Assembly: GCF_022842145.1 (NCBI RefSeq)
Contig: NZ_JALHQD010000005.1
Location: 124,001 to 188,000, forward strand
Origin: Tabrizicola sp.
GTDB lineage: Bacteria; Pseudomonadota; Alphaproteobacteria; Rhodobacterales; Rhodobacteraceae
Length of the DNA: 64,000 nt
Direction of reading: 5' to 3'
Shown here: positions 1 through 64,000 of the stretch, piece after piece
Numbering within the stretch: the stretch's first letter is position 1
Layout of the letters: every line of letters starts with the position of its first letter
Notes under the pieces: model-generated
What the model saw: only the letters and a program-made list of their open reading frames with translations
What the model was told of the DNA's origin: nothing
Database searches by the model: none
Program-made: the position numbers and the translations under genes

Positions 1-540
1 CCGACCGGCGTCAGCCAGAACCCGTCCAACCGCACCGAAGGCCTTGAACCCGTCCGCGACGCCGTCGCCGCCGTCGCCACAAAGCTTGGCCACCCGCTGC
101 GCCTTCTCCTGGGCAAGCCCGGCCTCGACGGCCACTCGAACGGGGCCGAGCAGATCGCCACCCGTGCCCGCGACTGCGGGATCGAGATCACCTATGACGG
201 CATCCGTCTGACGCCGCAGGAAATCGTCACCGCCGCGACCGAGAAACAGCCCGACGTTATCGGTCTTTCCATTCTCTCCGGCAGTCACATCCCCCTGATC
301 CGCGAAACCCTCGATCTGATGCAGAAGGCGGGCCTCACCCAACCTCTCGTCGTCGGCGGCATCATTCCGGACGACGATGCGAAGACGCTGAAGGCGATGG
401 GCGTGGCGCAAGTCTACACACCCAAGGATTTCCAGTTGAACCGCATCATGCTGGACCTCGTGGCCCTGGCCGACCCAGCACCGGTCGCGGCCCAAAAGGC
501 ACCTTGGTCCGTCCGCCATTCCGCCATGGCTAGCCCTTGA
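1..540 (+). CDS. ecm: Ethylmalonyl-CoA mutase, C-terminal part (cut by window edge)
   Basis: Ethylmalonyl-CoA mutase rearranges ethylmalonyl-CoA to methylsuccinyl-CoA with adenosylcobalamin in the ethylmalonyl-CoA pathway of acetyl-CoA assimilation. Only the last 179 residues are present, open from base 1 to the TGA at 538. They form the B12-binding domain: the cobalamin-ligand motif DGHSNG (DxHxxG, fragment residues 43-48), then GLSILSGSH and VVGGIIPDDDA, and the tail YTPKDFQLNRIM that I recognise from the Ecm/MeaA branch rather than from methylmalonyl-CoA mutase. The presence of mch and an mcl2-like gene 13 kb away supports the Ecm assignment. A methylmalonyl-CoA or isobutyryl-CoA mutase is the alternative; the substrate-specifying N-terminal domain lies outside the window. 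Confidence 0.88.
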   Translation, partial: PTGVSQNPSNRTEGLEPVRDAVAAVATKLGHPLRLLLGKPGLDGHSNGAEQIATRARDCGIEITYDGIRLTPQEIVTAATEKQPDVIGLSILSGSHIPLIRETLDLMQKAGLTQPLVVGGIIPDDDAKTLKAMGVAQVYTPKDFQLNRIMLDLVALADPAPVAAQKAPWSVRHSAMASP

Positions 541-607
541 TGCAAATCAAGGCGATACCGCCCGCCCGGCCCTATCCAGAAGGCCACACAGCCGTCTGGA
601 GTCCCCA

Positions 608-967
608 ATGTTCGACCGTATCCGCGCCCTCATCCATCGCCTGCACGAGATGCAGGAGGTCAACGCGCTTTCCGACCGTGATCTCGACGACCTTGGCATG
701 ACCCGCGACCAGGTTCTGGACTTCCTGCGCATGCCCCGGGACATCGACCAGCGTGTAACCGCGATGGGTGCCATCTTCGGCCTCTCCGAAGCCGAGCTGA
801 AGCGCGATCATGGCCTCTGGGTCGAGATCCTGTCGACCTGCGGCCACTGTACCGACCGTACCGCTTGCGCGAAGTTTCTGGCCAAGGGCAGCCAGGGCCA
901 GACCTCCGAGGCGACCTTCTGCGGCAACCGCGAAGCCTTCGCCGACCTTAGGACCTACGCGGCCTGA
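608..967 (+). CDS. DUF1127/DUF6455-type small protein
   Basis: A 119-residue cytoplasmic protein of unknown function. Residues about 10-40 resemble the DUF1127 (YjiS-like) helix, with the typical stretch NALSDRDLDDLGMTR. The C-terminal half holds four cysteines (C78, C81, C87, C105) in the pattern CGHC-x5-C...C seen in the Rhodobacteraceae DUF6455 family, which suggests a small metal site. It starts 67 bases after ecm on the same strand and may be cotranscribed. No signal peptide or membrane segment is visible. The family names are recalled from memory and the role is unknown. Confidence 0.8.
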   Translation: MFDRIRALIHRLHEMQEVNALSDRDLDDLGMTRDQVLDFLRMPRDIDQRVTAMGAIFGLSEAELKRDHGLWVEILSTCGHCTDRTACAKFLAKGSQGQTSEATFCGNREAFADLRTYAA

Positions 968-1720
968 TCATGTTTCTGGCGCCTCTGGCGGTGCGGGCTC
1001 GGCCTGCCGCCAGACCGACGCGCCGTTCTCATACAGCTTGACGAGCCCCTGCGCCGCCCGGGCCTCGCGCCCGATGTCGACGATCAACTCGCGCCGCGTC
1101 GTCCCGCGCAGGAAGATGCAGCGCCTCGGCAGGGCATGCGCCTCCAGCTCCGGGTTGATCTGCCGGAAGAACTGCTTTTCCGGGTCCAGCCCCGGCCTCA
1201 TCCGCCGCGCTGCCTCGCGCAGAAAATTGCCCTCGAACACCCCGGGCGACGTGGAAAAGGCGTTGACCAGGGTATCCTCGACGATCCGCCGCCCTTGCTT
1301 CACCACCCGGCGCGAGGTCTGGTAGGCCAGCCCCCGCGTGTGCTTGGTCAGGCACATGAAGGTCACCGCGCCCACGTCTGGCTCGAACAGCGGCTCGATC
1401 CGGTCCGGTCCAAGCGGCTCCAGCGCCAGCCAGTCATCCTCCAGATGCAGCACGCGCGGGGCCGTGGTCGCCGACCACGCCCGGATAACGGCAGAGGCAA
1501 AGTCAGGCGTCTCCGGCCTGAAGATCAGCGCATCGGGGAAATGCCGCCGGATCAGCGCCTCGCAGCGGTCCCCCTCGGCCCGGTCGCCCATGAAGGGGTC
1601 CAGATTGGCAATAAACCGGCGGACAGGAAAGTTCGGAAAGACATCCCTGGCAAAGGACTCCAGCGTCCGCTCCAGCAGGGCCTCGCGGTGGCCGGCAATC
1701 AGCGTGATGTCATAGTCCAA
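968..1720 (-). CDS. Glycosyltransferase-like protein
   Basis: A 250-residue protein with features of a GT-A-fold glycosyltransferase: an N-terminal beta strand (YDITLIAGHRE), a hydrophobic strand ending in an acidic metal-site motif (VLHLEDDW, EDD at residues 94-96) and a central block with FEGNFLREAARRM. I chose the TTG at 1720 because a strong purine-rich site (GGAAGGGG) lies 8 bases upstream and the conserved-looking sequence begins there. ATG codons at 1813 and 1801 would add 27-31 residues of low-complexity sequence. It converges on the preceding gene, whose stop codon directly abuts its own. Donor and acceptor sugars cannot be predicted. Confidence 0.72.
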   Translation of the reverse strand: MDYDITLIAGHREALLERTLESFARDVFPNFPVRRFIANLDPFMGDRAEGDRCEALIRRHFPDALIFRPETPDFASAVIRAWSATTAPRVLHLEDDWLALEPLGPDRIEPLFEPDVGAVTFMCLTKHTRGLAYQTSRRVVKQGRRIVEDTLVNAFSTSPGVFEGNFLREAARRMRPGLDPEKQFFRQINPELEAHALPRRCIFLRGTTRRELIVDIGREARAAQGLVKLYENGASVWRQAEPAPPEAPET

Positions 1721-1893
1721 GCCTGGGGCCCCTTCCTTGCCTGTCCTCCGGATACCATGCCTCGGCCCTCCGCCTATCCGATTTTTCCGCTCTTGCCGCA
1801 TCAACTGCGGCACCGCATTAATGGCGCGTCCGCGGGCGACGACGGACGCAGAAAAACCACGGGGACATGACCCCGGGCCGAGGGAAAGCTGAC

Positions 1894-2598
1894 ATGACCG
1901 TTCACATTGGCGCCAAGCCGGGCGACATCGCCGAAACCGTGCTTCTGCCCGGTGACCCCTACCGCGCCCGCTGGGCCGCGCAGACCTACCTCAAGGACCC
2001 GGTCCTGGTGAACGAGGTCCGGGGGATGCTCGGCTACACCGGCACCTGGAACGGCCACCGCGTCACCATCCACGGCTCGGGCATGGGGATGCCCTCCCTG
2101 TCGATCTACGCCAACGAGCTTGTCCGCGACTACGGTGCCAAGACGCTGATCCGCGTCGGCTCCGCTGGCGCCCTGCCCACCCACGTCAAGGTCCGCGACG
2201 TGATTCTGGCGCAGACCTGCTCCACCCTCGGCTCGCCCTCGCGGTCGATCTTCAAAGAGCTGAACTTCGCTCCCTGCGCCGATTTCGGCCTTCTGTCCAA
2301 GGCCTACGCCGCCGCCACCGCCGACGGCACCCCCGTCCATGTCGGTGGCATCTACTCCTCGGACACCTTTTACGACGAACGCCCCGACCTGTCAGAGCAG
2401 CTGCTCCGCCACGGCTGCCTCGGGGTCGAGATGGAGGCCGCCGAGCTCTACACCCTCGCCGCCCGCCACGGCGCCCGCGCGCTTGCGATCCTGACCGTCT
2501 CTGACCACATCACGACCGGCGAAGCCCTGCCGTCGGACCAACGCGAACGCAGCTTCGGCGCGATGATCGAGATCGCGCTCAAGGCCGCCTTCGCCTGA
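1894..2598 (+). CDS. deoD: Purine-nucleoside phosphorylase, DeoD type
   Basis: Phosphorolysis of purine (deoxy)nucleosides to the base and (deoxy)ribose 1-phosphate in nucleoside salvage. The 234-residue length fits the hexameric DeoD family. Visible signatures are [19 protein letters not shown] at the N-terminus (His4 and the phosphate-binding glycine loop), [19 protein letters not shown] (nucleoside-binding Glu pair) and [10 protein letters not shown] with the catalytic Asp. The ATG at 1894 is preferred over an ATG at 1867 because the DeoD family starts right before the HIGAK motif and GAGGGAAAG lies upstream of it. The next gene starts inside its stop codon (TGATG), so the two are translationally coupled. 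Confidence 0.95.
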
Positions 2599-3014
2599 TG
2601 CCTTCGCGCCGCTCTCTGCTCGTGACCATCGCGGCGCTTGCGTTCCGCCCCGGCACCGCGATGGCCGAAACGAGCCTCGACGCCGAAACCGCCTTCAAGC
2701 GGGCCGAGGCCGGAGATCTCCTCCTCATCGACATCCGCCAGCCCGAGGAGTGGGCCGAGACCGGGAGCGCCAAGGGCGCAACACGCCTGGACCTGCGCAG
2801 CCCGGATTTTCTTGACGCGCTGGCAGCCCTGTCCGGCGGGGACCGCAACCGACCGATTGCCCTGATCTGCGCCAGCGGCGGCCGCTCGGCGCGGATGGCC
2901 CGCGCTCTGACCGAGGCGGGATTCACCTCCGTCCTCGACGTGTCGGAAGGCATGCTCGGCTCCTCCGCCGGCCCCGGCTGGATCGCCCGCGGCCTGCCGG
3001 TCGTCACCGACTGA
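2598..3014 (+). CDS. Secreted rhodanese-like protein
   Basis: A 138-residue single rhodanese domain behind an N-terminal signal sequence (SRRSLLVTIAALAFRPGTAMAE, cleavage likely after AMA), so it probably acts in the periplasm. The active-site loop is CASGGRS with the catalytic cysteine at residue 91, preceded by the strand LLLIDIRQPEEW that typifies rhodaneses. It may carry persulfide sulfur or act in oxidative-stress or thiol chemistry; the substrate is unknown. Its start codon overlaps the deoD stop by one base, which suggests a shared transcript, although no metabolic link to purine salvage is obvious. Confidence 0.85.
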   Translation: MPSRRSLLVTIAALAFRPGTAMAETSLDAETAFKRAEAGDLLLIDIRQPEEWAETGSAKGATRLDLRSPDFLDALAALSGGDRNRPIALICASGGRSARMARALTEAGFTSVLDVSEGMLGSSAGPGWIARGLPVVTD

Positions 3015-3081
3015 GCCGCGCTTCCGGCTTGCATCGGGCGGTGCGCACGGCTTTTCTCTCCCGACCTGATCGGAGTCGCCC

Positions 3082-4401
3082 ATGCCCCACCTCATCTCCC
3101 GCCCCTGGGTCCCCGCCGCCTGCGAGACCTACATCCAGCGTCTTGCCACCGACGCGGGCCAAGCGTCGTCCAAGGTCGCCAACCGCCTAGACCACCTCAT
3201 CGCGCGGAACCGCGAAATCCACGATCAGGACTGCTTCAACCTGAACCCGGCAACCAACGTGATGAACCCAAGGGCCGAAGCCGCGCTGGCCTCCGGCATC
3301 GGCTCGCGCCCCTCGCTTGGCTACCCCGGCGACAAGTACGAGATGGGGCTGGAAGCCATCGAAGAAATCGAAGTCATCGCCGCCGAACTCGCAGCAGAAA
3401 TCTTCCACGCAAATTACGCCGAAATCCGCGTGGGGTCCGGCGCGCTGGCCAACCTCTACGGCTTCATGGCGCTAACAAAGCCGGGCGACAGCAGCATCGC
3501 ACCCCCTGGCACCATCGGCGGCCATGTCACCCACCACAGCGCCGGCTGCGCGGGCCTTTACGGCCTCATGACCCACCCCGCCCCCATCGACGCCGACGGC
3601 TATACGCTTGATCTGAAAGGCCTCGCAGACCTTGCCCATGCCGTTCGCCCCAAGATCATCAGCGTCGGCGGCAGCCTGAACCTCTTCCCGCACCCGGTGG
3701 CCGAGGTCCGCAAGATCGCCGATCAGGTCGGGGCCAAGGTCCTTTTCGACGCGGCCCACCAATGCGGAATGATTGCAGGCGGCACCTTCCCCGACCCGCT
3801 CAAGGAAGGCGCGCATCTGATGACGATGTCGACCTACAAATCCCTCGGCGGCCCCGCCGGGGGCCTGATCGTCACCAACGATGCCACCATAGCGGAACGT
3901 CTGGACGCCATCGCCTTTCCCGGCCTCACCGCCAACTTCGACGCCGCGAAATCCGCCGCCCTCGCCTACACCCTCCTCGACTGGCGCGACCACGGCGCGG
4001 CCTACGCCAGGGCGATGATCGACCTCGCCCGTGCCCTCGCGGCAGAACTCGCGACCCTCGGCCTCCCCGTCTTCGCCGCCGACCGCGGAGCCACCACCTC
4101 GCACCAGTTCGCCATCGAGGCCGCCGCGTTCGGTGGGGGCCAAGCCGCCTCGAAAACCCTTCGCAAGGCCGGATTTCTCGCCTGCGGCATCGGCCTTCCC
4201 ATCGCTGACGTCCCCGGCGACATGAACGGCCTACGCATCGGCACGCCCGAGCTTGTCCGCCGCGGCGTGACCCCCGCCGACGCCCCCGCCCTCGCCGCCC
4301 TGATCGCCGAGGGCCTCCGCTCCAACGCCCCGGAAAGCGTCGCCCCCCGGACCAAGACCCTTCGCGCCAGGTTCCAGGGCCTCCATTACGTCACCGCTTG
4401 A
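3082..4401 (+). CDS. SHMT-like PLP-dependent enzyme
   Basis: A 439-residue fold-type I PLP enzyme resembling serine hydroxymethyltransferase. Features are the N-terminal SGIGSRPSLGYPGDKYEMG block (SHMTs have a similar SEGYPGxRYYGG), VRVGSGALANLYGF, VLFDAAHQCGMIAGG (the Asp that binds the PLP pyridine nitrogen and its neighbour His) and MSTYKSLGGPAGG, with the Schiff-base lysine at residue 253. Canonical GlyA has THKTLRGPRGG at this place, so this is a divergent branch. 2-Methylserine hydroxymethyltransferase or a hydroxy-amino-acid aldolase are plausible, but substrate is not established. A weak GGAG precedes the ATG. Confidence 0.78.
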   Translation: MPHLISRPWVPAACETYIQRLATDAGQASSKVANRLDHLIARNREIHDQDCFNLNPATNVMNPRAEAALASGIGSRPSLGYPGDKYEMGLEAIEEIEVIAAELAAEIFHANYAEIRVGSGALANLYGFMALTKPGDSSIAPPGTIGGHVTHHSAGCAGLYGLMTHPAPIDADGYTLDLKGLADLAHAVRPKIISVGGSLNLFPHPVAEVRKIADQVGAKVLFDAAHQCGMIAGGTFPDPLKEGAHLMTMSTYKSLGGPAGGLIVTNDATIAERLDAIAFPGLTANFDAAKSAALAYTLLDWRDHGAAYARAMIDLARALAAELATLGLPVFAADRGATTSHQFAIEAAAFGGGQAASKTLRKAGFLACGIGLPIADVPGDMNGLRIGTPELVRRGVTPADAPALAALIAEGLRSNAPESVAPRTKTLRARFQGLHYVTA

Positions 4402-4450
4402 CCATCCCCGCCCGGTCCCGTCTTCTGCCGCCAACAGGCAGGAGACGGCG

Positions 4451-5434
4451 ATGAAACAGCGACACCTCGGCACCAACGGCCCTCTCGTATCGGCCATCGG
4501 CCTTGGCTGCCTGTCCTTCGGCGGTACCTTCGGCCCGACCACCGAAGCCGACAGCCTTGCCACCCTCGACGCCGCCTGGGAGTCCGGGATCACCCTTTTC
4601 GACACCGCAAACAAATATGGCGAGGGGATCAGCGAAACCGTCATCGGCACCTGGCTGAAGCACACGGGCCACCGCCCTTACATCGCCACCAAGGCCGCGT
4701 TTACCGACGACCCCAATCGCCGCATCGACAACCGACCTGAATACCTGCGCGCGGAACTGGAAGGCTCGCTGACGCGCCTTGGGGTCGATCACGTCACCCT
4801 TTTCTACGCACACCGCCACGACCCGCAAATCCCGGCCGAGGATCTGGCGGGCACCATGCAGCGCTTTGTCCAGGAAGGGAAAATCCTGGGCTACGGCCTT
4901 TCCGAAATCGGCCCCTACACCTTGGAACGTTGCCACGCCGTCCATCCGGTCATGGCGGTGCAGAACGAATACTCGCTCTGGACCCGCACGCCCGAGCTTG
5001 GCCTGATCCAGCGCTGCGCCCAGCTTGGCGTCGCCTTCGTGCCCTTCTCCCCCCTTGCGCGCGGCGTCTTCGGCACGCCGATGGCCGACCCGGCAAACTT
5101 CGCCCCGGGCGAATTCCGCAGCCGCATCCCGCGCTTCCATCCCGAAAACTGGCCCCACAACCGCGCCATCCTGGAAGCATTCCACCGGATGGCCCAGGAC
5201 AGGGGCTTCACCCCCTCCGCCCTCGCCCTCGCCTGGCTTCTGGACCGCGCGTCGCACATCCTGCCGATCCCCGGCACCCGCACGCCCGACCACCTGCGCG
5301 CCTGGGCCAAGGCGACCGAGATCGACCTGACCGACGACGACCGCGAAGAGATCGACCGCATGCTTCCCGTCGGCTGGGCCTGGGGCGACCGCTACGACGA
5401 CCTGCAGGCCCAGACGGTGGAACGCTACTCCTGA
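4451..5434 (+). CDS. Aldo/keto reductase
   Basis: A 327-residue NAD(P)H-dependent oxidoreductase of the AKR superfamily with a TIM-barrel fold. The catalytic tetrad is visible: Asp51 and Tyr56 in DTANKYGEG, Lys81 in ATKAAF and His121 in FYAHRHDP. Later motifs ENEYSLWTR-like (QNEYSLWTR), FVPFSPLARG and PIPGTRTPDHL match the AKR strands that bind the cofactor phosphate. The typical substrates are aldehydes or sugars, but this sequence does not reveal which. An AGGAG site precedes the ATG by about 6 bases. It overlaps the convergent DUF1989 gene by 10 bases at its end. Confidence 0.93.
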   Translation: MKQRHLGTNGPLVSAIGLGCLSFGGTFGPTTEADSLATLDAAWESGITLFDTANKYGEGISETVIGTWLKHTGHRPYIATKAAFTDDPNRRIDNRPEYLRAELEGSLTRLGVDHVTLFYAHRHDPQIPAEDLAGTMQRFVQEGKILGYGLSEIGPYTLERCHAVHPVMAVQNEYSLWTRTPELGLIQRCAQLGVAFVPFSPLARGVFGTPMADPANFAPGEFRSRIPRFHPENWPHNRAILEAFHRMAQDRGFTPSALALAWLLDRASHILPIPGTRTPDHLRAWAKATEIDLTDDDREEIDRMLPVGWAWGDRYDDLQAQTVERYS

Positions 5435-6291
5435 CCGTGGCTCCGGTCGTAAGCGTTCGGCCCTGACGGAGCCCAGCCGACGGGCGGGGCTTTGGGCTGG
5501 AACACCTGCACCAGCAGGGGATGGCAGACTGCCACGTCGGACGAATGTTCGGCCGAACAATCGCCCCCCGGACAGGCCGAAAGCACACCCAGAAGGTCAA
5601 TTTCAGCCATGAACTCCAAGTAGTCGCCGGGCCGGACTGGGCTGGCCTTCATGAAATACTGCCCGGTGTCCCGCGTGAACCCCGTGCACATGAAGACGTT
5701 CAGCACGTCATGCACATGCAACTCCGCCGCCTTGGCGGGCAGGCCCCAATGGTCGGCAACGGCGCGCGTCAGGTTGGAATGGCAGCAGTGGTGATACTGC
5801 TCGCCCCCCGACAAAAGCGCGTGGGTGTAGGGATCGCAGCGTGTGCCGATCACGTCGTGAACGCTGGCGCCGAAAGCATCGAACCCGTACCAGTCCAGAG
5901 TGTCCTCCGTCACCGTCGCCATCGGGCGCAGATAGGGCAGGCAGGACCACATCCGGTCGCCCGTGCTAAGGTGCGTCCCATGCAGCGCCCGTGTCTTGCC
6001 GCTGAAGAACCGCTCGCCCAGGTTCTCGGCCGCAAAGAGGTTCAGGTCGCCGACCTGCGGCCCCTCGACGCTGACGATCCGGAAAAACCCGCCCGCCGGC
6101 ACCTCGAAGGTCCGCGCCTCGCGGGGTGGCACCAGCACCTCGGAGGTCAGGCTCCACCGCTCCCGCGCGGCGCGGTAGGCGGCCAGGTCCGGGCGCGGCA
6201 GGCCCTCGACCGGGTAGCATATGACAGGGCGGATGGCCTTGCGGGCAGCGCCATCGGCGGGGGCGGGGTGTTCGGGATGATCCAGCTTCAT
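5425..6291 (-). CDS. DUF1989 / urea-carboxylase-associated protein
   Basis: A 288-residue member of the DUF1989 family, whose members often sit with urea carboxylase or aminomethyltransferase genes. Recognisable blocks are FEVPAGGFFRIVSVEGPQVG, GERFFSGKTRALHGTHLSTGDR, and the Cys/His-rich EQYHHCCHSNLTRA and VLNVFMCTGF, which probably bind a metal. The ATG at 6291 fits the family better than an upstream start at 6327. No urea carboxylase or allophanate hydrolase is in this window, so its partner is unknown. It runs convergent to the aldo/keto reductase. Confidence 0.85.
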   Translation of the reverse strand: MKLDHPEHPAPADGAARKAIRPVICYPVEGLPRPDLAAYRAARERWSLTSEVLVPPREARTFEVPAGGFFRIVSVEGPQVGDLNLFAAENLGERFFSGKTRALHGTHLSTGDRMWSCLPYLRPMATVTEDTLDWYGFDAFGASVHDVIGTRCDPYTHALLSGGEQYHHCCHSNLTRAVADHWGLPAKAAELHVHDVLNVFMCTGFTRDTGQYFMKASPVRPGDYLEFMAEIDLLGVLSACPGGDCSAEHSSDVAVCHPLLVQVFQPKAPPVGWAPSGPNAYDRSHGQE

Positions 6292-6391
6292 GCCGCCAAG
6301 GCTTGCCGGAAACCGTCGCCACTGCAACCCTCGTCAAGCACTTCGTGCACTCCCGGAAGGACCACAGCGAGGAGTGCTCGACGAGCGTCGC

Positions 6392-6586
6392 CTACCGCGG
6401 CCCGCGCAGACAATCCCTCGGCTCCGGACCCCGGGCCACCGCACCACAGGCCACGCAATGCCAGTGATCTGGAGCGACATTGCGGTCCAGCCGCCAGCGA
6501 CAGTTCCGCGTCAGCGTCGAGTTTCGCCGGGTGATCCACAGATACAGGAACACCGACACCGCCAGGACCAGCAACAACAGCGGCAT
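6392..6586 (-). CDS. Small single-pass membrane protein
   Basis: A 64-residue protein with one N-terminal transmembrane helix ([18 protein letters not shown]) followed by a basic tail with one CVAC motif. It starts inside the stop codon of the gene before it (TGATG), so it is the last gene of the sdhB-proximal cluster. No family is recognised. It is supported by the overlap, the clear membrane helix and the open frame, but it is short. Confidence 0.55.
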   Translation of the reverse strand: MPLLLLVLAVSVFLYLWITRRNSTLTRNCRWRLDRNVAPDHWHCVACGAVARGPEPRDCLRGPR

Positions 6587-6876
6587 CAGCGCACCAGCCG
6601 GTCCCGCAGCCGCGCCAGCAGGGCATCGACCTGCTCCGCATCGTCCAGCCGCGCCTTATGGTGGGCGTCGCCGAAATCGGCGATGACGGCCGGATCGTTC
6701 GGCGCCGCCCGAAACTCCTCGCCCAAGGCAGACAGAAGCTGCGCCACGTGCCAGGCATAACCGGACTCGTCCATCCAGACCCGGTTCTTCGCATGCAGCT
6801 TTGCCGCCAATCCGGACATCAGCTGGGCGAATTCCTCACCCGATCCGAAGTCCGGAATGGCCAGAGGATCAGACAA
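6586..6876 (-). CDS. Conserved hypothetical protein next to sdhB
   Basis: A 96-residue, mostly helical cytoplasmic protein of unknown function. Its TTG start at 6876 lies inside the last codons of sdhB (8-base overlap), which points to translational coupling. I see no better start until a Met about 20 codons later. No motif, signal peptide or membrane segment is apparent. Position directly after sdhB could mean a role in succinate dehydrogenase assembly, but the sequence does not resemble SdhE, so this is only a guess from context. Confidence 0.6.
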
Positions 6877-7645
6877 CCCGCTCGACCATCATCTTCTTGA
6901 TCTCGGCAATCGCCTTTGCCGGGTTCAGCCCCTTCGGGCAGGTCTTGGCGCAGTTCATGATCGTGTGGCAGCGGTACAGCTTGAACGGGTCTTCCAGATC
7001 GTCCAGCCGCTCCCCCGTCGCCTCATCGCGGCTGTCGATGATCCAGCGATAGGCATGCAGCAGCGCCGCCGGGCCAAGGTAGCGGTCACTGTTCCACCAG
7101 TAGGACGGGCAGGACGTCGAACAGCAGGCACACATGACGCATTCGTAAAGCCCGTCCAGCTTGGAGCGATCGTCGATCGACTGCTTCCATTCCTTGGCCG
7201 GGCGGTTCGTCTTCGTCTCCAGCCAGGGCATGATGCTGGCATGCTGGGCGTAAAAATGCGTCAGGTCCGGGATCAGGTCCTTGATCACCGCCATATGCGG
7301 CAGGGGATAGATCTTCACGTCGCCCTTGATCTCGTCCAGCCCGTAGATGCAGGCCAGCGTGTTGATCCCGTCGATGTTCATCGCACAGGAGCCGCATATG
7401 CCTTCCCGGCACGACCGGCGGAAGGTCAGGGTCGGGTCGATGTCGGTCTTGATCTTGATCAGAGCGTCCAGGACCATCGGGCCGCACTGGTCCATGTCGA
7501 CGAAATAGGTGTCCACCCGCGGGTTTTCCCCGTCATCGGGGTTCCAGCGGTAGACCTGGAACTTGCGGACGTTCTTCCCCTCCGGCTTCGGCCAGGTCTT
7601 CCCGGTGCGGATCTTCGAGTTCTTGGGCAGCGTGAACTGGACCAT
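6869..7645 (-). CDS. sdhB: Succinate dehydrogenase iron-sulfur subunit
   Basis: SdhB carries electrons from the SdhA flavin to ubiquinone at the inner membrane through [2Fe-2S], [4Fe-4S] and [3Fe-4S] clusters. In this 258-residue protein the plant-ferredoxin-type motif [15 protein letters not shown] supplies C79, C84 and C87 with C99 following. The 4Fe-4S region reads [13 protein letters not shown], and the last cluster uses [18 protein letters not shown]. The start at 7645 is preceded by AGGAAAGG at a good distance and matches the usual [11 protein letters not shown]-terminus. Unlike the compact sdhCDAB operons of many bacteria, five unrelated genes separate it from sdhA. Confidence 0.97.
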
Positions 7646-7649
7646 GAGG

Positions 7650-8453
7650 TCAGCCTTTCCTGGTCTTTGTCTTGGGCTTTGCGGGGGCCGCATCAGCGGG
7701 CTTCGTCAATTCGTACAAGGTTTCGCCGCGCATCAGGGCATAGGCGGCGACGTCAGGCTCGACGGCGACATATTCAAGCAGGTCAAACCCCGCCTGACGC
7801 ATGTGGTCCTTGACGTCGCGCCCGAAGTATCGCGTGTGATCCTTCTGGCCGAAATGCAGAATACGGTCGCGCGGGGACTGGATCGCCGGATTCTCGTAGG
7901 TGGTCTCCCACGTCTCGATGACCGGAGTCGTCACGATCAGACGTCCGCCAGGCTTCAAGCAACGGAAACACTCTGCCAAGGCCTTGTGGTGGTCCACATG
8001 CTCCAGGATCTGATGCGCGATGATCAGGTCGAAACTCGCGTCCTCCAGATCCAGTGCTTCGATGTTCAGCTTGAGGTCGACCTTAGTCCGCATGAAGTCT
8101 GCGGTGACATAGGTTCCCGCCATCCCGCGAAGGATCGGCTCGAACGCGGGCTCGGGCGCGAAATGCAGGACCGACATGTCCTTGCTAAGGCCGCTCCGCC
8201 GGTTGATCCACAGCTTGAAAAGCCGGTGCCTTTCGCGCGACCGGCAAAGCGGACACATGCCATCCAGCCGCGGGGGCGACCCACAGGGCGCGAACTCGCC
8301 GACATAGCCGCAGACCGGGCAGGTCCGGGCGAACCCCGTGACCATCGCCGCCTCGTACTGGCGCATGCTCCGCCGCCGGATGCGTCCTAGCGCAGCTTGT
8401 GCAAAACGCACCTGCCTGGGCGCCGGCGTGGGAAGGTCGTCCGTCACGATCAT
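7650..8453 (-). CDS. SAM-dependent methyltransferase with zinc-ribbon N-terminus
   Basis: A 267-residue class I methyltransferase. Residues about 43-75 hold two CxxC pairs (TCPVCG and [12 protein letters not shown]), a zinc-ribbon-like element. The SAM fold follows with [21 protein letters not shown] (the strand beta4 region) and [14 protein letters not shown], and the C-terminal tail is lysine-rich. This zinc-ribbon plus methyltransferase architecture is common near cell-surface polysaccharide genes, but the substrate is unknown. It ends 4 bases before sdhB starts and its start overlaps the preceding lipoprotein stop by 4 bases (ATGA), so it belongs to the same transcript. Confidence 0.85.
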
Positions 8454-8746
8454 CGCCAGTCCGGCCGCATGTACAGCGGGCGGCTTGGCGGCTCGCCAGC
8501 CTTCTGCATCACGCAGGACTCATAAACCGCCGCCGGGTCGCGACCCAGCAGGAAATCGGAACTCACGTTCAGCTCGAACGCCCCCGCAGTCCGCCCGTCC
8601 GAGCTTGCCCCGACCGACACCTCGCCCCGTGGCTGCTTGGCAAGCCGCGCACGCTCGAAGCACTGCCGTTCCGCCTGGGCCAGGGTCATCGGCCCGCAAC
8701 CGGCCAGTAGCGCGGGGACCATCAGCATCAGTGCAAACCGTTTCAT
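8450..8746 (-). CDS. Small lipoprotein
   Basis: A 98-residue envelope lipoprotein. The N-terminus MKRFALMLMVPALLAGCG is a short lipoprotein signal with the lipobox LAGC, so Cys17 should be lipidated. The mature part is hydrophilic with two further cysteines and no recognised domain. GGGAGAT lies 7 bases upstream of the ATG. It overlaps the methyltransferase start by 4 bases. It is one of three small lipoproteins between sdhA and sdhB. Confidence 0.75.
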   Translation of the reverse strand: MKRFALMLMVPALLAGCGPMTLAQAERQCFERARLAKQPRGEVSVGASSDGRTAGAFELNVSSDFLLGRDPAAVYESCVMQKAGEPPSRPLYMRPDWR

Positions 8747-8757
8747 CCCGATCTCCC

Positions 8758-9609
8758 TCATGCGCTTTGCGCCATCGCGGGCGCCTCGGGCCGGATCGTG
8801 CCCAGAGCCACCAGTTCGCGCTTGCCCATCGGACCGCGGCCCGGCGTGAAATCCTCCAGCACCTGCAAACCGTTCGCGCGGACACGCGAGGCGCGCATGT
8901 GCATCGTCCGAACCCTTTGCCCGCCCAGCGCGTATTTCAGGAACCGCTCTGAATGCAGGCGCTTGCCCCGCGCGCAATACTCTCCCATCCGCTCCGCCCG
9001 TCTGCCATAGGCCGCCACGCCTTCGGCCCCCTTGACCAAAGCGAAACGGTCGTTGTGGCCGAACCACTGCGACCAGTCCGGCACCAGCACAAAGGACCGG
9101 TGCGCCCGCGCCAAAAGGTCCAGAGGCTCGGCCGCGCAATCGTGGTACAGCAGATCGGGTCGCGCGAAGATCACGATGTCGGGTTGAAACCCCTCGGCCA
9201 GCCGGGTTGCCCGCTGCAGCGAATGCAGCTGGTGCACCAGATTGCGGAACGAGGCGAAATCATCCCGCCAGATATCCCCCCACGCCTGCATCTCGGCCAT
9301 CGGGTAAAGGTCCAGACAGGCCCCCGGCTCCTCCAGCTCAACCGCGTCCAGGTTCAGCAGCCGGTATTCCTCGGGGTCCAACTCGCCCATTTCCCCGGAC
9401 CTCGGATTGCTGATCCCGGTCTGCCGAAAGAAATGCCCGAACAACCGGACCTCCCGCGCGATGGCCCGCGCGGGGTCGATCAGCTGCCCGGTGATCGACG
9501 GCAAGGTCAGCCGCAAGGCGCGGGTGATGCCGAAGAAGACGACGGCGATCTTCAGGTCCGACCTGACGCGCCCCTTCCCCGAAACTCCCGCTGCGGCCCC
9601 CGTTGCCAT
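8758..9609 (-). CDS. Conserved hypothetical protein, possible glycosyltransferase
   Basis: A 283-residue soluble protein. It opens with a strand-turn motif after about 20 residues (KIAVVFFGITRALRLT), then has NPRSGEMGELDPEEYRLL, DDFASFRNLVHQLHSL, DIVIFARPDLLYHD and VPDWSQWFGHNDRFALV. I recognise this as a conserved uncharacterised family that looks like a nucleotide-sugar-dependent transferase (FARPDLLYHD would be the metal-site region), but the link to a named family is not firm. The ATG at 9609 follows the lipoprotein stop by 7 bases. The gene lies within the sdhA-sdhB interval. Confidence 0.65.
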   Translation of the reverse strand: MATGAAAGVSGKGRVRSDLKIAVVFFGITRALRLTLPSITGQLIDPARAIAREVRLFGHFFRQTGISNPRSGEMGELDPEEYRLLNLDAVELEEPGACLDLYPMAEMQAWGDIWRDDFASFRNLVHQLHSLQRATRLAEGFQPDIVIFARPDLLYHDCAAEPLDLLARAHRSFVLVPDWSQWFGHNDRFALVKGAEGVAAYGRRAERMGEYCARGKRLHSERFLKYALGGQRVRTMHMRASRVRANGLQVLEDFTPGRGPMGKRELVALGTIRPEAPAMAQSA

Positions 9610-9616
9610 CGCCCGG

Positions 9617-9946
9617 TCAGCCCACCACCGGCGGCACGCCACTGGCCGCAAAGCACGACTGGGCTGCAGGCCGCACCGCGATCTGCCGGATCGTCGCCTT
9701 GGTTGCAGTGCCCGCCTCGACACCCACGTCCCGGGCCAGAAGCTGCAATTCCTCCTGGCTTGCCGCATCCAGGATGCAGTTCGTGGCCAGCCGGGCAGGT
9801 TCCGCCGGCATGTCGATGTTGACCACCGGGAACACCACCGAATGCGCCGTCCGCTTCAGCGCGGAATCCACCAGTTCACCGGGGTCGCAGGCCGTCAGAA
9901 GCAGCACCGCCAAGAACGGCAGAAGCTTGATTGTCACCTTGTGCAA
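9617..9946 (-). CDS. Small lipoprotein (TTG start)
   Basis: A 109-residue lipoprotein with signal MHKVTIKLLPFLAVLLLTACD and lipobox LTAC. The TTG at 9946 has a perfect GGAGGAA Shine-Dalgarno 7 bases upstream. A GTG three codons later would be 16 bases from it, so TTG is favoured. The mature region has a further cysteine pair and ends in a proline-valine tail. No domain is recognised. It overlaps the preceding lipoprotein gene by 13 bases. Confidence 0.7.
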   Translation of the reverse strand: MHKVTIKLLPFLAVLLLTACDPGELVDSALKRTAHSVVFPVVNIDMPAEPARLATNCILDAASQEELQLLARDVGVEAGTATKATIRQIAVRPAAQSCFAASGVPPVVG

Positions 9947-10335
9947 TATCCCGTTCCTCCCTGCATGAGACCGCCGCCGCGCGAGCAAGACGAACCGGTG
10001 ACCGAGGCCGGACGGCTCGACTTCGGCAAAGCGGCGGCGGGCGATGCGGTGGCGGGCACGCCAGGTTGGCCTCCGTCGATGGTCCGGGCGATACAGGCGG
10101 TGGCAATGCGCGACTGCGCTTCGGTGACATTGGGCCCGGGGCGCACGATGAAGGTCATCCGGTCGTTTCTCAGTGTAGAGCTTGCCGAGTATGGTCCGGT
10201 GATCCCCGCCTCGCTGATGCAGGCCTGCATGGTCTCCTGAGTCAATCCGCCGTAGCTGCTGACACATCCGCCCAACAGACCCAGCCCTGCAATCACGGCA
10301 AGGCTATGTTTACCAAGAACCAGCACTCGGGACAT
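9934..10335 (-). CDS. Small lipoprotein directly after sdhA
   Basis: A 133-residue lipoprotein. The signal MSRVLVLGKHSLAVIAGLGLLGGC has lipobox LGGC. The mature part includes RNDRMTFIVRPGPNVTEAQSRIATACIA, then a low-complexity Ala/Pro linker and a Cys-containing basic tail. The ATG at 10335 is chosen over the TTG at 10341 because AGAGGAAG sits at proper distance; that site lies within the last codons of sdhA, 2 bases from its stop. Function unknown; cotranscription with sdhA is very likely. Confidence 0.72.
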   Translation of the reverse strand: MSRVLVLGKHSLAVIAGLGLLGGCVSSYGGLTQETMQACISEAGITGPYSASSTLRNDRMTFIVRPGPNVTEAQSRIATACIARTIDGGQPGVPATASPAAALPKSSRPASVTGSSCSRGGGLMQGGTGYCTR

Positions 10336-10337
10336 CT

Positions 10338-12140
10338 TCAAAACTTCCTCTCCGCGGGGGCGATCTTCGCCAATGCGATGCCGCCCTGGGCTTCGGTCGT
10401 CAGAGGTTCGGTATGGACCGCCCGGTAGTCAAGCATGACCTTGTCGCCATCGACCCAGGCCAGCGAGTGCTTGCGCCAGTTGACGTCGTCGCGCTGCGGA
10501 TGGTCCTCATGCGCATGCGCCCCGCGGCTTTCGGTCCGGGCATGCGCCCCGTAGATCGTCGCCAGCGCGTTCGGCATCAGGTTGGTCAGTTCCAGCGTCT
10601 CCATCAGGTCGCTGTTCCAGATCAGGCTGCGGTCAGTGACGTGCAGGTCGTTCATCTTGCCCGCAATCGCGGTCATCTTCTTCTCGCCCGCAGCCAGAGT
10701 CTCTTCGGCCCGGAACACCGCCGCATCGGCCTGCATGGTCCTCTGCATCTCCAGCCGCAGCTCTGCCGTCGGCACCGCTCCCTTGGCGTTCCGCAGGTCG
10801 TCGAACCGGCCCAGCGACTTGTCGACCTCGGCCGTGTTCGTCGCCGGAACGCTGGAGGCACGGTCCACCACCTGCCCCGCCCGGATCGCCGCCGCCCGGC
10901 CAAACACCACCAGGTCGATCAGGCTGTTCGAGCCCAGCCGGTTTGCGCCATGCACCGATGCACAGCCCGCCTCGCCCACCGCCATCAGGCCCGGGAAGAT
11001 CGCATCGGGGCGTTCGGCGGTCGGGTTCAGGACCTCGCCCCAATAGTTCGTCGGGATGCCGCCCATGTTGTAATGGACCGTCGGCAAGACCGGGATCGGC
11101 TCCTTGTGCAGGTCCACGCCCGCAAAGATCCGCGCGCTTTCGGTGATCCCCGGCAGCCGCAGTTCCAGCGCCTCACGCGGCAGGTGCGACAGGTTCAGGT
11201 GGATGTGGTCGCCGTTGGCCCCCACGCCCCGGCCTTCGCGAATCTCGATCGTCATGCAGCGGCTGACATAGTCCCGCGGCGCGAGGTCCTTGTAGTGCGG
11301 CGCATAGCGCTCCATGAACCGCTCCCCGGCAGAGTTGGTCAGATACCCGCCCTCGCCCCGCGCGCCTTCGGTGATCAGACAGCCCGAGCCGTAGATCCCC
11401 GTCGGGTGGAACTGCACGAACTCCATGTCCTGCAGCGGCAGGCCTGCGCGCGCCACCATCCCGCCGCCGTCCCCGGTGCAGGTATGCGCCGAGGTCGCGC
11501 TGAAATAGGCCCGGCCATAGCCGCCGGTCGCCAGCACCACCATCTTCGCGTTGAAGACATGGATCGTGCCATCGTCCAGTTTCCAGGCCACAACCCCGGT
11601 GCAGGCCCCATCGGTGATGATCAGGTCCAGCGCGAAGTATTCGATGTAAAATTCCGCGTTGTTCTTCAGGCTTTGGCCATACAGCGTATGCAGGATCGCA
11701 TGCCCCGTCCGGTCCGCCGCAGCACAAGTGCGCTGCACCGGCGGGCCGTTCCCGAACTCGGTCGTATGTCCGCCAAAGGGCCGCTGGTAGATCTTGCCCT
11801 CTTCGGTGCGCGAAAACGGCACCCCGTAATGCTCCAGTTCGTAAACCGCCTTCGGAGCCTCCCGCGCGAGGTACTCCATCGCGTCGGTGTCACCCAGCCA
11901 GTCCGACCCCTTCACGGTGTCGTACATGTGCCACTGCCAGTGGTCCGGCCCCATGTTACCCAGGCTGGCGGCAATCCCGCCCTGCGCCGCCACCGTGTGC
12001 GACCGGGTCGGGAAGACCTTGGTCACGCAGGCTGTCCGGAGGCCCTGCTCGGCCATGCCCAAGGTCGCGCGCAGACCGGCACCCCCGGCCCCCACCACAA
12101 CCACGTCATACTCATGCGTCTCGTACGGATAGGCAGTCAT
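10338..12140 (-). CDS. sdhA: Succinate dehydrogenase flavoprotein subunit
   Basis: SdhA oxidises succinate to fumarate with covalently bound FAD, linking the TCA cycle to the quinone pool. The 600-residue length is normal. Visible features are the dinucleotide fold [13 protein letters not shown], the FAD-attachment motif [12 protein letters not shown] with His48, the substrate region [26 protein letters not shown], and [20 protein letters not shown] near the FAD. Two adjacent ATG codons (12143 and 12140) are possible; the second is 7 bases from AAGGA. It follows sdhD by 11 bases. Confidence 0.97.
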
Positions 12141-12151
12141 CATCAGGTCCT

Positions 12152-12523
12152 TCACAGCGCCATGCGAGCCAGGGCGAACAGCCCCGTCGCGGCGATCACC
12201 CAGGAAAGCGCGATCACGAAGATGATCAGCAGCTTGCGATTGGTTCCCCGGGCATAATCCTCGATCATCGTTGTCGCGCCCATCGCGAAGTGACGCATCC
12301 CCACGACCAGCACCAGCGCGGTCAGGATCGCAGGCAGCGGTCGCGCGAACGTCTCCAGCACCGCCTCGCGGGTCCCGCCCAGGGCACTGCCGAAGATGTA
12401 AAGCCAAAGCGGCAGGAGGAAAGCCAGGCCAACGGACGAAACCGTCATCGCCCAGTGGTGCTCGGCCCCATGATGGGCGGCTCCACGACCTTCGGCACGC
12501 TTGCGGGGGGTCAAATAGCGCAT
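12152..12523 (-). CDS. sdhD: Succinate dehydrogenase membrane anchor subunit D
   Basis: A 123-residue membrane anchor of complex II with three predicted helices (starting near [31 protein letters not shown] and [21 protein letters not shown]). The segment [19 protein letters not shown] contains the His and the DY pair that in SdhD families contribute to haem b and ubiquinone binding. It lies 10 bases after sdhC and 11 bases before sdhA, in the canonical C-D-A order. Confidence 0.93.
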
Positions 12524-12533
12524 GGGGGCGTCC

Positions 12534-12941
12534 TCACTGAACCAGAAGAATTGTGATCACAGTCAGCACGACCGATCCGATGATGCAGACCCAACCCAGC
12601 TTTTCTGCCGTCGGGATGTCCAGCCCCTTGCCCGAATCGAAGTAAAGATGCCGCAGCCCGGCCAGGTAGTGGTACCACACCGCCCAAAGCGATCCGGTGA
12701 ACACCAGATCCCCGAACCAGCTGGTCGCCACCGCATCCGCCCGCGCGAAATAGGCGTCCGAGGTCGCGGCGGCCAGAAGCCACCACACCCCAAGGATAAC
12801 CCCCACCATCATCGCACTGCCGGTGATCCGGGTCAGGATGGAACTGACCGAGGTCATCTGGATGCGATAGACCTGCAGGTGCGGAGAAAGCGGGCGGGCC
12901 CCGGAACCTGATGCGGGAGCGGCCCGCTTTGCGTCTGCCAT
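12534..12941 (-). CDS. sdhC: Succinate dehydrogenase cytochrome b556 subunit
   Basis: A 135-residue haem-b-binding anchor subunit of complex II with three membrane helices. The family signatures RPLSPHLQVYR and SSILTRITG near the N-terminus and HYLAGLRHLYFD (likely haem ligand His98) are clear. It is the first gene of the minus-strand sdh operon. A pair of identical palindromes (13088-13118) lies about 147-177 bases upstream of its ATG and is the best candidate for operon control. Confidence 0.95.
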   Translation of the reverse strand: MADAKRAAPASGSGARPLSPHLQVYRIQMTSVSSILTRITGSAMMVGVILGVWWLLAAATSDAYFARADAVATSWFGDLVFTGSLWAVWYHYLAGLRHLYFDSGKGLDIPTAEKLGWVCIIGSVVLTVITILLVQ

Positions 12942-13087
12942 GATCGGTCCTCACGTCTGGCGGTGCTTAACATGGACCAGCACCGGGCTGTCTTTGGTAA
13001 TCTGAATAGCGCGGATTTCTCCGGTGTCACGCCACGAATGCCGCAATTGCAGCATGTTCCCGCTATCAGGTGCAGATTTCCCGGCTT

Positions 13088-13118
13088 TGTGATCACAGAT
13101 TTTCTACCTGTGATCACA
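13088..13118. promoter_or_regulatory. Two TGTGATCACA palindromes upstream of sdhC
   Basis: Perfect 10-bp palindromes TGTGATCACA at 13088-13097 and 13109-13118, exactly 21 bp apart (two helical turns). They lie in the 253-bp gap upstream of the sdh operon. The same motif with the same spacing occurs three times upstream of sucC. The symmetry, phase and shared context of the two operons argue for a cooperative transcription factor; its identity is unknown. Confidence 0.8.
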
Positions 13119-13194
13119 AGCTCGCCGCCAGCCGCATCCGTCCCGGATTCGCCCGCGGGGAAACCCCTCCGGACCTGACACGGCGCTGAACCCT

Positions 13195-13605
13195 TTAGCG
13201 CAAGTTCTCCATCACGATCTGCAGGTCGGTGTTCAGCGTGAACGAGATGACCCGGTGCCCATCCGGATTTGGCACGGCCAGCCAATAGCCGTACAGCGGC
13301 CCGGCCTTGCCGTTGAACATCACGACGTTCTGCACCATTCCGCCCAGGTCGCTGCGCTGCGCAATCGTGGAGCAACCCTCGAACCCGTCGGCATAGATGC
13401 CGGGCAGTCCGTTCAGACTATCCGCCAGATCGATGCCGATCTCGGTCTTGATCGCGGCGACGAAGCCGGCGACATCCAGATCCAGCATCATCTGGTTCAT
13501 CGTCTCGACCTTCTCGACCACCACGCCACCATCGGGCGCACAGCCCGCGGCCACCGCAACGGAGGGAGCAACGGCGACAAGACCAGCAAAGATCACGGCT
13601 TTCAT
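13195..13605 (-). CDS. Secreted hypothetical protein
   Basis: A 136-residue protein with a Sec signal peptide (MKAVIFAGLVAVAPSVAVAAG, cleavage after AVA), probably periplasmic. The mature part carries one cysteine near the N-terminus and one mid-sequence, which may form a disulfide, and ends with GYWLAVPNPDGHRVISFTLNT. No family is recognised. AAGGAAAAAG lies upstream of the ATG. It sits between mch and the sdh operon on the same strand, 58 bases after mch. Confidence 0.7.
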   Translation of the reverse strand: MKAVIFAGLVAVAPSVAVAAGCAPDGGVVVEKVETMNQMMLDLDVAGFVAAIKTEIGIDLADSLNGLPGIYADGFEGCSTIAQRSDLGGMVQNVVMFNGKAGPLYGYWLAVPNPDGHRVISFTLNTDLQIVMENLR

Positions 13606-13663
13606 TGGCTTTTTCCTTGGGTTGATCGAAACGCAGTTTCAGACGATCAGGATGCCGCGTCTG

Positions 13664-14686
13664 TCAGACCGGCACCAGCGCCCAATAGTCCAAATCCAGC
13701 AGAACGTCGGAAAGATACTTCCCGTCCGCCCCGCGCAATTCTCCCGCCGCCCCCTTCGTCGCCACCAGCCGCAGCCGCAGGGCCCCGACCGACGGCACCG
13801 CAGTCTCCGCCCGGTCCAGCACCTCGGACCAGGCCCGCACCGTGTCGCCCGCAAAGCACGGGTTGGCATGTGCGCCCGCGTTCAGCGCCACGATCATCTG
13901 CGCGTTCGCCAGCCCGCTGAACGACAGCGCCCGCGCTAGGCTGATGACATGCCCGCCATAGATCAGCCGCCGCCCATCCTCGCGCTGGCTGACGTCGAAA
14001 TGCACCTTCGAGGTGTTCTGCCAGAGCCGCGTCGCCAGCATGTGCTCGGCTTCCTCGATGGTCACCGCATCGACATGGTCGATCACCTCGCCCACCGCGT
14101 AATCGCCCCAGCGGTGCGGCTCACCGGCCAGCCCGAAGTCATAGGCGGAGAAATCCAGCCCCTCCGGCACCACCAGCGTCTCCACCGCCACCACCGGCGC
14201 AAGCTCCGGCACCGACACCGGCACCACCACCTCGCGCCGCCGTTTCCGCACCATCACCCAGCGCACATACTCCAGCACCACATCCCCGTGCTGGTTCAAC
14301 CCGCGCGTCCGCACCCAGACCACCCCCGTCGCCCCGGACGAGGTCTCCTTCAGCCCGATCACCTCGGATTCCGACCGCAAGGTATCCCCCGGCCAGACCG
14401 GCTTCAGCCAGCGGCCCTCGGCATACCCAAGGTTCGCCACCGCGTTCAGGCTGATATCCGGCACGGTCTTGCCGAACACCGTATGGAACGCCACCAGATC
14501 ATCCAGCGGCGAAGCCACCAGCCCCACGGACTTCGCAAACTCGTCCGAGGAATACAAAGCCCCCCGCGCCGGATACAGCGCATGATACAGCGCCCGCTCC
14601 CCCGCCCCCACCGTGCGCGGCACCGCGTGGCGGATCACCTCGCCCAGCCGGTAATCCTCGAAGAAGCGCCCCGGATTCGTCTTCAT
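13664..14686 (-). CDS. mch: Mesaconyl-CoA hydratase (beta-methylmalyl-CoA dehydratase)
   Basis: Mch interconverts mesaconyl-CoA and beta-methylmalyl-CoA in the ethylmalonyl-CoA pathway. The 340-residue protein has two MaoC/hot-dog halves. The N-terminal half includes GRFFEDYRLGEVIRHAVPRTV and ALYSSDEFAKSVG; the C-terminal half has RWGDYAVGEVIDHVDAVTIEEAEHM and LIYGGHVISLARALSF. The length and the double-domain plan match Mch of Rhodobacter. It is in an operon with a malyl-CoA lyase/thioesterase homolog and lies next to sdh, as I recall for R. sphaeroides. Its start overlaps the DUF1737 stop by 4 bases (ATGA). Confidence 0.9.
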   Translation of the reverse strand: MKTNPGRFFEDYRLGEVIRHAVPRTVGAGERALYHALYPARGALYSSDEFAKSVGLVASPLDDLVAFHTVFGKTVPDISLNAVANLGYAEGRWLKPVWPGDTLRSESEVIGLKETSSGATGVVWVRTRGLNQHGDVVLEYVRWVMVRKRRREVVVPVSVPELAPVVAVETLVVPEGLDFSAYDFGLAGEPHRWGDYAVGEVIDHVDAVTIEEAEHMLATRLWQNTSKVHFDVSQREDGRRLIYGGHVISLARALSFSGLANAQMIVALNAGAHANPCFAGDTVRAWSEVLDRAETAVPSVGALRLRLVATKGAAGELRGADGKYLSDVLLDLDYWALVPV

Positions 14687-14886
14687 TGCTCGCCCAGCTT
14701 CACATCCGGGTGGTAGTCACCCGCCACCTCTTTCACCACCGCCTGCCCGCAGCGCATGACGCCATTGGCCGCGTCGAAGGCGTAGGTCGGAGCGCCATGC
14801 AGCTCCCACCCCTTGTTCAGCGCCGCCGTCACCTTGTGACAGAAGGCCGAGGTGTCATCCGCACTCAAGAACCGATAGAGCTTCAC
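14683..14886 (-). CDS. DUF1737 domain protein (GTG start)
   Basis: A 67-residue protein matching the small DUF1737 family: KLYRFLSADDTSAFCHKVTAALNKGW, then an aromatic segment and a Val/Lys-rich tail. The GTG at 14886 has GGGGAG 8 bases upstream. A longer reading from 14985 would pass through a repeat element and is not credible. It is coupled to mch by a 4-base overlap. Function unknown. Confidence 0.78.
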   Translation of the reverse strand: MKLYRFLSADDTSAFCHKVTAALNKGWELHGAPTYAFDAANGVMRCGQAVVKEVAGDYHPDVKLGEQ

Positions 14887-14901
14887 GCCCCCATCTCCCC
14901 A

Positions 14902-14962
14902 GCTTTCATCTTTGCCAAAATATCCCACGGGGGTGTGGGGGTGTGAAACCCCCACTCCGACC
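14902..14962 (+). repeat. AAATATCCC-type structured repeat, copy 1
   Basis: Begins CTTTCATCTTTG, then AAAATATCCCACGGGGGT, then a stem with arms GTGGGGGT and ACCCCCAC. It closely matches the copy at 36689-36746, with compensatory changes in the outer stem pairs. It fills the gap between the NnrU-like gene and DUF1737. Confidence 0.75.
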
Positions 14963-15508
14963 TCAACCCCAGGGCGGCACGCCAAGCCAGTTGTGCACCA
15001 GCATGATCGCGACCAGCACGACGACGGCCCCGACCACGGCGCCCACTTCCTTGCCCACCGGTGCAGGCTCCGGCAACGGCCCGCGCGGCACCGCCTTGTT
15101 GATCAGGATCACCTCCACGACCGCCCAGGCCAGGATGCCTCCAAACAGGATCACCGACGCCAGGTCCCCGTTGACCAGCAAATGCCCGATCGCCCAGGTC
15201 TTCACCGCCGTCAGCTGCGGATGCCGGATCACACGGGTGATCCGCGTCTTCATGCCCGAGGCCGCGTAAAGGTAGACCGCGAAGAACATCAGCAGGTTGT
15301 TCACATGGGTCAGGAACGCCGGCGGATACCACAGGTCGATGTGCTCCACGCCGCGGTAGCCCACGACCATCAGCACCACGCCCGCCAGCACGCCGACCGT
15401 CACCAGCCCCTTGCCCGCGTTCCCCATGGCGTCCCGCGACCCCGGAGCCAGCCGCTTCCACAGATGCGCCGCCCACCACAGTGCCAATCCCAGAACAATC
15501 AACGTCAT
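14963..15508 (-). CDS. NnrU-family membrane protein
   Basis: A 181-residue integral membrane protein with about five helices. It resembles NnrU (isoprenylcysteine methyltransferase-like fold), with HLWKRLAPGSRDAMG, THVNNLLMFFAVYLYAASG and the HPQLTAVKTWAIGHLLVNGD motif that is typical of the family. NnrU was named for its link to nitrite/nitric oxide reduction, but no denitrification gene is here, so that role is doubtful. It lies 39 bases after the malyl-CoA enzyme gene. Confidence 0.85.
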   Translation of the reverse strand: MTLIVLGLALWWAAHLWKRLAPGSRDAMGNAGKGLVTVGVLAGVVLMVVGYRGVEHIDLWYPPAFLTHVNNLLMFFAVYLYAASGMKTRITRVIRHPQLTAVKTWAIGHLLVNGDLASVILFGGILAWAVVEVILINKAVPRGPLPEPAPVGKEVGAVVGAVVVLVAIMLVHNWLGVPPWG

Positions 15509-15547
15509 CGCAGGCCTCCAGCCGGTTCATCGGCGTGCACCCTGCCT

Positions 15548-16393
15548 TTAAACCGCAACCGCCGCAATCGCCTCGGCCTTCCCGATCAGCGCCTCGGCCG
15601 TTGCCACATGCAGGTTCTCGACGATCTTGCCGTCCACCACCGCCACGCCCTCACCCCGCGCCCGCGCCTCGGCAAAGGCCGCGATCTGGCGGCGGGCCAA
15701 AGCGACCTCCTCCTCGGTCGGGGCAAAGACCTCGTTCGCCACGACAAGCTGCGCCGGATGGATCAGCGTCTTGCCGTCAAACCCCATGTCGCGCCCCTGC
15801 TCGCACTCCGCCCGCAGCCCGGCCTCGTCCTTGAAGGCGTTGAACACCCCATCGACGATCACGCGCCCCTCGGCCCGCGCTGCCAGCACGCAAGCCCCCA
15901 GCCCCGCCATCAGCGGCAACCGGTCGCTGCGAAACCGCGCGCCCAACTCCTTTGCCAGGTCGTTGGTCCCCATGACCATCCCCTCCAGCCGAGGATGCGC
16001 CGCAATCGCCCCCGCGTTCAGACAGCCCTTCGCCGTCTCCAGCATCGCCCAGAGCGGGGCCTTCACCTGCCCTGCAACTGCATCCAGATCGGCCCCGGAG
16101 TTCACCTTCGGCACCAACACCGCATCCACCCCCGGATGCGCCCCGAACGCCGCCAGATCGCCTGCGACCCACTCGGTCCCCAGCCCGTTGATCCGCACGA
16201 TCCGCGCCCGCGGCCCATAGTCCGCACGGTCAAGAACCGATGCCAGCAACTCCCGCGCCCGCACCTTCTCCTCGGGCGAGACAGCATCCTCCAGATCGAA
16301 GATGATCGCGTCCGCCGCCAGCTCCCGCGCCTTCTCCAAGGCCCGCTCGCGCGAGGCCGGAATATACAGAACGGACCGATAGGGACGCGTCAC
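15548..16393 (-). CDS. mcl2: CitE-like (3S)-malyl-CoA thioesterase / malyl-CoA lyase
   Basis: A CitE-superfamily enzyme of 281 residues that starts at GTG 16393. Visible motifs are RSVLYIPASRERALEKA, IIFDLEDAVSPEEK (Mg2+-site acidic residues), ARIVRINGLGT, LVPKVNSGADLD, AMLETAKGCLN and DGKTLIHPAQL. Two paralogs of this family act in Rhodobacter: Mcl1 (lyase, about 318 residues) and Mcl2 (malyl-CoA thioesterase, about 285 residues). The short length and position beside mch and sdh match mcl2 as I recall it in R. sphaeroides. A lyase activity cannot be excluded. It heads the operon with NnrU, DUF1737 and mch. Confidence 0.78.
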   Translation of the reverse strand: MTRPYRSVLYIPASRERALEKARELAADAIIFDLEDAVSPEEKVRARELLASVLDRADYGPRARIVRINGLGTEWVAGDLAAFGAHPGVDAVLVPKVNSGADLDAVAGQVKAPLWAMLETAKGCLNAGAIAAHPRLEGMVMGTNDLAKELGARFRSDRLPLMAGLGACVLAARAEGRVIVDGVFNAFKDEAGLRAECEQGRDMGFDGKTLIHPAQLVVANEVFAPTEEEVALARRQIAAFAEARARGEGVAVVDGKIVENLHVATAEALIGKAEAIAAVAV

Positions 16394-16572
16394 GACTCAC
16401 CTCCGCGCAACATTCTTGCGCTTGAAAGCACGGATCGGACACAAACGGCAAGCCCAAATCCGCCGCAGCGCAGAAAGATCGTGCATTCGCAGCGCAACCC
16501 GCCCGCCCCGTTAACCGCCCGTCATACCTCCCGCGGCAGCCTTGGCCCGTCCAAAGCCAGCAAGGCCCGCCC

Positions 16573-16881
16573 ATGACCCAGCAGATGTTTGCCCTCTCCT
16601 TTGGCCTCGCCGCCGTCCTCGCCGCAACCCAGATCGCCCACTCCGCCCCGCAATGCGACCGGCGCGAAACCGTTACCGCGCTCCTCGCCGACCGCTACAA
16701 CGAGACCAGCCGCGCGGTCGGTATCGCAGGCCAGGGCGCGGTGATGGAGCTTTACGCCGCCGAAACCGGCACCTGGTCGATCACCATGACCCTCCCCGAC
16801 GGAACGATGTGCCTGATGGCCTCCGGCTCGAACTACGAGACGGTGGCCGAGGACCTCCCCGCAAAGGGTGACCCGGCCTGA
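16573..16881 (+). CDS. Secreted hypothetical protein
   Basis: A 102-residue protein with a signal peptide (QQMFALSFGLAAVLAATQIAHSA, cleavage probably before PQC). The mature domain has one cysteine at each end and the segment GTWSITMTLPDGTMCLMASG, a small beta-rich fold seen in several short periplasmic proteins of Rhodobacteraceae. Function unknown. Its 3' end overlaps the convergent Ada-domain gene by 49 bases. Confidence 0.7.
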   Translation: MTQQMFALSFGLAAVLAATQIAHSAPQCDRRETVTALLADRYNETSRAVGIAGQGAVMELYAAETGTWSITMTLPDGTMCLMASGSNYETVAEDLPAKGDPA

Positions 16882-17087
16882 AGGTGGCACCGCTTGCAGG
16901 CCCGGAACCCCGCCGCCTGACACGCCTCGGCAAAGGCGCGAAACTCCACGTTCCGCCGCAAGGGCGTCCGCGCCGGGCAGGTCATCCGGCAGAAGATCCC
17001 CGTCGTCTTCACACAGACGAGGACGTCGGGAAACCGCCCATCCCGCGCGACAAGACTTTCGTAAAGCGCATCCGCATCCGGCAGCAT
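16833..17087 (-). CDS. Stand-alone Ada-type zinc-binding domain
   Basis: An 84-residue protein consisting almost only of the Ada N-terminal zinc domain. The signature TTGIFCRMTCPAR...FRACKRC gives cysteines C33, C37, C64 and C67, equivalent to the four zinc ligands of E. coli Ada, one of which accepts methyl groups from phosphotriesters. The usual AraC DNA-binding and O6-methylguanine-DNA methyltransferase domains are missing and no second ORF follows. AGGGAGGG lies 5 bases upstream of the ATG, which supports expression. It could be a methylation sensor or a leftover domain. Confidence 0.8.
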   Translation of the reverse strand: MLPDADALYESLVARDGRFPDVLVCVKTTGIFCRMTCPARTPLRRNVEFRAFAEACQAAGFRACKRCHLQAGSPFAGRSSATVS

Positions 17088-17230
17088 CGACACCCTCCCT
17101 GAAGCGCATCCCCGGTTACGGGCGTCCCCTCCCCACCGGGAAACCGGGCCAGCCCAAGGGGCCCATCCCGACCCTTGCACACCGCCGCAGAAAGGTCTGC
17201 CCTCCAAGCCGCGAACCCGCAGGATCCGGG

Positions 17231-17980
17231 TCAGATCAGCCCCCGCGCCCCGTCCCAGATCAGCTTCAGCGAGATCAGCGCCAGCGCCCAGACCACCAGC
17301 CGGAAGAACAGCTTTTCCGGCATCAGATGCACCAGCCGCACGCCCGCAAAGACCGCGATCACCGCGGGCAAGGCCAGCACTGCCGCAACCTTCAGGTTCC
17401 CGGTATTCAACTGCCCCAGCGCATAATAGGGGATCAGCTTCACCGCATTGATGATCGCAAAGGCAATCGTCGTGGTCCCCGCGAACACCGCCTTCGTCAT
17501 GCCCAGCGGCAGCGTATAGACCTGATAGGGCGGCGCGCCCGCATGGCTCACGAAACTCGTGAACCCCGCCACCCCGCCCCAGAACAGGCCCGGGGCGACC
17601 TCGGCCCGCTTCGGTTCCACCACCGCCGGCTTGCGCAAAAGGATGTTGGCCGCAAAGGCCAGCCCGATCACCCCGACCAGCAGAGTCACCGCCGCCTCCG
17701 GCACCACGCTCGCCGTGGCCCAACCGACCCCGATCCCGACGATCGCCCCCGGCACCACGATGGTCAGCACCCGCCCGTCCCAGGCATGGCGGTAGGCGTA
17801 AAGCCCGAAGATGTCCGACACCACGTAGACCGGCAGCAGAAGCCCCGCCGCCATCACCGGGTTGATCACCAGCGCCAGAACCGGCACCCCCAGCATGCCC
17901 ACCACCGGAACGCCGCCCTTCGACATCCCGACCAGCGCCGCCGCCACCAAGGCCGCAATCCAGAATCCGATCTCTTCCAT
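17231..17980 (-). CDS. TauE/SafE-family (TSUP) permease
   Basis: A 249-residue membrane protein with about eight helices, of the TSUP family that exports sulfite, sulfoacetate or other organic anions. Typical features are the N-terminal GMSKGGVPVVGMLGVP, the inverted second half starting near LFWGGVAGFTSFVSHAGAPP and the final GARGL tail. The ATG at 17980 is preceded by GGAGGG at a good distance; an upstream start at 18046 is less likely. The substrate is unknown. It is divergent from mdh. Confidence 0.9.
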   Translation of the reverse strand: MEEIGFWIAALVAAALVGMSKGGVPVVGMLGVPVLALVINPVMAAGLLLPVYVVSDIFGLYAYRHAWDGRVLTIVVPGAIVGIGVGWATASVVPEAAVTLLVGVIGLAFAANILLRKPAVVEPKRAEVAPGLFWGGVAGFTSFVSHAGAPPYQVYTLPLGMTKAVFAGTTTIAFAIINAVKLIPYYALGQLNTGNLKVAAVLALPAVIAVFAGVRLVHLMPEKLFFRLVVWALALISLKLIWDGARGLI

Positions 17981-18018
17981 CGCGCCCTCCGCACCAGTTA
18001 CCGCTAACCCCTTCTCCC

Positions 18019-18059
18019 CCGGCCCGAAAGCCGGAATTTTTCGCATACAATGGTATACC
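18019..18059 (+). promoter_or_regulatory. Hairpin with T-run and GGTATACC palindrome upstream of mdh
   Basis: On the plus strand CCGGC-CCGAAA-GCCGG (18019-18034) is followed by AATTTTT, the shape of an intrinsic terminator. An 8-bp palindrome GGTATACC at 18052-18059 follows. Both lie in the gap between the divergent TSUP gene and mdh, about 90-130 bases before mdh. They could be an attenuator and an operator, or a terminator for upstream transcription; no function is shown. Confidence 0.4.
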
Positions 18060-18093
18060 GTGGCCGCCCCAAGACTGGACAGACGCCCGATAA

Positions 18094-19110
<1,017 letters not shown>

Positions 19111-19142
19111 CACGCGCCCTCTGGTGCGACATACCTGACCTT

Positions 19143-19168
19143 GAATGCGCAGCCCCGGCTGCGCATTC
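19143..19168 (+). terminator. Terminator after mdh
   Basis: Perfect hairpin with arms GAATGCGCAGCC (19143-19154) and GGCTGCGCATTC (19157-19168), followed by TTCATTT. It lies 33 bases after the mdh stop and before the next gene on the same strand, so it is probably an intrinsic terminator. Confidence 0.7.
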
Positions 19169-19209
19169 TTCATTTCAGCCGCAGTAAATGCCCCAGTGAA
19201 AGGTTGCCC

Positions 19210-20418
19210 GTGAAAGCCGCCCTCGTCGCCCTTCTGGCCCTCGCATCCCCCGCCGCCGCCCAGACCCTGTCCGACGAGATCGGCGCGAACGGCATCGCCC
19301 CCACGCTTTCCCGGCTGAAAGCCCAGCCCGAACCCGCGCTCGAGGATATCTTTGCCATCGGGGGGCTTCACTTCCTCGGCGCCGTCGAACGCGCGCTGCA
19401 GCTGCAATGGCGTACTGGGGCGGATCAGGTCACCGGCAACGCGGGCGACACGCTGGGTCTGCCGTTCCTGCGCCTGCCCGTGCCGCCCAACCCCGCACCC
19501 GAACCCTTCAACGGCGCGCTTGTCACCCAGTTTTTCACCGACATCGACGGCGACATGGCCGCCGCCCGCGCCGCCCTTGCCACCCTGCCTGAAGGTGAGG
19601 ACTTCGGTCTCCAGCTTACCTTTGCCGACCTCTGGTTCGACGTGAACCTGAACGGCGCCCGCGAGCCAGACGAGGACGCGCTTGCCATCCTCGGCCCTCA
19701 GCTTCTGGGCTGGCAGTGGCAGGACCGCGACCCTGCCACCCCGCCGCTGACCATTCGCTTCGACGCTGCTGATGCCGCCTGGCTGACCGCCTACACCCAT
19801 GTCATGTCCGGCATGGCGAACATCGTCCTCGCCTATGACCCCGCCGCCAGCATCGACCGCGTCATCGCGTCCCGCATCGCGCTGAAGGTGGCGCCGCCCT
19901 CGACCGACGCCTTCAACTTCGACGCCTCCTTCGGCCAGTTCCTTGACGCCTTCGCCATGCTGGAAGGTGCCGTGAACCAGCAACCGGACGCCGCCCGCGC
20001 CAAGGCCGCGAAAGAGCATTTCCTGGCGATGATCGCCGAAAACCGCCGCTTCTGGGCCCTCATCGCCGCCGAGACGGACAACGACCGCGAATGGGTCCCG
20101 AACGACACCCAGACCTCGGCGCTTGGCCTCGTCCTGCCCCCCGGCACCGGCAACACCTGGCTTGGCGTCCTGGCCGATGGCGAGGCGCTCCTCCAGGGCC
20201 GCCTCCTCATCCCCTATTGGCGCGGCCCCGAAGGCCAGGGCATCAACCTCGGCCGCATGTTCGACGACCCCGCTCCGATCTCGATCACCGGCTGGCTCCA
20301 GGGCTGGGCCGCCGTCCCCTACCTGGACCAGGGCCCGACCGTGACCCCCACCAGCCTGCGCCAGTTCGAAGGCCTGATGGGCGGCAATGCCGGATTGATG
20401 ATGGTCTTCCTGAACTGA
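19210..20418 (+). CDS. Secreted protein with EF-hand-like loop (paralog A)
   Basis: A 402-residue protein of unknown function with a signal peptide (MKAALVALLALASPAAAQ), so likely periplasmic. GTG at 19210 is chosen because AAAGG lies 6 bases upstream. A loop DVNLNGAREPDED at residue 144 onward looks like a calcium-binding EF-hand/dockerin loop. Other marked blocks are ALEDIFAIGGLHFLGAVERA, ENRRFW near the middle, ETDNDREWVPND, and PGTGNTWLGVLADGE. The gene at 21655 is a clear paralog with these blocks in the same order. A duplication is likely. No known enzyme motif is seen. Confidence 0.85.
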   Translation: MKAALVALLALASPAAAQTLSDEIGANGIAPTLSRLKAQPEPALEDIFAIGGLHFLGAVERALQLQWRTGADQVTGNAGDTLGLPFLRLPVPPNPAPEPFNGALVTQFFTDIDGDMAAARAALATLPEGEDFGLQLTFADLWFDVNLNGAREPDEDALAILGPQLLGWQWQDRDPATPPLTIRFDAADAAWLTAYTHVMSGMANIVLAYDPAASIDRVIASRIALKVAPPSTDAFNFDASFGQFLDAFAMLEGAVNQQPDAARAKAAKEHFLAMIAENRRFWALIAAETDNDREWVPNDTQTSALGLVLPPGTGNTWLGVLADGEALLQGRLLIPYWRGPEGQGINLGRMFDDPAPISITGWLQGWAAVPYLDQGPTVTPTSLRQFEGLMGGNAGLMMVFLN

Positions 20419-20448
20419 CCCGGAAATCGCGGCGGGCCAGACCCGCAA

Positions 20449-20550
20449 CTCTTTCACATTTGCCCAAATATCCCCGCCGGAGGCACGCCCGAGCCTGTCG
20501 CGCCCTTCGCGCGACAGGCGAGACAAGGTCTTGCGCCGCAAGGCGCTCCT
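20449..20550 (+). repeat. AAATATCCC-type structured repeat, copy 2
   Basis: CTTTCACATTTGCCCAAATATCC leads into CGCCGGAGGCACGCCCGAG and a stem with arms CCTGTCGCGC (20494-20503) and GCGCGACAGG (20509-20518) around the loop CCTTC. GCGAGACAAGG and AAGGCGCTC follow. The same architecture follows paralog B with a different stem. The rest of the 341-base gap up to 20760 shows no convincing gene. Confidence 0.8.
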
Positions 20551-20759
20551 TTGAAAAACCGCCCGAACCCCCGCGAACTGCGGTCCAATCCAGGTCGCGG
20601 CACGCAATTAAAGCGTTAACATCTCCCTAACACCGACGCCCAACCCCTTGATTTTACTCACCCGGCAATGCGCCCCACACGTGGCGCCCACGCCCCCCCT
20701 TGCCCCCCGCCCACAAATCCGGCATCCCCAAGTCCCACACATCCCCCGGAGGGACCTCC

Positions 20760-20942
20760 ATGGACTACTCGAAATCCGGCAACCCCAAGGGCACCCGCCA
20801 CACCCTGCGCGGCCCAGACCACAGCCAGAAGGGCGGACCGAAGTCGGTCACCCCCCCGCGCGAGACGAAGGAACAGCTTCTCGCCCGCATGAAAGCCGCC
20901 GCCGCCGAGAAGAAAGCCGCCAAGTCGGACGACAAGGCCTGA
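20760..20942 (+). CDS. Small basic hypothetical protein
   Basis: A 60-residue, lysine- and glycine-rich soluble protein: MDYSKSGNPKGTRHTLRG, then a central proline stretch, and a helical tail LLARMKAAAAEKKAAK. CCGGAGGGA precedes the ATG at good distance. It resembles short conserved proteins seen in Rhodobacteraceae, but no function is known. It ends in TGA that overlaps a CTG which may start the methyltransferase. Confidence 0.65.
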   Translation: MDYSKSGNPKGTRHTLRGPDHSQKGGPKSVTPPRETKEQLLARMKAAAAEKKAAKSDDKA

Positions 20943-21589
20943 CCAGGCTTTCTTCCCCCTACCTCGCCCCCGGCTTCTATGACGAGGCGATCGCGAAAGG
21001 CCGCCACCGCGACATTGTCGGCGGCCGCTGGGACGAGACCGCCCGCGTCCAGATGGCCGCCCTGACGGCCGCAGGCATGACCCCCGAGGATCACCTCCTC
21101 GACATCGGCTGCGGCTCGCTCCGCCTCGGCCACAAGGCCGTCCCCTTCCTTCGCCCCGGCCATTACTGGGGCACCGACGCCTCCCTCGCCCTGATGCGGC
21201 ACGGCAGGCTCACCGAACTCCCCGACCCCGAGGTCCTCCACGAAGACCACCTGATCGAGGACGCGGACTTCGCCTTCCCCGGCGTCCCCGACAGCATCAC
21301 CCTCGCCATCGCCTTCGGCGTCTTCACCCACCTCCCCCACGCCGACCTGCAAACCGCCCTCACAAACCTCCGCCGCTTTCCCAACCTCCGCAGCGTCCTC
21401 TTCACCGTCTTCCTTTCCGACGCCCCCACCTCAACCCGCCAGCCCGACGGCGTCGTCACCCACCCCGACCGCCCGCCCTACCACGTCCCCGAAGCCCGGG
21501 TCGCCCGGGCCATCGGCAACGCAGGCTTCACCCCGACCAGACACCCGACCCTCCTCCCCCGTGGCCAGGTCCTCTGGACCGCCACATAA
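20939..21589 (+). CDS. Class I SAM-dependent methyltransferase
   Basis: A roughly 216-residue methyltransferase: glycine-rich LLDIGCGSLRLGHKAVPFL (SAM motif I), GHYWGTDASLALM, and AIAFGVFTHLP. The frame is open far upstream but no good ATG, GTG or TTG stands near the conserved start. The only candidate in the right place is CTG at 20939, overlapping the TGA of the small gene before it (CTGA). The TTG at 20648 would add about 97 residues of low-complexity basic sequence. The start is therefore uncertain. The substrate is unknown. Confidence 0.72.
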   Translation: MTRLSSPYLAPGFYDEAIAKGRHRDIVGGRWDETARVQMAALTAAGMTPEDHLLDIGCGSLRLGHKAVPFLRPGHYWGTDASLALMRHGRLTELPDPEVLHEDHLIEDADFAFPGVPDSITLAIAFGVFTHLPHADLQTALTNLRRFPNLRSVLFTVFLSDAPTSTRQPDGVVTHPDRPPYHVPEARVARAIGNAGFTPTRHPTLLPRGQVLWTAT

Positions 21590-21654
21590 GGGCTTCCCCA
21601 CCTTGCGCGACCCAGTTCCCGCCGCCACACTCGCCTGAACCAACCGGAGGCCCC

Positions 21655-22836
21655 ATGCGCACTCTCGCCATAGCCCTGCTCCTCGCGACACCCCTTTCCG
21701 CCGAAACCATCTCCGAGGAAATCGCCCGCACCGGCCTCGCCCCGACCGAAGCGCGCCTCGCCGCCCTCCCTACCCCCACCAACGAGGACCTCTTCGCCCT
21801 CGCAGGCCTCCACTTCCTCGGCGGCGTCGAACAGGCCCTGCAACTGCGCTGGCAGACCGGAGTGAAAGCCGACTGGTCCGAGCTTCCGATCCTCCGTCTC
21901 CCGATCCCGGAAAACCCCGATGCCATCCCCTTCCAGGCCGCCGATTTCACCGCCCTGATCCGCAACCTCGACGCCGACATGGACGCCTCCCGCGCGGCCC
22001 TGACCCAGCTTGGCGACAAGCCCTTCGCCCTGCCGATCCGGATCGCCGACCTCTGGTTCGACATCAATGCCAACGGCACCCGCGAAGCCGGGGAAAGCTT
22101 GGCCGAGGTCACCGGCATGGCCCTCGGCGGCGGGCGCGGCAACGGCGTCGCGGTCGAGGATCCCACCATCACCTTCGACACCGCCGACGCCGCCTGGCTG
22201 GCCGCCTACACCCACTTCCTCTCGGGCTTCGCCTCCACCGCGCTTGCCTACGACCCCGAACCCGCCATCCAGCGTGTCATCGACTCGTCGAAGGCCATCT
22301 ATGCGCTCTGGGGCGACACGCCGCCCAAGAACGCGATGGACATGATGTTCGGCCGCCAGGTCGACCGCGCCGCGATGGCCCTGCACGCGCTCTCGACCAC
22401 TCCCGACAAGGCGCTGGCGCAAGACGCCCACGGCCATTTCCTCGGCATGATCGAAGAGAACCGCCGCTTTTGGTCACTCGTGGCGCTGGAAACCGACAAC
22501 ACCGGCGAATGGGTCCCGAACGACGCCCAGGTTTCCGGCCTTGGTCTCACCATGCTCCCCGGCACCGGCGAACGCTGGCAGGCTGTCCTGGCCGACGCCG
22601 AGAAGCTCCTGAAGGGCGAAGTCCTGATCCCGCACTGGCGCTTCGGGGCCGAGGCGGGGATCAACCTGAATAAGGCCTTCGAAAATCCGCCCGCCATCGA
22701 CCTCGTCACCTTCATCCAGGGCGAAGGCCTCCTACCCTACGCCGAGAAGGGCCCGCAGATGTCGATGCAGTCCTGGCGCGACTTCGAGGATTTCGTCCAG
22801 GGCGACGCGATGCTGTTCGCCGTCTTCCTGAACTAA
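21655..22836 (+). CDS. Secreted protein with EF-hand-like loop (paralog B)
   Basis: A 393-residue paralog of the protein at 19210-20418, with a signal peptide (MRTLAIALLLATPLSAE). It shares the same order of blocks: LFALAGLHFLGGVEQA, DLWFDINANGTREAGE (EF-hand-like loop from residue 136), TADAAWLAAYTH, ENRRFWSLVALETDNTGEWV and PGTGERWQAVLAD, ending in VFLN like paralog A. An ATG with CCGGAGG upstream gives the start. Function unknown; both copies look intact, so both may be in use. Confidence 0.87.
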   Translation: MRTLAIALLLATPLSAETISEEIARTGLAPTEARLAALPTPTNEDLFALAGLHFLGGVEQALQLRWQTGVKADWSELPILRLPIPENPDAIPFQAADFTALIRNLDADMDASRAALTQLGDKPFALPIRIADLWFDINANGTREAGESLAEVTGMALGGGRGNGVAVEDPTITFDTADAAWLAAYTHFLSGFASTALAYDPEPAIQRVIDSSKAIYALWGDTPPKNAMDMMFGRQVDRAAMALHALSTTPDKALAQDAHGHFLGMIEENRRFWSLVALETDNTGEWVPNDAQVSGLGLTMLPGTGERWQAVLADAEKLLKGEVLIPHWRFGAEAGINLNKAFENPPAIDLVTFIQGEGLLPYAEKGPQMSMQSWRDFEDFVQGDAMLFAVFLN

Positions 22837-22841
22837 GCCAT

Positions 22842-22950
22842 TCATCTGTCCCCAAATATCCCCTGCGGAGCACGCCGAGCCTCTCGTGCGTCCTTCACGC
22901 ACGAGGGGCGAGACAAAAGGCCTTCGCGCCTGCCAAGGCGCTCAATCTGA
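22842..22950 (+). repeat. AAATATCCC-type structured repeat, copy 3
   Basis: CATCTGTCCCCAAATATCCCC is followed by GCGGAGCACGCCGAG and a stem with arms CCTCTCGTGCGT (22880-22891) and ACGCACGAGGGG (22897-22908) around the loop CCTTC, then GCGAGACAA and AAGGCGCTC. The flanks match the copy at 20449 while the stem differs in a compensating way. Confidence 0.8.
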
Positions 22951-22968
22951 TAACCGCCCCGACCGGGC

Positions 22969-24294
22969 TCAGCGCAAACCGTCCAGAACCGTCTCCAGCG
23001 TCGCCACCAGCTTGTCGGCGATCTCGTCCAGCTCGGCATCCGTCGCGTTGAACGGCGGCGCCAGGATCACCGTATCCCCCGCCGACCCGTCGACGTGCCC
23101 GCCCGAGGGATAGCAGATCAGCCCCCGCCGCAAACCTTCCGCCCGGATGCGCCCGTTCACCCCCAGGCTCGCATCGAACGGCACCTTCGTCTCCGGGTCC
23201 GCCACCAGCTCGACCCCGATGAAATACCCGCGCCCGCGAACCTCTCCGACCCCCGGAAGATGCTCCATCCGCGCCCGCAGGTCCGACCGCCAGCGCGGTC
23301 CCTTGTCCCGGATGCGGGCCAGCAACCCCTCTTCCGCGACGATCTTCTGCACCGCCACCCCGGCCGCCAGGCAAGCCGTGTGCCCGGTATAGGTATGCCC
23401 CGTCAGCGGCCCGCCATGCCCCACCGCCATGACGTCCGCGATCTCTTGTGTGTAGATCGCAGCCCCCAGCGGCAGGTAGCCGCCCGACAGCGACTTCGCC
23501 ACGGTGATGATGTCCGCCGTGATCCCGTCCTCCTCGGACGCGCGCCAGACCCCGGTGCGTCCCGATCCGCACATCACCTCGTCGCAGATCACCAGCACCC
23601 CATGCCGCCGACAGACCTCGGCCACCGCGCGCCCATACCCCTCCGGCGCAGGCAAAGCCCCGCCCGCCGCGCCCACCACCGGCTCGAAGATGAACCCGGC
23701 CACCGTCTCGGGCCCCAACCGGACAATCTCCGCCTCCAGCTCGGCCGCCAGATGCGCGACCAGCCCTTCCGCCGTCACCCCCTCGGGAAGACGATAGGTA
23801 TTTGCCGCACTCACCCGGCCCACGTCCGGCAAGGCCCCCGCAAATGCCCGCTGCCGGTCCTCGAACCCCGACAACGCCGTCGCCATCAGCGTGTTGCCAT
23901 GCCACGACCGCTGCCGCGCGATGAACTTCACCCGCGCCGGATCACCCCGGTCAAAGTGATACTGCAGCGCGATCTTCACCGCGCTTTCCACCGCCTCGGA
24001 CCCGCTGCTGGTATAGACCATGTCCGCCAGCCCCGTGGCCCGGCACAGGATCTCGCTCATCTCCTCCAGCGGGTCGGACGAGAAGAGATACCGGTAGCCA
24101 TAGGCCACCCGTTCCATCTGCTTGGCCACCGCCTCGTTGACCCGGGGATCGCCGTGCCCGACGGAGAACACCGCCGGCCCGCCCGACCCGTCGATGTATT
24201 GCCGCCCCTCCACGTCCCACAGGTAGACGCCCCGCCCGTGGCTGATCTTCGGCAGGCGGTCTTGCGTGATGTCATTGGCGCTTGGGCGTGGCAT
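22969..24294 (-). CDS. Class III aminotransferase
   Basis: A 441-residue PLP-dependent aminotransferase of the ornithine/GABA aminotransferase fold. Visible are [37 protein letters not shown], the PLP-binding acidic motif [16 protein letters not shown] and the Schiff-base lysine in [15 protein letters not shown]. The amino donor is not clear; beta-alanine, taurine or adenosylmethionine-8-amino-7-oxononanoate are conceivable. It is divergent from sucC, with the 24398-24449 palindrome array between them, so the array might act on it too. Confidence 0.9.
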
Positions 24295-24397
24295 GCTGGG
24301 CTCCTTGTCAGACCACAGGCTTCGCAAGCGCTCCGATCCTTGTCAATGTCGCCACCACTACGGTGATTCGCACGTGCTACTTGCGTTACCGCCACCA

Positions 24398-24449
24398 TGT
24401 GATCACGCTTTTCCAAACTGTGATCACACTTTTCACGCCTGTGATCACA
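24398..24449. promoter_or_regulatory. Three TGTGATCACA palindromes upstream of sucC
   Basis: TGTGATCACG (24398-24407), TGTGATCACA (24419-24428) and TGTGATCACA (24440-24449) stand at exact 21-bp steps, with 11-bp spacers that each contain a short T-rich run. They are 118-169 bases upstream of the sucC ATG. Motif and period match the pair upstream of sdhC. Confidence 0.82.
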
Positions 24450-24566
24450 TCTTCCATTTTCCCGGCATTTCCTCCGCATTACAGGCATTTGCTGTTTGGA
24501 ACACGCGCGAACCCGTGCCAGAACCCCCCAGACCACTTCCCGGCCGTCAAATCCAAGAGGCGCCCC

Positions 24567-25760
24567 ATGAACATTCACGAATACCAGGCGAAGGCGCTTC
24601 TGCGCAGCTACGGCATCCCGGTTTCGGACGGCCGTGTCGTCCTGAAGGCCGAAGACGCCAAGACCGCCGCCGGAGAGCTTGACGGACCGCTCTGGGTGGT
24701 CAAATCCCAGATCCACGCCGGGGGCCGCGGCAAGGGTCACTTCAAGGAACCCGAAGCTGGCGAAAAGGGCGGCGTCCGCCTTGCCCGCAGCGTCGGTGAA
24801 GCCGCCGAATTCGCCCGCCAGATGCTGGGCCGCACCCTTGTCACCATCCAGACGGGTGCTGCAGGCAAGCAGGTCAACCGCATCTACATCGAAGACGGCT
24901 CCGACATCGACCGCGAGTTCTACCTCGCCCTCCTGATCGACCGGCAGACCAGCCGCATCTCGATCGTCGCTTCGACCGAAGGCGGCATGTCGATCGAGGA
25001 TGTCGCCCACGACACGCCGGAGAAGATCCACACCTTCACCATCGACCCAGCCACCGGCCTGCAGGACTTCCACGGCCGCCGCGTCGCATTCGCTCTGGGA
25101 CTGACCGGCGCGCACGTGAAATCCTGCGTTGGGATCGTCAAGAAGCTGTACCAGATGTTCGTCGAAAAAGACATGGACATGCTGGAGATCAACCCCTTCT
25201 GCGTCCTGAAAGACGGCACCCTGCGGCTTCTGGATGCCAAGATGGCTTTCGACGGCAACGCGATGTACCGCCACGCCGACATTGCCGCCCTGCGGGACGA
25301 GACCGAGGAAGACCCGAAGGAACTCGCCGCCTCCAAATTCGACCTGAACTACATCGCGCTGGATGGCGAGATCGGCTGCATGGTCAACGGCGCGGGCCTT
25401 GCGATGGCCACGATGGATATCATCAAGCTCTACGGGGCAGAGCCCGCCAACTTCCTCGACGTCGGCGGTGGCGCCACGAAGGAGAAGGTCACCGAGGCCT
25501 TCAAGATCATCACCTCCGACCCGCAGGTGAAGGGCATCCTTGTCAACATCTTCGGCGGCATCATGCGCTGCGACATCATCGCCGAAGGCGTGATCGCGGC
25601 GGTGAAGGAAGTCGGCCTCAAGGTTCCGCTGGTCGTCCGTCTGGAGGGCACCAACGTGGAACTCGGCAAGGACATCATCCGAAAGTCCGGTCTGAACGTG
25701 ATCGCAGCCGATGACCTGAAGGATGGCGCCGAGAAGATCGTGAAGGCCGTGAAGGGATGA
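24567..25760 (+). CDS. sucC: Succinyl-CoA synthetase beta subunit
   Basis: The ATP-grasp subunit of succinyl-CoA synthetase (ADP-forming), which couples succinyl-CoA hydrolysis to ATP synthesis in the TCA cycle. The 397-residue protein starts with [19 protein letters not shown]. It shows the ATP-grasp lysine region [25 protein letters not shown], the metal-site [13 protein letters not shown] and [14 protein letters not shown] near the C-terminus. AAGAGG lies 6 bases upstream of the ATG. It is the first gene of the suc operon and is followed by a 4-base overlap with a lipoprotein gene. Confidence 0.97.
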
Positions 25761-26269
25761 TCCGGATGCCGAAGACCCTCGTCCTCGCCAGCGCTGCGGC
25801 CCTGCTGCTCACCGCCTGCCAGACGACTGCGCCAACGGCCACCACCTCGACCAGCGCGGCGGCCCCGGCGGCCAGCGCGAACACGACCCAATCCGCCGTC
25901 GCCGCATTCATCGCGGCTTGCGTCAAGACTGCAGACAACCCCGACGCGGCGGGTCCCACGCTGGAATCGCTAGGCTTCCGCAAGACCGGCGGCAGCGGGT
26001 CGGGCGGCAGCTACTCCTCGTCCTTCGCCAGCGCGGTGATTTCAGTCGACACCCGCAGCGGTCGCGCCGGGCAATGCGTGGTCACGCCAAAATCGGCGAC
26101 CTTCGCCGAGGTGGTCGCGCAGTTGAACGCACAGCTTCCCGCTTCGGGCGTGCAGGCCATGAAACTTGGCGGTGAAGAAGCCTGGATCCTTGGCAGCGGA
26201 GCCGTCGCCCTCGTCTCCCGCTCGAAGGGCGCCATGACCCGCACCCAGCCCGGCGTGTTCCGCGGCTAG
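25757..26269 (+). CDS. Small secreted lipoprotein
   Basis: A 170-residue lipoprotein whose start overlaps the sucC stop (ATGA). The signal is [21 protein letters not shown] with lipobox LTAC. A Thr/Ser/Ala-rich linker then leads to a small domain with two cysteines (AACVKTAD and GQCVVTPK). No family is recognised. It must be cotranscribed with sucC, although its role in central metabolism is not evident. Confidence 0.8.
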
Positions 26270-26292
26270 ACCCCAACCCAGGTGGAACCCAG

Positions 26293-27321
26293 ATGGACTT
26301 CCTGACCTTCGAGGATCGCGAACAGGACCTGCCGGCGCTGATGCTGCTGGCCGTCAGCCTGCAGCGCACCTGTCCGGGGTCGCGCCTCCATCTGCCCGCC
26401 CGCGACCTTGGCGCGAAAGCCTTGGACTGGATGGGCCGCCAGCCCAACGTCGTCCTCCACCGCGACCTCTGGGCCGAGGATACGTTCTGGAACATCAAGC
26501 CCTACCTGCTGGAACAGATGCTCGCCCGTGGCATCCCCCGCATCACCTGGCTTGACGCCGACCTGATGCTGACCGCCGATCCCTCCGGCTACTTCGACGC
26601 CCTGCAGGACGACACGATCCTTGTCGCGCAGGAAGGCTTCCGCAGCCGCAACTCCGGGACCGGGGGCCGGACACTTTCCATCGGCCGCACCATCGCGCGC
26701 GAGCTGGGCTACACCGTCAACTCCTGCGTCGTCAGCGTCACCGCCCGCCACCAGCCGCTTCTGGACCGCTGGAAATCCTTCCTGCGCTCCGACCTCTATC
26801 AGACCGCCGACAAGCGCTTCATCGTCGGCGATCAGGATGTGCTGGGCGGTCTCCTCGGCTCGGACGAGTTCGGCCAGGTCCCGGTCGCCGCACTGAAGAC
26901 GGGCCGCGACATCGCCCATGACATGCTGCCCGGCGATTTCGGGGCGTTCCAGCGGATCGCGACCCTCAGCCACGGCGAGCCGCGCTTTGTCCACGCCCAG
27001 GGCCGCAAGACCTGGCGCTATGCCACCGGCTCGGCGGACGCCACCGCGTTGCAAAGCCAGCTCAGCCTCCACCGGCACTGGGCCAAGACCCACCGCGCCG
27101 ACCTGCCTTCGGATCAGACCGCCTGGATCACCCAGGACGGCCCGCTTTCCCGCACCATGCTCCGGGTGTTCCCGAACAGCCCCTCCTTGCGCGGCCTGCC
27201 CATCGGGCTGATCGGCAGCGCCCTCAACCTCGCCTACATCCTGCGCAACCTCATGCGGCGGAACCCGACCTTCCGGGTCGGCCAGTCCCCTGACGGCAAC
27301 TCGCCCGCCACCCCCACCTGA
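26293..27321 (+). CDS. Glycosyltransferase-like protein
   Basis: A 342-residue protein without signal peptide. The central motif ITWLDADLMLTAD (DAD at residues 88-90) after a strand and the helix IKPYLLEQMLARG resembles the metal-binding site of GT8-like or other GT-A glycosyltransferases. Further features are VGDQDVLGGLL and a C-terminal hydrophobic stretch IGLIGSALNLAYIL that may associate with the membrane. The donor sugar is unknown. It lies between sucC and sucD, on their strand, 23 bases after the lipoprotein gene. Confidence 0.72.
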   Translation: MDFLTFEDREQDLPALMLLAVSLQRTCPGSRLHLPARDLGAKALDWMGRQPNVVLHRDLWAEDTFWNIKPYLLEQMLARGIPRITWLDADLMLTADPSGYFDALQDDTILVAQEGFRSRNSGTGGRTLSIGRTIARELGYTVNSCVVSVTARHQPLLDRWKSFLRSDLYQTADKRFIVGDQDVLGGLLGSDEFGQVPVAALKTGRDIAHDMLPGDFGAFQRIATLSHGEPRFVHAQGRKTWRYATGSADATALQSQLSLHRHWAKTHRADLPSDQTAWITQDGPLSRTMLRVFPNSPSLRGLPIGLIGSALNLAYILRNLMRRNPTFRVGQSPDGNSPATPT

Positions 27322-27338
27322 AGTCCCAAGGAATACCG

Positions 27339-27806
27339 ATGCTCACCCGCCTTGCCCTCGCGCTTCTCCTGGCCACGCCCGCCGCAGCCCAGGATGCCGA
27401 CCCCAGAAACCAGCTGGTCGAGGGCTACATGGCCTGCATGTCCGGCGGCGGGGATGCGGACCTGACCGGCGAGATGCTTGATGCCGTGTTCTGGACACGT
27501 GAGGACGACAGCGAGATGGGCCTTGTCACCTTCTTGCCCGGCGCGGGCGACAGCACCGTGGTCTACATGGCCGACGACGGCAGCTTCTGCCACGTCGAAA
27601 GCCTGACCGTCGACAGCGCGACCGCGTCCGAGATCCTTGCCGCCAGCCTTGGCGGGGACGAGGGCGCGCCCTTCGACTACTCCAAGGACGACATGGGCTG
27701 CACCCGGCTGGATTTCGAGACCGGCGTGCAAGCGACAATCACCTCGGGCGGCAACGACCCGACCTGCGGCTCGGACACCGACTCGGGCGTCCGCTTCACC
27801 TTCTGA
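27339..27806 (+). CDS. Secreted hypothetical protein
   Basis: A 155-residue protein with a signal peptide (MLTRLALALLLATPAAAQ). The mature part carries four cysteines in DPRNQLVEGYMACMSGG, GSFCHVES, DMGCTRL and PTCGSD, probably two disulfides, so a periplasmic location is likely. No family recognised. AAGGAA stands 6 bases before the ATG. It precedes sucD by 54 bases, in which a short GC hairpin (27815-27829) without T-run is found. Confidence 0.75.
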   Translation: MLTRLALALLLATPAAAQDADPRNQLVEGYMACMSGGGDADLTGEMLDAVFWTREDDSEMGLVTFLPGAGDSTVVYMADDGSFCHVESLTVDSATASEILAASLGGDEGAPFDYSKDDMGCTRLDFETGVQATITSGGNDPTCGSDTDSGVRFTF

Positions 27807-27860
27807 TACCCTCCGGCCCGCTTCGGGCCTGCGACAAGCTGGATACAAGGAACGTTAAGA

Positions 27861-28745
27861 ATGTCCGTCCTCGTCAACAAAGCGACCAAAGTGATCTGCC
27901 AGGGCTTCACCGGCAGCCAGGGCACCTTCCACTCCGAACAGGCCATCGCCTACGGCACGCAGATGGTCGGCGGCGTGACGCCCGGCAAGGGCGGGACCGA
28001 ACACCTCGGCCTCCCGGTCTTCGACAGCGTCCACGACGCGGTTGCGAAAACCGGCGCCAATGCGACCGCGATCTACGTGCCCCCGCCCTTCGCCGCGGAC
28101 TCGATCCTGGAGGCGATCGACGCCGAGATCCCGCTGATCGTCTGCATCACCGAAGGCATCCCGGTCCTTGACATGATGAAGGTCAAGCGCGCCCTCATCA
28201 ACTCGCGCTCGCGCCTGATCGGCCCGAACTGCCCCGGCGTCCTGACCCCCGGCGAATGCAAGATCGGGATCATGCCGGGCAGCATCTTCTCCAAGGGCTC
28301 GGTCGGGGTTGTGTCACGCTCCGGCACCCTGACCTATGAGGCCGTGAAGCAGACCACCGACGTCGGCCTCGGCCAATCCACCGCAGTGGGCATCGGCGGC
28401 GACCCGATCAAGGGGACCGAGCACATCGACGTGCTCGAGATGTTCCTCGCCGATCCCGAGACGCATTCGATCATCATGATCGGCGAGATCGGCGGCGCGG
28501 CGGAAGAAGAAGCCGCCCAATTCCTCGCCGATGAAAAGAAGAAGGGCCGCTGGAAGCCCACCGCCGGCTTCATCGCCGGCCGCACCGCCCCCCCCGGCCG
28601 CCGCATGGGCCACGCCGGAGCCATCGTGGCCGGTGGCAAAGGCGACGCGGAATCGAAGATCCAGGCCATGCTCAGCGCCGGGATCGTCGTGGCGGATAGC
28701 CCGGCAGGGTTGGGTGAGGCCGTGCTGAAGGCGATTAAAGGCTAA
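27861..28745 (+). CDS. sucD: Succinyl-CoA synthetase alpha subunit
   Basis: The CoA-binding subunit of succinyl-CoA synthetase. The 294-residue protein begins [21 protein letters not shown], the CoA-binding Rossmann start. [22 protein letters not shown] follows, and the phosphorylated histidine is His251 in [19 protein letters not shown] stands upstream of the ATG. sucD is normally adjacent to sucC; here three envelope-type genes lie between them. A hairpin with T-run follows its stop and separates it from sucA. Confidence 0.97.
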
Positions 28746-28754
28746 TTGGATCAG

Positions 28755-28776
28755 GGCGAGGGACGCCTCGCCTTTT
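28755..28776 (+). terminator. Intrinsic terminator/attenuator between sucD and sucA
   Basis: Arms GGCGAGG (28755-28761) and CCTCGCC (28766-28772) enclose the loop GACG, followed by TTTT. It stands 10 bases after the sucD stop and 39 before the sucA start. It would limit read-through from sucCD into sucAB, or mark an independent sucA promoter. Confidence 0.6.
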
Positions 28777-28814
28777 CTCCTCGGCGGTGACCCCGCCCCA
28801 CAAGGAACCGCGCG

Positions 28815-31784
28815 ATGACCGACCAATCCCCCACCGCCGCCTTCACTGCCTCGTCCTTTCTTGACGGGGCCAATGCCGATTACGTCGACCAGCTGGCCGC
28901 CCGCCACGCCGCCGACCCGGCCAGCGTTGATCCGCAATGGGCGGAGTTCTTCAAGGCCCTCGGCGACAGCGAGCTTGACACGAAGCGCGCCGCGCAAGGC
29001 CCCAGCTGGGCCCGCGCCGACTGGCCGCCGCAGCCGGTGGATGACCTCACCGCCGCGCTCACCGGCGAATGGGCTGCCCCGCTCCCGGCGAAAGAAGCCA
29101 AAGCGGCGGGCCAGAAGATCGCTGCCAAGGCCGCCGAACAGGGCGTCCAGTTGACCGAGGAACAGATCCAGCGCGCCGTCCTCGACAGCATCCGCGCGAT
29201 CATGATCATCCGCGCCTACCGGATCCGCGGCCACCTTGCCGCCGACCTCGACCCGCTTGGGATGACCGAACGCGGCAACCAGCCGGAGCTTGACCCGAAA
29301 TCCTACGGCTTCACCGAAGCCGACATGGACCGGCCGATCTTCATCGACAACGTCCTTGGCCTGACCCACGCCTCGATGCGGGAAATCATCGACATCGTGA
29401 AGCGCACCTACTGCGGCACCTTCGCGCTGCAGTACATGCACATCTCCGACCCCGAACAGGCGGGCTGGCTGAAGGAACGGATCGAAGGCTACGGCAAGGA
29501 AATCCAGTTCACCCGCGAAGGCCGCAAGGCCATCCTGAACAAGCTGGTCGAGGCGGAGGGCTATGAAAAGTTCCTCCACGTCAAATACATGGGCACCAAG
29601 CGTTTCGGCCTTGATGGCGGCGAAGCCCTGATCCCGGCGATGGAGCAGATCATCAAGCGCGGCGGCGCTTTGGGGGTCAAGGACGTGATCATCGGCATGC
29701 CGCACCGCGGCCGCCTTTCCGTCCTCGCCAACGTGATGATGAAGCCCTACCGCGCGATCTTCCACGAATTCCAGGGCGGCTCCTACAAGCCCGAGGATGT
29801 GGATGGCTCGGGCGACGTGAAGTATCACCTTGGGGCCTCCAGTGACCGTGAGTTTGACGGCAACAAGGTCCACCTTTCCCTCACCGCCAATCCCAGCCAC
29901 CTTGAGGCGGTGAACCCCGTCGTCCTTGGCAAGGTCCGCGCCAAGCAAGACCAGCTGAACGACACCACCGACCGCATCGCCGCCCTGCCGATCCTGCTGC
30001 ACGGCGACGCCGCATTCGCCGGTCAGGGCGTCGTGGCCGAATGCCTGCAACTGTCGGGCATCAAGGGCCACCGCACCGGCGGCTGCATCCACATCATCGT
30101 CAACAACCAGATCGGCTTTACCACCGCCCCGGCCTTCAGCCGGACCTCGCCCTACCCGACCGACATTGCCTTGATGGTCGAAGCTCCGATCTTCCACGTC
30201 AACGGCGACGACCCCGAAGCCGTGGTCCATGCTGCCCGTGTGGCGACCGAGTTCCGCCAGAAGTTCCACAAGGACGTGGTCATCGACATCTTCTGCTACC
30301 GCCGCTTCGGTCACAACGAAGGCGACGAGCCGATGTTCACCAACCCGGCGATGTACGCCCGCATCAAGCGCCAGAAGACCACGCTGCAGCTTTACACCGA
30401 ACGGCTGGTCGCGGACGGCCTGATCCCCGAAGGCGAGATCGAGGACATGAAGGCCGCCTTCCAGTCGCGCCTGAACGAAGAGTTCGAGGCTGGAAAAGCA
30501 TTCCTCCCGAACAAGGCCGACTGGCTGGACGGCCGCTGGAAGAACCTGGCGACCAAGGACCTCAACAACTATCAGCGCGGCGAGACCTGGATCAAACCCG
30601 AGACCATGGCCGAAGTCGGCGCTGCCCTGACCCGCGTGCCGGACGGCTTTGACATGCACAAGACCGTCACCCGTCAGCTGGACGCCAAGAAGGAAATGTT
30701 CGCCAAGGGCGAAGGTTTCGACTGGGCCACCGCCGAAGCGCTGGCCTTCGGCTCGCTCCAGACCGAAGGCTTCGCCGTCCGTCTGTCGGGCCAGGATTGC
30801 ACCCGTGGCACCTTCAGCCAACGACATTCCGGCTGGGTCGACCAGACGACCGAAGAACGCCACTACCCCTTGAACCACATCCGCCCCGGCCAGGCGCGGT
30901 ATGAGGTGATCGACTCGATGCTGTCGGAATACGCGGTCCTTGGCTTCGAATACGGCTATTCGCTTTCGGAACCGAACGCCCTGACGCTGTGGGAAGCGCA
31001 GTTCGGCGACTTCGCCAACGGCGCGCAGATCATGATCGACCAGTTCATCAACTCGGGCGAGTCGAAATGGCTGCGGATGTCGGGCCTGGTGATGCTGCTG
31101 CCCCACGGCTACGAAGGCCAGGGCCCGGAACACTCCTCCGCCCGTCTGGAACGCTTCCTGCAACTCAGCGCGGAAGACAACTGGATCGTCGCCAACTGCA
31201 CGACCCCGGCGAACTACTTCCACATCCTGCGCCGCCAGCTACACCGGACCTACCGCAAACCCTTGATCCTGATGACGCCGAAGTCGCTTCTGCGGCATCC
31301 GATGGCGATCTCCCGCGCGGAAGACTTCACCGACGGCTCCACGTTCCACCGCGTCCTCTGGGATGACGCGCAGAAGGGCAACTCCACTGCAAAGCTGCAG
31401 GCCGACGACCAGATCAAGCGTGTCGTCCTGTGTTCGGGCAAGGTCTACTACGACCTTCTGGCCGAACGCGACGCGCAGGGGATCGAGGATACCTACCTCC
31501 TCCGCGTCGAACAGCTGTACCCGGTGCCGACGATTTCCCTCACCCAGGAACTCAGCCGCTTCCCCAAGGCCGATTTCGTCTGGTGCCAGGAAGAACCCAA
31601 GAACCAGGGTGCCTGGTCCTTCATCGAGCCCGAAATCGAGGCCGTCCTGACCAAGATCAGGGCCAAGCCCACCCGGATGTCCTATGCGGGCCGCAAGGCC
31701 AGCGCCTCGCCCGCCACGGGCCTCGCCTCGCGCCACAAATACGAACAGCAGCAACTCGTCGCCCAGGCCCTGGGCCTGAACTGA
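28815..31784 (+). CDS. sucA: 2-Oxoglutarate dehydrogenase E1 component
   Basis: The thiamine-diphosphate-dependent E1 of the 2-oxoglutarate dehydrogenase complex, which decarboxylates 2-oxoglutarate and transfers the succinyl group to the E2 lipoyl group. It is 989 residues, the normal size. Landmarks are the N-terminal helix [15 protein letters not shown] (E2 docking), [32 protein letters not shown], the ThDP motif [14 protein letters not shown] ending in [22 protein letters not shown], and the transketolase-like C-terminal region with [20 protein letters not shown]. It is followed by sucB after 22 bases. Confidence 0.97.
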
Positions 31785-31806
31785 CCTCGAAGACCGGAGA
31801 CTGACA

Positions 31807-33057
31807 ATGACTGACGTGATGGTTCCCGCCCTTGGCGAATCCGTGTCCGAGGCCACCGTATCCACCTGGTTCAAGAAACCCGGCGACGCGGTGAAGCAGG
31901 ACGAAATGCTTTGCGAACTTGAGACCGACAAGGTCTCGGTCGAGGTCCCTTCACCGGTGACGGGCGTCCTGGCCGAGATCATCGCCCCCGAAGGCACGAC
32001 CGTGGCCGCCAACGCCCGCCTGGCCATCGTGACCGAAGGTGCCGCCGCCCCCAAGGTGGCCGAGCAAAAACCGGTGACGGAAGACCCGAAGATCGAAGCC
32101 GCCGCCGCCATCGGCTCCCCCTGCGCGGGACATGAGGAGATGACCCCCCGCGCCGACGTCGAGAACGCGCCTTCCGCCAAGAAGGCGATGGCCGAGGCCG
32201 GTCTTTCCGCCGACGCCGTCAAGGGCACCGGCCGCGACGGTCGGGTAATGAAGGAAGACGTCGCCAAAGCGGTCGCCACCCCGGCCCCCGCTGCCGCCCC
32301 CGCCCCCGCGCCCGCTCCGGCCACGGTCCCCCGCGCGCCCGTCCCCGCCGACGATGCCGCGCGCGAGGAACGGGTCAAGATGACCCGCCTCCGCGCCACC
32401 ATCGCCCGTCGCCTGAAGGATGCCCAGAACACCGCCGCGATGCTGACGACCTATAACGAGGTCGACATGTCCGGCATCATGTCCTTGCGCAACGAATACA
32501 AGGACGCCTTCGAGAAGAAGCACGGCGTCAAGCTCGGCTTCATGTCCTTCTTCGTGAAGGCCTGCACCCACGCCCTGAAGGAAGTCCCCGAGGTCAACGC
32601 CGAGATCGATGGCCAGGACGTGGTCTACAAGAACTACGTCCACATGGGCGTCGCCGTCGGCACCCCCTCGGGCCTCGTCGTCCCGGTGGTGAGGGACGCC
32701 GACCAGATGGGCTTCGCCGCCATCGAGAAAAAGATCGCCGAACTGGGCCTCCGCGCCCGCGACGGCAAGCTGTCGATGGCCGAGATGCAGGGCGGCTCCT
32801 TCACCATCTCCAACGGCGGCGTCTATGGCTCCTTGATGTCGTCGCCCATCCTCAACCCCCCGCAGTCCGGCATCCTCGGCATGCACAAAATCCAGGACCG
32901 CCCCGTCGTGGTGAACGGCCAGATCGTCATCCGCCCGATGATGTACCTCGCGCTCAGCTACGACCACCGCATCGTCGACGGCAAAGGCGCGGTGACGTTC
33001 CTGGTGCGGGTGAAAGAAGCGCTGGAGGACCCGCGTCGGCTGCTGATGGATTTGTGA
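31807..33057 (+). CDS. sucB: Dihydrolipoamide succinyltransferase (E2)
   Basis: The E2 core of the 2-oxoglutarate dehydrogenase complex. The 416-residue protein has one lipoyl domain (residues 1-75, lipoylated Lys42 in [11 protein letters not shown]), a linker, a peripheral subunit-binding domain ([20 protein letters not shown], about 120-145), an Ala/Pro-rich linker around 155-180 and the catalytic acyltransferase domain with the active-site His386 and Asp390 in [12 protein letters not shown]. It follows sucA by 22 bases. Complex repeats lie after its stop. Confidence 0.96.
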
Positions 33058-33061
33058 GGGG

Positions 33062-33116
33062 AGTCGGGATGAGCCCGACCTACGGTGATGCTTAGGGCGG
33101 GGCGTGCCCCGCCTAA
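33062..33116 (+). repeat. REP-like hairpins after sucB
   Basis: GTCGGG-ATGAG-CCCGAC, then CTACGG and a longer hairpin CTTAGGGCGGGGC-GT-GCCCCGCCTAAG (33091-33116, one bulge). There is no T-run. Both lie between the sucB stop and the next gene and could stop transcription or stabilise the mRNA end. Confidence 0.6.
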
Positions 33117-33126
33117 GTGAGGAAAC

Positions 33127-33438
33127 ATGATCGACGAAGGTTCGTCATCAGGCAAAGACAACGCCGAGTACCGTCTTGCGGCGCATGACGACGCTCCGAA
33201 AAAAGCTGGCCCGAGAAAACTCAGCTCGAGAAGTCAGTACCTCCTTGCAGCTTCCTTTGGTGCTCCGACTTCGCTCTTTTGTTATGGGATAGCAAAGCTG
33301 ATCGAGAACGATCCAGCTGACCCACAATACTACAAAGTGACCAAGTTCTATGTAATGGCTGGGATAGGTGTAGCCTTGACGGTGTTTGCACTTTGGAAGG
33401 CGTGGAAATCACCAAGTCGACCGGAACCTCCCACGTAG
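33127..33438 (+). CDS. Small membrane protein of atypical composition
   Basis: A 103-residue protein with a polar, lysine-rich N-terminus and two predicted membrane helices (YLLAASFGAPTSLFCYGIA and KFYVMAGIGVALTVFALW). Base composition is visibly lower in GC than its neighbours and codon use is unlike theirs (for example many third-position A/T), a sign of recent transfer. GAGGAA stands 7 bases before the ATG. A 23-bp inverted repeat covers its stop codon. Function unknown. Confidence 0.6.
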   Translation: MIDEGSSSGKDNAEYRLAAHDDAPKKAGPRKLSSRSQYLLAASFGAPTSLFCYGIAKLIENDPADPQYYKVTKFYVMAGIGVALTVFALWKAWKSPSRPEPPT

Positions 33439-33486
33439 GGTGCGCTACAGCGCACCATCCGCCGGTGCGCTGTAGCGCACCCTACG
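33434..33486. repeat. Perfect 23-bp inverted repeat
   Basis: Arms at 33434-33456 and 33464-33486 are exact reverse complements around a 7-base loop ATCCGCC; each contains GTAGGGTGCGCT or its complement. It overlaps the stop of the gene before it. It looks like a REP-type element or strong bidirectional terminator. Confidence 0.8.
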
Positions 33487-33521
33487 CCAACCACAACCGT
33501 CCACATCCACCCCGGACCCCC

Positions 33522-33938
33522 ATGCCCCACCCCGCCCCCACCGCCGCGACAAGCGCCCCACCTGCCCCCTTTTGGGGAGGATCGGGACGCTTCCCATTGG
33601 CCACCCTTGCCGCGCGGATCATGCTTGGGGTCTTCCTCTTCTTCATCCTCCTGACCGCCGTCCCATGGTTCTTCACCCGTGGACCAGAGGTCGCTTTCGG
33701 CGTTGTCATCTCGGCCATTCCCAACTTTCTGGTCCTCGCGGCCTTCGCTTTTCTCCTGCCAAGAGGAAACCTGATACTTGCGGCCGTCTTTGCCGTCTGG
33801 TGCCTGTGGGGCCTGATCGACTCTTTCTCCGGTGGTCCGAACCTGTTCGCGGCAATGATCGGATACGCCCACGGAGTCCTGAACTTTGTCGGCATTGCCG
33901 GCGTCGTCAAAGGCTGGCCGGGAAAAGTTAACCCATGA
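33522..33938 (+). CDS. Small multi-pass membrane protein
   Basis: A 138-residue protein with four predicted membrane helices starting near ARIMLGVFLFFILLTAVPWF, VISAIPNFLVLAAFAFLL, NLILAAVFAVWCLWGLI and an end segment around VLNFVGIAGVVKGW. The ATG at 33522 begins a Pro/Ala-rich N-terminus but has no good Shine-Dalgarno. Its stop overlaps the start of the following gene (ATGA). No family is recognised. Confidence 0.65.
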   Translation: MPHPAPTAATSAPPAPFWGGSGRFPLATLAARIMLGVFLFFILLTAVPWFFTRGPEVAFGVVISAIPNFLVLAAFAFLLPRGNLILAAVFAVWCLWGLIDSFSGGPNLFAAMIGYAHGVLNFVGIAGVVKGWPGKVNP

Positions 33939-34288
33939 CCCACACCCTGGCCGCCCTCGAACACACCCTCTGGGTCACGGAAACCCGCCACGACCGCGCT
34001 CTGATGGACGCCACCTTCGCCCCCGACTTCCACGAATTCGGCCGCTCCGGGCGTCGATACACGCGCGATGACCTCCTCCCGAACGGAGAGACGCAGGCCA
34101 TCGACGCCACCCTCCACACCCTTACCGTCACCCAGGTCAGCCCCACAATCGCCCTCGTCACCTACCGCTCCGAACTCCGCCGCCCCTCCGGCACCGAATG
34201 GGCCAACCGAGCCTCCCTCTGGGACCGCACCTCAGGCCGCTGGCACCTCCGCTTCCATCAGGGCACCCCCTGCGAGGGCCCCGCATGA
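33935..34288 (+). CDS. DUF4440 / NTF2-like protein
   Basis: A 117-residue protein of the SnoaL/NTF2-like fold: LAALEHTLWVTETRHDRALMDATFAPDF (N-terminal helix with typical DxxxLxxxFAPDF), FGRSGRRYTRDDLL, and the closing strands IALVTYRSELRR and WANRASLWDRTSGRWHLRFHQGTP. The family includes steroid isomerases, hydrolases and proteins of unknown role. The start overlaps the preceding stop by 4 bases. Confidence 0.85.
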   Translation: MTHTLAALEHTLWVTETRHDRALMDATFAPDFHEFGRSGRRYTRDDLLPNGETQAIDATLHTLTVTQVSPTIALVTYRSELRRPSGTEWANRASLWDRTSGRWHLRFHQGTPCEGPA

Positions 34289-34293
34289 CCCGC

Positions 34294-34845
34294 CTATCCA
34301 CCCGTCAAGGCCAGGATGTCCGCCGCCACGGCGGCAAGGTCCGCGCCCAGCTGGTGGTCGCCGTCCGGCACCAGATGCAACACCGCCTGCGGCACCGCGC
34401 TCGCATAAAGCCGGGCGTGGTCGACCTCTACCACCGCGTCCGCCTCGCCGTGCCAGAGACTGACCGGCATCCCCTCGGGCAAGGCAAACTCCTCGCGCAC
34501 CTGCATCTCCTCCAGCGTCCAGCCTCCGGGCCCGACGAAAGGTGCGCCGATCAGCACCAGCGCCCCCGGCCGGAAGTCCGGCGGATGCTCGGCCAGCGTG
34601 TGGATCAGCACCGTGCCGCCCGCCGAATGGCCAACCAGAACGTCGCCATCGCGCATCCCCGCCAGTTCCAGCCGCAGCACCGGACTCCAGCGCCGATACT
34701 CCGGATTGGCCTCGCCCGGCATCTTCGGATAGCGCAGCCGGAAACCCGGCCCGACCGCACTCTCCAGACTGGCGGCCAGCGTCGCGTCCCAGGCATCGTG
34801 CACGCCCTCGCCCGCGCCCTGCACGAACAGGATGGTCTTCGTCAT
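34294..34845 (-). CDS. Alpha/beta hydrolase
   Basis: A 183-residue small alpha/beta hydrolase. The nucleophile elbow is GHSAGG (Ser74) after the strand DVLVGH; Asp136 in WHGEADAVVEV and His164 in DGDHQLG complete the triad. FVQGAGEG near the start gives the oxyanion region. Esterases and similar RBBP9-like hydrolases have this size. The substrate is unknown. It is antiparallel to its suc-cluster neighbours and ends 6 bases from the NTF2-like gene. Confidence 0.9.
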   Translation of the reverse strand: MTKTILFVQGAGEGVHDAWDATLAASLESAVGPGFRLRYPKMPGEANPEYRRWSPVLRLELAGMRDGDVLVGHSAGGTVLIHTLAEHPPDFRPGALVLIGAPFVGPGGWTLEEMQVREEFALPEGMPVSLWHGEADAVVEVDHARLYASAVPQAVLHLVPDGDHQLGADLAAVAADILALTGG

Positions 34846-34928
34846 CGCTGCACCTCCGATCCCAGGGCCAACGCCCGTCCCGCGCGCCCGTTCCCCTACC
34901 CCGACTTGGCTCTCGGCAGAGGTGCTGC

Positions 34929-35360
34929 ATGACCCGCGCCACCCGGTCCGCCCTTACTCTGGCCACCCTCACTCTGGCCGCCCTCCTTGCCACCCCCCTG
35001 TCGGCCCAGGTCGTCCCCACCGGGTCGCCCGCCGCCGACATCCTGCTCTCGCAAGCCATCGCCGAGCATCGCGTCTTTCTCACCTGCTCCGCCCTTGACC
35101 CCGAAACCCACGCCCGCATCCTTGCCGGTTGGCAGGCCGACATCGCCTCGGCCACGGCGATCCTTGCCGCGCACAACATGCCCGGCGAGACCGTCGCCGC
35201 CTTCACGACCACCGCCGACCCCCAAGTCCTGATGCCCGGCGATGACACCCCCTGGGCCGAGGTTCAGGCGCTTTGCGCCACGCGACCCGATTGGCGTCAG
35301 GCCTATGACAGCCGCGACCGGCTCATCCTTGACCCGAAACTGGCGGAGGTCCTGAAATGA
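34929..35360 (+). CDS. Secreted hypothetical protein
   Basis: A 143-residue protein with signal peptide (TRATRSALTLATLTLAALLATPLSAQ). The mature part is helical with cysteines at CSALDPETHA and LCATRPDW, which likely pair. AGAGG stands 6 bases before the ATG. It overlaps the next gene by 4 bases (ATGA). No family is recognised. Confidence 0.75.
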   Translation: MTRATRSALTLATLTLAALLATPLSAQVVPTGSPAADILLSQAIAEHRVFLTCSALDPETHARILAGWQADIASATAILAAHNMPGETVAAFTTTADPQVLMPGDDTPWAEVQALCATRPDWRQAYDSRDRLILDPKLAEVLK

Positions 35361-36292
35361 CCCCCGTCGCGCTGATGTCCTGCATGCGGAACGAAGGCAT
35401 CCACGTCCTGGAATGGCTGGCCTATCACCGCGTCATCGGCTTTGGCCAGGTTGTCATCTGCTCCAACGACTGCGACGACGGTTCGGATCGCCTGCTCGAC
35501 CTTCTGGCCGACCACGGGCAGATCGACCACCTCCCGAACCCCGTCCCGACGGGTGAGCCGCCGCAGAAGCACGGGATCGCGCGCGCCCTTGCGCATCTTG
35601 CCGCCAGCCCTGCCGACTGGCTTGCCCATCTGGACAGCGACGAGTTCCTGAACATCGCCCCCGGCGCGGGTCCCGTCCAGGACCTTGTCAGACGGGCCGG
35701 GGACGCCCACGCCATCGCGCTGCCCTGGCGCCTGTTCGGCGACAGCGGCCACCAGACCTGGCCCGGCGAAACCCTCCGCGCCTTCACCGCCTGCGAGCGC
35801 GCGCCCGACCCGGCCACCGTCAAGTTCAAGTCGCTCTTCCGCCACCGCGCCTTCGCCTCGGCCTCCGACCACATGCCCACCGCGCCCCGCGTGGAAACCC
35901 CGCTCGCCGTCAACACCGGGGGCGAACCCCTGTCCTCGGCCCCTCTCTTCGGCAAGCCCGTCGCCCGCTACCAGCCCATCGACACAGCCCTGCGCGGCGG
36001 CGCCGTGGTGAACCACTACGCCATCCGCTCGACCGACAGCTTCCGACTGAAACAGGCGCGCGGCCGCGGCATGGGTCCGGCCTGGGAAAAGTATTTGCCC
36101 GGCTCCACCTGGCACCGCCGCGCCAACCGGAACGAGGCCCAGGACCGCACGATCCTCCGCCGCTGGCCCGAGGTCGAAGCCGAACTCGCCCGCCTCCGCG
36201 CCCTCCCCGGCGTGGCCAAGGCGGAAGCCACCTGCCACGACTGGTTCCTCGAAACCCGCGACAGCCTTCGCCCCGCAAGGACCACCGCATGA
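35357..36292 (+). CDS. Family 2/92-type glycosyltransferase
   Basis: A 311-residue glycosyltransferase of the GT-A fold. The N-terminus MTPVALMSCMRNEGIHVLEW is the typical start of the GT2/GT92-like family; the metal-binding motif is DSDEF (residues 93-97) after LAHLD. TVKFKSLFRHRAF and VVNHYAIRSTDSF are the conserved C-terminal blocks. It probably builds or decorates a surface glycan. It overlaps both neighbours by 4 bases, so it is in one operon with the secreted protein and the MAPEG gene. Confidence 0.87.
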   Translation: MTPVALMSCMRNEGIHVLEWLAYHRVIGFGQVVICSNDCDDGSDRLLDLLADHGQIDHLPNPVPTGEPPQKHGIARALAHLAASPADWLAHLDSDEFLNIAPGAGPVQDLVRRAGDAHAIALPWRLFGDSGHQTWPGETLRAFTACERAPDPATVKFKSLFRHRAFASASDHMPTAPRVETPLAVNTGGEPLSSAPLFGKPVARYQPIDTALRGGAVVNHYAIRSTDSFRLKQARGRGMGPAWEKYLPGSTWHRRANRNEAQDRTILRRWPEVEAELARLRALPGVAKAEATCHDWFLETRDSLRPARTTA

Positions 36293-36684
36293 CCCCCGAG
36301 CTGACCGCCCTCGCCCTCGCCGGCCTCCTCCAGACCGTGCAGTACATCGCCTTCGCGATCCCCGCGAACGTCGAGCTTGGCACCGGCTACACTTCCAGCC
36401 CCCGCGACCGCCCGCCGTCCCGGCAGCTTTCCACCCTGACGGGCCGCCTGCAACGCGCGATGAACAACCACTTCGAGGGGCTGATCCTCTTCACCCTCGC
36501 CGTCGTCGTGGTGACCCTCGGCGACCAGTCCACCACCACCACGCAATACGCCGCCTGGACCTACCTCGCGGCCCGCATCCTCTACATCCCCGCCTATGCC
36601 CTCGGCTGGCGCCCTTGGCGCTCGGCGATCTGGGCGGTAGGCTTCTTCGCAACCCTGACGATGATCGTGGCCGCCCTGATCTGA
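36289..36684 (+). CDS. MAPEG-family membrane protein
   Basis: A 131-residue protein with four membrane helices of the MAPEG (membrane-associated eicosanoid and glutathione metabolism) family. The typical motif RLQRAMNNHFEGLILFTLAV carries the conserved Asn-His-x-Glu. YLAARILYIPAYALG follows. Bacterial members have glutathione-dependent or unknown functions. It is the last gene before lpdA; a structured repeat lies between. Confidence 0.88.
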   Translation: MTPELTALALAGLLQTVQYIAFAIPANVELGTGYTSSPRDRPPSRQLSTLTGRLQRAMNNHFEGLILFTLAVVVVTLGDQSTTTTQYAAWTYLAARILYIPAYALGWRPWRSAIWAVGFFATLTMIVAALI

Positions 36685-36688
36685 CCCT

Positions 36689-36746
36689 TTCATCTTTGAC
36701 CAAATATCCCACGGGGGTCCGGGGGTGTGAAACCCCCGGCTCCGCC
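36689..36746 (+). repeat. AAATATCCC-type structured repeat, copy 4
   Basis: CTTTCATCTTTGACCAAATA, TCCCACGGGGGT, then a stem with arms CCGGGGGT and ACCCCCGG around GTGAA. It matches copy 1 at 14902 except in the stem ends. It lies between the MAPEG gene and lpdA. Confidence 0.78.
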
Positions 36747-36766
36747 GCCCGACCAAAGGAACCAAC

Positions 36767-38155
36767 ATGGCAGATTTCGACACCATTATCATCGGCGCCG
36801 GCCCCGGCGGTTACGTCGCCGCGATCCGCGCCGCCCAACTGGGCCAGAAGGTCGCCTGCGTCGAGGGGCGCGAGACCCTCGGCGGCACCTGCCTCAACGT
36901 CGGCTGCATCCCCTCGAAGGCGATGCTCCACGCCACCCACATGCTGCACGAGACGCATGAGAACTTCGAAAAGATGGGCCTGATGGGCGCACATCCCACG
37001 GTCGACTGGGCCAAGATGCAGGCCTACAAGGACGACGTGGTGAACGGCAACACCAAGGGGATCGAGTTCCTGTTCAAGAAGAACAAGGTCACCTGGATCA
37101 AGGGCTGGGCAACCATCCCCGCGCCCGGCCAGGTCAAAGTCGGCGACGAGGTCCACTCGGCCCGGAACATCGTCATCGCCACCGGGTCCGAGGCTTCCAG
37201 CCTCCCCGGCGTCGAAGTGGACGAGAAAACCGTCGTCACCTCCACCGGCGCCCTGACCCTCCAATCCGTACCGAAGTCGATGGTCGTCATCGGTGCAGGC
37301 GTGATCGGGCTGGAGATGGGCAGCGTCTACGCCCGCCTCGGCACGGAAGTCACCGTGGTCGAATACCTCGACGCCATCACCCCCGGCATGGACGCCGAGG
37401 TCGCCAAGACCTTCCAGCGCATCCTGACCAAGCAGGGCCTGAAGTTCGTCCTCGGCGCGGCCGTCCAGTCGGTCGCCAAGACCGCCGGCGGAGCCACCGT
37501 CTCCTACAAGCTGAAGAAGAACGACAGCGAAGCCTCGCTGGAAGCCGAGATCGTCCTCGTCGCCACCGGCCGCAAACCCTACACCGCCGGGCTCGGCCTT
37601 GAAGCCCTCGGCGTCGAGATGGGCCCCCGCGGCACCATCAAGACCGACGCCCACTGGCAGACCAACATCCCCGGCCTCTACGCCATCGGCGACGCCATCG
37701 CCGGCCCGATGCTCGCCCACAAGGCCGAGGATGAAGGCATGGCCGTGGCCGAGGTCCTCTCGGGCAAGCATGGCCATGTGAACTACGGCGTGATCCCCGG
37801 CGTGATCTACACCACGCCCGAGGTCGCCAACGTCGGCCTGACCGAGGAACAGCTGAAAGCCGAAGGCCGAGCCTACAAGGTCGGCAAGTTCCCCTTCATG
37901 GGCAACGCCCGCGCCAAGGCCGTCTTCCAGGCCGAGGGCTTCGTCAAGCTGATCGCCGACGCCACCACCGACCGCATCCTTGGATGTCACATCATCGGCC
38001 CCGCCGCAGGCGACCTGATCCACGAGGTCTGCGTCGCGATGGAATTCGGCGCTTCGGCCCAGGACCTGGCGCTGACCTGCCACGCCCACCCGACCTGGTC
38101 CGAGGCGGTCCGCGAAGCCGCCCTCGCCTGCGGCGACGGCGCGATCCACGCCTGA
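36767..38155 (+). CDS. lpdA: Dihydrolipoamide dehydrogenase (E3)
   Basis: E3 of the 2-oxoglutarate (and probably other) dehydrogenase complexes: reoxidises dihydrolipoamide with FAD and NAD+. The 462-residue protein shows [17 protein letters not shown], the redox disulfide [13 protein letters not shown] (C42, C47), [13 protein letters not shown] for [23 protein letters not shown], and His441 with Glu446 in [22 protein letters not shown] region precedes the ATG. It is the last suc-cluster gene. Confidence 0.97.
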
Positions 38156-38161
38156 CCACCC

Positions 38162-38229
38162 GCTCGTCGATGACGTCGTCACTCCTCGCTGGCAACCCAA
38201 CGAGGAGAAGACGAAGTCGCACGACGAGC
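38162..38229. terminator. Long nested hairpin between convergent genes
   Basis: Outer arms GCTCGTCG / CGACGAGC, a middle pair GAC-GTCGTC matching GACG-AAGTC, and an inner stem CTCCTCG / CGAGGAG. It fills the gap between lpdA and the convergent kinase-like gene, so a bidirectional terminator is likely, without a classical T-run. Confidence 0.6.
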
Positions 38230-38234
38230 CGCCC

Positions 38235-38966
38235 CTACCCCCGCAACCGCGCCAGCGTCAGCCCTACCGCCTGCAGCTCCCGGCTTCCCGGTCGCAGCAA
38301 CGATAACCCCGCCGCCAACCAGCCCAGCGGCCGCAGCCACCCTGCCAGCCGCCGGACCGAGGCCATGGCTCCCTCGGGTGCCGACACCGCATAGGCACCC
38401 AGCGCCGCCTCCAGCCAGCGCGGCTCATCCGGCCACAGCGTGAACGCCGTCTGCGCGAACATCACCACATCCGCCGCCTGCCAGAACCCGGCGCGCTTTG
38501 CCCGCCGGAACCGCTCCAGGTCGATGAACCGCGCCGCGCGACCATCCCAGCACACATCCCGAACGGCGGGTCGGCCATGCGCCATCCCCGCCCAGTGGAG
38601 CCGCCCCAATGCCCGACCGGCCTCGGCAAAGGCGCGCAGCTTTTCAGCCTCACCCCAAGTTGGGTCCGCCACCACTTCGGGCAAAATCGGTCCCGCGTCG
38701 GCCATCAGGACCCAGTCCACCCCCTCGGCGGCAATCCCCGCCACCGGCAGGCCCGCTGCTGCCAGCGCGTGCAACCCCTCCCGCTCTGCCGCAAAGGCCC
38801 GGCCCGGGTCGCCCTTCTGCAGCCGCAGCCGTCCCGTCAGCCGCTCCACCCGCTTCAGCCAGAACCGCTGCCCATCCGCAAGCTCCACCCGCCGCACCCT
38901 TTGGGGCGGCTCGGCCAGCGCTTTGCGCAAGGCATCGTCCAGCTGGGGATCAAGAGGCTTGGGCAT
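38235..38966 (-). CDS. Lipopolysaccharide-kinase/InaA-like protein
   Basis: A 243-residue protein with a protein-kinase-like fold. RFWLKRVERLTGR is the ATP-lysine region, GRLHWAGMAHGRPAVRDVCWDG the catalytic loop (His-Gly-x4-Arg-Asp), and ARFIDLERFRR the metal-binding DLE motif. This resembles the WaaP/KdkA/InaA group of lipopolysaccharide core kinases. The target is unknown. It is convergent with lpdA. Confidence 0.78.
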   Translation of the reverse strand: MPKPLDPQLDDALRKALAEPPQRVRRVELADGQRFWLKRVERLTGRLRLQKGDPGRAFAAEREGLHALAAAGLPVAGIAAEGVDWVLMADAGPILPEVVADPTWGEAEKLRAFAEAGRALGRLHWAGMAHGRPAVRDVCWDGRAARFIDLERFRRAKRAGFWQAADVVMFAQTAFTLWPDEPRWLEAALGAYAVSAPEGAMASVRRLAGWLRPLGWLAAGLSLLRPGSRELQAVGLTLARLRG

Positions 38967-39070
38967 GGGAGGGCTCTACCGGAGAACGGGCCGACTTGCA
39001 CGACTGCAGCAAATCCGCTCGCAGCCCATCGGCAGGCCGACCTGCACTTTTCCGACTTCGGACGTCACGA

Positions 39071-40009
39071 TCAGTCGAAGAACCCCGGCCCCGCGCGCCC
39101 AAGCAGTTCCTCTGCCAGCACCCGCCCGATCTCCACGCCCTCGCCGACCGGCCCCCGCCGCTCCCCGGCCACCGAGGCCGAGCCATCCGGCCGCAGGATT
39201 TCCCCCCGCAGCCACAACTCCGTCCCGTTGATCACCGACAAACCGGCGATGGGCGTCTCGCAGGACCCGTCCAGCGTCGCGAGGAACGACCGCTCCGCCG
39301 CCAGTCGCAACCCGGTCTCGCCGTGGTGGATCGCCGCCAGCAGCGCCGCCACGCGGGTATCCGCCAACCGCCGCTCGATCCCGATCGCGCCCTGCGCGAC
39401 CGCCGGCAGCATCTCCTCCGGCGCGATTGCCCCCCGGGCCACCTCCGCCATCCCCAGCCGCGTCAGCCCCGCCATGGCCAGGAACGTCGCATCCGCCACC
39501 CGCTCCTCCAGCTTGCGCATCCGGGTCTGCACGTTCCCCCGGAACTCGACCAGCTTCAGGTCCGGCCGCCGCAGCGCCAGTTGCGCCCGCCGCCGCAAGG
39601 ACGACGAGCCGACCGTCGCCCCTTGCGGCAAGTCCGCAATCGACCCGTAATGCGGCGAGACGAACGCGTCCCGCACATCCGCGCGCTGCAGATAGCAGTC
39701 CAGCACCAGCCCCTCGGGCTGCAAGGTCGGCATGTCCTTCATCGAATGGACCGCGATGTCGATCCCGCCGTCCAGCAAAGCCTCCTCGATCTCGCGAGTG
39801 AAAAGACCTTTCCCCCCGATCTCGCGCAAAGCCTTGTCCTGGATCTGGTCGCCGGTGACCTTGATCACCACGATCTCGAAGGCCGCTTCGGGCAGGCCAA
39901 ACGCCTCCATCAGCCTGGCCCTGGTCTCATGCGCCTGCCACAGGGCCAGAGGCGAACCACGGGTGCCGATCTTCAGCGGGCGGGCGGGGGTGGGCAGATC
40001 ATCGCTCAT
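39071..40009 (-). CDS. hemC: Hydroxymethylbilane synthase (porphobilinogen deaminase)
   Basis: Polymerises four porphobilinogens into hydroxymethylbilane for tetrapyrrole synthesis. The 312-residue protein has KIGTRGSPLALWQAHETR, KTGD-like VIKVTGDQIQ, GLFTREIEEALLDGGIDIAVHSMKDMPT, VGSSSLRRRAQL, and the dipyrromethane-cofactor Cys250 in LDGSCETPIAG. The ATG at 40009 gives the usual N-terminus. It is divergent from hemE with a 92-base gap. Confidence 0.96.
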   Translation of the reverse strand: MSDDLPTPARPLKIGTRGSPLALWQAHETRARLMEAFGLPEAAFEIVVIKVTGDQIQDKALREIGGKGLFTREIEEALLDGGIDIAVHSMKDMPTLQPEGLVLDCYLQRADVRDAFVSPHYGSIADLPQGATVGSSSLRRRAQLALRRPDLKLVEFRGNVQTRMRKLEERVADATFLAMAGLTRLGMAEVARGAIAPEEMLPAVAQGAIGIERRLADTRVAALLAAIHHGETGLRLAAERSFLATLDGSCETPIAGLSVINGTELWLRGEILRPDGSASVAGERRGPVGEGVEIGRVLAEELLGRAGPGFFD

Positions 40010-40101
40010 GGCGCTAGGCTTACCCGTGTCACGCGCGCCTGACAACTCTTGACAACAACGCCCCCACAGCCGACCCATGACGCGAAGCAAAGAGGCTAGA
40101 C

Positions 40102-41130
40102 ATGACCAAATTGATCCTGCGCGCGCTCAAGGGCGAGGTGCTGCCCACCCCCCCGATCTGGATGATGCGCCAGGCTGGCCGCTACCTGCCCGAGTACCGC
40201 GAAACCCGCGCCAAGGCCGGTGATTTCCTCTCGCTCTGCTACAACCCCGAGCTTGCGGCCGAGGTCACCCTGCAACCGATCCGCCGCTACGGCTTTGACG
40301 CGGCCATCCTGTTCGCCGACATCCTGCTCCTGCCCCAGGCGCTTGGCCCGAAGCTCTGGTTCGAGACCGGCGAAGGCCCGCGGATGGAGACGACGGATAC
40401 CCCGGGTCAGGTCGCCAACCTGAAGCCGACCGAGGCGATCCACGACACGCTGAACCCGGTCTACGAGACCATCCGCATTCTCGTCCGCGAACTTCCCGCG
40501 GAAACCACGCTCATCGGCTTTGCCGGTGCCCCCTGGACCGTCGCCACCTACATGATCGCCGGCAAGGGCTCCAAGGACCAGGCCGCCGCCCATGTCCTGA
40601 AAACCCAGGACCGTCCCACCTTCCAGGCGCTGATCGACAAGATCACCGAGGCGACCATCGAATACCTATCGGCGCAGATCGACGCCGGGGTCGAGGTGGT
40701 GAAGCTCTTCGACAGCTGGGCCGGAAGCCTGAAAGGCCAGGACTTCCGCGACTTTGCGGAAGCGCCGGCGCAGCAGATCATCTCGGCCCTGAAAGCCCGC
40801 CATCCCGGCATCCCGATCATCGCCTTCCCGCGGGAAGCCGCCCAGGGCTACATCGGCTTTGCCCATCGCACCGGGGCCGATTGCGTCGCCATCGACAATT
40901 CGGTCAGCCCGGAATGGGCCGCCGCCAATGTCCAGATCGACGGCTGCGTGCAAGGCAACCTCGCGCCCGAGCACATGGTGACCGGCGGCCAGGCGCTGAT
41001 CGCCGCGACCCAGCACGTCGTCCGCGCCTTCTCCAAGGGGCCCCACATCTTCAACCTCGGCCACGGCATCACGCCCGAAGCGCACCCCGACAACGTGCAG
41101 CTGATGATCGACACGATCCGCGGGACCTGA
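40102..41130 (+). CDS. hemE: Uroporphyrinogen decarboxylase
   Basis: Decarboxylates uroporphyrinogen III to coproporphyrinogen III in haem and bacteriochlorophyll synthesis. The 342-residue protein has the signatures [45 protein letters not shown] and [21 protein letters not shown] precedes the ATG. Its divergent position with hemC, together with a TTGACA hexamer at 40049, suggests a control region in the 92-base gap. Confidence 0.96.
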
Positions 41131-41153
41131 CCGCCGTCCCCGATGCCATGATC

Positions 41154-41178
41154 GTGGGGTGGGCAGCATTGCCCACCC
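41154..41178. repeat. REP-like short inverted repeat
   Basis: GGGTGGGCA (41157-41165) and TGCCCACCC (41170-41178) around the loop GCAT, flanked by GTGG and TACCCC. This is the widespread GTGGGC type of REP-like hairpin. It lies between hemE and the EamA-type gene. Confidence 0.6.
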
Positions 41179-41212
41179 TACCCCTCCGCCCCGTTCCCAG
41201 CGTCGTGCCCCG

Positions 41213-42112
41213 ATGGACTTCCTCTGGATTCCGGTCACCCTTGCCGCAGCCCTGGCCCAGACCGGCCGTAACGCCGCCCAGCGCGGGCTGACGGAACGGC
41301 TCGGCACCCTTGGCGCCACCAATGTCCGCTTCCTTTACGGCCTGCCCTTCGCCTGCGCTTTCCTCGTCCTGGCGCTCTGGGCCAGCGGCGCGCCTCTGCC
41401 CACCCTCACATCCAGCGCCCTGACCTTCGCCGCCCTTGGCGCCTTGGCCCAGATCGCCGCCACCGCCCTGATGCTGCAGGCGATGCGGACGCAAGGCTTC
41501 GGCATCGTCACCGCCTGGCTGAAGATCGAGCCCGTCCTCGTCGCCCTCATCGGCTGGGCCGTGCTGGGAGAGCCCCTGACCCTCCCGATGCTCGCCGCCA
41601 TCGCCGTCGCCGTCGCGGGGGTCCTCGTCATGACCCTGAAGCCCGGTCAGGGCCGCAGCCTCCTGACCGACCTCCGCCCCGCCACCCTGGGTCTTCTCGC
41701 CGGACTTTGCTTCGGGCTCTCCGCCATCGGCTTCCGCGGTGCCATCACCGCCCTCCCGGACGGCAGCTTCCTGATCCGCGCGCTGACCATCCTCGTCCTC
41801 TCCCTCGCGCTTCAGACCCTCGTTCTCGGCGCCTGGCTCGCCCTTAAGGACCGCGCCGCCCTGACCGGCAGCGCCCGCGCCTTCCTGCCCTCGCTCGCCG
41901 CTGGCTTCCTCGGGGCCCTCGCCTCCGCCTTCTGGTTCACCGGCTTTGCCCTGACCACCGCCGCCAACGTCCGTACCCTCGCGCTGGTCGAGGTCGTCCT
42001 CGCCCTTCTCGTTGCCCGCGTCGCCTTTGGCCAACGCGCCACCGGCCGGCAACTCACCGGCATCGCGATCCTGCTTGGTGGAGTCCTCCTGCTTCTGCGC
42101 GCCCAGGCCTAG
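41213..42112 (+). CDS. EamA/DMT-family transporter
   Basis: A 299-residue integral membrane protein with ten predicted helices in two EamA repeats, the drug/metabolite transporter family. Typical are the internal-repeat glycines, YGLPFACAFLVLALW, LKIEPVLVALIGWAVLGE and LVEVVLALLVARVAFGQ. Substrate unknown; exporters of amino acids or metabolites are typical. The ATG at 41213 is the likely start (an ATG at 41159 lies within the REP-like element). Confidence 0.88.
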   Translation: MDFLWIPVTLAAALAQTGRNAAQRGLTERLGTLGATNVRFLYGLPFACAFLVLALWASGAPLPTLTSSALTFAALGALAQIAATALMLQAMRTQGFGIVTAWLKIEPVLVALIGWAVLGEPLTLPMLAAIAVAVAGVLVMTLKPGQGRSLLTDLRPATLGLLAGLCFGLSAIGFRGAITALPDGSFLIRALTILVLSLALQTLVLGAWLALKDRAALTGSARAFLPSLAAGFLGALASAFWFTGFALTTAANVRTLALVEVVLALLVARVAFGQRATGRQLTGIAILLGGVLLLLRAQA

Positions 42113-42145
42113 CTTTCCAGCGCCAGCCTAGCCTTCCAGCGCCAG
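42108..42145. repeat. 19-bp tandem duplication containing stop codons
   Basis: CCTAGCTTTCCAGCGCCAG (42108-42126) is followed by CCTAGCCTTCCAGCGCCAG (42127-42145), 18 of 19 bases the same. Copy 1 carries the TAG stop of the EamA gene; copy 2 carries the TAG of the convergent gene on the minus strand. Confidence 0.8.
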
Positions 42146-42889
42146 CCTCGCCTCCACCACCCGCACCAGGTGCGCAGCTACGGCCTCCACGTTCGCGACC
42201 GTGATCAGGTCCCACAGCGCCGGCAGCAGCCAGACCGTTTCATAGGCCGTCGGCGCCATCCGGACCCCGTCCAGTTCGGCCCACAGGCTGTAGTGCAGTT
42301 GCCGCGACATCGCGCCCACGCCCTTGCCGCCCAACCCGAGGTTCAGCACCATCCGCCCCCGCGGCAGCGCCGCCTCCAACTGCTCCAGATCCGCACCCAC
42401 CTTGCGTGCGGTCCCGCCGAACCGCGCCTGCAACGACCCAAGCACCGCCTTGCGCAACCGGCCCGGAGCCACCGGCACCGCCGCCTCGAAGGTCGGCACA
42501 TGTGGCAGCGGAGGTTCCGCCGCCACTCCCGCCAGTCCCTGCATCCGGATGAAGGCATCGATCCCCCCCGGCTCTGCGGCAAGCCGCGCCAGCGACTTCA
42601 CGCCTTGGAACCGCAGATCCGGCCGCCCCGGTGCCGCCGTCTCTACTCCCGCCACCAGCGGCAACCGGGCCAGCAGGGCCATCCGACCGGCCGGTGCCAA
42701 TGGGGCGGCCGCCTGCGCCTCGGCAAGCACCGAAAGCTGGTCGGCATAGACCCGCCGTTCCAGGTCGCTCATGGTGTCCAGGAGCGCCAGCCGCCGCAGC
42801 ACGACAGTCGAAGGACACCCCCGCAGCAGCGGAAACCCCTGCGCTGCCTCTTCCCGCCGATGCACCCGCGCCACCGCTGCCTTGTCCAT
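42128..42889 (-). CDS. Hypothetical protein
   Basis: A 253-residue soluble protein, rich in Ala and Leu, with no signal peptide or membrane helix. Segments such as MSDLERRVYADQLSVLAEAQ, LGLGGKGVGAMSRQLHYSLW and TAYETVWLLPALWDLIT look structured and coding-like. I recognise no family. Convergent with the EamA gene, with only the duplicated CTAG element between. Confidence 0.62.
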   Translation of the reverse strand: MDKAAVARVHRREEAAQGFPLLRGCPSTVVLRRLALLDTMSDLERRVYADQLSVLAEAQAAAPLAPAGRMALLARLPLVAGVETAAPGRPDLRFQGVKSLARLAAEPGGIDAFIRMQGLAGVAAEPPLPHVPTFEAAVPVAPGRLRKAVLGSLQARFGGTARKVGADLEQLEAALPRGRMVLNLGLGGKGVGAMSRQLHYSLWAELDGVRMAPTAYETVWLLPALWDLITVANVEAVAAHLVRVVEARLALEG

Positions 42890-43220
42890 CCCGCACCCTT
42901 TAAAAACTTCGCTAAATTCAGCGCAGACCAGCGGCCAAAATCAAGCCTGTCGCGGCTTTTGCAGGATCGGCGCATCCGCGATCAGCGCGAACGTTTTGCC
43001 TGAAGACCTCTGGGAGCACCCCAAGGGGTGCGCCGATGGTGCGGCACAGCGAGGCAAACACCCCACCCGCCCCCCTCGTGGCAGGCTGTCGCGCCCCCTG
43101 GCATCCGGCAATCGTTAAGAAACCCTGAACGCCCGCAGGCAAGCCGTTGAAAAGACGAAAGGAAGCAAGGACGCCCACCGTGGTCACTGCCAGCAGGCCG
43201 CCCCCGCCGGTTCGACCGCC
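42890..43220. other. 331-base gap without a convincing gene
   Basis: Between the hypothetical gene's start and the photolyase stop. It holds a short hairpin GCACCCC-AAG-GGGTGC near 43015-43030. An 89-codon minus-strand open frame spans most of it but has no motif or good start context. Confidence 0.5.
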
Positions 43221-44741
43221 TCAGACGACCTCGCCCCGATCCAGCCGCCCCAGCACCGCCTCCGCCCCGGCCAGAACCGCCGTCCGGTGGCCCGCGTCCA
43301 TCCCGTCCCAGACCCGGTACATCTGCCCCATCCGCGGGTTCCCCTGGAACCGTTCCCGGTGCCGGTCCAGAAAATGCCAGTAGAGAAGGTTGAAGGGGCA
43401 GGCCCGCTCCCCGACCTTTTCCTTCACCCGGTACCGGCATCCCGCGCAGTGATCCGACATCCGGTCGATATAGGCCCCGCTGGACACGTAGGGCTTCGAT
43501 CCCAGAAGCCCCCCATCCGCAAACTGGCTCATCCCGATGGTGTTCGGCGCCTCGACCCATTCGAAGGCATCGACATAGACCGACAGATACCACTCATGCA
43601 CCTCCGCCGGGTCCACCCCCGCCAGCAACGCGAAATTCCCCGTCACCATCAGACGCTGGATATGGTGGGCATAGGCCAGGTCCCGCGTCTGCCCGATGGC
43701 GGCCTTCATGCAGGCCATCCCCGTCTCCGCCCCCCAGTAGACCCGAGGCAACGCGCGCCTGTGGTCCAGCGCGTTCCCCTCCAGATACTCCGGCCCTTTC
43801 AGCGCCCAGATCCCCCGCACATACTCCCGCCAGCCGATGACCTGCCGGATGAACCCCTCCGCTGCCGCGATGGGAATCCTCCCGGCCTTCCAAGCCGCCT
43901 CCACGGCCTGGCACACCTCCAGCGGCCCCAGAAGCCCGATGTTCATGTAAGGCGAGATCAACGCATGGCTGAGGAAAGCTTCCCCCTCCAGCATCGCGTC
44001 CTGTTCCGCCCCGAACCGCGCCAGCCGCTCCTCGACGAACTCGCCCAAAGCCTGCAGCGCCCCGGCCCGGTCCGTCGCCCAGCGAAACGGCCTGAGCCGC
44101 CCGAAATGCGCGAACCGCGCCTCGACCAGCGCCAGCACCTCCTCCACCACCGCATCCGGCGCGAAGTCGCCGGGCCGCGGACGCAGGAGGTCCGCCTTGG
44201 CAGGCTTCCGGTTGTCGTGGTCAAAGTTCCACTGGCCGCCGGCCGGCTGGTCCCCCTCCATCAACAGCCCGGTCTTCCGGCGCATCTCGCGGTAGAACCA
44301 CTCCATCCGCAGCTGCTTGCGGCCCTCGGCCCAGGTCGCGAACTCGGCCTGCGAACAGATGAACCGGTCGTCCTCCAGCACCCGCACCGGCACCGGCAGC
44401 GCCTCCAGGTCCTGCAGAACCCGCCATTCCCCCGGTTTTGTCGCCAGCACTTCGGACGCGCCAAACTCCACCGCCCGCCGCAGAAGCTCGCCGGAAATCG
44501 TCTGGGAATTCTCCGCGTCGTCCAACCGGGAATAGGCGACCCGCCAGCCCGCTTCGCGCAGCGCCACAGCGAACTTCCGCATCGCCGCGAGGATCAGCGC
44601 GATCTTCTGCGGATGGTGGGGCACGCTGGTGCCTTCACCCATCACCTCGGCCATCACCACGACATCCCGCGCCCTGTCCGCCGCCTTCAGCGCCGCCACG
44701 TCCGCTGTCAGCTGGTCGCCAAGGACAAGGACCAGCCTCAC
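43221..44741 (-). CDS. Iron-sulfur bacterial photolyase/cryptochrome (CryB/PhrB type)
   Basis: A 506-residue flavoprotein of the FeS-BCP photolyase/cryptochrome branch, probably a (6-4) photolyase or light-signalling cryptochrome such as Rhodobacter CryB. It has the N-terminal VLVLGDQLTADVAAL, the FAD-domain block FIRQVIGWREYVRGIWAL, AYAHHIQRLMVTGNFALLAGVDP, EWYLSVYVDAFEWVEAPNTIGMS, and four Fe-S cysteines in TGMACMKAA, DHCAGCRY and RACPFNLLYW. GTG at 44741 overlaps the SDR stop (GTGA); GTG at 44744 is also possible. Repair versus signalling cannot be settled. Confidence 0.92.
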   Translation of the reverse strand: MRLVLVLGDQLTADVAALKAADRARDVVVMAEVMGEGTSVPHHPQKIALILAAMRKFAVALREAGWRVAYSRLDDAENSQTISGELLRRAVEFGASEVLATKPGEWRVLQDLEALPVPVRVLEDDRFICSQAEFATWAEGRKQLRMEWFYREMRRKTGLLMEGDQPAGGQWNFDHDNRKPAKADLLRPRPGDFAPDAVVEEVLALVEARFAHFGRLRPFRWATDRAGALQALGEFVEERLARFGAEQDAMLEGEAFLSHALISPYMNIGLLGPLEVCQAVEAAWKAGRIPIAAAEGFIRQVIGWREYVRGIWALKGPEYLEGNALDHRRALPRVYWGAETGMACMKAAIGQTRDLAYAHHIQRLMVTGNFALLAGVDPAEVHEWYLSVYVDAFEWVEAPNTIGMSQFADGGLLGSKPYVSSGAYIDRMSDHCAGCRYRVKEKVGERACPFNLLYWHFLDRHRERFQGNPRMGQMYRVWDGMDAGHRTAVLAGAEAVLGRLDRGEVV

Positions 44742-45397
44742 CACGGCACGACCTCGCCCTTCCAGTCATAAAACCCGCCCGTATCCTCCGGCCCCAACCC
44801 CTCCAGCACGCGCAGAAGGTTCCCCGCCGCCGCCTCCGCCGTGACCGCCGGATGCCCCGCCCGCAGGGCCGGAGCCAGCCCCGTCTCAACCGTCCCGGGG
44901 TGCAGCGCCACCAGAACAGACTGAGGATGCGTGCGGCGCGCCTCGACCGACGCGGTCCGCACCAGCTGGTTCAGCGCCGCCTTCGCCGCCCGGTAGCCGT
45001 ACCAGCCGCCCAGCTGGTTATCGCCGATCGACCCCACCCGCGCCGACAGCACCGCCAGCCGACTGACCCGATCCCGGGGCAGCAGCCGCAGCGCGTGCTT
45101 CATCACCAAAGCCGGCCCGATCGCATTGACCGCGAACTGCATCGCCAAAGCTTGCGGATCCAGCGCCCGCAGCGTCTTTTCCGGCCCTGCTCCATCGATG
45201 ACCAGTGCCCCGGTTGCCACCACGATCAGATCGAAGCCCGGCTCCAACCCGCCCAGCGCCGCCGCGACCGAACCCTCGTCCGTCACGTCCAGCCCATCCG
45301 CAGACCGCGACAGTCCGACCACCTCGCCACGCTCCCGCAAGGCTGCGATCAAAGCCGCACCAATCCCGCCCGACGCCCCAACAACCAATGCCCGCAT
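44738..45397 (-). CDS. Short-chain dehydrogenase/reductase (CsgA-like)
   Basis: A 219-residue NAD(P)-dependent SDR: RALVVGASGGIGAALIAAL (cofactor motif), the NAG-equivalent FAVNAIGPALVMKH, and the active-site Tyr-x3-Lys in GWYGYRAAKAALNQLV. The substrate is unknown; it resembles the SDRs that accompany cryptochrome/photolyase genes in Rhodobacteraceae. The ATG at 45397 follows GGGAGG. It is coupled to the photolyase by the GTGA overlap. Confidence 0.88.
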   Translation of the reverse strand: MRALVVGASGGIGAALIAALRERGEVVGLSRSADGLDVTDEGSVAAALGGLEPGFDLIVVATGALVIDGAGPEKTLRALDPQALAMQFAVNAIGPALVMKHALRLLPRDRVSRLAVLSARVGSIGDNQLGGWYGYRAAKAALNQLVRTASVEARRTHPQSVLVALHPGTVETGLAPALRAGHPAVTAEAAAGNLLRVLEGLGPEDTGGFYDWKGEVVPW

Positions 45398-45457
45398 CAC
45401 GCCTCCCGATCAGAAGCGAGAGATAGCGCCCCGCCGCCCGGCGACCACGCACAACGC

Positions 45458-45497
45458 TTTCATACTGGCTGAAATATCCCCGCCGGAGGCTCCGCCG
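45458..45497 (+). repeat. AAATATCCC-type repeat, partial copy 5
   Basis: CTTTCATACTGGCTGAAATA, then TCCCCGCCGGAGGC, matching the leading part of copy 2 at 20449 but without its stem. It lies in the 282-base gap between the SDR and the phosphatase gene; nothing else recognisable is there. Confidence 0.6.
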
Positions 45498-45679
45498 CCG
45501 CCACCAGCCCGCGATCAACAAACGCCCGCGGATGCGCCGCCAAGCGGGAGCTCGATGCCCCCCGAGGCGGCTCCCCGTTCAAGGTACACAGCAGAGGGCA
45601 TGGTAAAGCCCACGCTAACGCGGTCGATCAACCCGTTGATTTCACATTTAATCCGACAGCCGCCTCGCGTGGGCAGCGA

Positions 45680-46183
45680 TCAGACCGCGATCTCGCGCGG
45701 GACGATGAAATCCACCGTCACCCCGGATCCGAAGGTGACGTCCGTCCAGTCCGTGACGTCGAAATCCGCCACCAGAGTGGCCCCCGTCGGATATCTCGCA
45801 AACTCCGCGTTGGCAGGCGGATGCGCGACCAACCGCGCCGCGAATTCCGCGATGCCGGGGTTGTGCCCGATCATCATCACCACGTCCGCCTTGCCATGCC
45901 GCAAGACCGCCATCATCACATCCGGACCGGCATGATAGAGCGCCGGCTTCAATTCCAGCACCGGAGCCCCCGGCAGCGCGGGCGCGATGCCCGAGAAGGT
46001 CTTCCGGGTGCGTACCGCATCAGAACACAGGACCTCTCCCGGCACATAGTCCCGGCTCGCCAGCCACTGCCCCAGGTCCGCCGCCGCGGCCTTGCCGCGC
46101 TCGTTCAGCGGGCGGTCATGGTCGGGGGTCAGCGGGTCGTCCCAGGAAGATTTCGCATGCCGCGTCAGGATCAAGCGCTTCAT
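45680..46183 (-). CDS. SixA-like phosphohistidine phosphatase
   Basis: A 167-residue histidine phosphatase. The catalytic RHG motif appears as LTRHAKSSWDD (phospho-accepting His), then RPLNERGKAAAADLG, CSDAVRTRKT, and GHNPGIAEFA with the second His. It resembles SixA, which removes phosphate from HPt domains, but other small phosphatases share this plan. Start overlaps the ferredoxin stop by 4 bases (ATGA). Confidence 0.9.
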   Translation of the reverse strand: MKRLILTRHAKSSWDDPLTPDHDRPLNERGKAAAADLGQWLASRDYVPGEVLCSDAVRTRKTFSGIAPALPGAPVLELKPALYHAGPDVMMAVLRHGKADVVMMIGHNPGIAEFAARLVAHPPANAEFARYPTGATLVADFDVTDWTDVTFGSGVTVDFIVPREIAV

Positions 46184-46866
46184 CTGTGGAACTGCCTCAT
46201 GTGATAACCCGACTGTTCGGGCAGTCTTGCATAGCTTTGCGACAGCGGGCAAGCGCGGCGCACAAGGCAGCCGGCGGACAGGCACTCCGCCCCTTCCGGT
46301 CGGTCCAGGAAAGCGTGGCAGGCCGGCAGGTCATAGCCCGCCCCGGTCAGCGCGCCCACCGGGCAGGCGGTCAGGCAGGGGGCGGCACAAGTCTCGCAGG
46401 GCCGGGCCACCGGGGGCGGCACCGCGACGACATCCTTCAAGGCCAAAGCCCCGCGAAAGCTGACCATCAGCCCCTGCCCGGCATGAACCAGCAGCCGCAC
46501 CGGGCTGTCCCAGACCCTGCCCGTCCGCAAGGCCCACTGGTAGAACGGATGATAGGGTGGCCCCCCGAACGGAAACAGCGCCTTCGCCCCAAGATCGCAG
46601 GCGATCCGCCCGATCACCCGGCGCGACCAGCGGTCCACCGGGTCCGGTTCGCCCCACTCCGGCTGCGCCTGCAGATGTGGCCAGAAGCCCGGCTCCCTCG
46701 GCCCCAGCATCAGCAGGGTTCTGGTGCCCGCCGGAAAGCCCGCCTCGCCCTCGGCCACGGCGAAACCGCCCAGCACCTCCAGCCGCTCTTCGGCCAGCCG
46801 CGCCTCTAGCGCCGGAAGGGCAAGCCCAGCGCCCACCCCAGTTTCGCCGGTCTCTCGTCCTGCCAT
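46180..46866 (-). CDS. 4Fe-4S ferredoxin-type protein
   Basis: A 228-residue iron-sulfur protein. Near the C-terminus stand PCETCAAPCLTACPVGAL and CLSAGCLVRRACPLSQSY, the two cysteine groups of a ferredoxin-type cluster domain, and the protein begins with a roughly 140-residue domain with GPPYHPFYQWALRTG. This looks like the QueG-like architecture without its B12 domain. The ATG at 46866 overlaps the desaturase-like gene by 61 bases, so a later start such as GTG 46836 is possible. Electron partner unknown. Confidence 0.75.
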   Translation of the reverse strand: MAGRETGETGVGAGLALPALEARLAEERLEVLGGFAVAEGEAGFPAGTRTLLMLGPREPGFWPHLQAQPEWGEPDPVDRWSRRVIGRIACDLGAKALFPFGGPPYHPFYQWALRTGRVWDSPVRLLVHAGQGLMVSFRGALALKDVVAVPPPVARPCETCAAPCLTACPVGALTGAGYDLPACHAFLDRPEGAECLSAGCLVRRACPLSQSYARLPEQSGYHMRQFHR

Positions 46867-47597
46867 TCCAGCCCCACGGTCATCGCGTCATGTCCCGCCT
46901 TCGGTTGTGGCACATGAGTGCGGAAAATCCGGTCCCAAACCGACAGGCAGAAGCCGTAATTGCTGTCATGCTCCTCGCGGTTCACCGAGTGGTGGACCCG
47001 GTGCATGTCGGGCGTCACCAGCACCAGCCGCAAGGCCCGGTCCACCGGCCCCGGCAAGGCAAGGTTCGAGTGGTTGAACAGCGCCGTGCCGCTGAGCAGG
47101 ATCTCGAACACCAGCACCGCCAGCGCCGAGGGGCCAAGCAGATAGACAAGCCCGATCTTCAGCCCCATCGAGGCCAGGATCTCGACCGGATGAAAGCGGA
47201 AGCCCGTGGTCACGTCCATGTCGCGGTCGGCATGGTGGACCCGGTGAAACCGCCAGAAGAGGGGCACCTTGTGCGTCACCAGATGCTGCGCCCAGATCGC
47301 GAGGTCCAGGATCAGGACGGCCAGCACCAGTTCCAGCCAGCCCGGCCAGTCCAGCCGGTTCAGCAGCCCCCAGCCCTGCGCCTGGGCGTCAAACGCCGCT
47401 CCGATGGCAAGCAGTGGCAGAAGAATGGCCAGGCCCCGCAGCGCCAGGGTGTTCAAGACCGTGATGGCCAGATTGGTCGCCCAACGCCGCCTGCGCGTCA
47501 GCGCGCGGGGTCGGCGCGGGACCAGCGCCTCCAGCCCCGCAAAGAGGGCAAAGAGCGTCAGGAACACCCCGCCACGCCAAAGAAGTTCCTGCTCCAT
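46806..47597 (-). CDS. Fatty-acid hydroxylase / sterol desaturase superfamily protein
   Basis: A 263-residue membrane di-iron protein with an N-terminal hydrophobic half (three helices) and the eight-histidine pattern of the superfamily: HLVTH, FHRVHHADRD, and MHRVHHSVNREEHDSNYG. The reaction would be hydroxylation or desaturation of a lipid or carotenoid. Its 5' region carries phased ATACGC repeats. Confidence 0.92.
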   Translation of the reverse strand: MEQELLWRGGVFLTLFALFAGLEALVPRRPRALTRRRRWATNLAITVLNTLALRGLAILLPLLAIGAAFDAQAQGWGLLNRLDWPGWLELVLAVLILDLAIWAQHLVTHKVPLFWRFHRVHHADRDMDVTTGFRFHPVEILASMGLKIGLVYLLGPSALAVLVFEILLSGTALFNHSNLALPGPVDRALRLVLVTPDMHRVHHSVNREEHDSNYGFCLSVWDRIFRTHVPQPKAGHDAMTVGLEWQDERPAKLGWALGLPFRR

Positions 47598-47608
47598 ACG
47601 GAAGGCAT

Positions 47609-47698
47609 ATACGCGATTCGCGGCCGATGGTTAAGAACCGCAAGCCCGGGCGCGCGTATGCATGGAATGAATACGCAATGAATACGCAAAGGATACGC
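47609..47698. repeat. ATACGC hexamers at 11-bp intervals
   Basis: ATACGC at 47671, 47682 and 47693 (exact 11-bp step), one more at 47609 and an inverted GCGTAT at 47654. They lie between argB and the desaturase-like gene on the minus strand. The one-turn spacing is typical of binding sites for tandem response-regulator dimers, but this is an inference. Confidence 0.5.
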
Positions 47699-47751
47699 TG
47701 AAAACCCCGCCGTTTCAGCCGGTTAACTGTCCGCCCGCGGGTTCGCGCCGG

Positions 47752-48651
47752 TCAGCGCCGTGCGTGGGGTTTTATCCTGGGTTCGGTCGACCGGATCTGG
47801 CTTCCGGCCCCGTGGTCAGTGAACAACTCCAGAAGGCAGGCGTTCGGCACCTTGCCATCCAGGATCGTCACCGCCCGCGTCCCCTGGTCGATCGCCATCA
47901 GTGCCGTTTCCGTCTTCGGGATCATCCCGCCCGAGATCACACCGTCCGCCGTCATCTGGCGGATCTCCTCCGGCGTGATCTGGGTCATCACCTCTCCGGC
48001 CGCGTTCTTGACGCCGGGCACGTCTGTCAGAAGCAGCAGACGGTCCGCCTGCAAGGCGCCTGCGATGGCCCCCGCCGCCGTGTCACCGTTCACGTTGAAG
48101 GTCTCGTTGTCCTTCATCCCCGTCGCCACGGGGGCCACCACCGGGATGATCCCGGCGTTGTAAAGGTCGCGCAGGACCTGCACGTTCATTTCCACGGGAC
48201 GGCCGACGTAGCCCAGTTCGGGGTCATCCGCCTCGCAGACCATCAGGTCATCGTCCTTGCCGGAAATGCCCACGGCCCGACCGCCCGCATCCATGATCGC
48301 CTGCACGATCCGCTTGTTCACCAGGCCCGACAGGATCATTTCCACAACCTGCACCGTGGCCTTGTCCGTCACCCGCTTGCCGCGCACGAATTCGGATTTG
48401 ATTCCAAGCTTTTGCAGCATCTCGTTGATCATCGGCCCGCCGCCGTGGACCACGACGGGATGCACGCCGACCTGCTTCATCAGCACGATGTCGCGGGCAA
48501 ATTCGGCCATCGCCGCGTCGTCGCCCATCGCGTTGCCGCCGAACTTGACCACCACCACCGCGCCCTCGAAGCGCTGAAGATACGGGAGCGCCTCGGACAG
48601 CATCTTGGCGGTCGTCTTGGCATCTTCCGGGGTCAGGGTCTGCTGCTTCAT
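47752..48651 (-). CDS. argB: Acetylglutamate kinase
   Basis: Phosphorylates N-acetylglutamate in arginine synthesis. The 299-residue protein shows [71 protein letters not shown] and [12 protein letters not shown], all of the amino-acid kinase family. The ATG at 48651 is preceded by GAGGCC. It is divergent from the SDR at 48783 over a 131-base gap with tandem repeats. Confidence 0.96.
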
Positions 48652-48697
48652 CGGGGCCTCCGTCTCTTCGCGCCGCATATGCTTTTTCCGACCCCCC

Positions 48698-48738
48698 GCC
48701 AAGTCTTATCGGCCAAGTCTTATCGGCCAAGCCTTGCC
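48698..48738. repeat. 14-bp tandem repeat upstream of argB
   Basis: GCCAAGTCTTATCG twice (48698-48711, 48712-48725), followed by a partial copy GCCAAGCCTTGCC. It sits between divergent argB and the SDR gene, next to a CCTTCCCC/GGGGAAGG hairpin at 48736-48753. A regulatory role is possible. Confidence 0.65.
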
Positions 48739-48782
48739 TTCCCCGTGGGGAAGGGTAGCCTTCCCCCATAAAGGAGACTTCT

Positions 48783-49514
48783 ATGTCCGAACAGAAGACC
48801 CTTGTCCTGACCGGCGCAAGCCGCGGGATTGGCCATGCCACCGTCAAGCGGTTTTCGGCCGAGGGGTGGCGGGTCCTGACCTGCTCGCGCCAGCCCTTCG
48901 ACCCGCGCTGCCCCTGGCCGGGAGGCGAAGAAAATCACATCGAGATCGACCTGGCAGACCCGAACAAGACCATCGCGGCGATCGAGACGATCAAGGCCAA
49001 GGTCGGCGGCCGCATCCATGCCCTGGTGAACAACGCCGGGATCAGCCCCAAGGGTCCGGAAGGCGCGCGGCTGAACACCATGACCACCGACCTGCGCACC
49101 TGGGGCCATGTCTTCCACGTCAACTTCTTCGCCCCGGTCATCCTCGCCCGCGGGCTGAAGGACGAGTTGACCGCGACGAAGGGGTCTATTGTCAACGTGA
49201 CCTCCATCGCCGGGGTCCGTGTGCACCCCTTCGCGGGCGCCGCCTATGCCACGTCAAAGGCGGCGCTTGCGGCCTTGACCCGGGAAATGGCCCATGATTT
49301 CGGACCCTTGGGCGTCCGCGTCAACGCCATAGCGCCGGGAGAAGTGGAGACCGCGATCCTGTCCCCCGGTACCGACAAGATCGTCGAGCAACTGCCCATG
49401 CGGCGTTTGGGTCAGCCCAAGGAAGTGGCCGACGCGATCTGGTTCCTGTGCTCGGACCAGTCCAGCTACATCTCGGGCGCCGAGATCGAGGTCAACGGCG
49501 CCCAGCACGTCTAG
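48783..49514 (+). CDS. Short-chain dehydrogenase/reductase (FabG-like)
   Basis: A 243-residue SDR: LVLTGASRGIGHATV (cofactor loop), ALVNNAGISPKG, SIVNVTSIAGVRV, the catalytic YATSK and GVRVNAIAPGEVETAIL, and a C-terminal SDQSSYISGAEIEVNGAQHV. The pattern is that of FabG-like 3-oxoacyl or sugar reductases, but the substrate is unknown. Its ATG has AAGGAGA upstream. It ends with a 4-base overlap to the convergent hydrolase gene. Confidence 0.92.
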   Translation: MSEQKTLVLTGASRGIGHATVKRFSAEGWRVLTCSRQPFDPRCPWPGGEENHIEIDLADPNKTIAAIETIKAKVGGRIHALVNNAGISPKGPEGARLNTMTTDLRTWGHVFHVNFFAPVILARGLKDELTATKGSIVNVTSIAGVRVHPFAGAAYATSKAALAALTREMAHDFGPLGVRVNAIAPGEVETAILSPGTDKIVEQLPMRRLGQPKEVADAIWFLCSDQSSYISGAEIEVNGAQHV

Positions 49515-50473
49515 ACCTTCATCGATTTGGGCTTCAGGTGCAGTTTCCCGCTGCCATCGGCGAAGCGGGTCGGCAGCGCCGCGCGATCGATCTCGCCCTG
49601 GATGGTAAGGTAGACATCCTGCAGCACCCGGTTGGACGAGAAGTAGAACGCATGATCCGCGTTCGGGATACCGGCAAAATCCTCGCGGTCCTCGTCGTAA
49701 TGGGTCCCGACATCGACATTCACCGCCTTGGTCGGCGAGTTGGCAGGAAGTCCGACACGACCCACCCGCGGCGAGACCCCCAGTCGCTTGGCGTTCGAGA
49801 TCGACAAGGCGGCGTCATAGGGGTTCGAGTAGTTCGTCAGCCGGATGCAATGGCGATAAAGCGAGGCGCTGACTTCGGAGGCACCCATCGAATTGGCCGA
49901 GACATCGCCTCCCGCCAGCATGACCTGGCTTAGGGTCCAGCCCTGCTGCACCAGGGCGGGGCGGTCGTCGGCATCGTCGAAAGCCTCGCGCAGGACAAAG
50001 GCCCCCATGGAATGGGCCAGGACATGGGTGCTGATCATGCAGTCCGTCGACTGGATCCGCCCGAAGGCGGTCACGGCATCGGTCACCAGTCGCAGGGCCG
50101 TCAGGCGCGCGTCGACCCTGTCCTCAAGGTAGTTGAGGGCCGTATCTCCGCAGGGCCAGTCGAAGCTGACCACGGCCCCCTTGTAGCCAAAACTCTCCAG
50201 CCCCTTGCGGATCAACCGATGGCGGGCGAGGACGGTCTGCAGCGCGTTGTTGTAGCCATGGATGTAGATCAGGACGTCGCCGACGGGCTTGCCGGTTGCA
50301 CTGGTGCTGGTCTTGGCGATGTCGATCACCGTCTTGAACCAGTCGGGGCGCGAGATTGCCATGGCCGGAGTATGGCTGGCGGCGGTCGGGGGGACTTTCA
50401 GGAACTTGGTTTGGCCGGGGTTCGAGCCGAATTTGCCCTGCGTCGTATTGCGGGCGCAAAAGATGTAATCCAT
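49511..50473 (-). CDS. DUF900-type alpha/beta hydrolase
   Basis: A 320-residue hydrolase-like protein of the DUF900 family. VLIYIHGYNNALQTVLAR is the oxyanion region, GAVVSFDWPCGD follows, and the nucleophile elbow is AHSMGAF. GGDVSANSM and the late ADHAFYFSSNRV hold the expected acid and histidine. The ATG at 50473 (GGAG 6 bases upstream) is preferred over ATG 50485. The substrate is unknown. Confidence 0.85.
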   Translation of the reverse strand: MDYIFCARNTTQGKFGSNPGQTKFLKVPPTAASHTPAMAISRPDWFKTVIDIAKTSTSATGKPVGDVLIYIHGYNNALQTVLARHRLIRKGLESFGYKGAVVSFDWPCGDTALNYLEDRVDARLTALRLVTDAVTAFGRIQSTDCMISTHVLAHSMGAFVLREAFDDADDRPALVQQGWTLSQVMLAGGDVSANSMGASEVSASLYRHCIRLTNYSNPYDAALSISNAKRLGVSPRVGRVGLPANSPTKAVNVDVGTHYDEDREDFAGIPNADHAFYFSSNRVLQDVYLTIQGEIDRAALPTRFADGSGKLHLKPKSMKV

Positions 50474-50590
50474 CGCGATCTCCATAAAATGGTCGTTCAA
50501 ATGCGGCCATTATAGCATCGGTCAGCCCATTTCCAAAGTCTTTGCCTTGGAGCACCCCTCTGGCATAAGGGCACATCCTGCGAGGCCCCC

Positions 50591-51457
50591 ATGCTTGACG
50601 ACACCGACGAGATTCACCCGCTTTTCCACGGCGCGCCCAAGGGGCTGGAGTTCCGCAAGCTGCGCAAGCGCCTGCTGCAACAGGTGCGCGAGGCGATCGA
50701 CACCTATGGCATGGCGAAGCCCGGCGACCGGTGGCTGATCTGCCTGTCGGGCGGCAAGGACAGCTACACCCTGCTGGCGATCCTGCACGAGCTGAAGTGG
50801 CGTGGCCTGCTGCCGGTGGACCTTCTGGCCTGCAATCTGGACCAGGGTCAGCCCAACTTTCCGGCGACCATCCTGCCGGAATTCCTGACGAAGATGGGTG
50901 TGCCGCACCGGATCGAATATAAGGACACCTATTCGGTGGTGATCGACAAGATCAAGCCGGGCGGGACGATGTGCAGCCTTTGCTCACGGCTCCGGCGCGG
51001 CAATCTCTACCGCATCGCGCGCGAAGAAGGTTGCTCGACCGTTGTCCTGGGGCATCACCGCGATGATATCCTTGAGACCTTCTTCATGAACCTCTTCCAC
51101 GGTGGCCGACTGGCCTCGATGCCGCCGCGCCTGTTGAACGAGGACGGCGATCTGTTCGTGGCCCGCCCCCTGGCCTTCGTGGCCGAGGCCGATTGCGAGA
51201 AGTTCGCGCAAGGCATGGGTTACCCGATCATCCCGTGCGATCTGTGCGGCAGTCACGAAGGCCTTCAGCGCGCGCAGGTGAAGAAGCTTCTGGACGACTG
51301 GGAAACCCGTACCCCCGGCCGACGCCAGGTGATGTTCCGGTCACTGATGAACGTGCAGCCCTCGCATCTGGCGGACCCCGCGCTGTTCCATTTCGCCGGC
51401 CTTGCGGCCGCCTTGGCAGATGTCGAAAATTCTACGCAACTTTCGGGCGAGCATTAA
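50591..51457 (+). CDS. ttcA: tRNA 2-thiocytidine(32) synthetase
   Basis: TtcA thiolates cytidine 32 of some tRNAs, using ATP and an iron-sulfur cluster. The 288-residue protein has the PP-loop SGGKDS (residues 53-58), the first cysteine pair CSLC (C128, C131) in [12 protein letters not shown] and the second CDLC (C216, C219), plus [17 protein letters not shown]. This set is the TtcA diagnosis. It lies alone on the plus strand; tRNA-Arg, a substrate of TtcA in E. coli, is 10 kb away. Confidence 0.94.
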
Positions 51458-51535
51458 GGAACCGATCATGAACATCCGGCTAGCCTGACCCCAAGCCGCG
51501 GGCCCTGCGCCCGCTGACAGAAGGGACCGGCTGCC

Positions 51536-53023
51536 ATGATGTTTGCGTTTCCGCGCGGGTCCGACCTGCCTTGGCAGATCATCGCCATGCTACCCGTCCT
51601 TGGTCTCGCGGCCTATTGGGCGGGGGGCGAAGCCGGATTGATCATGCTTGCGGCCTTGCTGCCGTTCTGGGTGATGGCCTATCGGGCGCACCTGCTGCGC
51701 GCCCCGCCGGTTGCGGTTTCGGACCAGGTGATCGACCGTCTGGACCGGGCGCTGGCCGAAATCCGGACGAAAGGCGGCGCGACCGGGTGCCTGGTGATCC
51801 AGTTCGACGATCCCGCACATCTGGCCGACCGTCTGGGCCGGACCCGGCAGTGCGAAATTCTTGCCGCCTCCATTGGCCGGCTTCGCGGGGCGTTGCGTCC
51901 GGGCGACATGCTTTTCCCGATGGAAGATGGCAGTCTGGCGGTGGCGCTCTCGGCCACGCCTCGGCTGGATGCCGAAATCATGGTGCGTATCGCGGCCCGG
52001 CTGCACCTGGTGGTGCAACAGCCGATGAACCTTGCCGACGGACCGGCGCAAGTGACCTGCTCGGTCGGCTTTTGCCATTCGGCCCAACTCCGGCAGCCGT
52101 CCGGTCGCTCGCTTCTGGACGCGGCCCAGGTTGCAGCGGACGAGGCTGCCCGTAACCGTCCTGGCGCGATCCGCGGCTATTCGGACGATCTTGCCCGGGC
52201 GCGGGCCGACCGCGATGCCTTGCGGTCGGGCTTTTCCCAGGCGGTCGACCGGGGCGAGATCCAGGCCTGGTTCCAGCCGCAGCTTTCCACCGACAGCGGC
52301 GAGGTTTCGGGGATCGAAGCCCTAGTCCGCTGGCAGCACCCCGAGCGCGGCCTGCTTGCGCCCGGCAGTTTCCTGCCCGCCATCGAGGGGTCCGAGTTGA
52401 TGGAGCTTCTGGGCCAGACCATGCTGGCCCAATCGCTGGCTGCGCTTGTCGAACTCGACCGTCGCGGTTTGCATCTGCCGACCGTGGCGGTCAACTTCTC
52501 GGGTCCGGAACTGCGCGATCCGCAGTTGCCCGACCGCCTGCGCTGGACGCTTGACCGATATGGACTGGCGCCGTCGCGGCTGACGGTCGAGGTGCTGGAA
52601 TCGGTGGTGGCTGGGGATGGAGATGACGTCATAGCCTCGAACATCGGCCGGATCTCGGCACTGGGCTGCGCCGTCGACCTGGACGACTTTGGCACCGGCA
52701 ATTCCTCGATCACCGCAATCCGCCGCTTTGCACTGAACCGGCTGAAGATCGACAGAAGTTTCGTGCAGGATGTGGACCAGAACCGCGACCAGCAGAAGCT
52801 GGTCATGGCCATCCTCTCACTGGCAGAGCGTCTGGGGCTAGATACGCTTGCAGAAGGGGTCGAGACACCCGCCGAGCATGCCCTTCTGGCGCAACTGGGA
52901 TGCGGCCATGTGCAGGGGTACGTCGTTGCAAAGCCGATGCCGGTTGGCGATCTGGTCCGCTGGTTGACCACCCACCGCGACCAGCATCGCGAAGCGATCC
53001 GCATCGGCGTGAAGGCACGCTAG
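51536..53023 (+). CDS. EAL-domain c-di-GMP phosphodiesterase with degenerate GGDEF
   Basis: A 495-residue protein with two short N-terminal membrane segments (about 12-27 and 33-50). Residues about 60-215 look like a GGDEF domain without the GGDEF motif (PMEDGSLAVAL stands where it should be). A complete EAL domain follows: EALVRW (E261), VEVLES (E352), DLDDFGTGNSS (D383, D384), LKIDRSFV (K404) and LAEGVETPAE (E440). All metal ligands are present, so it should hydrolyse c-di-GMP, with the GGDEF part as a regulatory domain. Confidence 0.9.
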   Translation: MMFAFPRGSDLPWQIIAMLPVLGLAAYWAGGEAGLIMLAALLPFWVMAYRAHLLRAPPVAVSDQVIDRLDRALAEIRTKGGATGCLVIQFDDPAHLADRLGRTRQCEILAASIGRLRGALRPGDMLFPMEDGSLAVALSATPRLDAEIMVRIAARLHLVVQQPMNLADGPAQVTCSVGFCHSAQLRQPSGRSLLDAAQVAADEAARNRPGAIRGYSDDLARARADRDALRSGFSQAVDRGEIQAWFQPQLSTDSGEVSGIEALVRWQHPERGLLAPGSFLPAIEGSELMELLGQTMLAQSLAALVELDRRGLHLPTVAVNFSGPELRDPQLPDRLRWTLDRYGLAPSRLTVEVLESVVAGDGDDVIASNIGRISALGCAVDLDDFGTGNSSITAIRRFALNRLKIDRSFVQDVDQNRDQQKLVMAILSLAERLGLDTLAEGVETPAEHALLAQLGCGHVQGYVVAKPMPVGDLVRWLTTHRDQHREAIRIGVKAR

Positions 53024-53201
53024 ACGGGGAAGCCCGCCCGGCCGCCCCGGCAATACGGGTGCCGCCGCCCTTCGGTTCCGCCGCGCGACCGGCTCGTTGC
53101 GAATTGATCGGCACTCCTGCCGGGGAAGGGCGAAACTGCTTGACCTTTCCCCGCCCCTGTCGTTGAAGCACCGCTGATCGATCAGCATGGTGGTTGGCGG
53201 C

Positions 53202-55043
53202 ATGGAAGAGCAGAACAACAAGAATCTCATCCTCGCGATGGTTCTAAGCGCGGCGGTGATGCTCGTCTGGTTCATCTTCTTCCCGCCGCCGGAGCCGCCG
53301 GCGCAGACCGCCGTGACCGGGCAGACCGGCACCGAGGCTGTCGTGACAGCACCGGCAGAAACATCGCCGACCCAGCCCCAGACCGAGGCTGACCCGGTCC
53401 CCGAAGCGCCGCGGCTGGCGATCGACACGCCAAAGCTTTCCGGTTCGCTGTCCCTGCGGGGCGGCCGGATCGACGACCTTTCGCTGAAGACCTACCGCGA
53501 GTCGCTGGACGCGGGCGCGCCGATCGTGCGCCTCTTGTCTCCGGTGGGCGAAGAGCTTTCATATTACTCGGTTTTCGGCTGGCTTCCCGGCACCGGTCTC
53601 GACGTCACGGATGTTCCCGACGCCAACACCGCCTGGACAACCACTGCCGGCGCGACGCTTACGCCCGACCAGCCGGTGACGCTGCGCTGGGAAAACAGCA
53701 AGGGCCTGACCTTCCTACGCGAAATCTCGGTTGACGAAGACTTCATGTTCACCGTGACCGACACCGTCCAGAACAGCTCGTCCGCCGCGGTGGCGTTGCA
53801 ACCCTATGGCATCGTCGCCCGGCATGGCCTGCCGAAACTGCAGAACATCTTCGTCGTTCATGAAGGTGCGATCCAGCGGACTGACGGCAAGCTCCTTGAG
53901 ACCGACTACGTTGACATCACCGAGCTTGAAGTCGACGCCCGCGAAGGCCTGCCCGCCGAAGTCACCGAAGCCACCACCGACGGCTGGATCGGCTTTACCG
54001 ACCATTACTGGATGACGACGCTGGTCCCCGAGCAGGGCAAACCGTTCAAGTCCGTGCTGAAATATGTCCCCAGCGCCGGCATCTACCAGGCGGAGGTGCG
54101 CCAACCCGTCGTCTCGGTCGCGGCGGGGGCGAGTGCCACCTCGACGATCCAGTTCTTCGCCGGGGCGAAGGAATGGGCGACGATCCGCGCCTACGAGAAC
54201 GAGGGCGGCATTGCGGGATTCCTCGATTCGATCGACTGGGGCTGGTTCTACTTCCTGACCAAGCCGATCTTTGCCGTCCTGCACTGGCTGAACGTGCACA
54301 TCGGCAACATGGGCATTGCCATCATCGCGCTGACCTTCTTCCTCAAGTTCCTGGTGCTGCCGCTGGCCTACAAGTCCTACGTCTCGATGGCGCGGATGAA
54401 AGAGCTTCAGCCCGAGATGGAAGCCCTGAAGGAACGCACAGGGGATGACCGACAGAAGCTGCAGCGCGAAATGATGCAGCTTTACAAGGACAAGAAGGTC
54501 AACCCGGCCGCGGGCTGCCTGCCGATCCTGATCCAGATCCCGATCTTCTTTGCGCTTTACAAGGTGATCTTCGTCACCATCGAACTGCGCCACGCGCCAT
54601 TCTTCGGATGGCTCCGGGACCTGTCGGCACCCGATCCGTCGTCGCTTTACAACTTCTTCGGCCTGCTGCCCTGGGCTGCGCCGCCGACGGGGTCGGTGCT
54701 TCACCTGATCTTCATCGGCATTCTGCCGATCCTTCTGGGCATCACCATGTGGCTGCAGCAGAAGCTGAACCCGGCACCGACCGACCCGGTGCAGGCGTCG
54801 ATCTTCGCGTGGATGCCTTGGGTGTTCATGTTCATGCTGGGCGGCTTCGCCAGCGGCCTGGTGGTCTACTGGATCACGAACAACACGATCACCTTCATGC
54901 AGCAGTACCTGATCATGTGGAGCCACGGAAAGCGGCCCGACATCTTCGACAACATCCGCTCGGCCAAGGCGGCGCGGGTCGAGGCGAAAGCCAAGCCTCC
55001 TGCCCCACCGACCCCGACTCCCGCCAAGAAGGGCAAGAAGTGA
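53202..55043 (+). CDS. yidC: Membrane protein insertase YidC
   Basis: Inserts and folds inner-membrane proteins, alone or with SecYEG. The 613-residue protein has the N-terminal anchor (NLILAMVLSAAVMLVWFIFF), a periplasmic beta-sandwich domain of about 300 residues, and the conserved 60-kDa inner-membrane core beginning near FYFLTKPIFAVLHWL, with helices around AIIALTFFLKFLVLPLAYK, AAGCLPILIQIPIFFALYKV and the final FASGLVVYWITNNTITFMQQY. The ATG at 53202 gives the usual MEEQNNKN N-terminus. The GTGA overlap couples it to the MOSC gene. Confidence 0.96.
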   Translation: MEEQNNKNLILAMVLSAAVMLVWFIFFPPPEPPAQTAVTGQTGTEAVVTAPAETSPTQPQTEADPVPEAPRLAIDTPKLSGSLSLRGGRIDDLSLKTYRESLDAGAPIVRLLSPVGEELSYYSVFGWLPGTGLDVTDVPDANTAWTTTAGATLTPDQPVTLRWENSKGLTFLREISVDEDFMFTVTDTVQNSSSAAVALQPYGIVARHGLPKLQNIFVVHEGAIQRTDGKLLETDYVDITELEVDAREGLPAEVTEATTDGWIGFTDHYWMTTLVPEQGKPFKSVLKYVPSAGIYQAEVRQPVVSVAAGASATSTIQFFAGAKEWATIRAYENEGGIAGFLDSIDWGWFYFLTKPIFAVLHWLNVHIGNMGIAIIALTFFLKFLVLPLAYKSYVSMARMKELQPEMEALKERTGDDRQKLQREMMQLYKDKKVNPAAGCLPILIQIPIFFALYKVIFVTIELRHAPFFGWLRDLSAPDPSSLYNFFGLLPWAAPPTGSVLHLIFIGILPILLGITMWLQQKLNPAPTDPVQASIFAWMPWVFMFMLGGFASGLVVYWITNNTITFMQQYLIMWSHGKRPDIFDNIRSAKAARVEAKAKPPAPPTPTPAKKGKK

Positions 55044-55801
55044 CCGATCCGGCCGGGGGGCGCGTCGCGCAACTGGTGCGCCACCCTATCAAGTCCGCCG
55101 GCTTCGAGCAGGTGGCAGAGGCAAGGCTGACCGAAGGCGCGGCGTTCCCCTTCGACCGGGTTTGGGCGGTTGCTCATGCTGCAGCCCGGTTATCCGAACC
55201 ACCCGGTTGGGCACCCAAACTGCAGTTCCTGCGCGGCTGGGGTTCGGCAGAGCTGATGGCAATCTCCTGCACGTCCGACGAGCGGGCAGGAAATGTGACG
55301 CTAAGCCATCCGCGCCGCCCGACAGAAAGCTTCACGCCCGATGATCCGACGGATGCCGCGCGGCTGATCGCCTGGCTGCGCCCCCTCTGGCCGGAAACGC
55401 GGCCAGAGCCAGCGCGCGTTATCCGGGTCCCGGGTCACGCGCTGACGGATCAGGACCAGCCCCTGGTGTCGATAAACTCGGTTTCTTCATTGGCGCAACT
55501 GGGCGCGCAGATCGGCCGTGACCTGTCGCCACACCGGTTCCGGGGCAATATCTGGATCGAAGGTTGGCTTCCGATGGCCGAACTGGATCTGGTCGGGCAG
55601 GAGATCACCATAGGTGAAGCCCGGCTGCGGATCGAAGAGCCGATCGGCCGCTGCCGGGCTACCGGGGCCAACCCGCAGACCGGGCAGCAGGATGCCGATA
55701 CGATGGGGGCGCTTGAGCGTCGCTACGGTCACACCGACTTTGGCGTCTTCGCCAGGGTGATCGAGGGTGGCAAAGTCGCCGTGGGAGACGAGGTGCACTG
55801 A
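55040..55801 (+). CDS. MOSC-domain protein
   Basis: A 253-residue protein with N-terminal beta-barrel and MOSC domains: VAQLVRHPIKSAGFEQVAEA, then FPFDRVWAV, and the C-terminal sulfur-carrier region with RFRGNIWIEG and GRCRATGANPQTGQQD, where the cysteine (RCRA) is the likely persulfide carrier. MOSC proteins handle molybdenum-cofactor-related sulfur transfer; the partner is unknown. Its GTG start overlaps the yidC stop (GTGA), and its own stop overlaps the engB start (TGATG). Confidence 0.88.
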   Translation: MTDPAGGRVAQLVRHPIKSAGFEQVAEARLTEGAAFPFDRVWAVAHAAARLSEPPGWAPKLQFLRGWGSAELMAISCTSDERAGNVTLSHPRRPTESFTPDDPTDAARLIAWLRPLWPETRPEPARVIRVPGHALTDQDQPLVSINSVSSLAQLGAQIGRDLSPHRFRGNIWIEGWLPMAELDLVGQEITIGEARLRIEEPIGRCRATGANPQTGQQDADTMGALERRYGHTDFGVFARVIEGGKVAVGDEVH

Positions 55802-56451
55802 TGGCAATGACCTTCACTTTGACGCCGGAGCCCGAGGACGAAGCCCGTGAGGCTGGACGGCTGCTGTTCGCCGGCCCCGTCACCTTCGTGAAGGGCGTGG
55901 TGGCGATGTCCGGCCTGCCCCCTGCCGACCGGCTCGAGGTCTGTTTTGCCGGGCGCTCGAACGTGGGAAAATCCAGCCTGATCAATGCGCTGACGGGCCG
56001 CAAAACGCTGGCCCGGGCTTCGAACACGCCTGGTCGGACGCAGGAAATCAACTACTTCGCCTTGGGCGAGGAACGGTATCTGGTCGACCTTCCGGGCTAT
56101 GGCTACGCTGAAGCGCCGGTCGCCATTGTCGCGAAGTGGCAGGCGCTGCTGAAGCAGTATCTGTCAGGCCGCGTCACCCTGCGCCGCGCTTTCGTGCTGA
56201 TCGATGCGCGGCATGGGGTCAAGGCGGTGGACGAAGAGATCCTTCAGCTTCTGGATCGCTCGGCCGTGACCTTCCAGGCGGTGCTGACCAAGGTCGACAA
56301 GATCAACCGGGTCGAGCGCGAAGCGGTGATCGAACAGGTGAAGGGCGCGCTGGGAAAGCATCCGGCGGCCTATCCCGAGCTTGTCGTGACCAGTTCCGAA
56401 AAGGGCGAGGGTATCGAGACCCTGCGCGCGATCATCGCGACGATGCAGTGA
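55801..56451 (+). CDS. engB: Ribosome biogenesis GTPase EngB/YsxC
   Basis: An essential GTPase for 50S assembly. The 216-residue protein has G1 GRSNVGKSS (residues 51-59), NTPGRTQEINYF (switch I), DLPGYGYAEAP (G3), and LTKVDKINRVE (G4). The start overlaps the MOSC stop by one base. Its stop lies one base from the convergent yidD stop. Confidence 0.95.
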   Translation: MAMTFTLTPEPEDEAREAGRLLFAGPVTFVKGVVAMSGLPPADRLEVCFAGRSNVGKSSLINALTGRKTLARASNTPGRTQEINYFALGEERYLVDLPGYGYAEAPVAIVAKWQALLKQYLSGRVTLRRAFVLIDARHGVKAVDEEILQLLDRSAVTFQAVLTKVDKINRVEREAVIEQVKGALGKHPAAYPELVVTSSEKGEGIETLRAIIATMQ

Positions 56452-56452
56452 C

Positions 56453-56701
56453 CTAGCGGTCAGCGTCGTGCTCCGGGTCGGCACCCGGTACCGGGTCATA
56501 GCCCTGCCCGCCCCAGGGGTGGCAGCGGCAGATGCGGTGCACTGTCAGGTAGCTGCCTTTCAGACCGCCATGCCGTTCCAGCGCCTCAAGCGCATAGGCC
56601 GAACAGGTGGGCTGAAAGCGGCAGCCATGTCCCACCCAGGGCGACAAGAGCAGGCGGTAGGCGCGGACGGGCAGCGCGGCAAGGTGCGCAAGCGGCGTCA
56701 T
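56453..56701 (-). CDS. yidD: Membrane protein insertion efficiency factor
   Basis: An 82-residue protein of the YidD (DUF37) family: [39 protein letters not shown] and [17 protein letters not shown], which is the family's full signature. It supports YidC-dependent insertion. It overlaps rnpA by 4 bases (ATGA), in the usual rpmH-rnpA-yidD order. Confidence 0.95.
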
Positions 56702-57105
56702 GCCCGGCCTCGATGCACGGAAAGCAGAGCCTGCTCTAGATCCGCACGCAGGTCGGTGTAGGGGCGTGAGACGGTGGCCTCAGGCCTGGCAACCAGAACG
56801 TAGTCCCAGCCAGGCCGGGCGCGGGGACCCAGCACCTCGCGCGCCAAGGCCCGCAGGCGGCGCTTGGCGCGGTTGCGCAGCACGGCGTTGCCGATCTTTT
56901 TCGACGCGGTGAAACCAATGCGGGACAGAGGGTCGCCGTCAGCCCGATCCCGGGCCTGCAGCAGGAAGCCGCCCGTGCCTTGACGCCGGGCCGAGGCTGC
57001 CTTGAGGTAATCGGCGCGCTTTTGCATCACGCAAAGCGAAACCGCCGGAAAGCCGTTGGGCGCTTCGGCTAAGATGCCTTGGCCCTGGGTCTCCGGCGGT
57101 GTCAT
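56698..57105 (-). CDS. rnpA: Ribonuclease P protein component
   Basis: The protein subunit of RNase P for tRNA 5' processing. The 135-residue protein shows [46 protein letters not shown] (RNR signature) and [15 protein letters not shown]. The ATG at 57105 is the likely start. It follows rpmH by 32 bases and is coupled to yidD. Confidence 0.94.
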
Positions 57106-57137
57106 ATGCTTACCCTGACGCCCCTGGGGGCGCGTGA

Positions 57138-57272
57138 TCAGGCGGACAGCTTGTGACGGCCCTTGGCGCGGCGTGCGGCGAGGACAAGACGGCCGTTCTT
57201 GGTGGCCATGCGCGCACGAAAGCCGTGACGGCGCTTGCGAACCAGGTTCGACGGTTGAAAGGTGCGCTTCAT
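57138..57272 (-). CDS. rpmH: Ribosomal protein bL34
   Basis: A 44-residue ribosomal protein; reading the minus strand from ATG at 57272 gives [18 protein letters not shown], then [20 protein letters not shown] and RHKLSA, the standard bL34 sequence. GGAGAG lies upstream. It heads the rpmH-rnpA-yidD operon; a sigma-70-like promoter is visible about 65 bases upstream. Confidence 0.97.
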
Positions 57273-57336
57273 CGCGGCTCTCCATTAGACATGACCCGAA
57301 CCCGGTGGATTCGAGGGCCCGTAACTTGAAGCCCGT

Positions 57337-57365
57337 CCTTTACGGGCGGTTTCGGCCCAAGTCAA
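57337..57365 (-). promoter_or_regulatory. Sigma-70-like promoter for rpmH operon
   Basis: On the minus strand TTGACT (57365-57360) and TAAAGG (57342-57337) are separated by 17 bases, a good -35 box with a poor -10 box, at a plausible distance upstream of rpmH. It is a visual match only. Confidence 0.5.
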
Positions 57366-57521
57366 CGCAGGCCGCGCGGATTTCCTGCAACATTTCGCGT
57401 CCGCGGTCGGGGAAATGTTTCAGTCTGGACCGGATCGCACCGGCCGGGATCAAGGCGGCGTGAAACCCCTGTCCCCCGGTCGCGTCCTGAGCCATGTTCG
57501 GCCCCCATGCAAGGACCCGAC

Positions 57522-58250
57522 ATGCCACCCGCCACCGCACCACCCACTGCTTCCACCTGGCTGAAGCGCCTGCCGATCCTGGTGATTCTTTCGGCGGCCC
57601 TTCTGGGGGCTATCGCGCTGCGCGATGAGCTGAGTTTCGAGACGCTTGCCCGCCACCGCGAGGACCTGCTGGCCTTCCGCGATGCGCATTATCTCTGGGC
57701 CGTGCTGGGGTTTCTGGCAGCCTATGTGGTGATCGTGGCGCTAAGCCTGCCCGGCGGCACGGTGGCGACGCTGACGGGCGGGTTCCTGTTCGGCCTCTTT
57801 CCAGGCGTCCTCTACAACGTGGCGGGCGCGGGCACGGGGGCGGTTCTGGTCTTTCTGGCCGCGCGCACCGGGTTCGGCGCGGCTCTGGCGCAAAAGCTGG
57901 AGACTGCGGGCGGCAAGGCGGCACGGCTGCAGGCGGCCCTGCGCGAGAATGAATGGTCGGTCCTGTTCCTGATGCGGCTCGTCCCGCTGGTGCCTTTCTT
58001 CATCGCGAACCTGATCCCGGCTTTCGTCGGCACCAGCCTTTACCGCTTTGCCGTCGCGACCTTTGTCGGGATCATTCCGGGCGCGCTGGTCTTCACCTCG
58101 GTCGGGTCGGGTCTGGGCGAGGTCTTCGCGCGGGGCGAGGCACCGGACCTTGGCATCATCTTCACGCCGCCCGTCCTGTTTCCGCTTCTCGGCCTTGCCG
58201 CCTTGGCGGCGCTGCCGATGCTGATCCGGGCCATCAAGGGAGCACATTGA
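57522..58250 (+). CDS. TVP38/TMEM64-family membrane protein
   Basis: A 242-residue DedA-superfamily membrane protein with about six helices. The typical block is VALSLPGGTVATLTGGFLFG, then GVLYNVAGAGTGAVLVFLAAR and the RLVPLVPFFIANLIPAFVG motif with the family's conserved Arg. DedA-like proteins are implicated in lipid transport and proton homeostasis. AAGGA lies 6 bases upstream of the ATG. The next gene starts directly after its stop, a pairing common in bacteria. Confidence 0.9.
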   Translation: MPPATAPPTASTWLKRLPILVILSAALLGAIALRDELSFETLARHREDLLAFRDAHYLWAVLGFLAAYVVIVALSLPGGTVATLTGGFLFGLFPGVLYNVAGAGTGAVLVFLAARTGFGAALAQKLETAGGKAARLQAALRENEWSVLFLMRLVPLVPFFIANLIPAFVGTSLYRFAVATFVGIIPGALVFTSVGSGLGEVFARGEAPDLGIIFTPPVLFPLLGLAALAALPMLIRAIKGAH

Positions 58251-59666
58251 ATGCAGCGGATCGAGACGGATATCTGCGTGATCGGGGCCGGGTCCGGCGG
58301 CCTGTCGGTTGCGGCCGGTGCGGTGCAGATGGGCGCGCGTGTCGTGCTGATCGAGGCCGACGAGATGGGTGGCGACTGCCTGAACACCGGCTGCGTGCCC
58401 TCGAAAGCGCTGATCGCCGCAGCCAAGGCGGCCGAGGCACAGCGTCGTGGGTTCCGCGGCATCGCTGCAGTCGCCCCCGAGGTGGATTTCGGCGCGGTGA
58501 AAGATCACGTGGCGGCGGTGATCGACGAGATCGCACCCGTCGACAGTCAGGAGCGTTTCGAGGGTCTGGGCGCGACGGTGATCCGAGCCTTTGCCCGTTT
58601 CACCGGCCCGCGGGAAATCCAGGCCGGGGACACGGTGGTCCGCGCCCGGCGTTTCGTCATCGCCACCGGCTCGCGGGCGCTGGTGCCGCCGATTCAGGGT
58701 GTCGAGACTGTCCCCTACCTGACCAACGAGACGATCTTTGCCCTGCGTGAACGTCCCGAGCATCTGATCGTCATCGGCGGCGGCCCGATCGGGATGGAGA
58801 TGGCGCAAGCGCATCGGCGGCTGGGCTGCGAGGTGACGGTGATCGAGGGGGCAAAGGTGCTTGGTCGCGAGGACCCGGAGCTTGCTGCCGTGGTGATCGA
58901 AGCCTTGCAGGCCGAGGAGATCACTCTTGTCGAAGGCCAGCCCGTCGTGCGGCTGTCCGGGGACAAGGGCGCAGTCGAGGTCACCCTGGGCGACGGGCGG
59001 CACATCAAGGGCTCGCACCTTCTGCTGGCCGTTGGCCGCAAGGTGGCGGTGGACGGGATGAACCTGGAGGCTGCGGGAGTGGCTTACTCGCCGAAGGGCA
59101 TCACGGTCGACGCCCGGTTGCGATCGACGAACCGTCGCGTCTATGCGGTGGGCGACGTGGCGGGCGGCTTGCAGTTCACCCAGGTTGCGGCCTGGCACGC
59201 CGGTATCGTGATCCGCCAGGCCGTCCTGGGCCTGCCCGCCAAGGCCGACCCGCGCGCCCTGTCCCGCGCCACCTACACCGACCCGGAGCTGGCCCAGGCG
59301 GGCCTGACCGAGGCCGAAGCGCGCAAGCTGCATGGCGATGCAGTCACCGTCGTGCGGGCCGAGTTCGCCCACAACGACCGCGCGCTCGCCGAAGGGAAAG
59401 GCCATGGGCTGGTGAAGGTCATGGTGGTCCGAGGACGCCCGGTTGGTGCCAGCATCGTCGGGCCGCAGGCGGGCGAACTGATCGGGGTTTGGGCGCTTGC
59501 AATCTCGTCCAAGTTGAAGATGTCTGCCATTGCCGCGATGGTCGCGCCCTATCCGACGCTGGGAGAGGTTTCCAAACGCGCGGCGGGTGCCTATTTTAGC
59601 CCCAAGCTGTTTGACAGCCCAACGTTGAAGCGCCTGGTCAGGTTCGTGCAACGCTGGGTCCCGTAA
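58251..59666 (+). CDS. Flavin disulfide reductase (MerA/Lpd-like)
   Basis: A 471-residue FAD/NAD(P)-disulfide oxidoreductase. The redox motif is GGDCLNTGCVPSK (C43, C48), with CVIGAGSGGLSVAAGAVQMG for FAD and VIGGGPIGMEMAQAHRRLG for NAD(P)H. In the C-terminal dimer domain the Lpd His-Pro-Thr reads PYPTLGE (Tyr434, Glu439), so the catalytic histidine of lipoamide dehydrogenase is missing, as in the mercuric-reductase-like or RclA-like branch. The physiological substrate is unknown; it is not a second lipoamide dehydrogenase by this criterion. It is directly coupled to the TVP38 gene. Confidence 0.85.
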   Translation: MQRIETDICVIGAGSGGLSVAAGAVQMGARVVLIEADEMGGDCLNTGCVPSKALIAAAKAAEAQRRGFRGIAAVAPEVDFGAVKDHVAAVIDEIAPVDSQERFEGLGATVIRAFARFTGPREIQAGDTVVRARRFVIATGSRALVPPIQGVETVPYLTNETIFALRERPEHLIVIGGGPIGMEMAQAHRRLGCEVTVIEGAKVLGREDPELAAVVIEALQAEEITLVEGQPVVRLSGDKGAVEVTLGDGRHIKGSHLLLAVGRKVAVDGMNLEAAGVAYSPKGITVDARLRSTNRRVYAVGDVAGGLQFTQVAAWHAGIVIRQAVLGLPAKADPRALSRATYTDPELAQAGLTEAEARKLHGDAVTVVRAEFAHNDRALAEGKGHGLVKVMVVRGRPVGASIVGPQAGELIGVWALAISSKLKMSAIAAMVAPYPTLGEVSKRAAGAYFSPKLFDSPTLKRLVRFVQRWVP

Positions 59667-59686
59667 GCCGGACAAGGAAGGTTCGG

Positions 59687-61099
59687 GTGGCCGAAAGACG
59701 CAAGAGATTTCTCAAGACGCTTTCGGGACGCTTCCTGATGCTTACCGTCATCTTCGTGATGCTGGCCGAAGTGCTGATCTTCGTGCCTTCCATCGCGCGG
59801 TTCCGGGCCGATTTCATGCTGACCCGGTTGAAGCAGGCGCAGATCGCCGCTCTCACACAGCTTGCGGCCGAAGACATGGTCTCGCCCGAACTTGAGGCCG
59901 AGCTTCTGGCCAACGCCGAGGTCTACAACGTCGTCCTGCGGCGGGACGAGGTGCGGCAGCTGGTGCTTTCGTCCCCGGTCCCCGGCGAGATCCATGACAC
60001 GTTCGACCTACGCATGGCCGGCCCGTGGGAGTTGATCCGCGACGCCTTCGCCTGTCTGCTGGACCCGCAGGATCGCGTGGTGCGGGTGATCGGCTATCCG
60101 GTCCAGGAGGCTGGAACGCTGATCGAAGTGACGATGGAGACCAAGCCCCTGCGCGAGGCGATGCTGGATTATGGACTGCGGATCCTGATCCTGTCCGCCC
60201 TTATTTCCGTCGTCACCGCGCTGCTGCTGTTCCTCGCCGTCCAACGCCTGCTGGTCACGCCGATCCGCCGCGTGGTGCATCACATGCAGACCTATGCCGA
60301 AGCGCCCGAGGACGCGCGCCGGGTGATCGAGCCGAATGCGGATGTCGAGGAACTGCGTGCGGCTGAAGAGGCTCTGCAGTCAATGCAGATGCAGTTGACC
60401 AATGCGCTGCGGCAGAAGGAACGGCTGGCCCAGCTGGGTGGTGCGGTGGCAAAGATCAGCCATGACCTGCGCAACATCCTGACCACGGCGCAGCTTTTCG
60501 CCGACCGGCTGGAGGGCAGCGCCGACCCCGTCGTCACCCGGGCGGCACCGAAGCTGATCAATTCGATCAGCCGGGCGGTCTCCCTGTGCGAATCCACCCT
60601 CGCCTTCGGCAAGGCCGAAGAACCCCCGCCGCAGCTTCGCCGCCTGAACCTGGCGCAGCTGGTGGGCGAAGTGGTCGAGGGCGAAGCCCTGGGGGCTGAT
60701 AGCTCGATCACCTGCCTGATCGAGGTGCCGCCGGGCCTGATCATCCGCGCCGACGGCGAGCAGCTTTATCGCGTGTTGTCCAACCTGATCCGCAATGCCC
60801 GGCAGGCGATCGAGGCCACCAGCCAGCCCGGCACCATCGAGGTCTCGGCTGGCGAGGACGAGGGTGAATGGTGGGTCCGGGTTGGCGATACCGGTCCGGG
60901 CATGCCGCCGAAGGCGCGCGAGCACCTTTTCGCCGCCTTCCAGGGCGGTGCGCGGAAGGGCGGCACCGGCCTTGGACTTGCTATCGCCGCCGAACTGGTC
61001 CGCGGTCACGGCGGCCGGTTGGAGCTGGTCCGCAGCGACGCCGAGGGCACCGAGTTCGCCATCCACCTGCCCAAGGAAACTACCGACCCCGCTCCTTGA
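59687..61099 (+). CDS. Sensor histidine kinase
   Basis: A 470-residue membrane histidine kinase. Two membrane helices (about 15-37 and 166-188) enclose a periplasmic sensor domain of about 125 residues; a HAMP-like segment follows (TPIRRVVHHMQTYAEAPEDA). The dimerisation domain has the phosphorylated His259 in KISHDLRN, and the ATPase domain shows NLIRNARQAIE (N box), DTGPGMPP (G1) and GGTGLGLAIAAEL (G2). GTG at 59687 has AAGGAAGG upstream. No response regulator is adjacent, so it is an orphan in this window. It follows the reductase by 20 bases and may be cotranscribed. Confidence 0.9.
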   Translation: MAERRKRFLKTLSGRFLMLTVIFVMLAEVLIFVPSIARFRADFMLTRLKQAQIAALTQLAAEDMVSPELEAELLANAEVYNVVLRRDEVRQLVLSSPVPGEIHDTFDLRMAGPWELIRDAFACLLDPQDRVVRVIGYPVQEAGTLIEVTMETKPLREAMLDYGLRILILSALISVVTALLLFLAVQRLLVTPIRRVVHHMQTYAEAPEDARRVIEPNADVEELRAAEEALQSMQMQLTNALRQKERLAQLGGAVAKISHDLRNILTTAQLFADRLEGSADPVVTRAAPKLINSISRAVSLCESTLAFGKAEEPPPQLRRLNLAQLVGEVVEGEALGADSSITCLIEVPPGLIIRADGEQLYRVLSNLIRNARQAIEATSQPGTIEVSAGEDEGEWWVRVGDTGPGMPPKAREHLFAAFQGGARKGGTGLGLAIAAELVRGHGGRLELVRSDAEGTEFAIHLPKETTDPAP

Positions 61100-61148
61100 T
61101 TTCGCCCTTGCATTGCCCGGCGTGCAAGGCTACATCGCCCGACATTGC

Positions 61149-61225
61149 GGACCCGTAGCTCAGCTGGATAGAGCATCAGACTACGAATCTGAGGGTCGGG
61201 CGTTCGAATCGCTCCGGGTCCGCCA
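61149..61225 (+). tRNA. tRNA-Arg (anticodon ACG)
   Basis: Cloverleaf with acceptor arms GGACCCG (61149-61155) and CGGGTCC (61215-61221), a discriminator G and an encoded CCA (61223-61225). The D-arm begins TAGCTCAGCTGGATAGAGC; the anticodon stem TCAGA/TCTGA encloses CTACGAA, so the anticodon is ACG. The T-loop TTCGAAT is present. Acceptor pairing fixes the ends. Confidence 0.95.
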
Positions 61226-61477
61226 CTCACCCTTGAAATCGTTGATTACCTTGGTGCGCCCTCGAACATAACCATCAATCAACCCACCATCTCCAAAACG
61301 CTTGTATGGCTGTTCGGTCTCGAAACGGAGGGCAGTGCCATCATCGCGCCCAACTGCACCGGTAGGAATCAGTCGTGCGAGTAACGCGGTCCCCGTGAGG
61401 CTCGTATCAGTTTGAGCTGCCACTTTTCCCAATGACACCTTTACACGCCTGCACGGCCGAAAGGTCGGGCAGTTCTT

Positions 61478-62101
61478 CTAATGGGACACCTCAAGAGCGC
61501 CATTGTGCAGTGAGCGTTGCAGCGACTTGGCCTGCCCCCAGTCCAGCGACAGCCAAGCCGCCCACTCATCCGGCTGTGTCAATATCACCAGCATCGCCTT
61601 GGGATGGATAGGCGCCACTTCGTCGTTAGGTTAACAGGTGAGGAAAGCGAAGAGGACGTCCGTGGTCGCGCCGTCCTTTAGCTTGCGGATCGAGGTCCAG
61701 GCGGGCGCCCAAATACCAGCGAAGAAAATGGGCCGATCTGCCGCCAGCTTGAATCAGGCGTTTCCGGCTCCCCTGCCGCCGGCGCGAGGTTCGGCAAACC
61801 GATCCACCGGCACCAGGCAGCGGTTGGCCGCACTTAGCCATCGCCGCCAGTGGGGAGAGTCTACATTCCGAACTTTGGTCACGCCTCGATCAATACCTGA
61901 AGGGCTGTGAAACTGCGGTGGCGACGGGAGACCCAACGCGCCTTGAGTAAGACGTGCCCGCCGTCGCCAGCAGTCAGGATTGGCGCGGTTCGGTCTGGAT
62001 AGACTTCCCCGGATTCGAATATTGCCCGCCTCATTAGCCATACCGTCAAAGAGATGGCGCATAGCCTCGGCTGAGGTCGTGTGGTGGAATAGGTTGCACA
62101 T
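61478..62101 (-). pseudogene. SRAP (YedK/HMCES-like) pseudogene
   Basis: Remnant of an SOS-response-associated peptidase (abasic-site shield). The frame begins MCNLFHHTTSAEAM with catalytic Cys2 and later reads SPHWRRWLSAANRCLVPV and RPIFFAGIWAPAW, then VAPIHPKAM with the catalytic His. It is broken by two frameshifts (near 62015 and 61940, the intervening part GEVYPDRTAPILTAGDGG is in another frame) and by in-frame stops TGA (61754-61756) and TAA (61631-61633). The original end is the stop at 61478. Confidence 0.85.
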
Positions 62102-62191
62102 GGCACACCACGCAGGTGGTCGGGGAGTTGTGTCAACATTTCCTCTAGCCGCAACTTCCGGGCGGATAATGTTCCTGCTAAGTCCTCCCGC

Positions 62192-62379
62192 ATGCCGTGG
62201 CCCAAAACAGTCCCCGAAGATCTGTGCCGCAAGCTTGAGGCGGTCCTGGGTTACATAACCGCCCAGCGCCGCAGGACGTCTGGGGCGCAGTGCTGGAATG
62301 GCTGGAGGCCGAAGGGGTCGAGGCACCACCCGGCCAGCGGAGAGAATGCGTAAGACAGTCTACCTCTTTCGAAGGCTGA
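62192..62379 (+). pseudogene. Possible frameshifted small ORF
   Basis: The plus strand reads MPWPKTVPEDLCRKLEAV and YITAQ, then after a frameshift VWGAVLEWLEAEGVEAPPGQ. Together these look like a short conserved helical protein of Rhodobacteraceae interrupted by a frameshift. It is divergent from the SRAP remnant. Low certainty. Confidence 0.35.
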
Positions 62380-62797
62380 CAATAAGCGCCGACACCCCAA
62401 AAACGAGGATCGAACTGACCGCAACACGAATCGCAAGCTGCGGGTTGACCAGCGTCTCAACCTGAAACAATGGCTTTCCATCCGCTGTGCCCAAAGCGGT
62501 CAAGAAATACGCGACTACGCCAGCGGCGCATGTTGACCATGCAAGGCTCATGGAAGTCGCGCCTGACCGCAACGCTGCCCGCGGCAGACACAGTCGGTCA
62601 TGCCGCCCCCATCCAATGACAACCAGGTTTGACAACTGCGCCGCAGGACCTTCCTGCACCGGCGCGGTCGCCAGATCACGGACGAGAGCATCAAAAGTCT
62701 TTGTTCTGGCAAAGCTCATCAGCTGGGACGCTACCATGTCCCCGTCGAGTTTCCACGGACGCGTAGAAAGCTGCCCAAGGAGCATACTGCGCGTCAA
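62360..62797 (-). CDS. Hypothetical ORF, possibly a chimeric fragment
   Basis: A 145-codon open frame starting at TTG (or ATG 62785). The first half, RDLATAPVQEGPAAQLSN followed by LVVIGWGRHDRLCLP, looks like the C-terminal part of an alpha/beta hydrolase; the second half has two membrane helices (AAGVVAYFLTALG and AVSSILVFGVSALIV). This mixture suggests a fusion of gene remnants rather than an active gene. The flanking 62798-63055 holds nothing I can name. Confidence 0.35.
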   Translation of the reverse strand: MTRSMLLGQLSTRPWKLDGDMVASQLMSFARTKTFDALVRDLATAPVQEGPAAQLSNLVVIGWGRHDRLCLPRAALRSGATSMSLAWSTCAAGVVAYFLTALGTADGKPLFQVETLVNPQLAIRVAVSSILVFGVSALIVSLRKR

Positions 62798-63055
62798 AGG
62801 GTTTCTATAAAGAGTCGGAAGGGCAGGCCGGACGGCACGTACCAGTCGAATTGATGCAGACAGCGTAGCGAACTTGCTGCGCGGCAGCTAGCAGTGCGCC
62901 AACGTGGATCTGCGCACCCTTCTCGAAGGAACTCAATTCCCGTTTTGCCCACGAAGTCTTGTCATTAGATCAATCCTGGAAGTTCATAGAACTTAGCCCA
63001 AGGGCCCCGGTGAGAATGCGCTGAAAATCAATTACTGTACGCGCGTCCAACGCTG

Positions 63056-63466
63056 TTACCGAGCTTTCCACGCTTGCTTTGACCACTGTTGTGAAAACGG
63101 CACTAAGATACGTGCCAGGGTAACCTTAGGGTCATATACTCCGCTAAGGACTTTCTCAACTATCTCTGGCGAAAGTAATGTCAGTTTCAGCAACCGCGTC
63201 ATGTAAGAGGAGGCGAGCCTCTCTCGCTCGGCCGGTTCGGCGATGGTGGCGAACTCCCCTGATTCTAGCATTCGCTTCCACCGGAAGGCCCGCGCTAACA
63301 CCTTGATCAGAGTGTTGTCGCTTCGGTACGGGTTTGCTGCGCCGTCCAGCAACTGCATTTTCTTCCGCCCGCCGCGCCGCACAATGCGGAACGGAACACG
63401 GAGCGATATGACGTCGGCGCGCTGCTTACCCTCTAAGTTGCCATCATCCTGACCACGCCTGATCTG
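63056..63466 (-). pseudogene. Serine recombinase fragment, C-terminal part
   Basis: An open frame of about 136 codons. It reads VPFRIVRRGGRKKMQLLDG, NTLIKVLARAFRWKRMLESG and SYMTRLLKLTLLSPEIVEKV, which I recognise as the C-terminal region of the large serine recombinases common in alphaproteobacteria. No recombinase catalytic domain is in this piece and an in-frame stop precedes it, so it is a detached tail. It is collinear with the piece at 63695-64000. Confidence 0.72.
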
Positions 63467-63694
63467 TCATATTGTGTTTGGCGGTGCCTATCCCGTGCTA
63501 GGTCGTTCCATTTTTCGTCGTTCGCAGTGCTAAGAGTTTCAGGTTCGGTATCAAGTTGATATCTTTATTGGGCGACTCGCGCCACGGTTGAGAATGATGG
63601 GGAAAGGTTAGAGCTTTATGAATACTTCCCAGCTTCATACGACGTTTCCAACCTTCGCGAGGAGCTCGCGCGTTAGCCCACACAAACCGTCAAC

Positions 63695-64000
63695 TCACGG
63701 CAGCACGTCCAGCCCCTCCTCACCGATGTTCACCCTCTCCACCAGCAACGCCACCATGCGCGACTGCTCGGCGGGGGACAGTTCGTCCCACAGCGTATCC
63801 AGCCACTGCAGCGCCGCCGTTGCGTCCGCTTCGGTGATGCGGGCATCATGCGCCCGCGCCGCCATCCAAGTCCCCGCGATGATCTCCGGCTGCCGGAACT
63901 GCGCCCGAAGCTCCTTGATGACCGCGGTTTCTAGATCGCCCGATGGAACGCGCCCGATCGGGCACACGCCTTTACCGAACTTCAAGACACTCTGGACCTG
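63695..64000 (-). pseudogene. Serine recombinase fragment, middle part (cut by window edge)
   Basis: The frame is open from the window edge to a stop at 63695 and reads GDLETAVIKELRAQFRQPEI, GTWMAARAHDARI and WDELSPAEQSRMVALLVERV, the part of large serine recombinases just upstream of the tail seen at 63056-63466. After the stop, weak similarity continues (VDGLCGLTRELL) in the same frame, so a nonsense mutation and a disrupted link of about 200 AT-richer bases split the gene. The catalytic domain would lie beyond 64000. Confidence 0.75.

Follow-up and report, generated by a model that had tools for sequence, protein, structure and literature searches.

AkgR (RSP_0981) of Rhodobacter sphaeroides, a GntR regulator, is predicted to control sucCD, sdh and the downstream alpha-ketoglutarate dehydrogenase genes (PMC4344238). 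In the accessible sections of a second paper, AkgR is called a transcriptional activator, GTGATCAC is identified among its binding sites, and a 32%-identical GntR protein, PS417_07240, probably uses GTGATCAC too (PMC6365646). Regulators of the PS417_07240 type, found in deoxyribonate clusters, share the core palindrome but have other target genes, and the same sections describe one palindrome rather than tandem sites for them (PMC6365646). The accessible text on AkgR mentions no strict tandem step, no third sucC site and no phased A/T tracts (PMC4344238, PMC6365646). A literature search found no account of tandem or cooperative sites for such an operator. NanR of E. coli, likewise a GntR/FCD protein, binds tandem repeats cooperatively, but its repeat is a different one, its step is shorter and it acts as a repressor.

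The DNA analysed here was a 64,000-nucleotide stretch of a Tabrizicola sp. genome (contig NZ_JALHQD010000005.1; hereafter the window). The GTGATCAC core, as published for AkgR, was present in arrays placed before both the sdh and the suc operon (Table 1). On re-checking, the palindromes that a preliminary description had reported upstream of the two start codons, one of them with a mismatch, were all at their positions and followed each other at 21 bp; its statement that the window held no further copy was wrong, as a perfect copy within the sdhC coding sequence had been missed.

Table 1. Predicted regulatory elements and genes of the two operons, in window positions.
Feature	Position	Strand	Basis and remarks
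AkgR-type operator (predicted), distal site of sdhC array, TGTGATCACA	13109..13118	-	Sequence match; starts at -177 from sdhC ATG
AkgR-type operator (predicted), proximal site of sdhC array, TGTGATCACA	13088..13097	-	Sequence match; starts at -156 from sdhC ATG
A/T tract train, sdhC array to -35	13037..13088	-	Hand-placed; conserved columns from relatives' alignment
Tracts of the sdhC train	13086-13088, 13076-13079, 13064-13066, 13054-13058, 13045-13048, 13037-13039	-	Letters checked
Candidate -35 of sdhC, GTGACA	13025..13030	-	Consensus match only; 67 bases past proximal-site start, the family-wide peak position
Candidate -10 of sdhC, TATTCA	13003..13008	-	Consensus match only; 16 bp after candidate -35
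sdhC	12534..12941	-	ORF; putative name from family features and syntenic matches
Perfect 10-mer copy within sdhC coding sequence	12552..12561	-	Probably no operator
sdhD	12152-12523	-	ORF, 3' of sdhC; named as sdhC
sdhA	10338-12155	-	ORF; named as sdhC
sdhB	6869-7693	-	ORF; named as sdhC
Third, most distal site of sucC array, TGTGATCACG	24398..24407	+	One mismatch; starts at -169 from sucC ATG
AkgR-type operator (predicted), distal member of conserved sucC pair, TGTGATCACA	24419..24428	+	Starts at -148 from ATG
AkgR-type operator (predicted), proximal site of sucC array, TGTGATCACA	24440..24449	+	Starts at -127 from ATG
A/T tract train, sucC array to -35	24456..24490	+	Hand-placed; conserved columns from relatives' alignment
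Tracts of the sucC train	24456-24460, 24467-24470, 24478-24481, 24487-24490	+	Letters checked
Candidate -35 of sucC, TTGGAA	24496..24501	+	Consensus match only; 56 bases past proximal-site start, adjoining the family-wide peak
sucC	24567..25760	+	ORF, putative name; heads the row sucC-sucD-sucA-sucB; SucC matches in 193/198 family genomes
sucD, sucA, sucB	27861, 28815, 31807	+	ORFs; putative names

The perfect palindrome TGTGATCACA occurred five times in the whole 4.33 Mb genome, always inside the window (two copies upstream of sdhC, two upstream of sucC and one within sdhC), and the reversed-pattern control of the 10-mer occurred nowhere in the genome. With one mismatch allowed, the window contained six matches; shuffled versions averaged 0.85, and six was reached in none of 100 shuffles. 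The copy within sdhC was rejected as an operator and taken as a coding coincidence because 12 of 71 genomes had GTGATCAC in their sdhC coding sequence, at positions that varied among them. A tandem pair at 21 bp with up to two mismatches had no second occurrence in the genome outside the window arrays; a single match with three mismatches was located on contig C2. Outside the window, 14 one-mismatch sites were found, six of which retained the GTGATCAC core. Five of these six lay inside ORFs of at least 150 codons and the sixth in an apparent coding stretch, and they were set aside as further targets, although their location is weak evidence because GC-rich DNA has long open frames everywhere. 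The letters of TGTGATCACA also turn up inside a primer in a Sphingobium paper.

Among 198 family genomes, 152 carried the tandem pair at exactly 21 bp (0/198 for the reversed control), as did just one of 380 sampled genomes from other families. That sole match adjoined a GntR/FCD gene (L035) followed by an SDR dehydrogenase gene, an arrangement resembling the PS417_07240 type; the L035 protein is 32% identical to AkgR, and more sites at the same step were found nearby. In 80 relatives and the window, a pair at 20–22 bp preceded sucC in 78 of 81 cases and sdhC in 67 of the 71 stretches in which sdhC was located. A SucC match was present in 193 family genomes, and 80 of these supplied the regions, chosen mostly by SucC similarity and supplemented with complete genomes picked by hand and with genomes lacking the exact pair; 14 of the 80 were negative for the exact pair, and 11 of these 14 still had a pair with at most two mismatches. 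The 8-bp core, without a central spacer, was invariant in nearly all aligned rows (column logos were made from rows with the 21-bp step only, 68 and 61). The preliminary description had staked its proposal on two points, and it passed on both: the motif with 21-bp spacing was not common elsewhere in the genome, and the pair was kept before both operons in relatives. The array was nearly exclusive to the two operons.

The protein that binds the arrays is, judged from sequence comparisons, very probably AkgR. Of the 25 GntR domains in the genome, one, L067, had orthologs beside sdh, in four of 81 sdh-suc regions. L067 was provisionally equated with RSP_0981 via position and gene order in G051, which is only presumed to be R. 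sphaeroides 2.4.1: its order of sdhC, sdhD, sdhA, two small frames, sdhB, one frame and a GntR gene fits the tags RSP_0974 to RSP_0981, and its GntR protein is 82% identical to L067. Unlike akgR in that arrangement, L067 lies on a separate contig from sdh-suc (contig C1, 94105-94749, minus strand), and akgR was not within the sdh regions examined of Cereibacter ovatus, C. flavus, R. capsulatus and R. viridis. Both PF00392 (GntR) and PF07729 (FCD) scored above their cut-offs in L067, which has an N-terminal winged helix and a C-terminal FCD domain. Its structure model (pLDDT 89.2) had the fold order GntR, then FCD, and its PDB matches were GntR regulators, with the NanR–DNA complex 6wfq among them and FadR–DNA complexes further down the list. 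The best match in both structure and sequence, E. coli McbR/YncC (4p9f), differs in its targets; we know of no relation of McbR/YncC to TCA-cycle genes.

At 47 of 80 akgR loci, sdh or suc genes were present. An operator-like site stood 18–35 bp before the aligned akgR coding start in 23 of these 80 loci and 17–63 bp before the start in seven of a set of 30; the site was absent in the other 57 of the 80, and our genome was among those without it in the 30-locus set. This single site suggests that AkgR may restrain its own gene in some relatives. Of the 177 genomes with akgR, 149 carried the exact pair, as did three of the 21 without akgR (Fisher p 1.5e-10), an association to which relatedness may contribute and for which presence of akgR was scored at a cut-off of E 1e-50, chosen after the values had been seen (G033 and G122 were borderline); G172, with no SucC match, and G021, with a 51% paralog, were dropped from the set without akgR. 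The three exceptions were G019, G096 and G114, two of which are 91% and 77% complete, and G114 is in 320 contigs. A control GntR, L049, likewise showed an association with the motif, though a weaker one (126/150 vs 26/48, p 5.7e-5); it was near sdh in three of 81 regions, and 26 array-positive genomes had no L049. In a test of joint loss on the SucC tree, just three independent pairs lay on well-supported branches; the array agreed in 1.7 on average and was never opposite, which was not significant.

We consider it highly probable, as a whole explanation, that the arrays are AkgR operators from which tandem dimers on the same helix face activate the sdhCDAB and sucCD-AB promoters. AkgR, presumably a GntR/FCD dimer encoded elsewhere in the genome, would occupy each spacerless palindrome with one dimer, and the step of 20–22 bp, two helix turns, would place adjacent dimers on the same face. 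The dimers would activate both promoters from a fixed distance, probably via the C-terminal domains of the RNA polymerase alpha subunits on A/T tracts between the array and the -35, and we infer that this activation depends on the helix face. The preliminary description had proposed a cooperative dimeric regulator coordinating sdh with suc; a single dimeric regulator on phased tandem sites is still the best account, while its cooperativity is probable by virtue of the spacing only.

The gap between each array and the predicted -35 was filled with phased A/T tracts with a period of about 10 bp and was one helical turn longer at sdhC. The predicted -35 coincided with the family-wide peak in just 24 of 78 sucC promoters and 31 of 67 sdhC promoters, and no convincing -10 match for sucC was found in the window's own sequence. 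The phased tracts are possibly a new architecture. They could well be intrinsically bent DNA or a surface for nucleoid proteins, with no docking of the alpha domains, at a chance a little short of even; intrinsic curvature fits the 10-bp period equally well. Alpha domains dock at positions such as -43, -53, -62, -73 and -82, and the tracts fall near these same positions relative to transcription starts guessed from the predicted -35, but this is a weak argument because the starts were not mapped. More tentatively, and rather doubtfully, the whole stretch from array to -35 may be a single conserved activation scaffold, in which distal tandem AkgR dimers and roughly five A/T steps in the minor groove, spaced a helical turn apart, align the alpha domains of the polymerase, so that the promoter could be shifted by whole turns (sdhC one further than sucC) and never by half turns. 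If so, a two-operon, family-wide regulon would be governed by the helix face and the length of this scaffold.

That AkgR represses sdh and suc from the arrays until relieved by a metabolite is improbable. Many GntR/FCD proteins are repressors, but the arrays are well upstream of the predicted -35 and do not overlap it, and AkgR has been described as an activator, a view with which the abstract of a 2015 study reportedly agrees.

Slightly less probable still is binding by another GntR/FCD regulator, or by AkgR jointly with a paralog, for instance L070, the next closest GntR of the genome to the akgR orthologs. In favour of such a regulator, GTGATCAC is common to a wider GntR subfamily, as the L035 locus and the accessible part of PMC6365646 indicate, and the array persists in the three genomes without detected akgR. 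Against it stand the site before akgR itself and the linkage of akgR to the target operons; the one-mismatch copy closest to L070 is roughly 0.9 kb upstream of that gene, in an apparent coding stretch.

A CRP/FNR-family regulator on fused half sites, a likeness drawn in the preliminary description (TGTGA/TCACA half sites do resemble those of CRP), is scarcely credible and was rejected on motif shape: CRP/FNR operators have a central spacer of about 4–6 bp between their half sites, the palindrome here has none, and the neighbouring gene, the site at the gene's own promoter and the co-occurrence all point to what is very probably a GntR-type operator. AkgR and CceR had both been named there without a link to the motif; AkgR emerged as the best candidate, whereas CceR was rejected as unlikely because TGTGATCACA, with neither GTT nor AAC, does not contain the CceR motif predicted in the accessible text ([AGT]GTT-N6-8-AAC[ACT]; PMC4344238).

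AkgR control of sdh and suc has already been reported, and mainly the promoter layout, a doubled site two helix turns apart, seems to be new. With AkgR as the probable binder, the arrays gain a named regulator and the family a promoter design that leaves little room for variation: a fixed step, phased A/T tracts and a whole-turn difference between promoters. The layout may also serve as a sequence criterion by which AkgR-like regulons can be sought in other places, for example at L035. Since sdh and suc encode consecutive TCA-cycle enzymes, a regulon that comprises just these two operons, with akgR added in some relatives, would be a clean system for studying GntR/FCD activation at a distance.

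The five palindromes upstream of sdhC and sucC and their 21-bp steps were reproduced in the window at the positions in the preliminary description. The description had reported no further copy in the window, but a sixth, perfect one was found within the sdhC coding sequence (see the table). The perfect 10-mer occurred five times in the 4,333,412-base genome, each time inside the window, and a reversed-pattern control occurred nowhere in that genome. With up to one mismatch, there were 20 plus-strand places in the whole genome versus 4 for the control. A genome-wide search for tandem pairs, as proposed earlier, detected none outside the window at up to two mismatches.

In an even draw from the family, the exact pair TGTGATCAC-N12-TGTGATCAC was present in 152 of 198 genomes and the reversed control pattern in 0 of 198. 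Five genomes matched the exact pair in a class-wide draw (n = 385), namely the host genome, three of the four other members of the same family and one of 380 genomes from other families. The sucC upstream regions of 80 relatives, a non-random sample, were compared; the gene order sdh operon, mch, mcl, mdh, sucC was mostly retained. Allowing up to two mismatches per site and a step of 19–23 bp, a pair preceded sucC in 78 of 81 regions including the window (21 bp in 68, 20 bp in 9, 22 bp in 1) and sdhC in 67 of 71 (21 bp in 61, 20 bp in 6), so that the array proved conserved upstream in relatives, a point the preliminary description had left to be checked. Both genes were preceded by pairs in 67/71 regions. 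Three sites ahead of sucC, the arrangement seen in the window, were uncommon (2/81 at up to one mismatch). The 8-bp palindrome core was almost invariant in the aligned rows, and columns −30 to −5 ahead of the pair carried nearly zero information, an internal control against mere kinship as the explanation of core conservation.

The sdhA–sdhB gap of the window spans approximately 2.6 kb, unlike that of genome G051, which holds just two small frames. Two similar frames between mdh and sucC are probably a tandem duplication of an uncharacterised secreted protein.

Coordinates of features in the window, the host genome and locus L035
Feature	Location	Strand	Description
Palindromes upstream of sdhC	window 13088, 13109		array
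Palindromes upstream of sucC	window 24398, 24419, 24440		array
Sixth palindrome	window 12552		perfect copy within sdhC
Candidate sdhC promoter	window, at family −35 peak place		GTGACA-N16-TATTCA; consensus match
Candidate sucC −35	window		TTGGAA, no clear −10; consensus match
Frames between sdhA and sdhB	window 8450-10338	minus	several small lipoprotein-like frames; one glycosyltransferase- or capsule-like frame
Frame between mdh and sucC	window 19141-20418	plus	~425 aa
Frame between mdh and sucC	window 21655-22836	plus	~393 aa
L067, candidate akgR	C1:94105-94749	minus	GntR + FCD domains
GTGATCAC-type tandem sites	L035 965-1030		step ~21 bp

PMC6365646 places the core palindrome among the binding sites of AkgR from R. 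sphaeroides. RSP_0981, a GntR regulator, is predicted to control sucCD, sdh and ketoglutarate dehydrogenase genes, according to PMC4344238. The host genome contained 25 GntR-domain matches, 0 of them on the window's contig. For one of these, L067, an ortholog directly follows sdhB in 4 of 81 regions, including that of G051, a genome which we take to be R. sphaeroides 2.4.1. There, the order was sdhC, sdhD, sdhA, two small frames, sdhB, one frame and the GntR gene. Since this sdh-to-GntR order fits the tags RSP_0974 to RSP_0981, L067 was taken as AkgR, by gene position and not by comparison with a named sequence. A frame starting MPK(A/E)EWGTKRICPTTGKRFYDL adjoins akgR in the host genome and in G051 (L093), which supports akgR orthology. 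The predicted structure of L067 (mean pLDDT 89.2) resembled GntR/FCD structures, with E. coli McbR as the top match.

Of 177 genomes with an L067 ortholog, 149 carried the exact pair, as did 3 of the 21 genomes lacking one (p = 1.5e-10). The corresponding figures for a control GntR, L049, were 126/150 versus 26/48 (p = 5.7e-5). Among 19 akgR-less genomes with an examined sucC upstream region, 16 had no pair; in three of these (G017, G157 and G109) one degenerate site lay close to where the pair normally stands. Family members with sucC and neither akgR nor array include L131 (G101), L133 (G167) and L134 (G109). Weighing against the tie, akgR changed 10 times on the tree and the array 7 times, but only three independent pairs were well supported, a number that cannot reach significance. 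Six orthologs were used as queries against named genomes, and among the best 80 of 572 related stretches, 47 akgR loci contained sdh or suc genes and 23 had a palindrome 18–35 bp ahead of the aligned akgR start. In a second, separate set of 30 loci, a palindrome lay 17–63 bp before the start in seven, and none preceded the host's own akgR.

Outside the family, the sole match (L035) is flanked by a TonB-receptor-like frame on one side and on the other by a GntR/FCD gene (32% identity to L067), which is followed by an SDR dehydrogenase; more degenerate sites lengthen this array at a roughly equal step. The layout of GTGATCAC-type sites, GntR/FCD gene and SDR dehydrogenase resembles the deoxyribonate clusters described in PMC6365646.

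In ungapped rows anchored on the proximal site, A/T tracts in the 45 bases downstream recurred with a 9.5–10 bp period at both operons (power 54.7 and 39.6; over 1000 shifts the null reached at most 4.0 and 3.3; the stretch preceding the array gave 2.7 and 3.6). Thinning to rows <60% identical (65 and 59 rows) upheld this, giving 54.2 and 38.9 versus null maxima of 6.3 and 2.5. The A/T profiles of the two operons correlated at 0.78 at zero lag. The best sigma70-like −35 element peaked 57 bases past the proximal-site start for sucC (24/78 within one base) and 68 bases for sdhC (31/67), versus ≤11 in shuffles in each case. This offset of 11 bases corresponds to one helical turn. The window's own candidate promoter elements are consensus matches rather than mapped promoters.

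The regulator, core motif and targets are already in print. No description of the tandem step, A/T phasing or whole-turn difference was found in the cited passages or in the literature searched for such wording; the primary AkgR paper could include some of this. Activation by AkgR is taken from the literature, where the primary study reportedly describes AkgR (RSP_0981) as a direct activator of TCA-cycle genes. Most likely, one GntR dimer would occupy each palindrome, neighbouring dimers would share one helix face in two-turn steps, and the dimers would contact polymerase across a set distance that can vary by whole turns. We further infer that the dimers may bind cooperatively, that polymerase alpha domains may dock, and that akgR may restrain itself via its single site.
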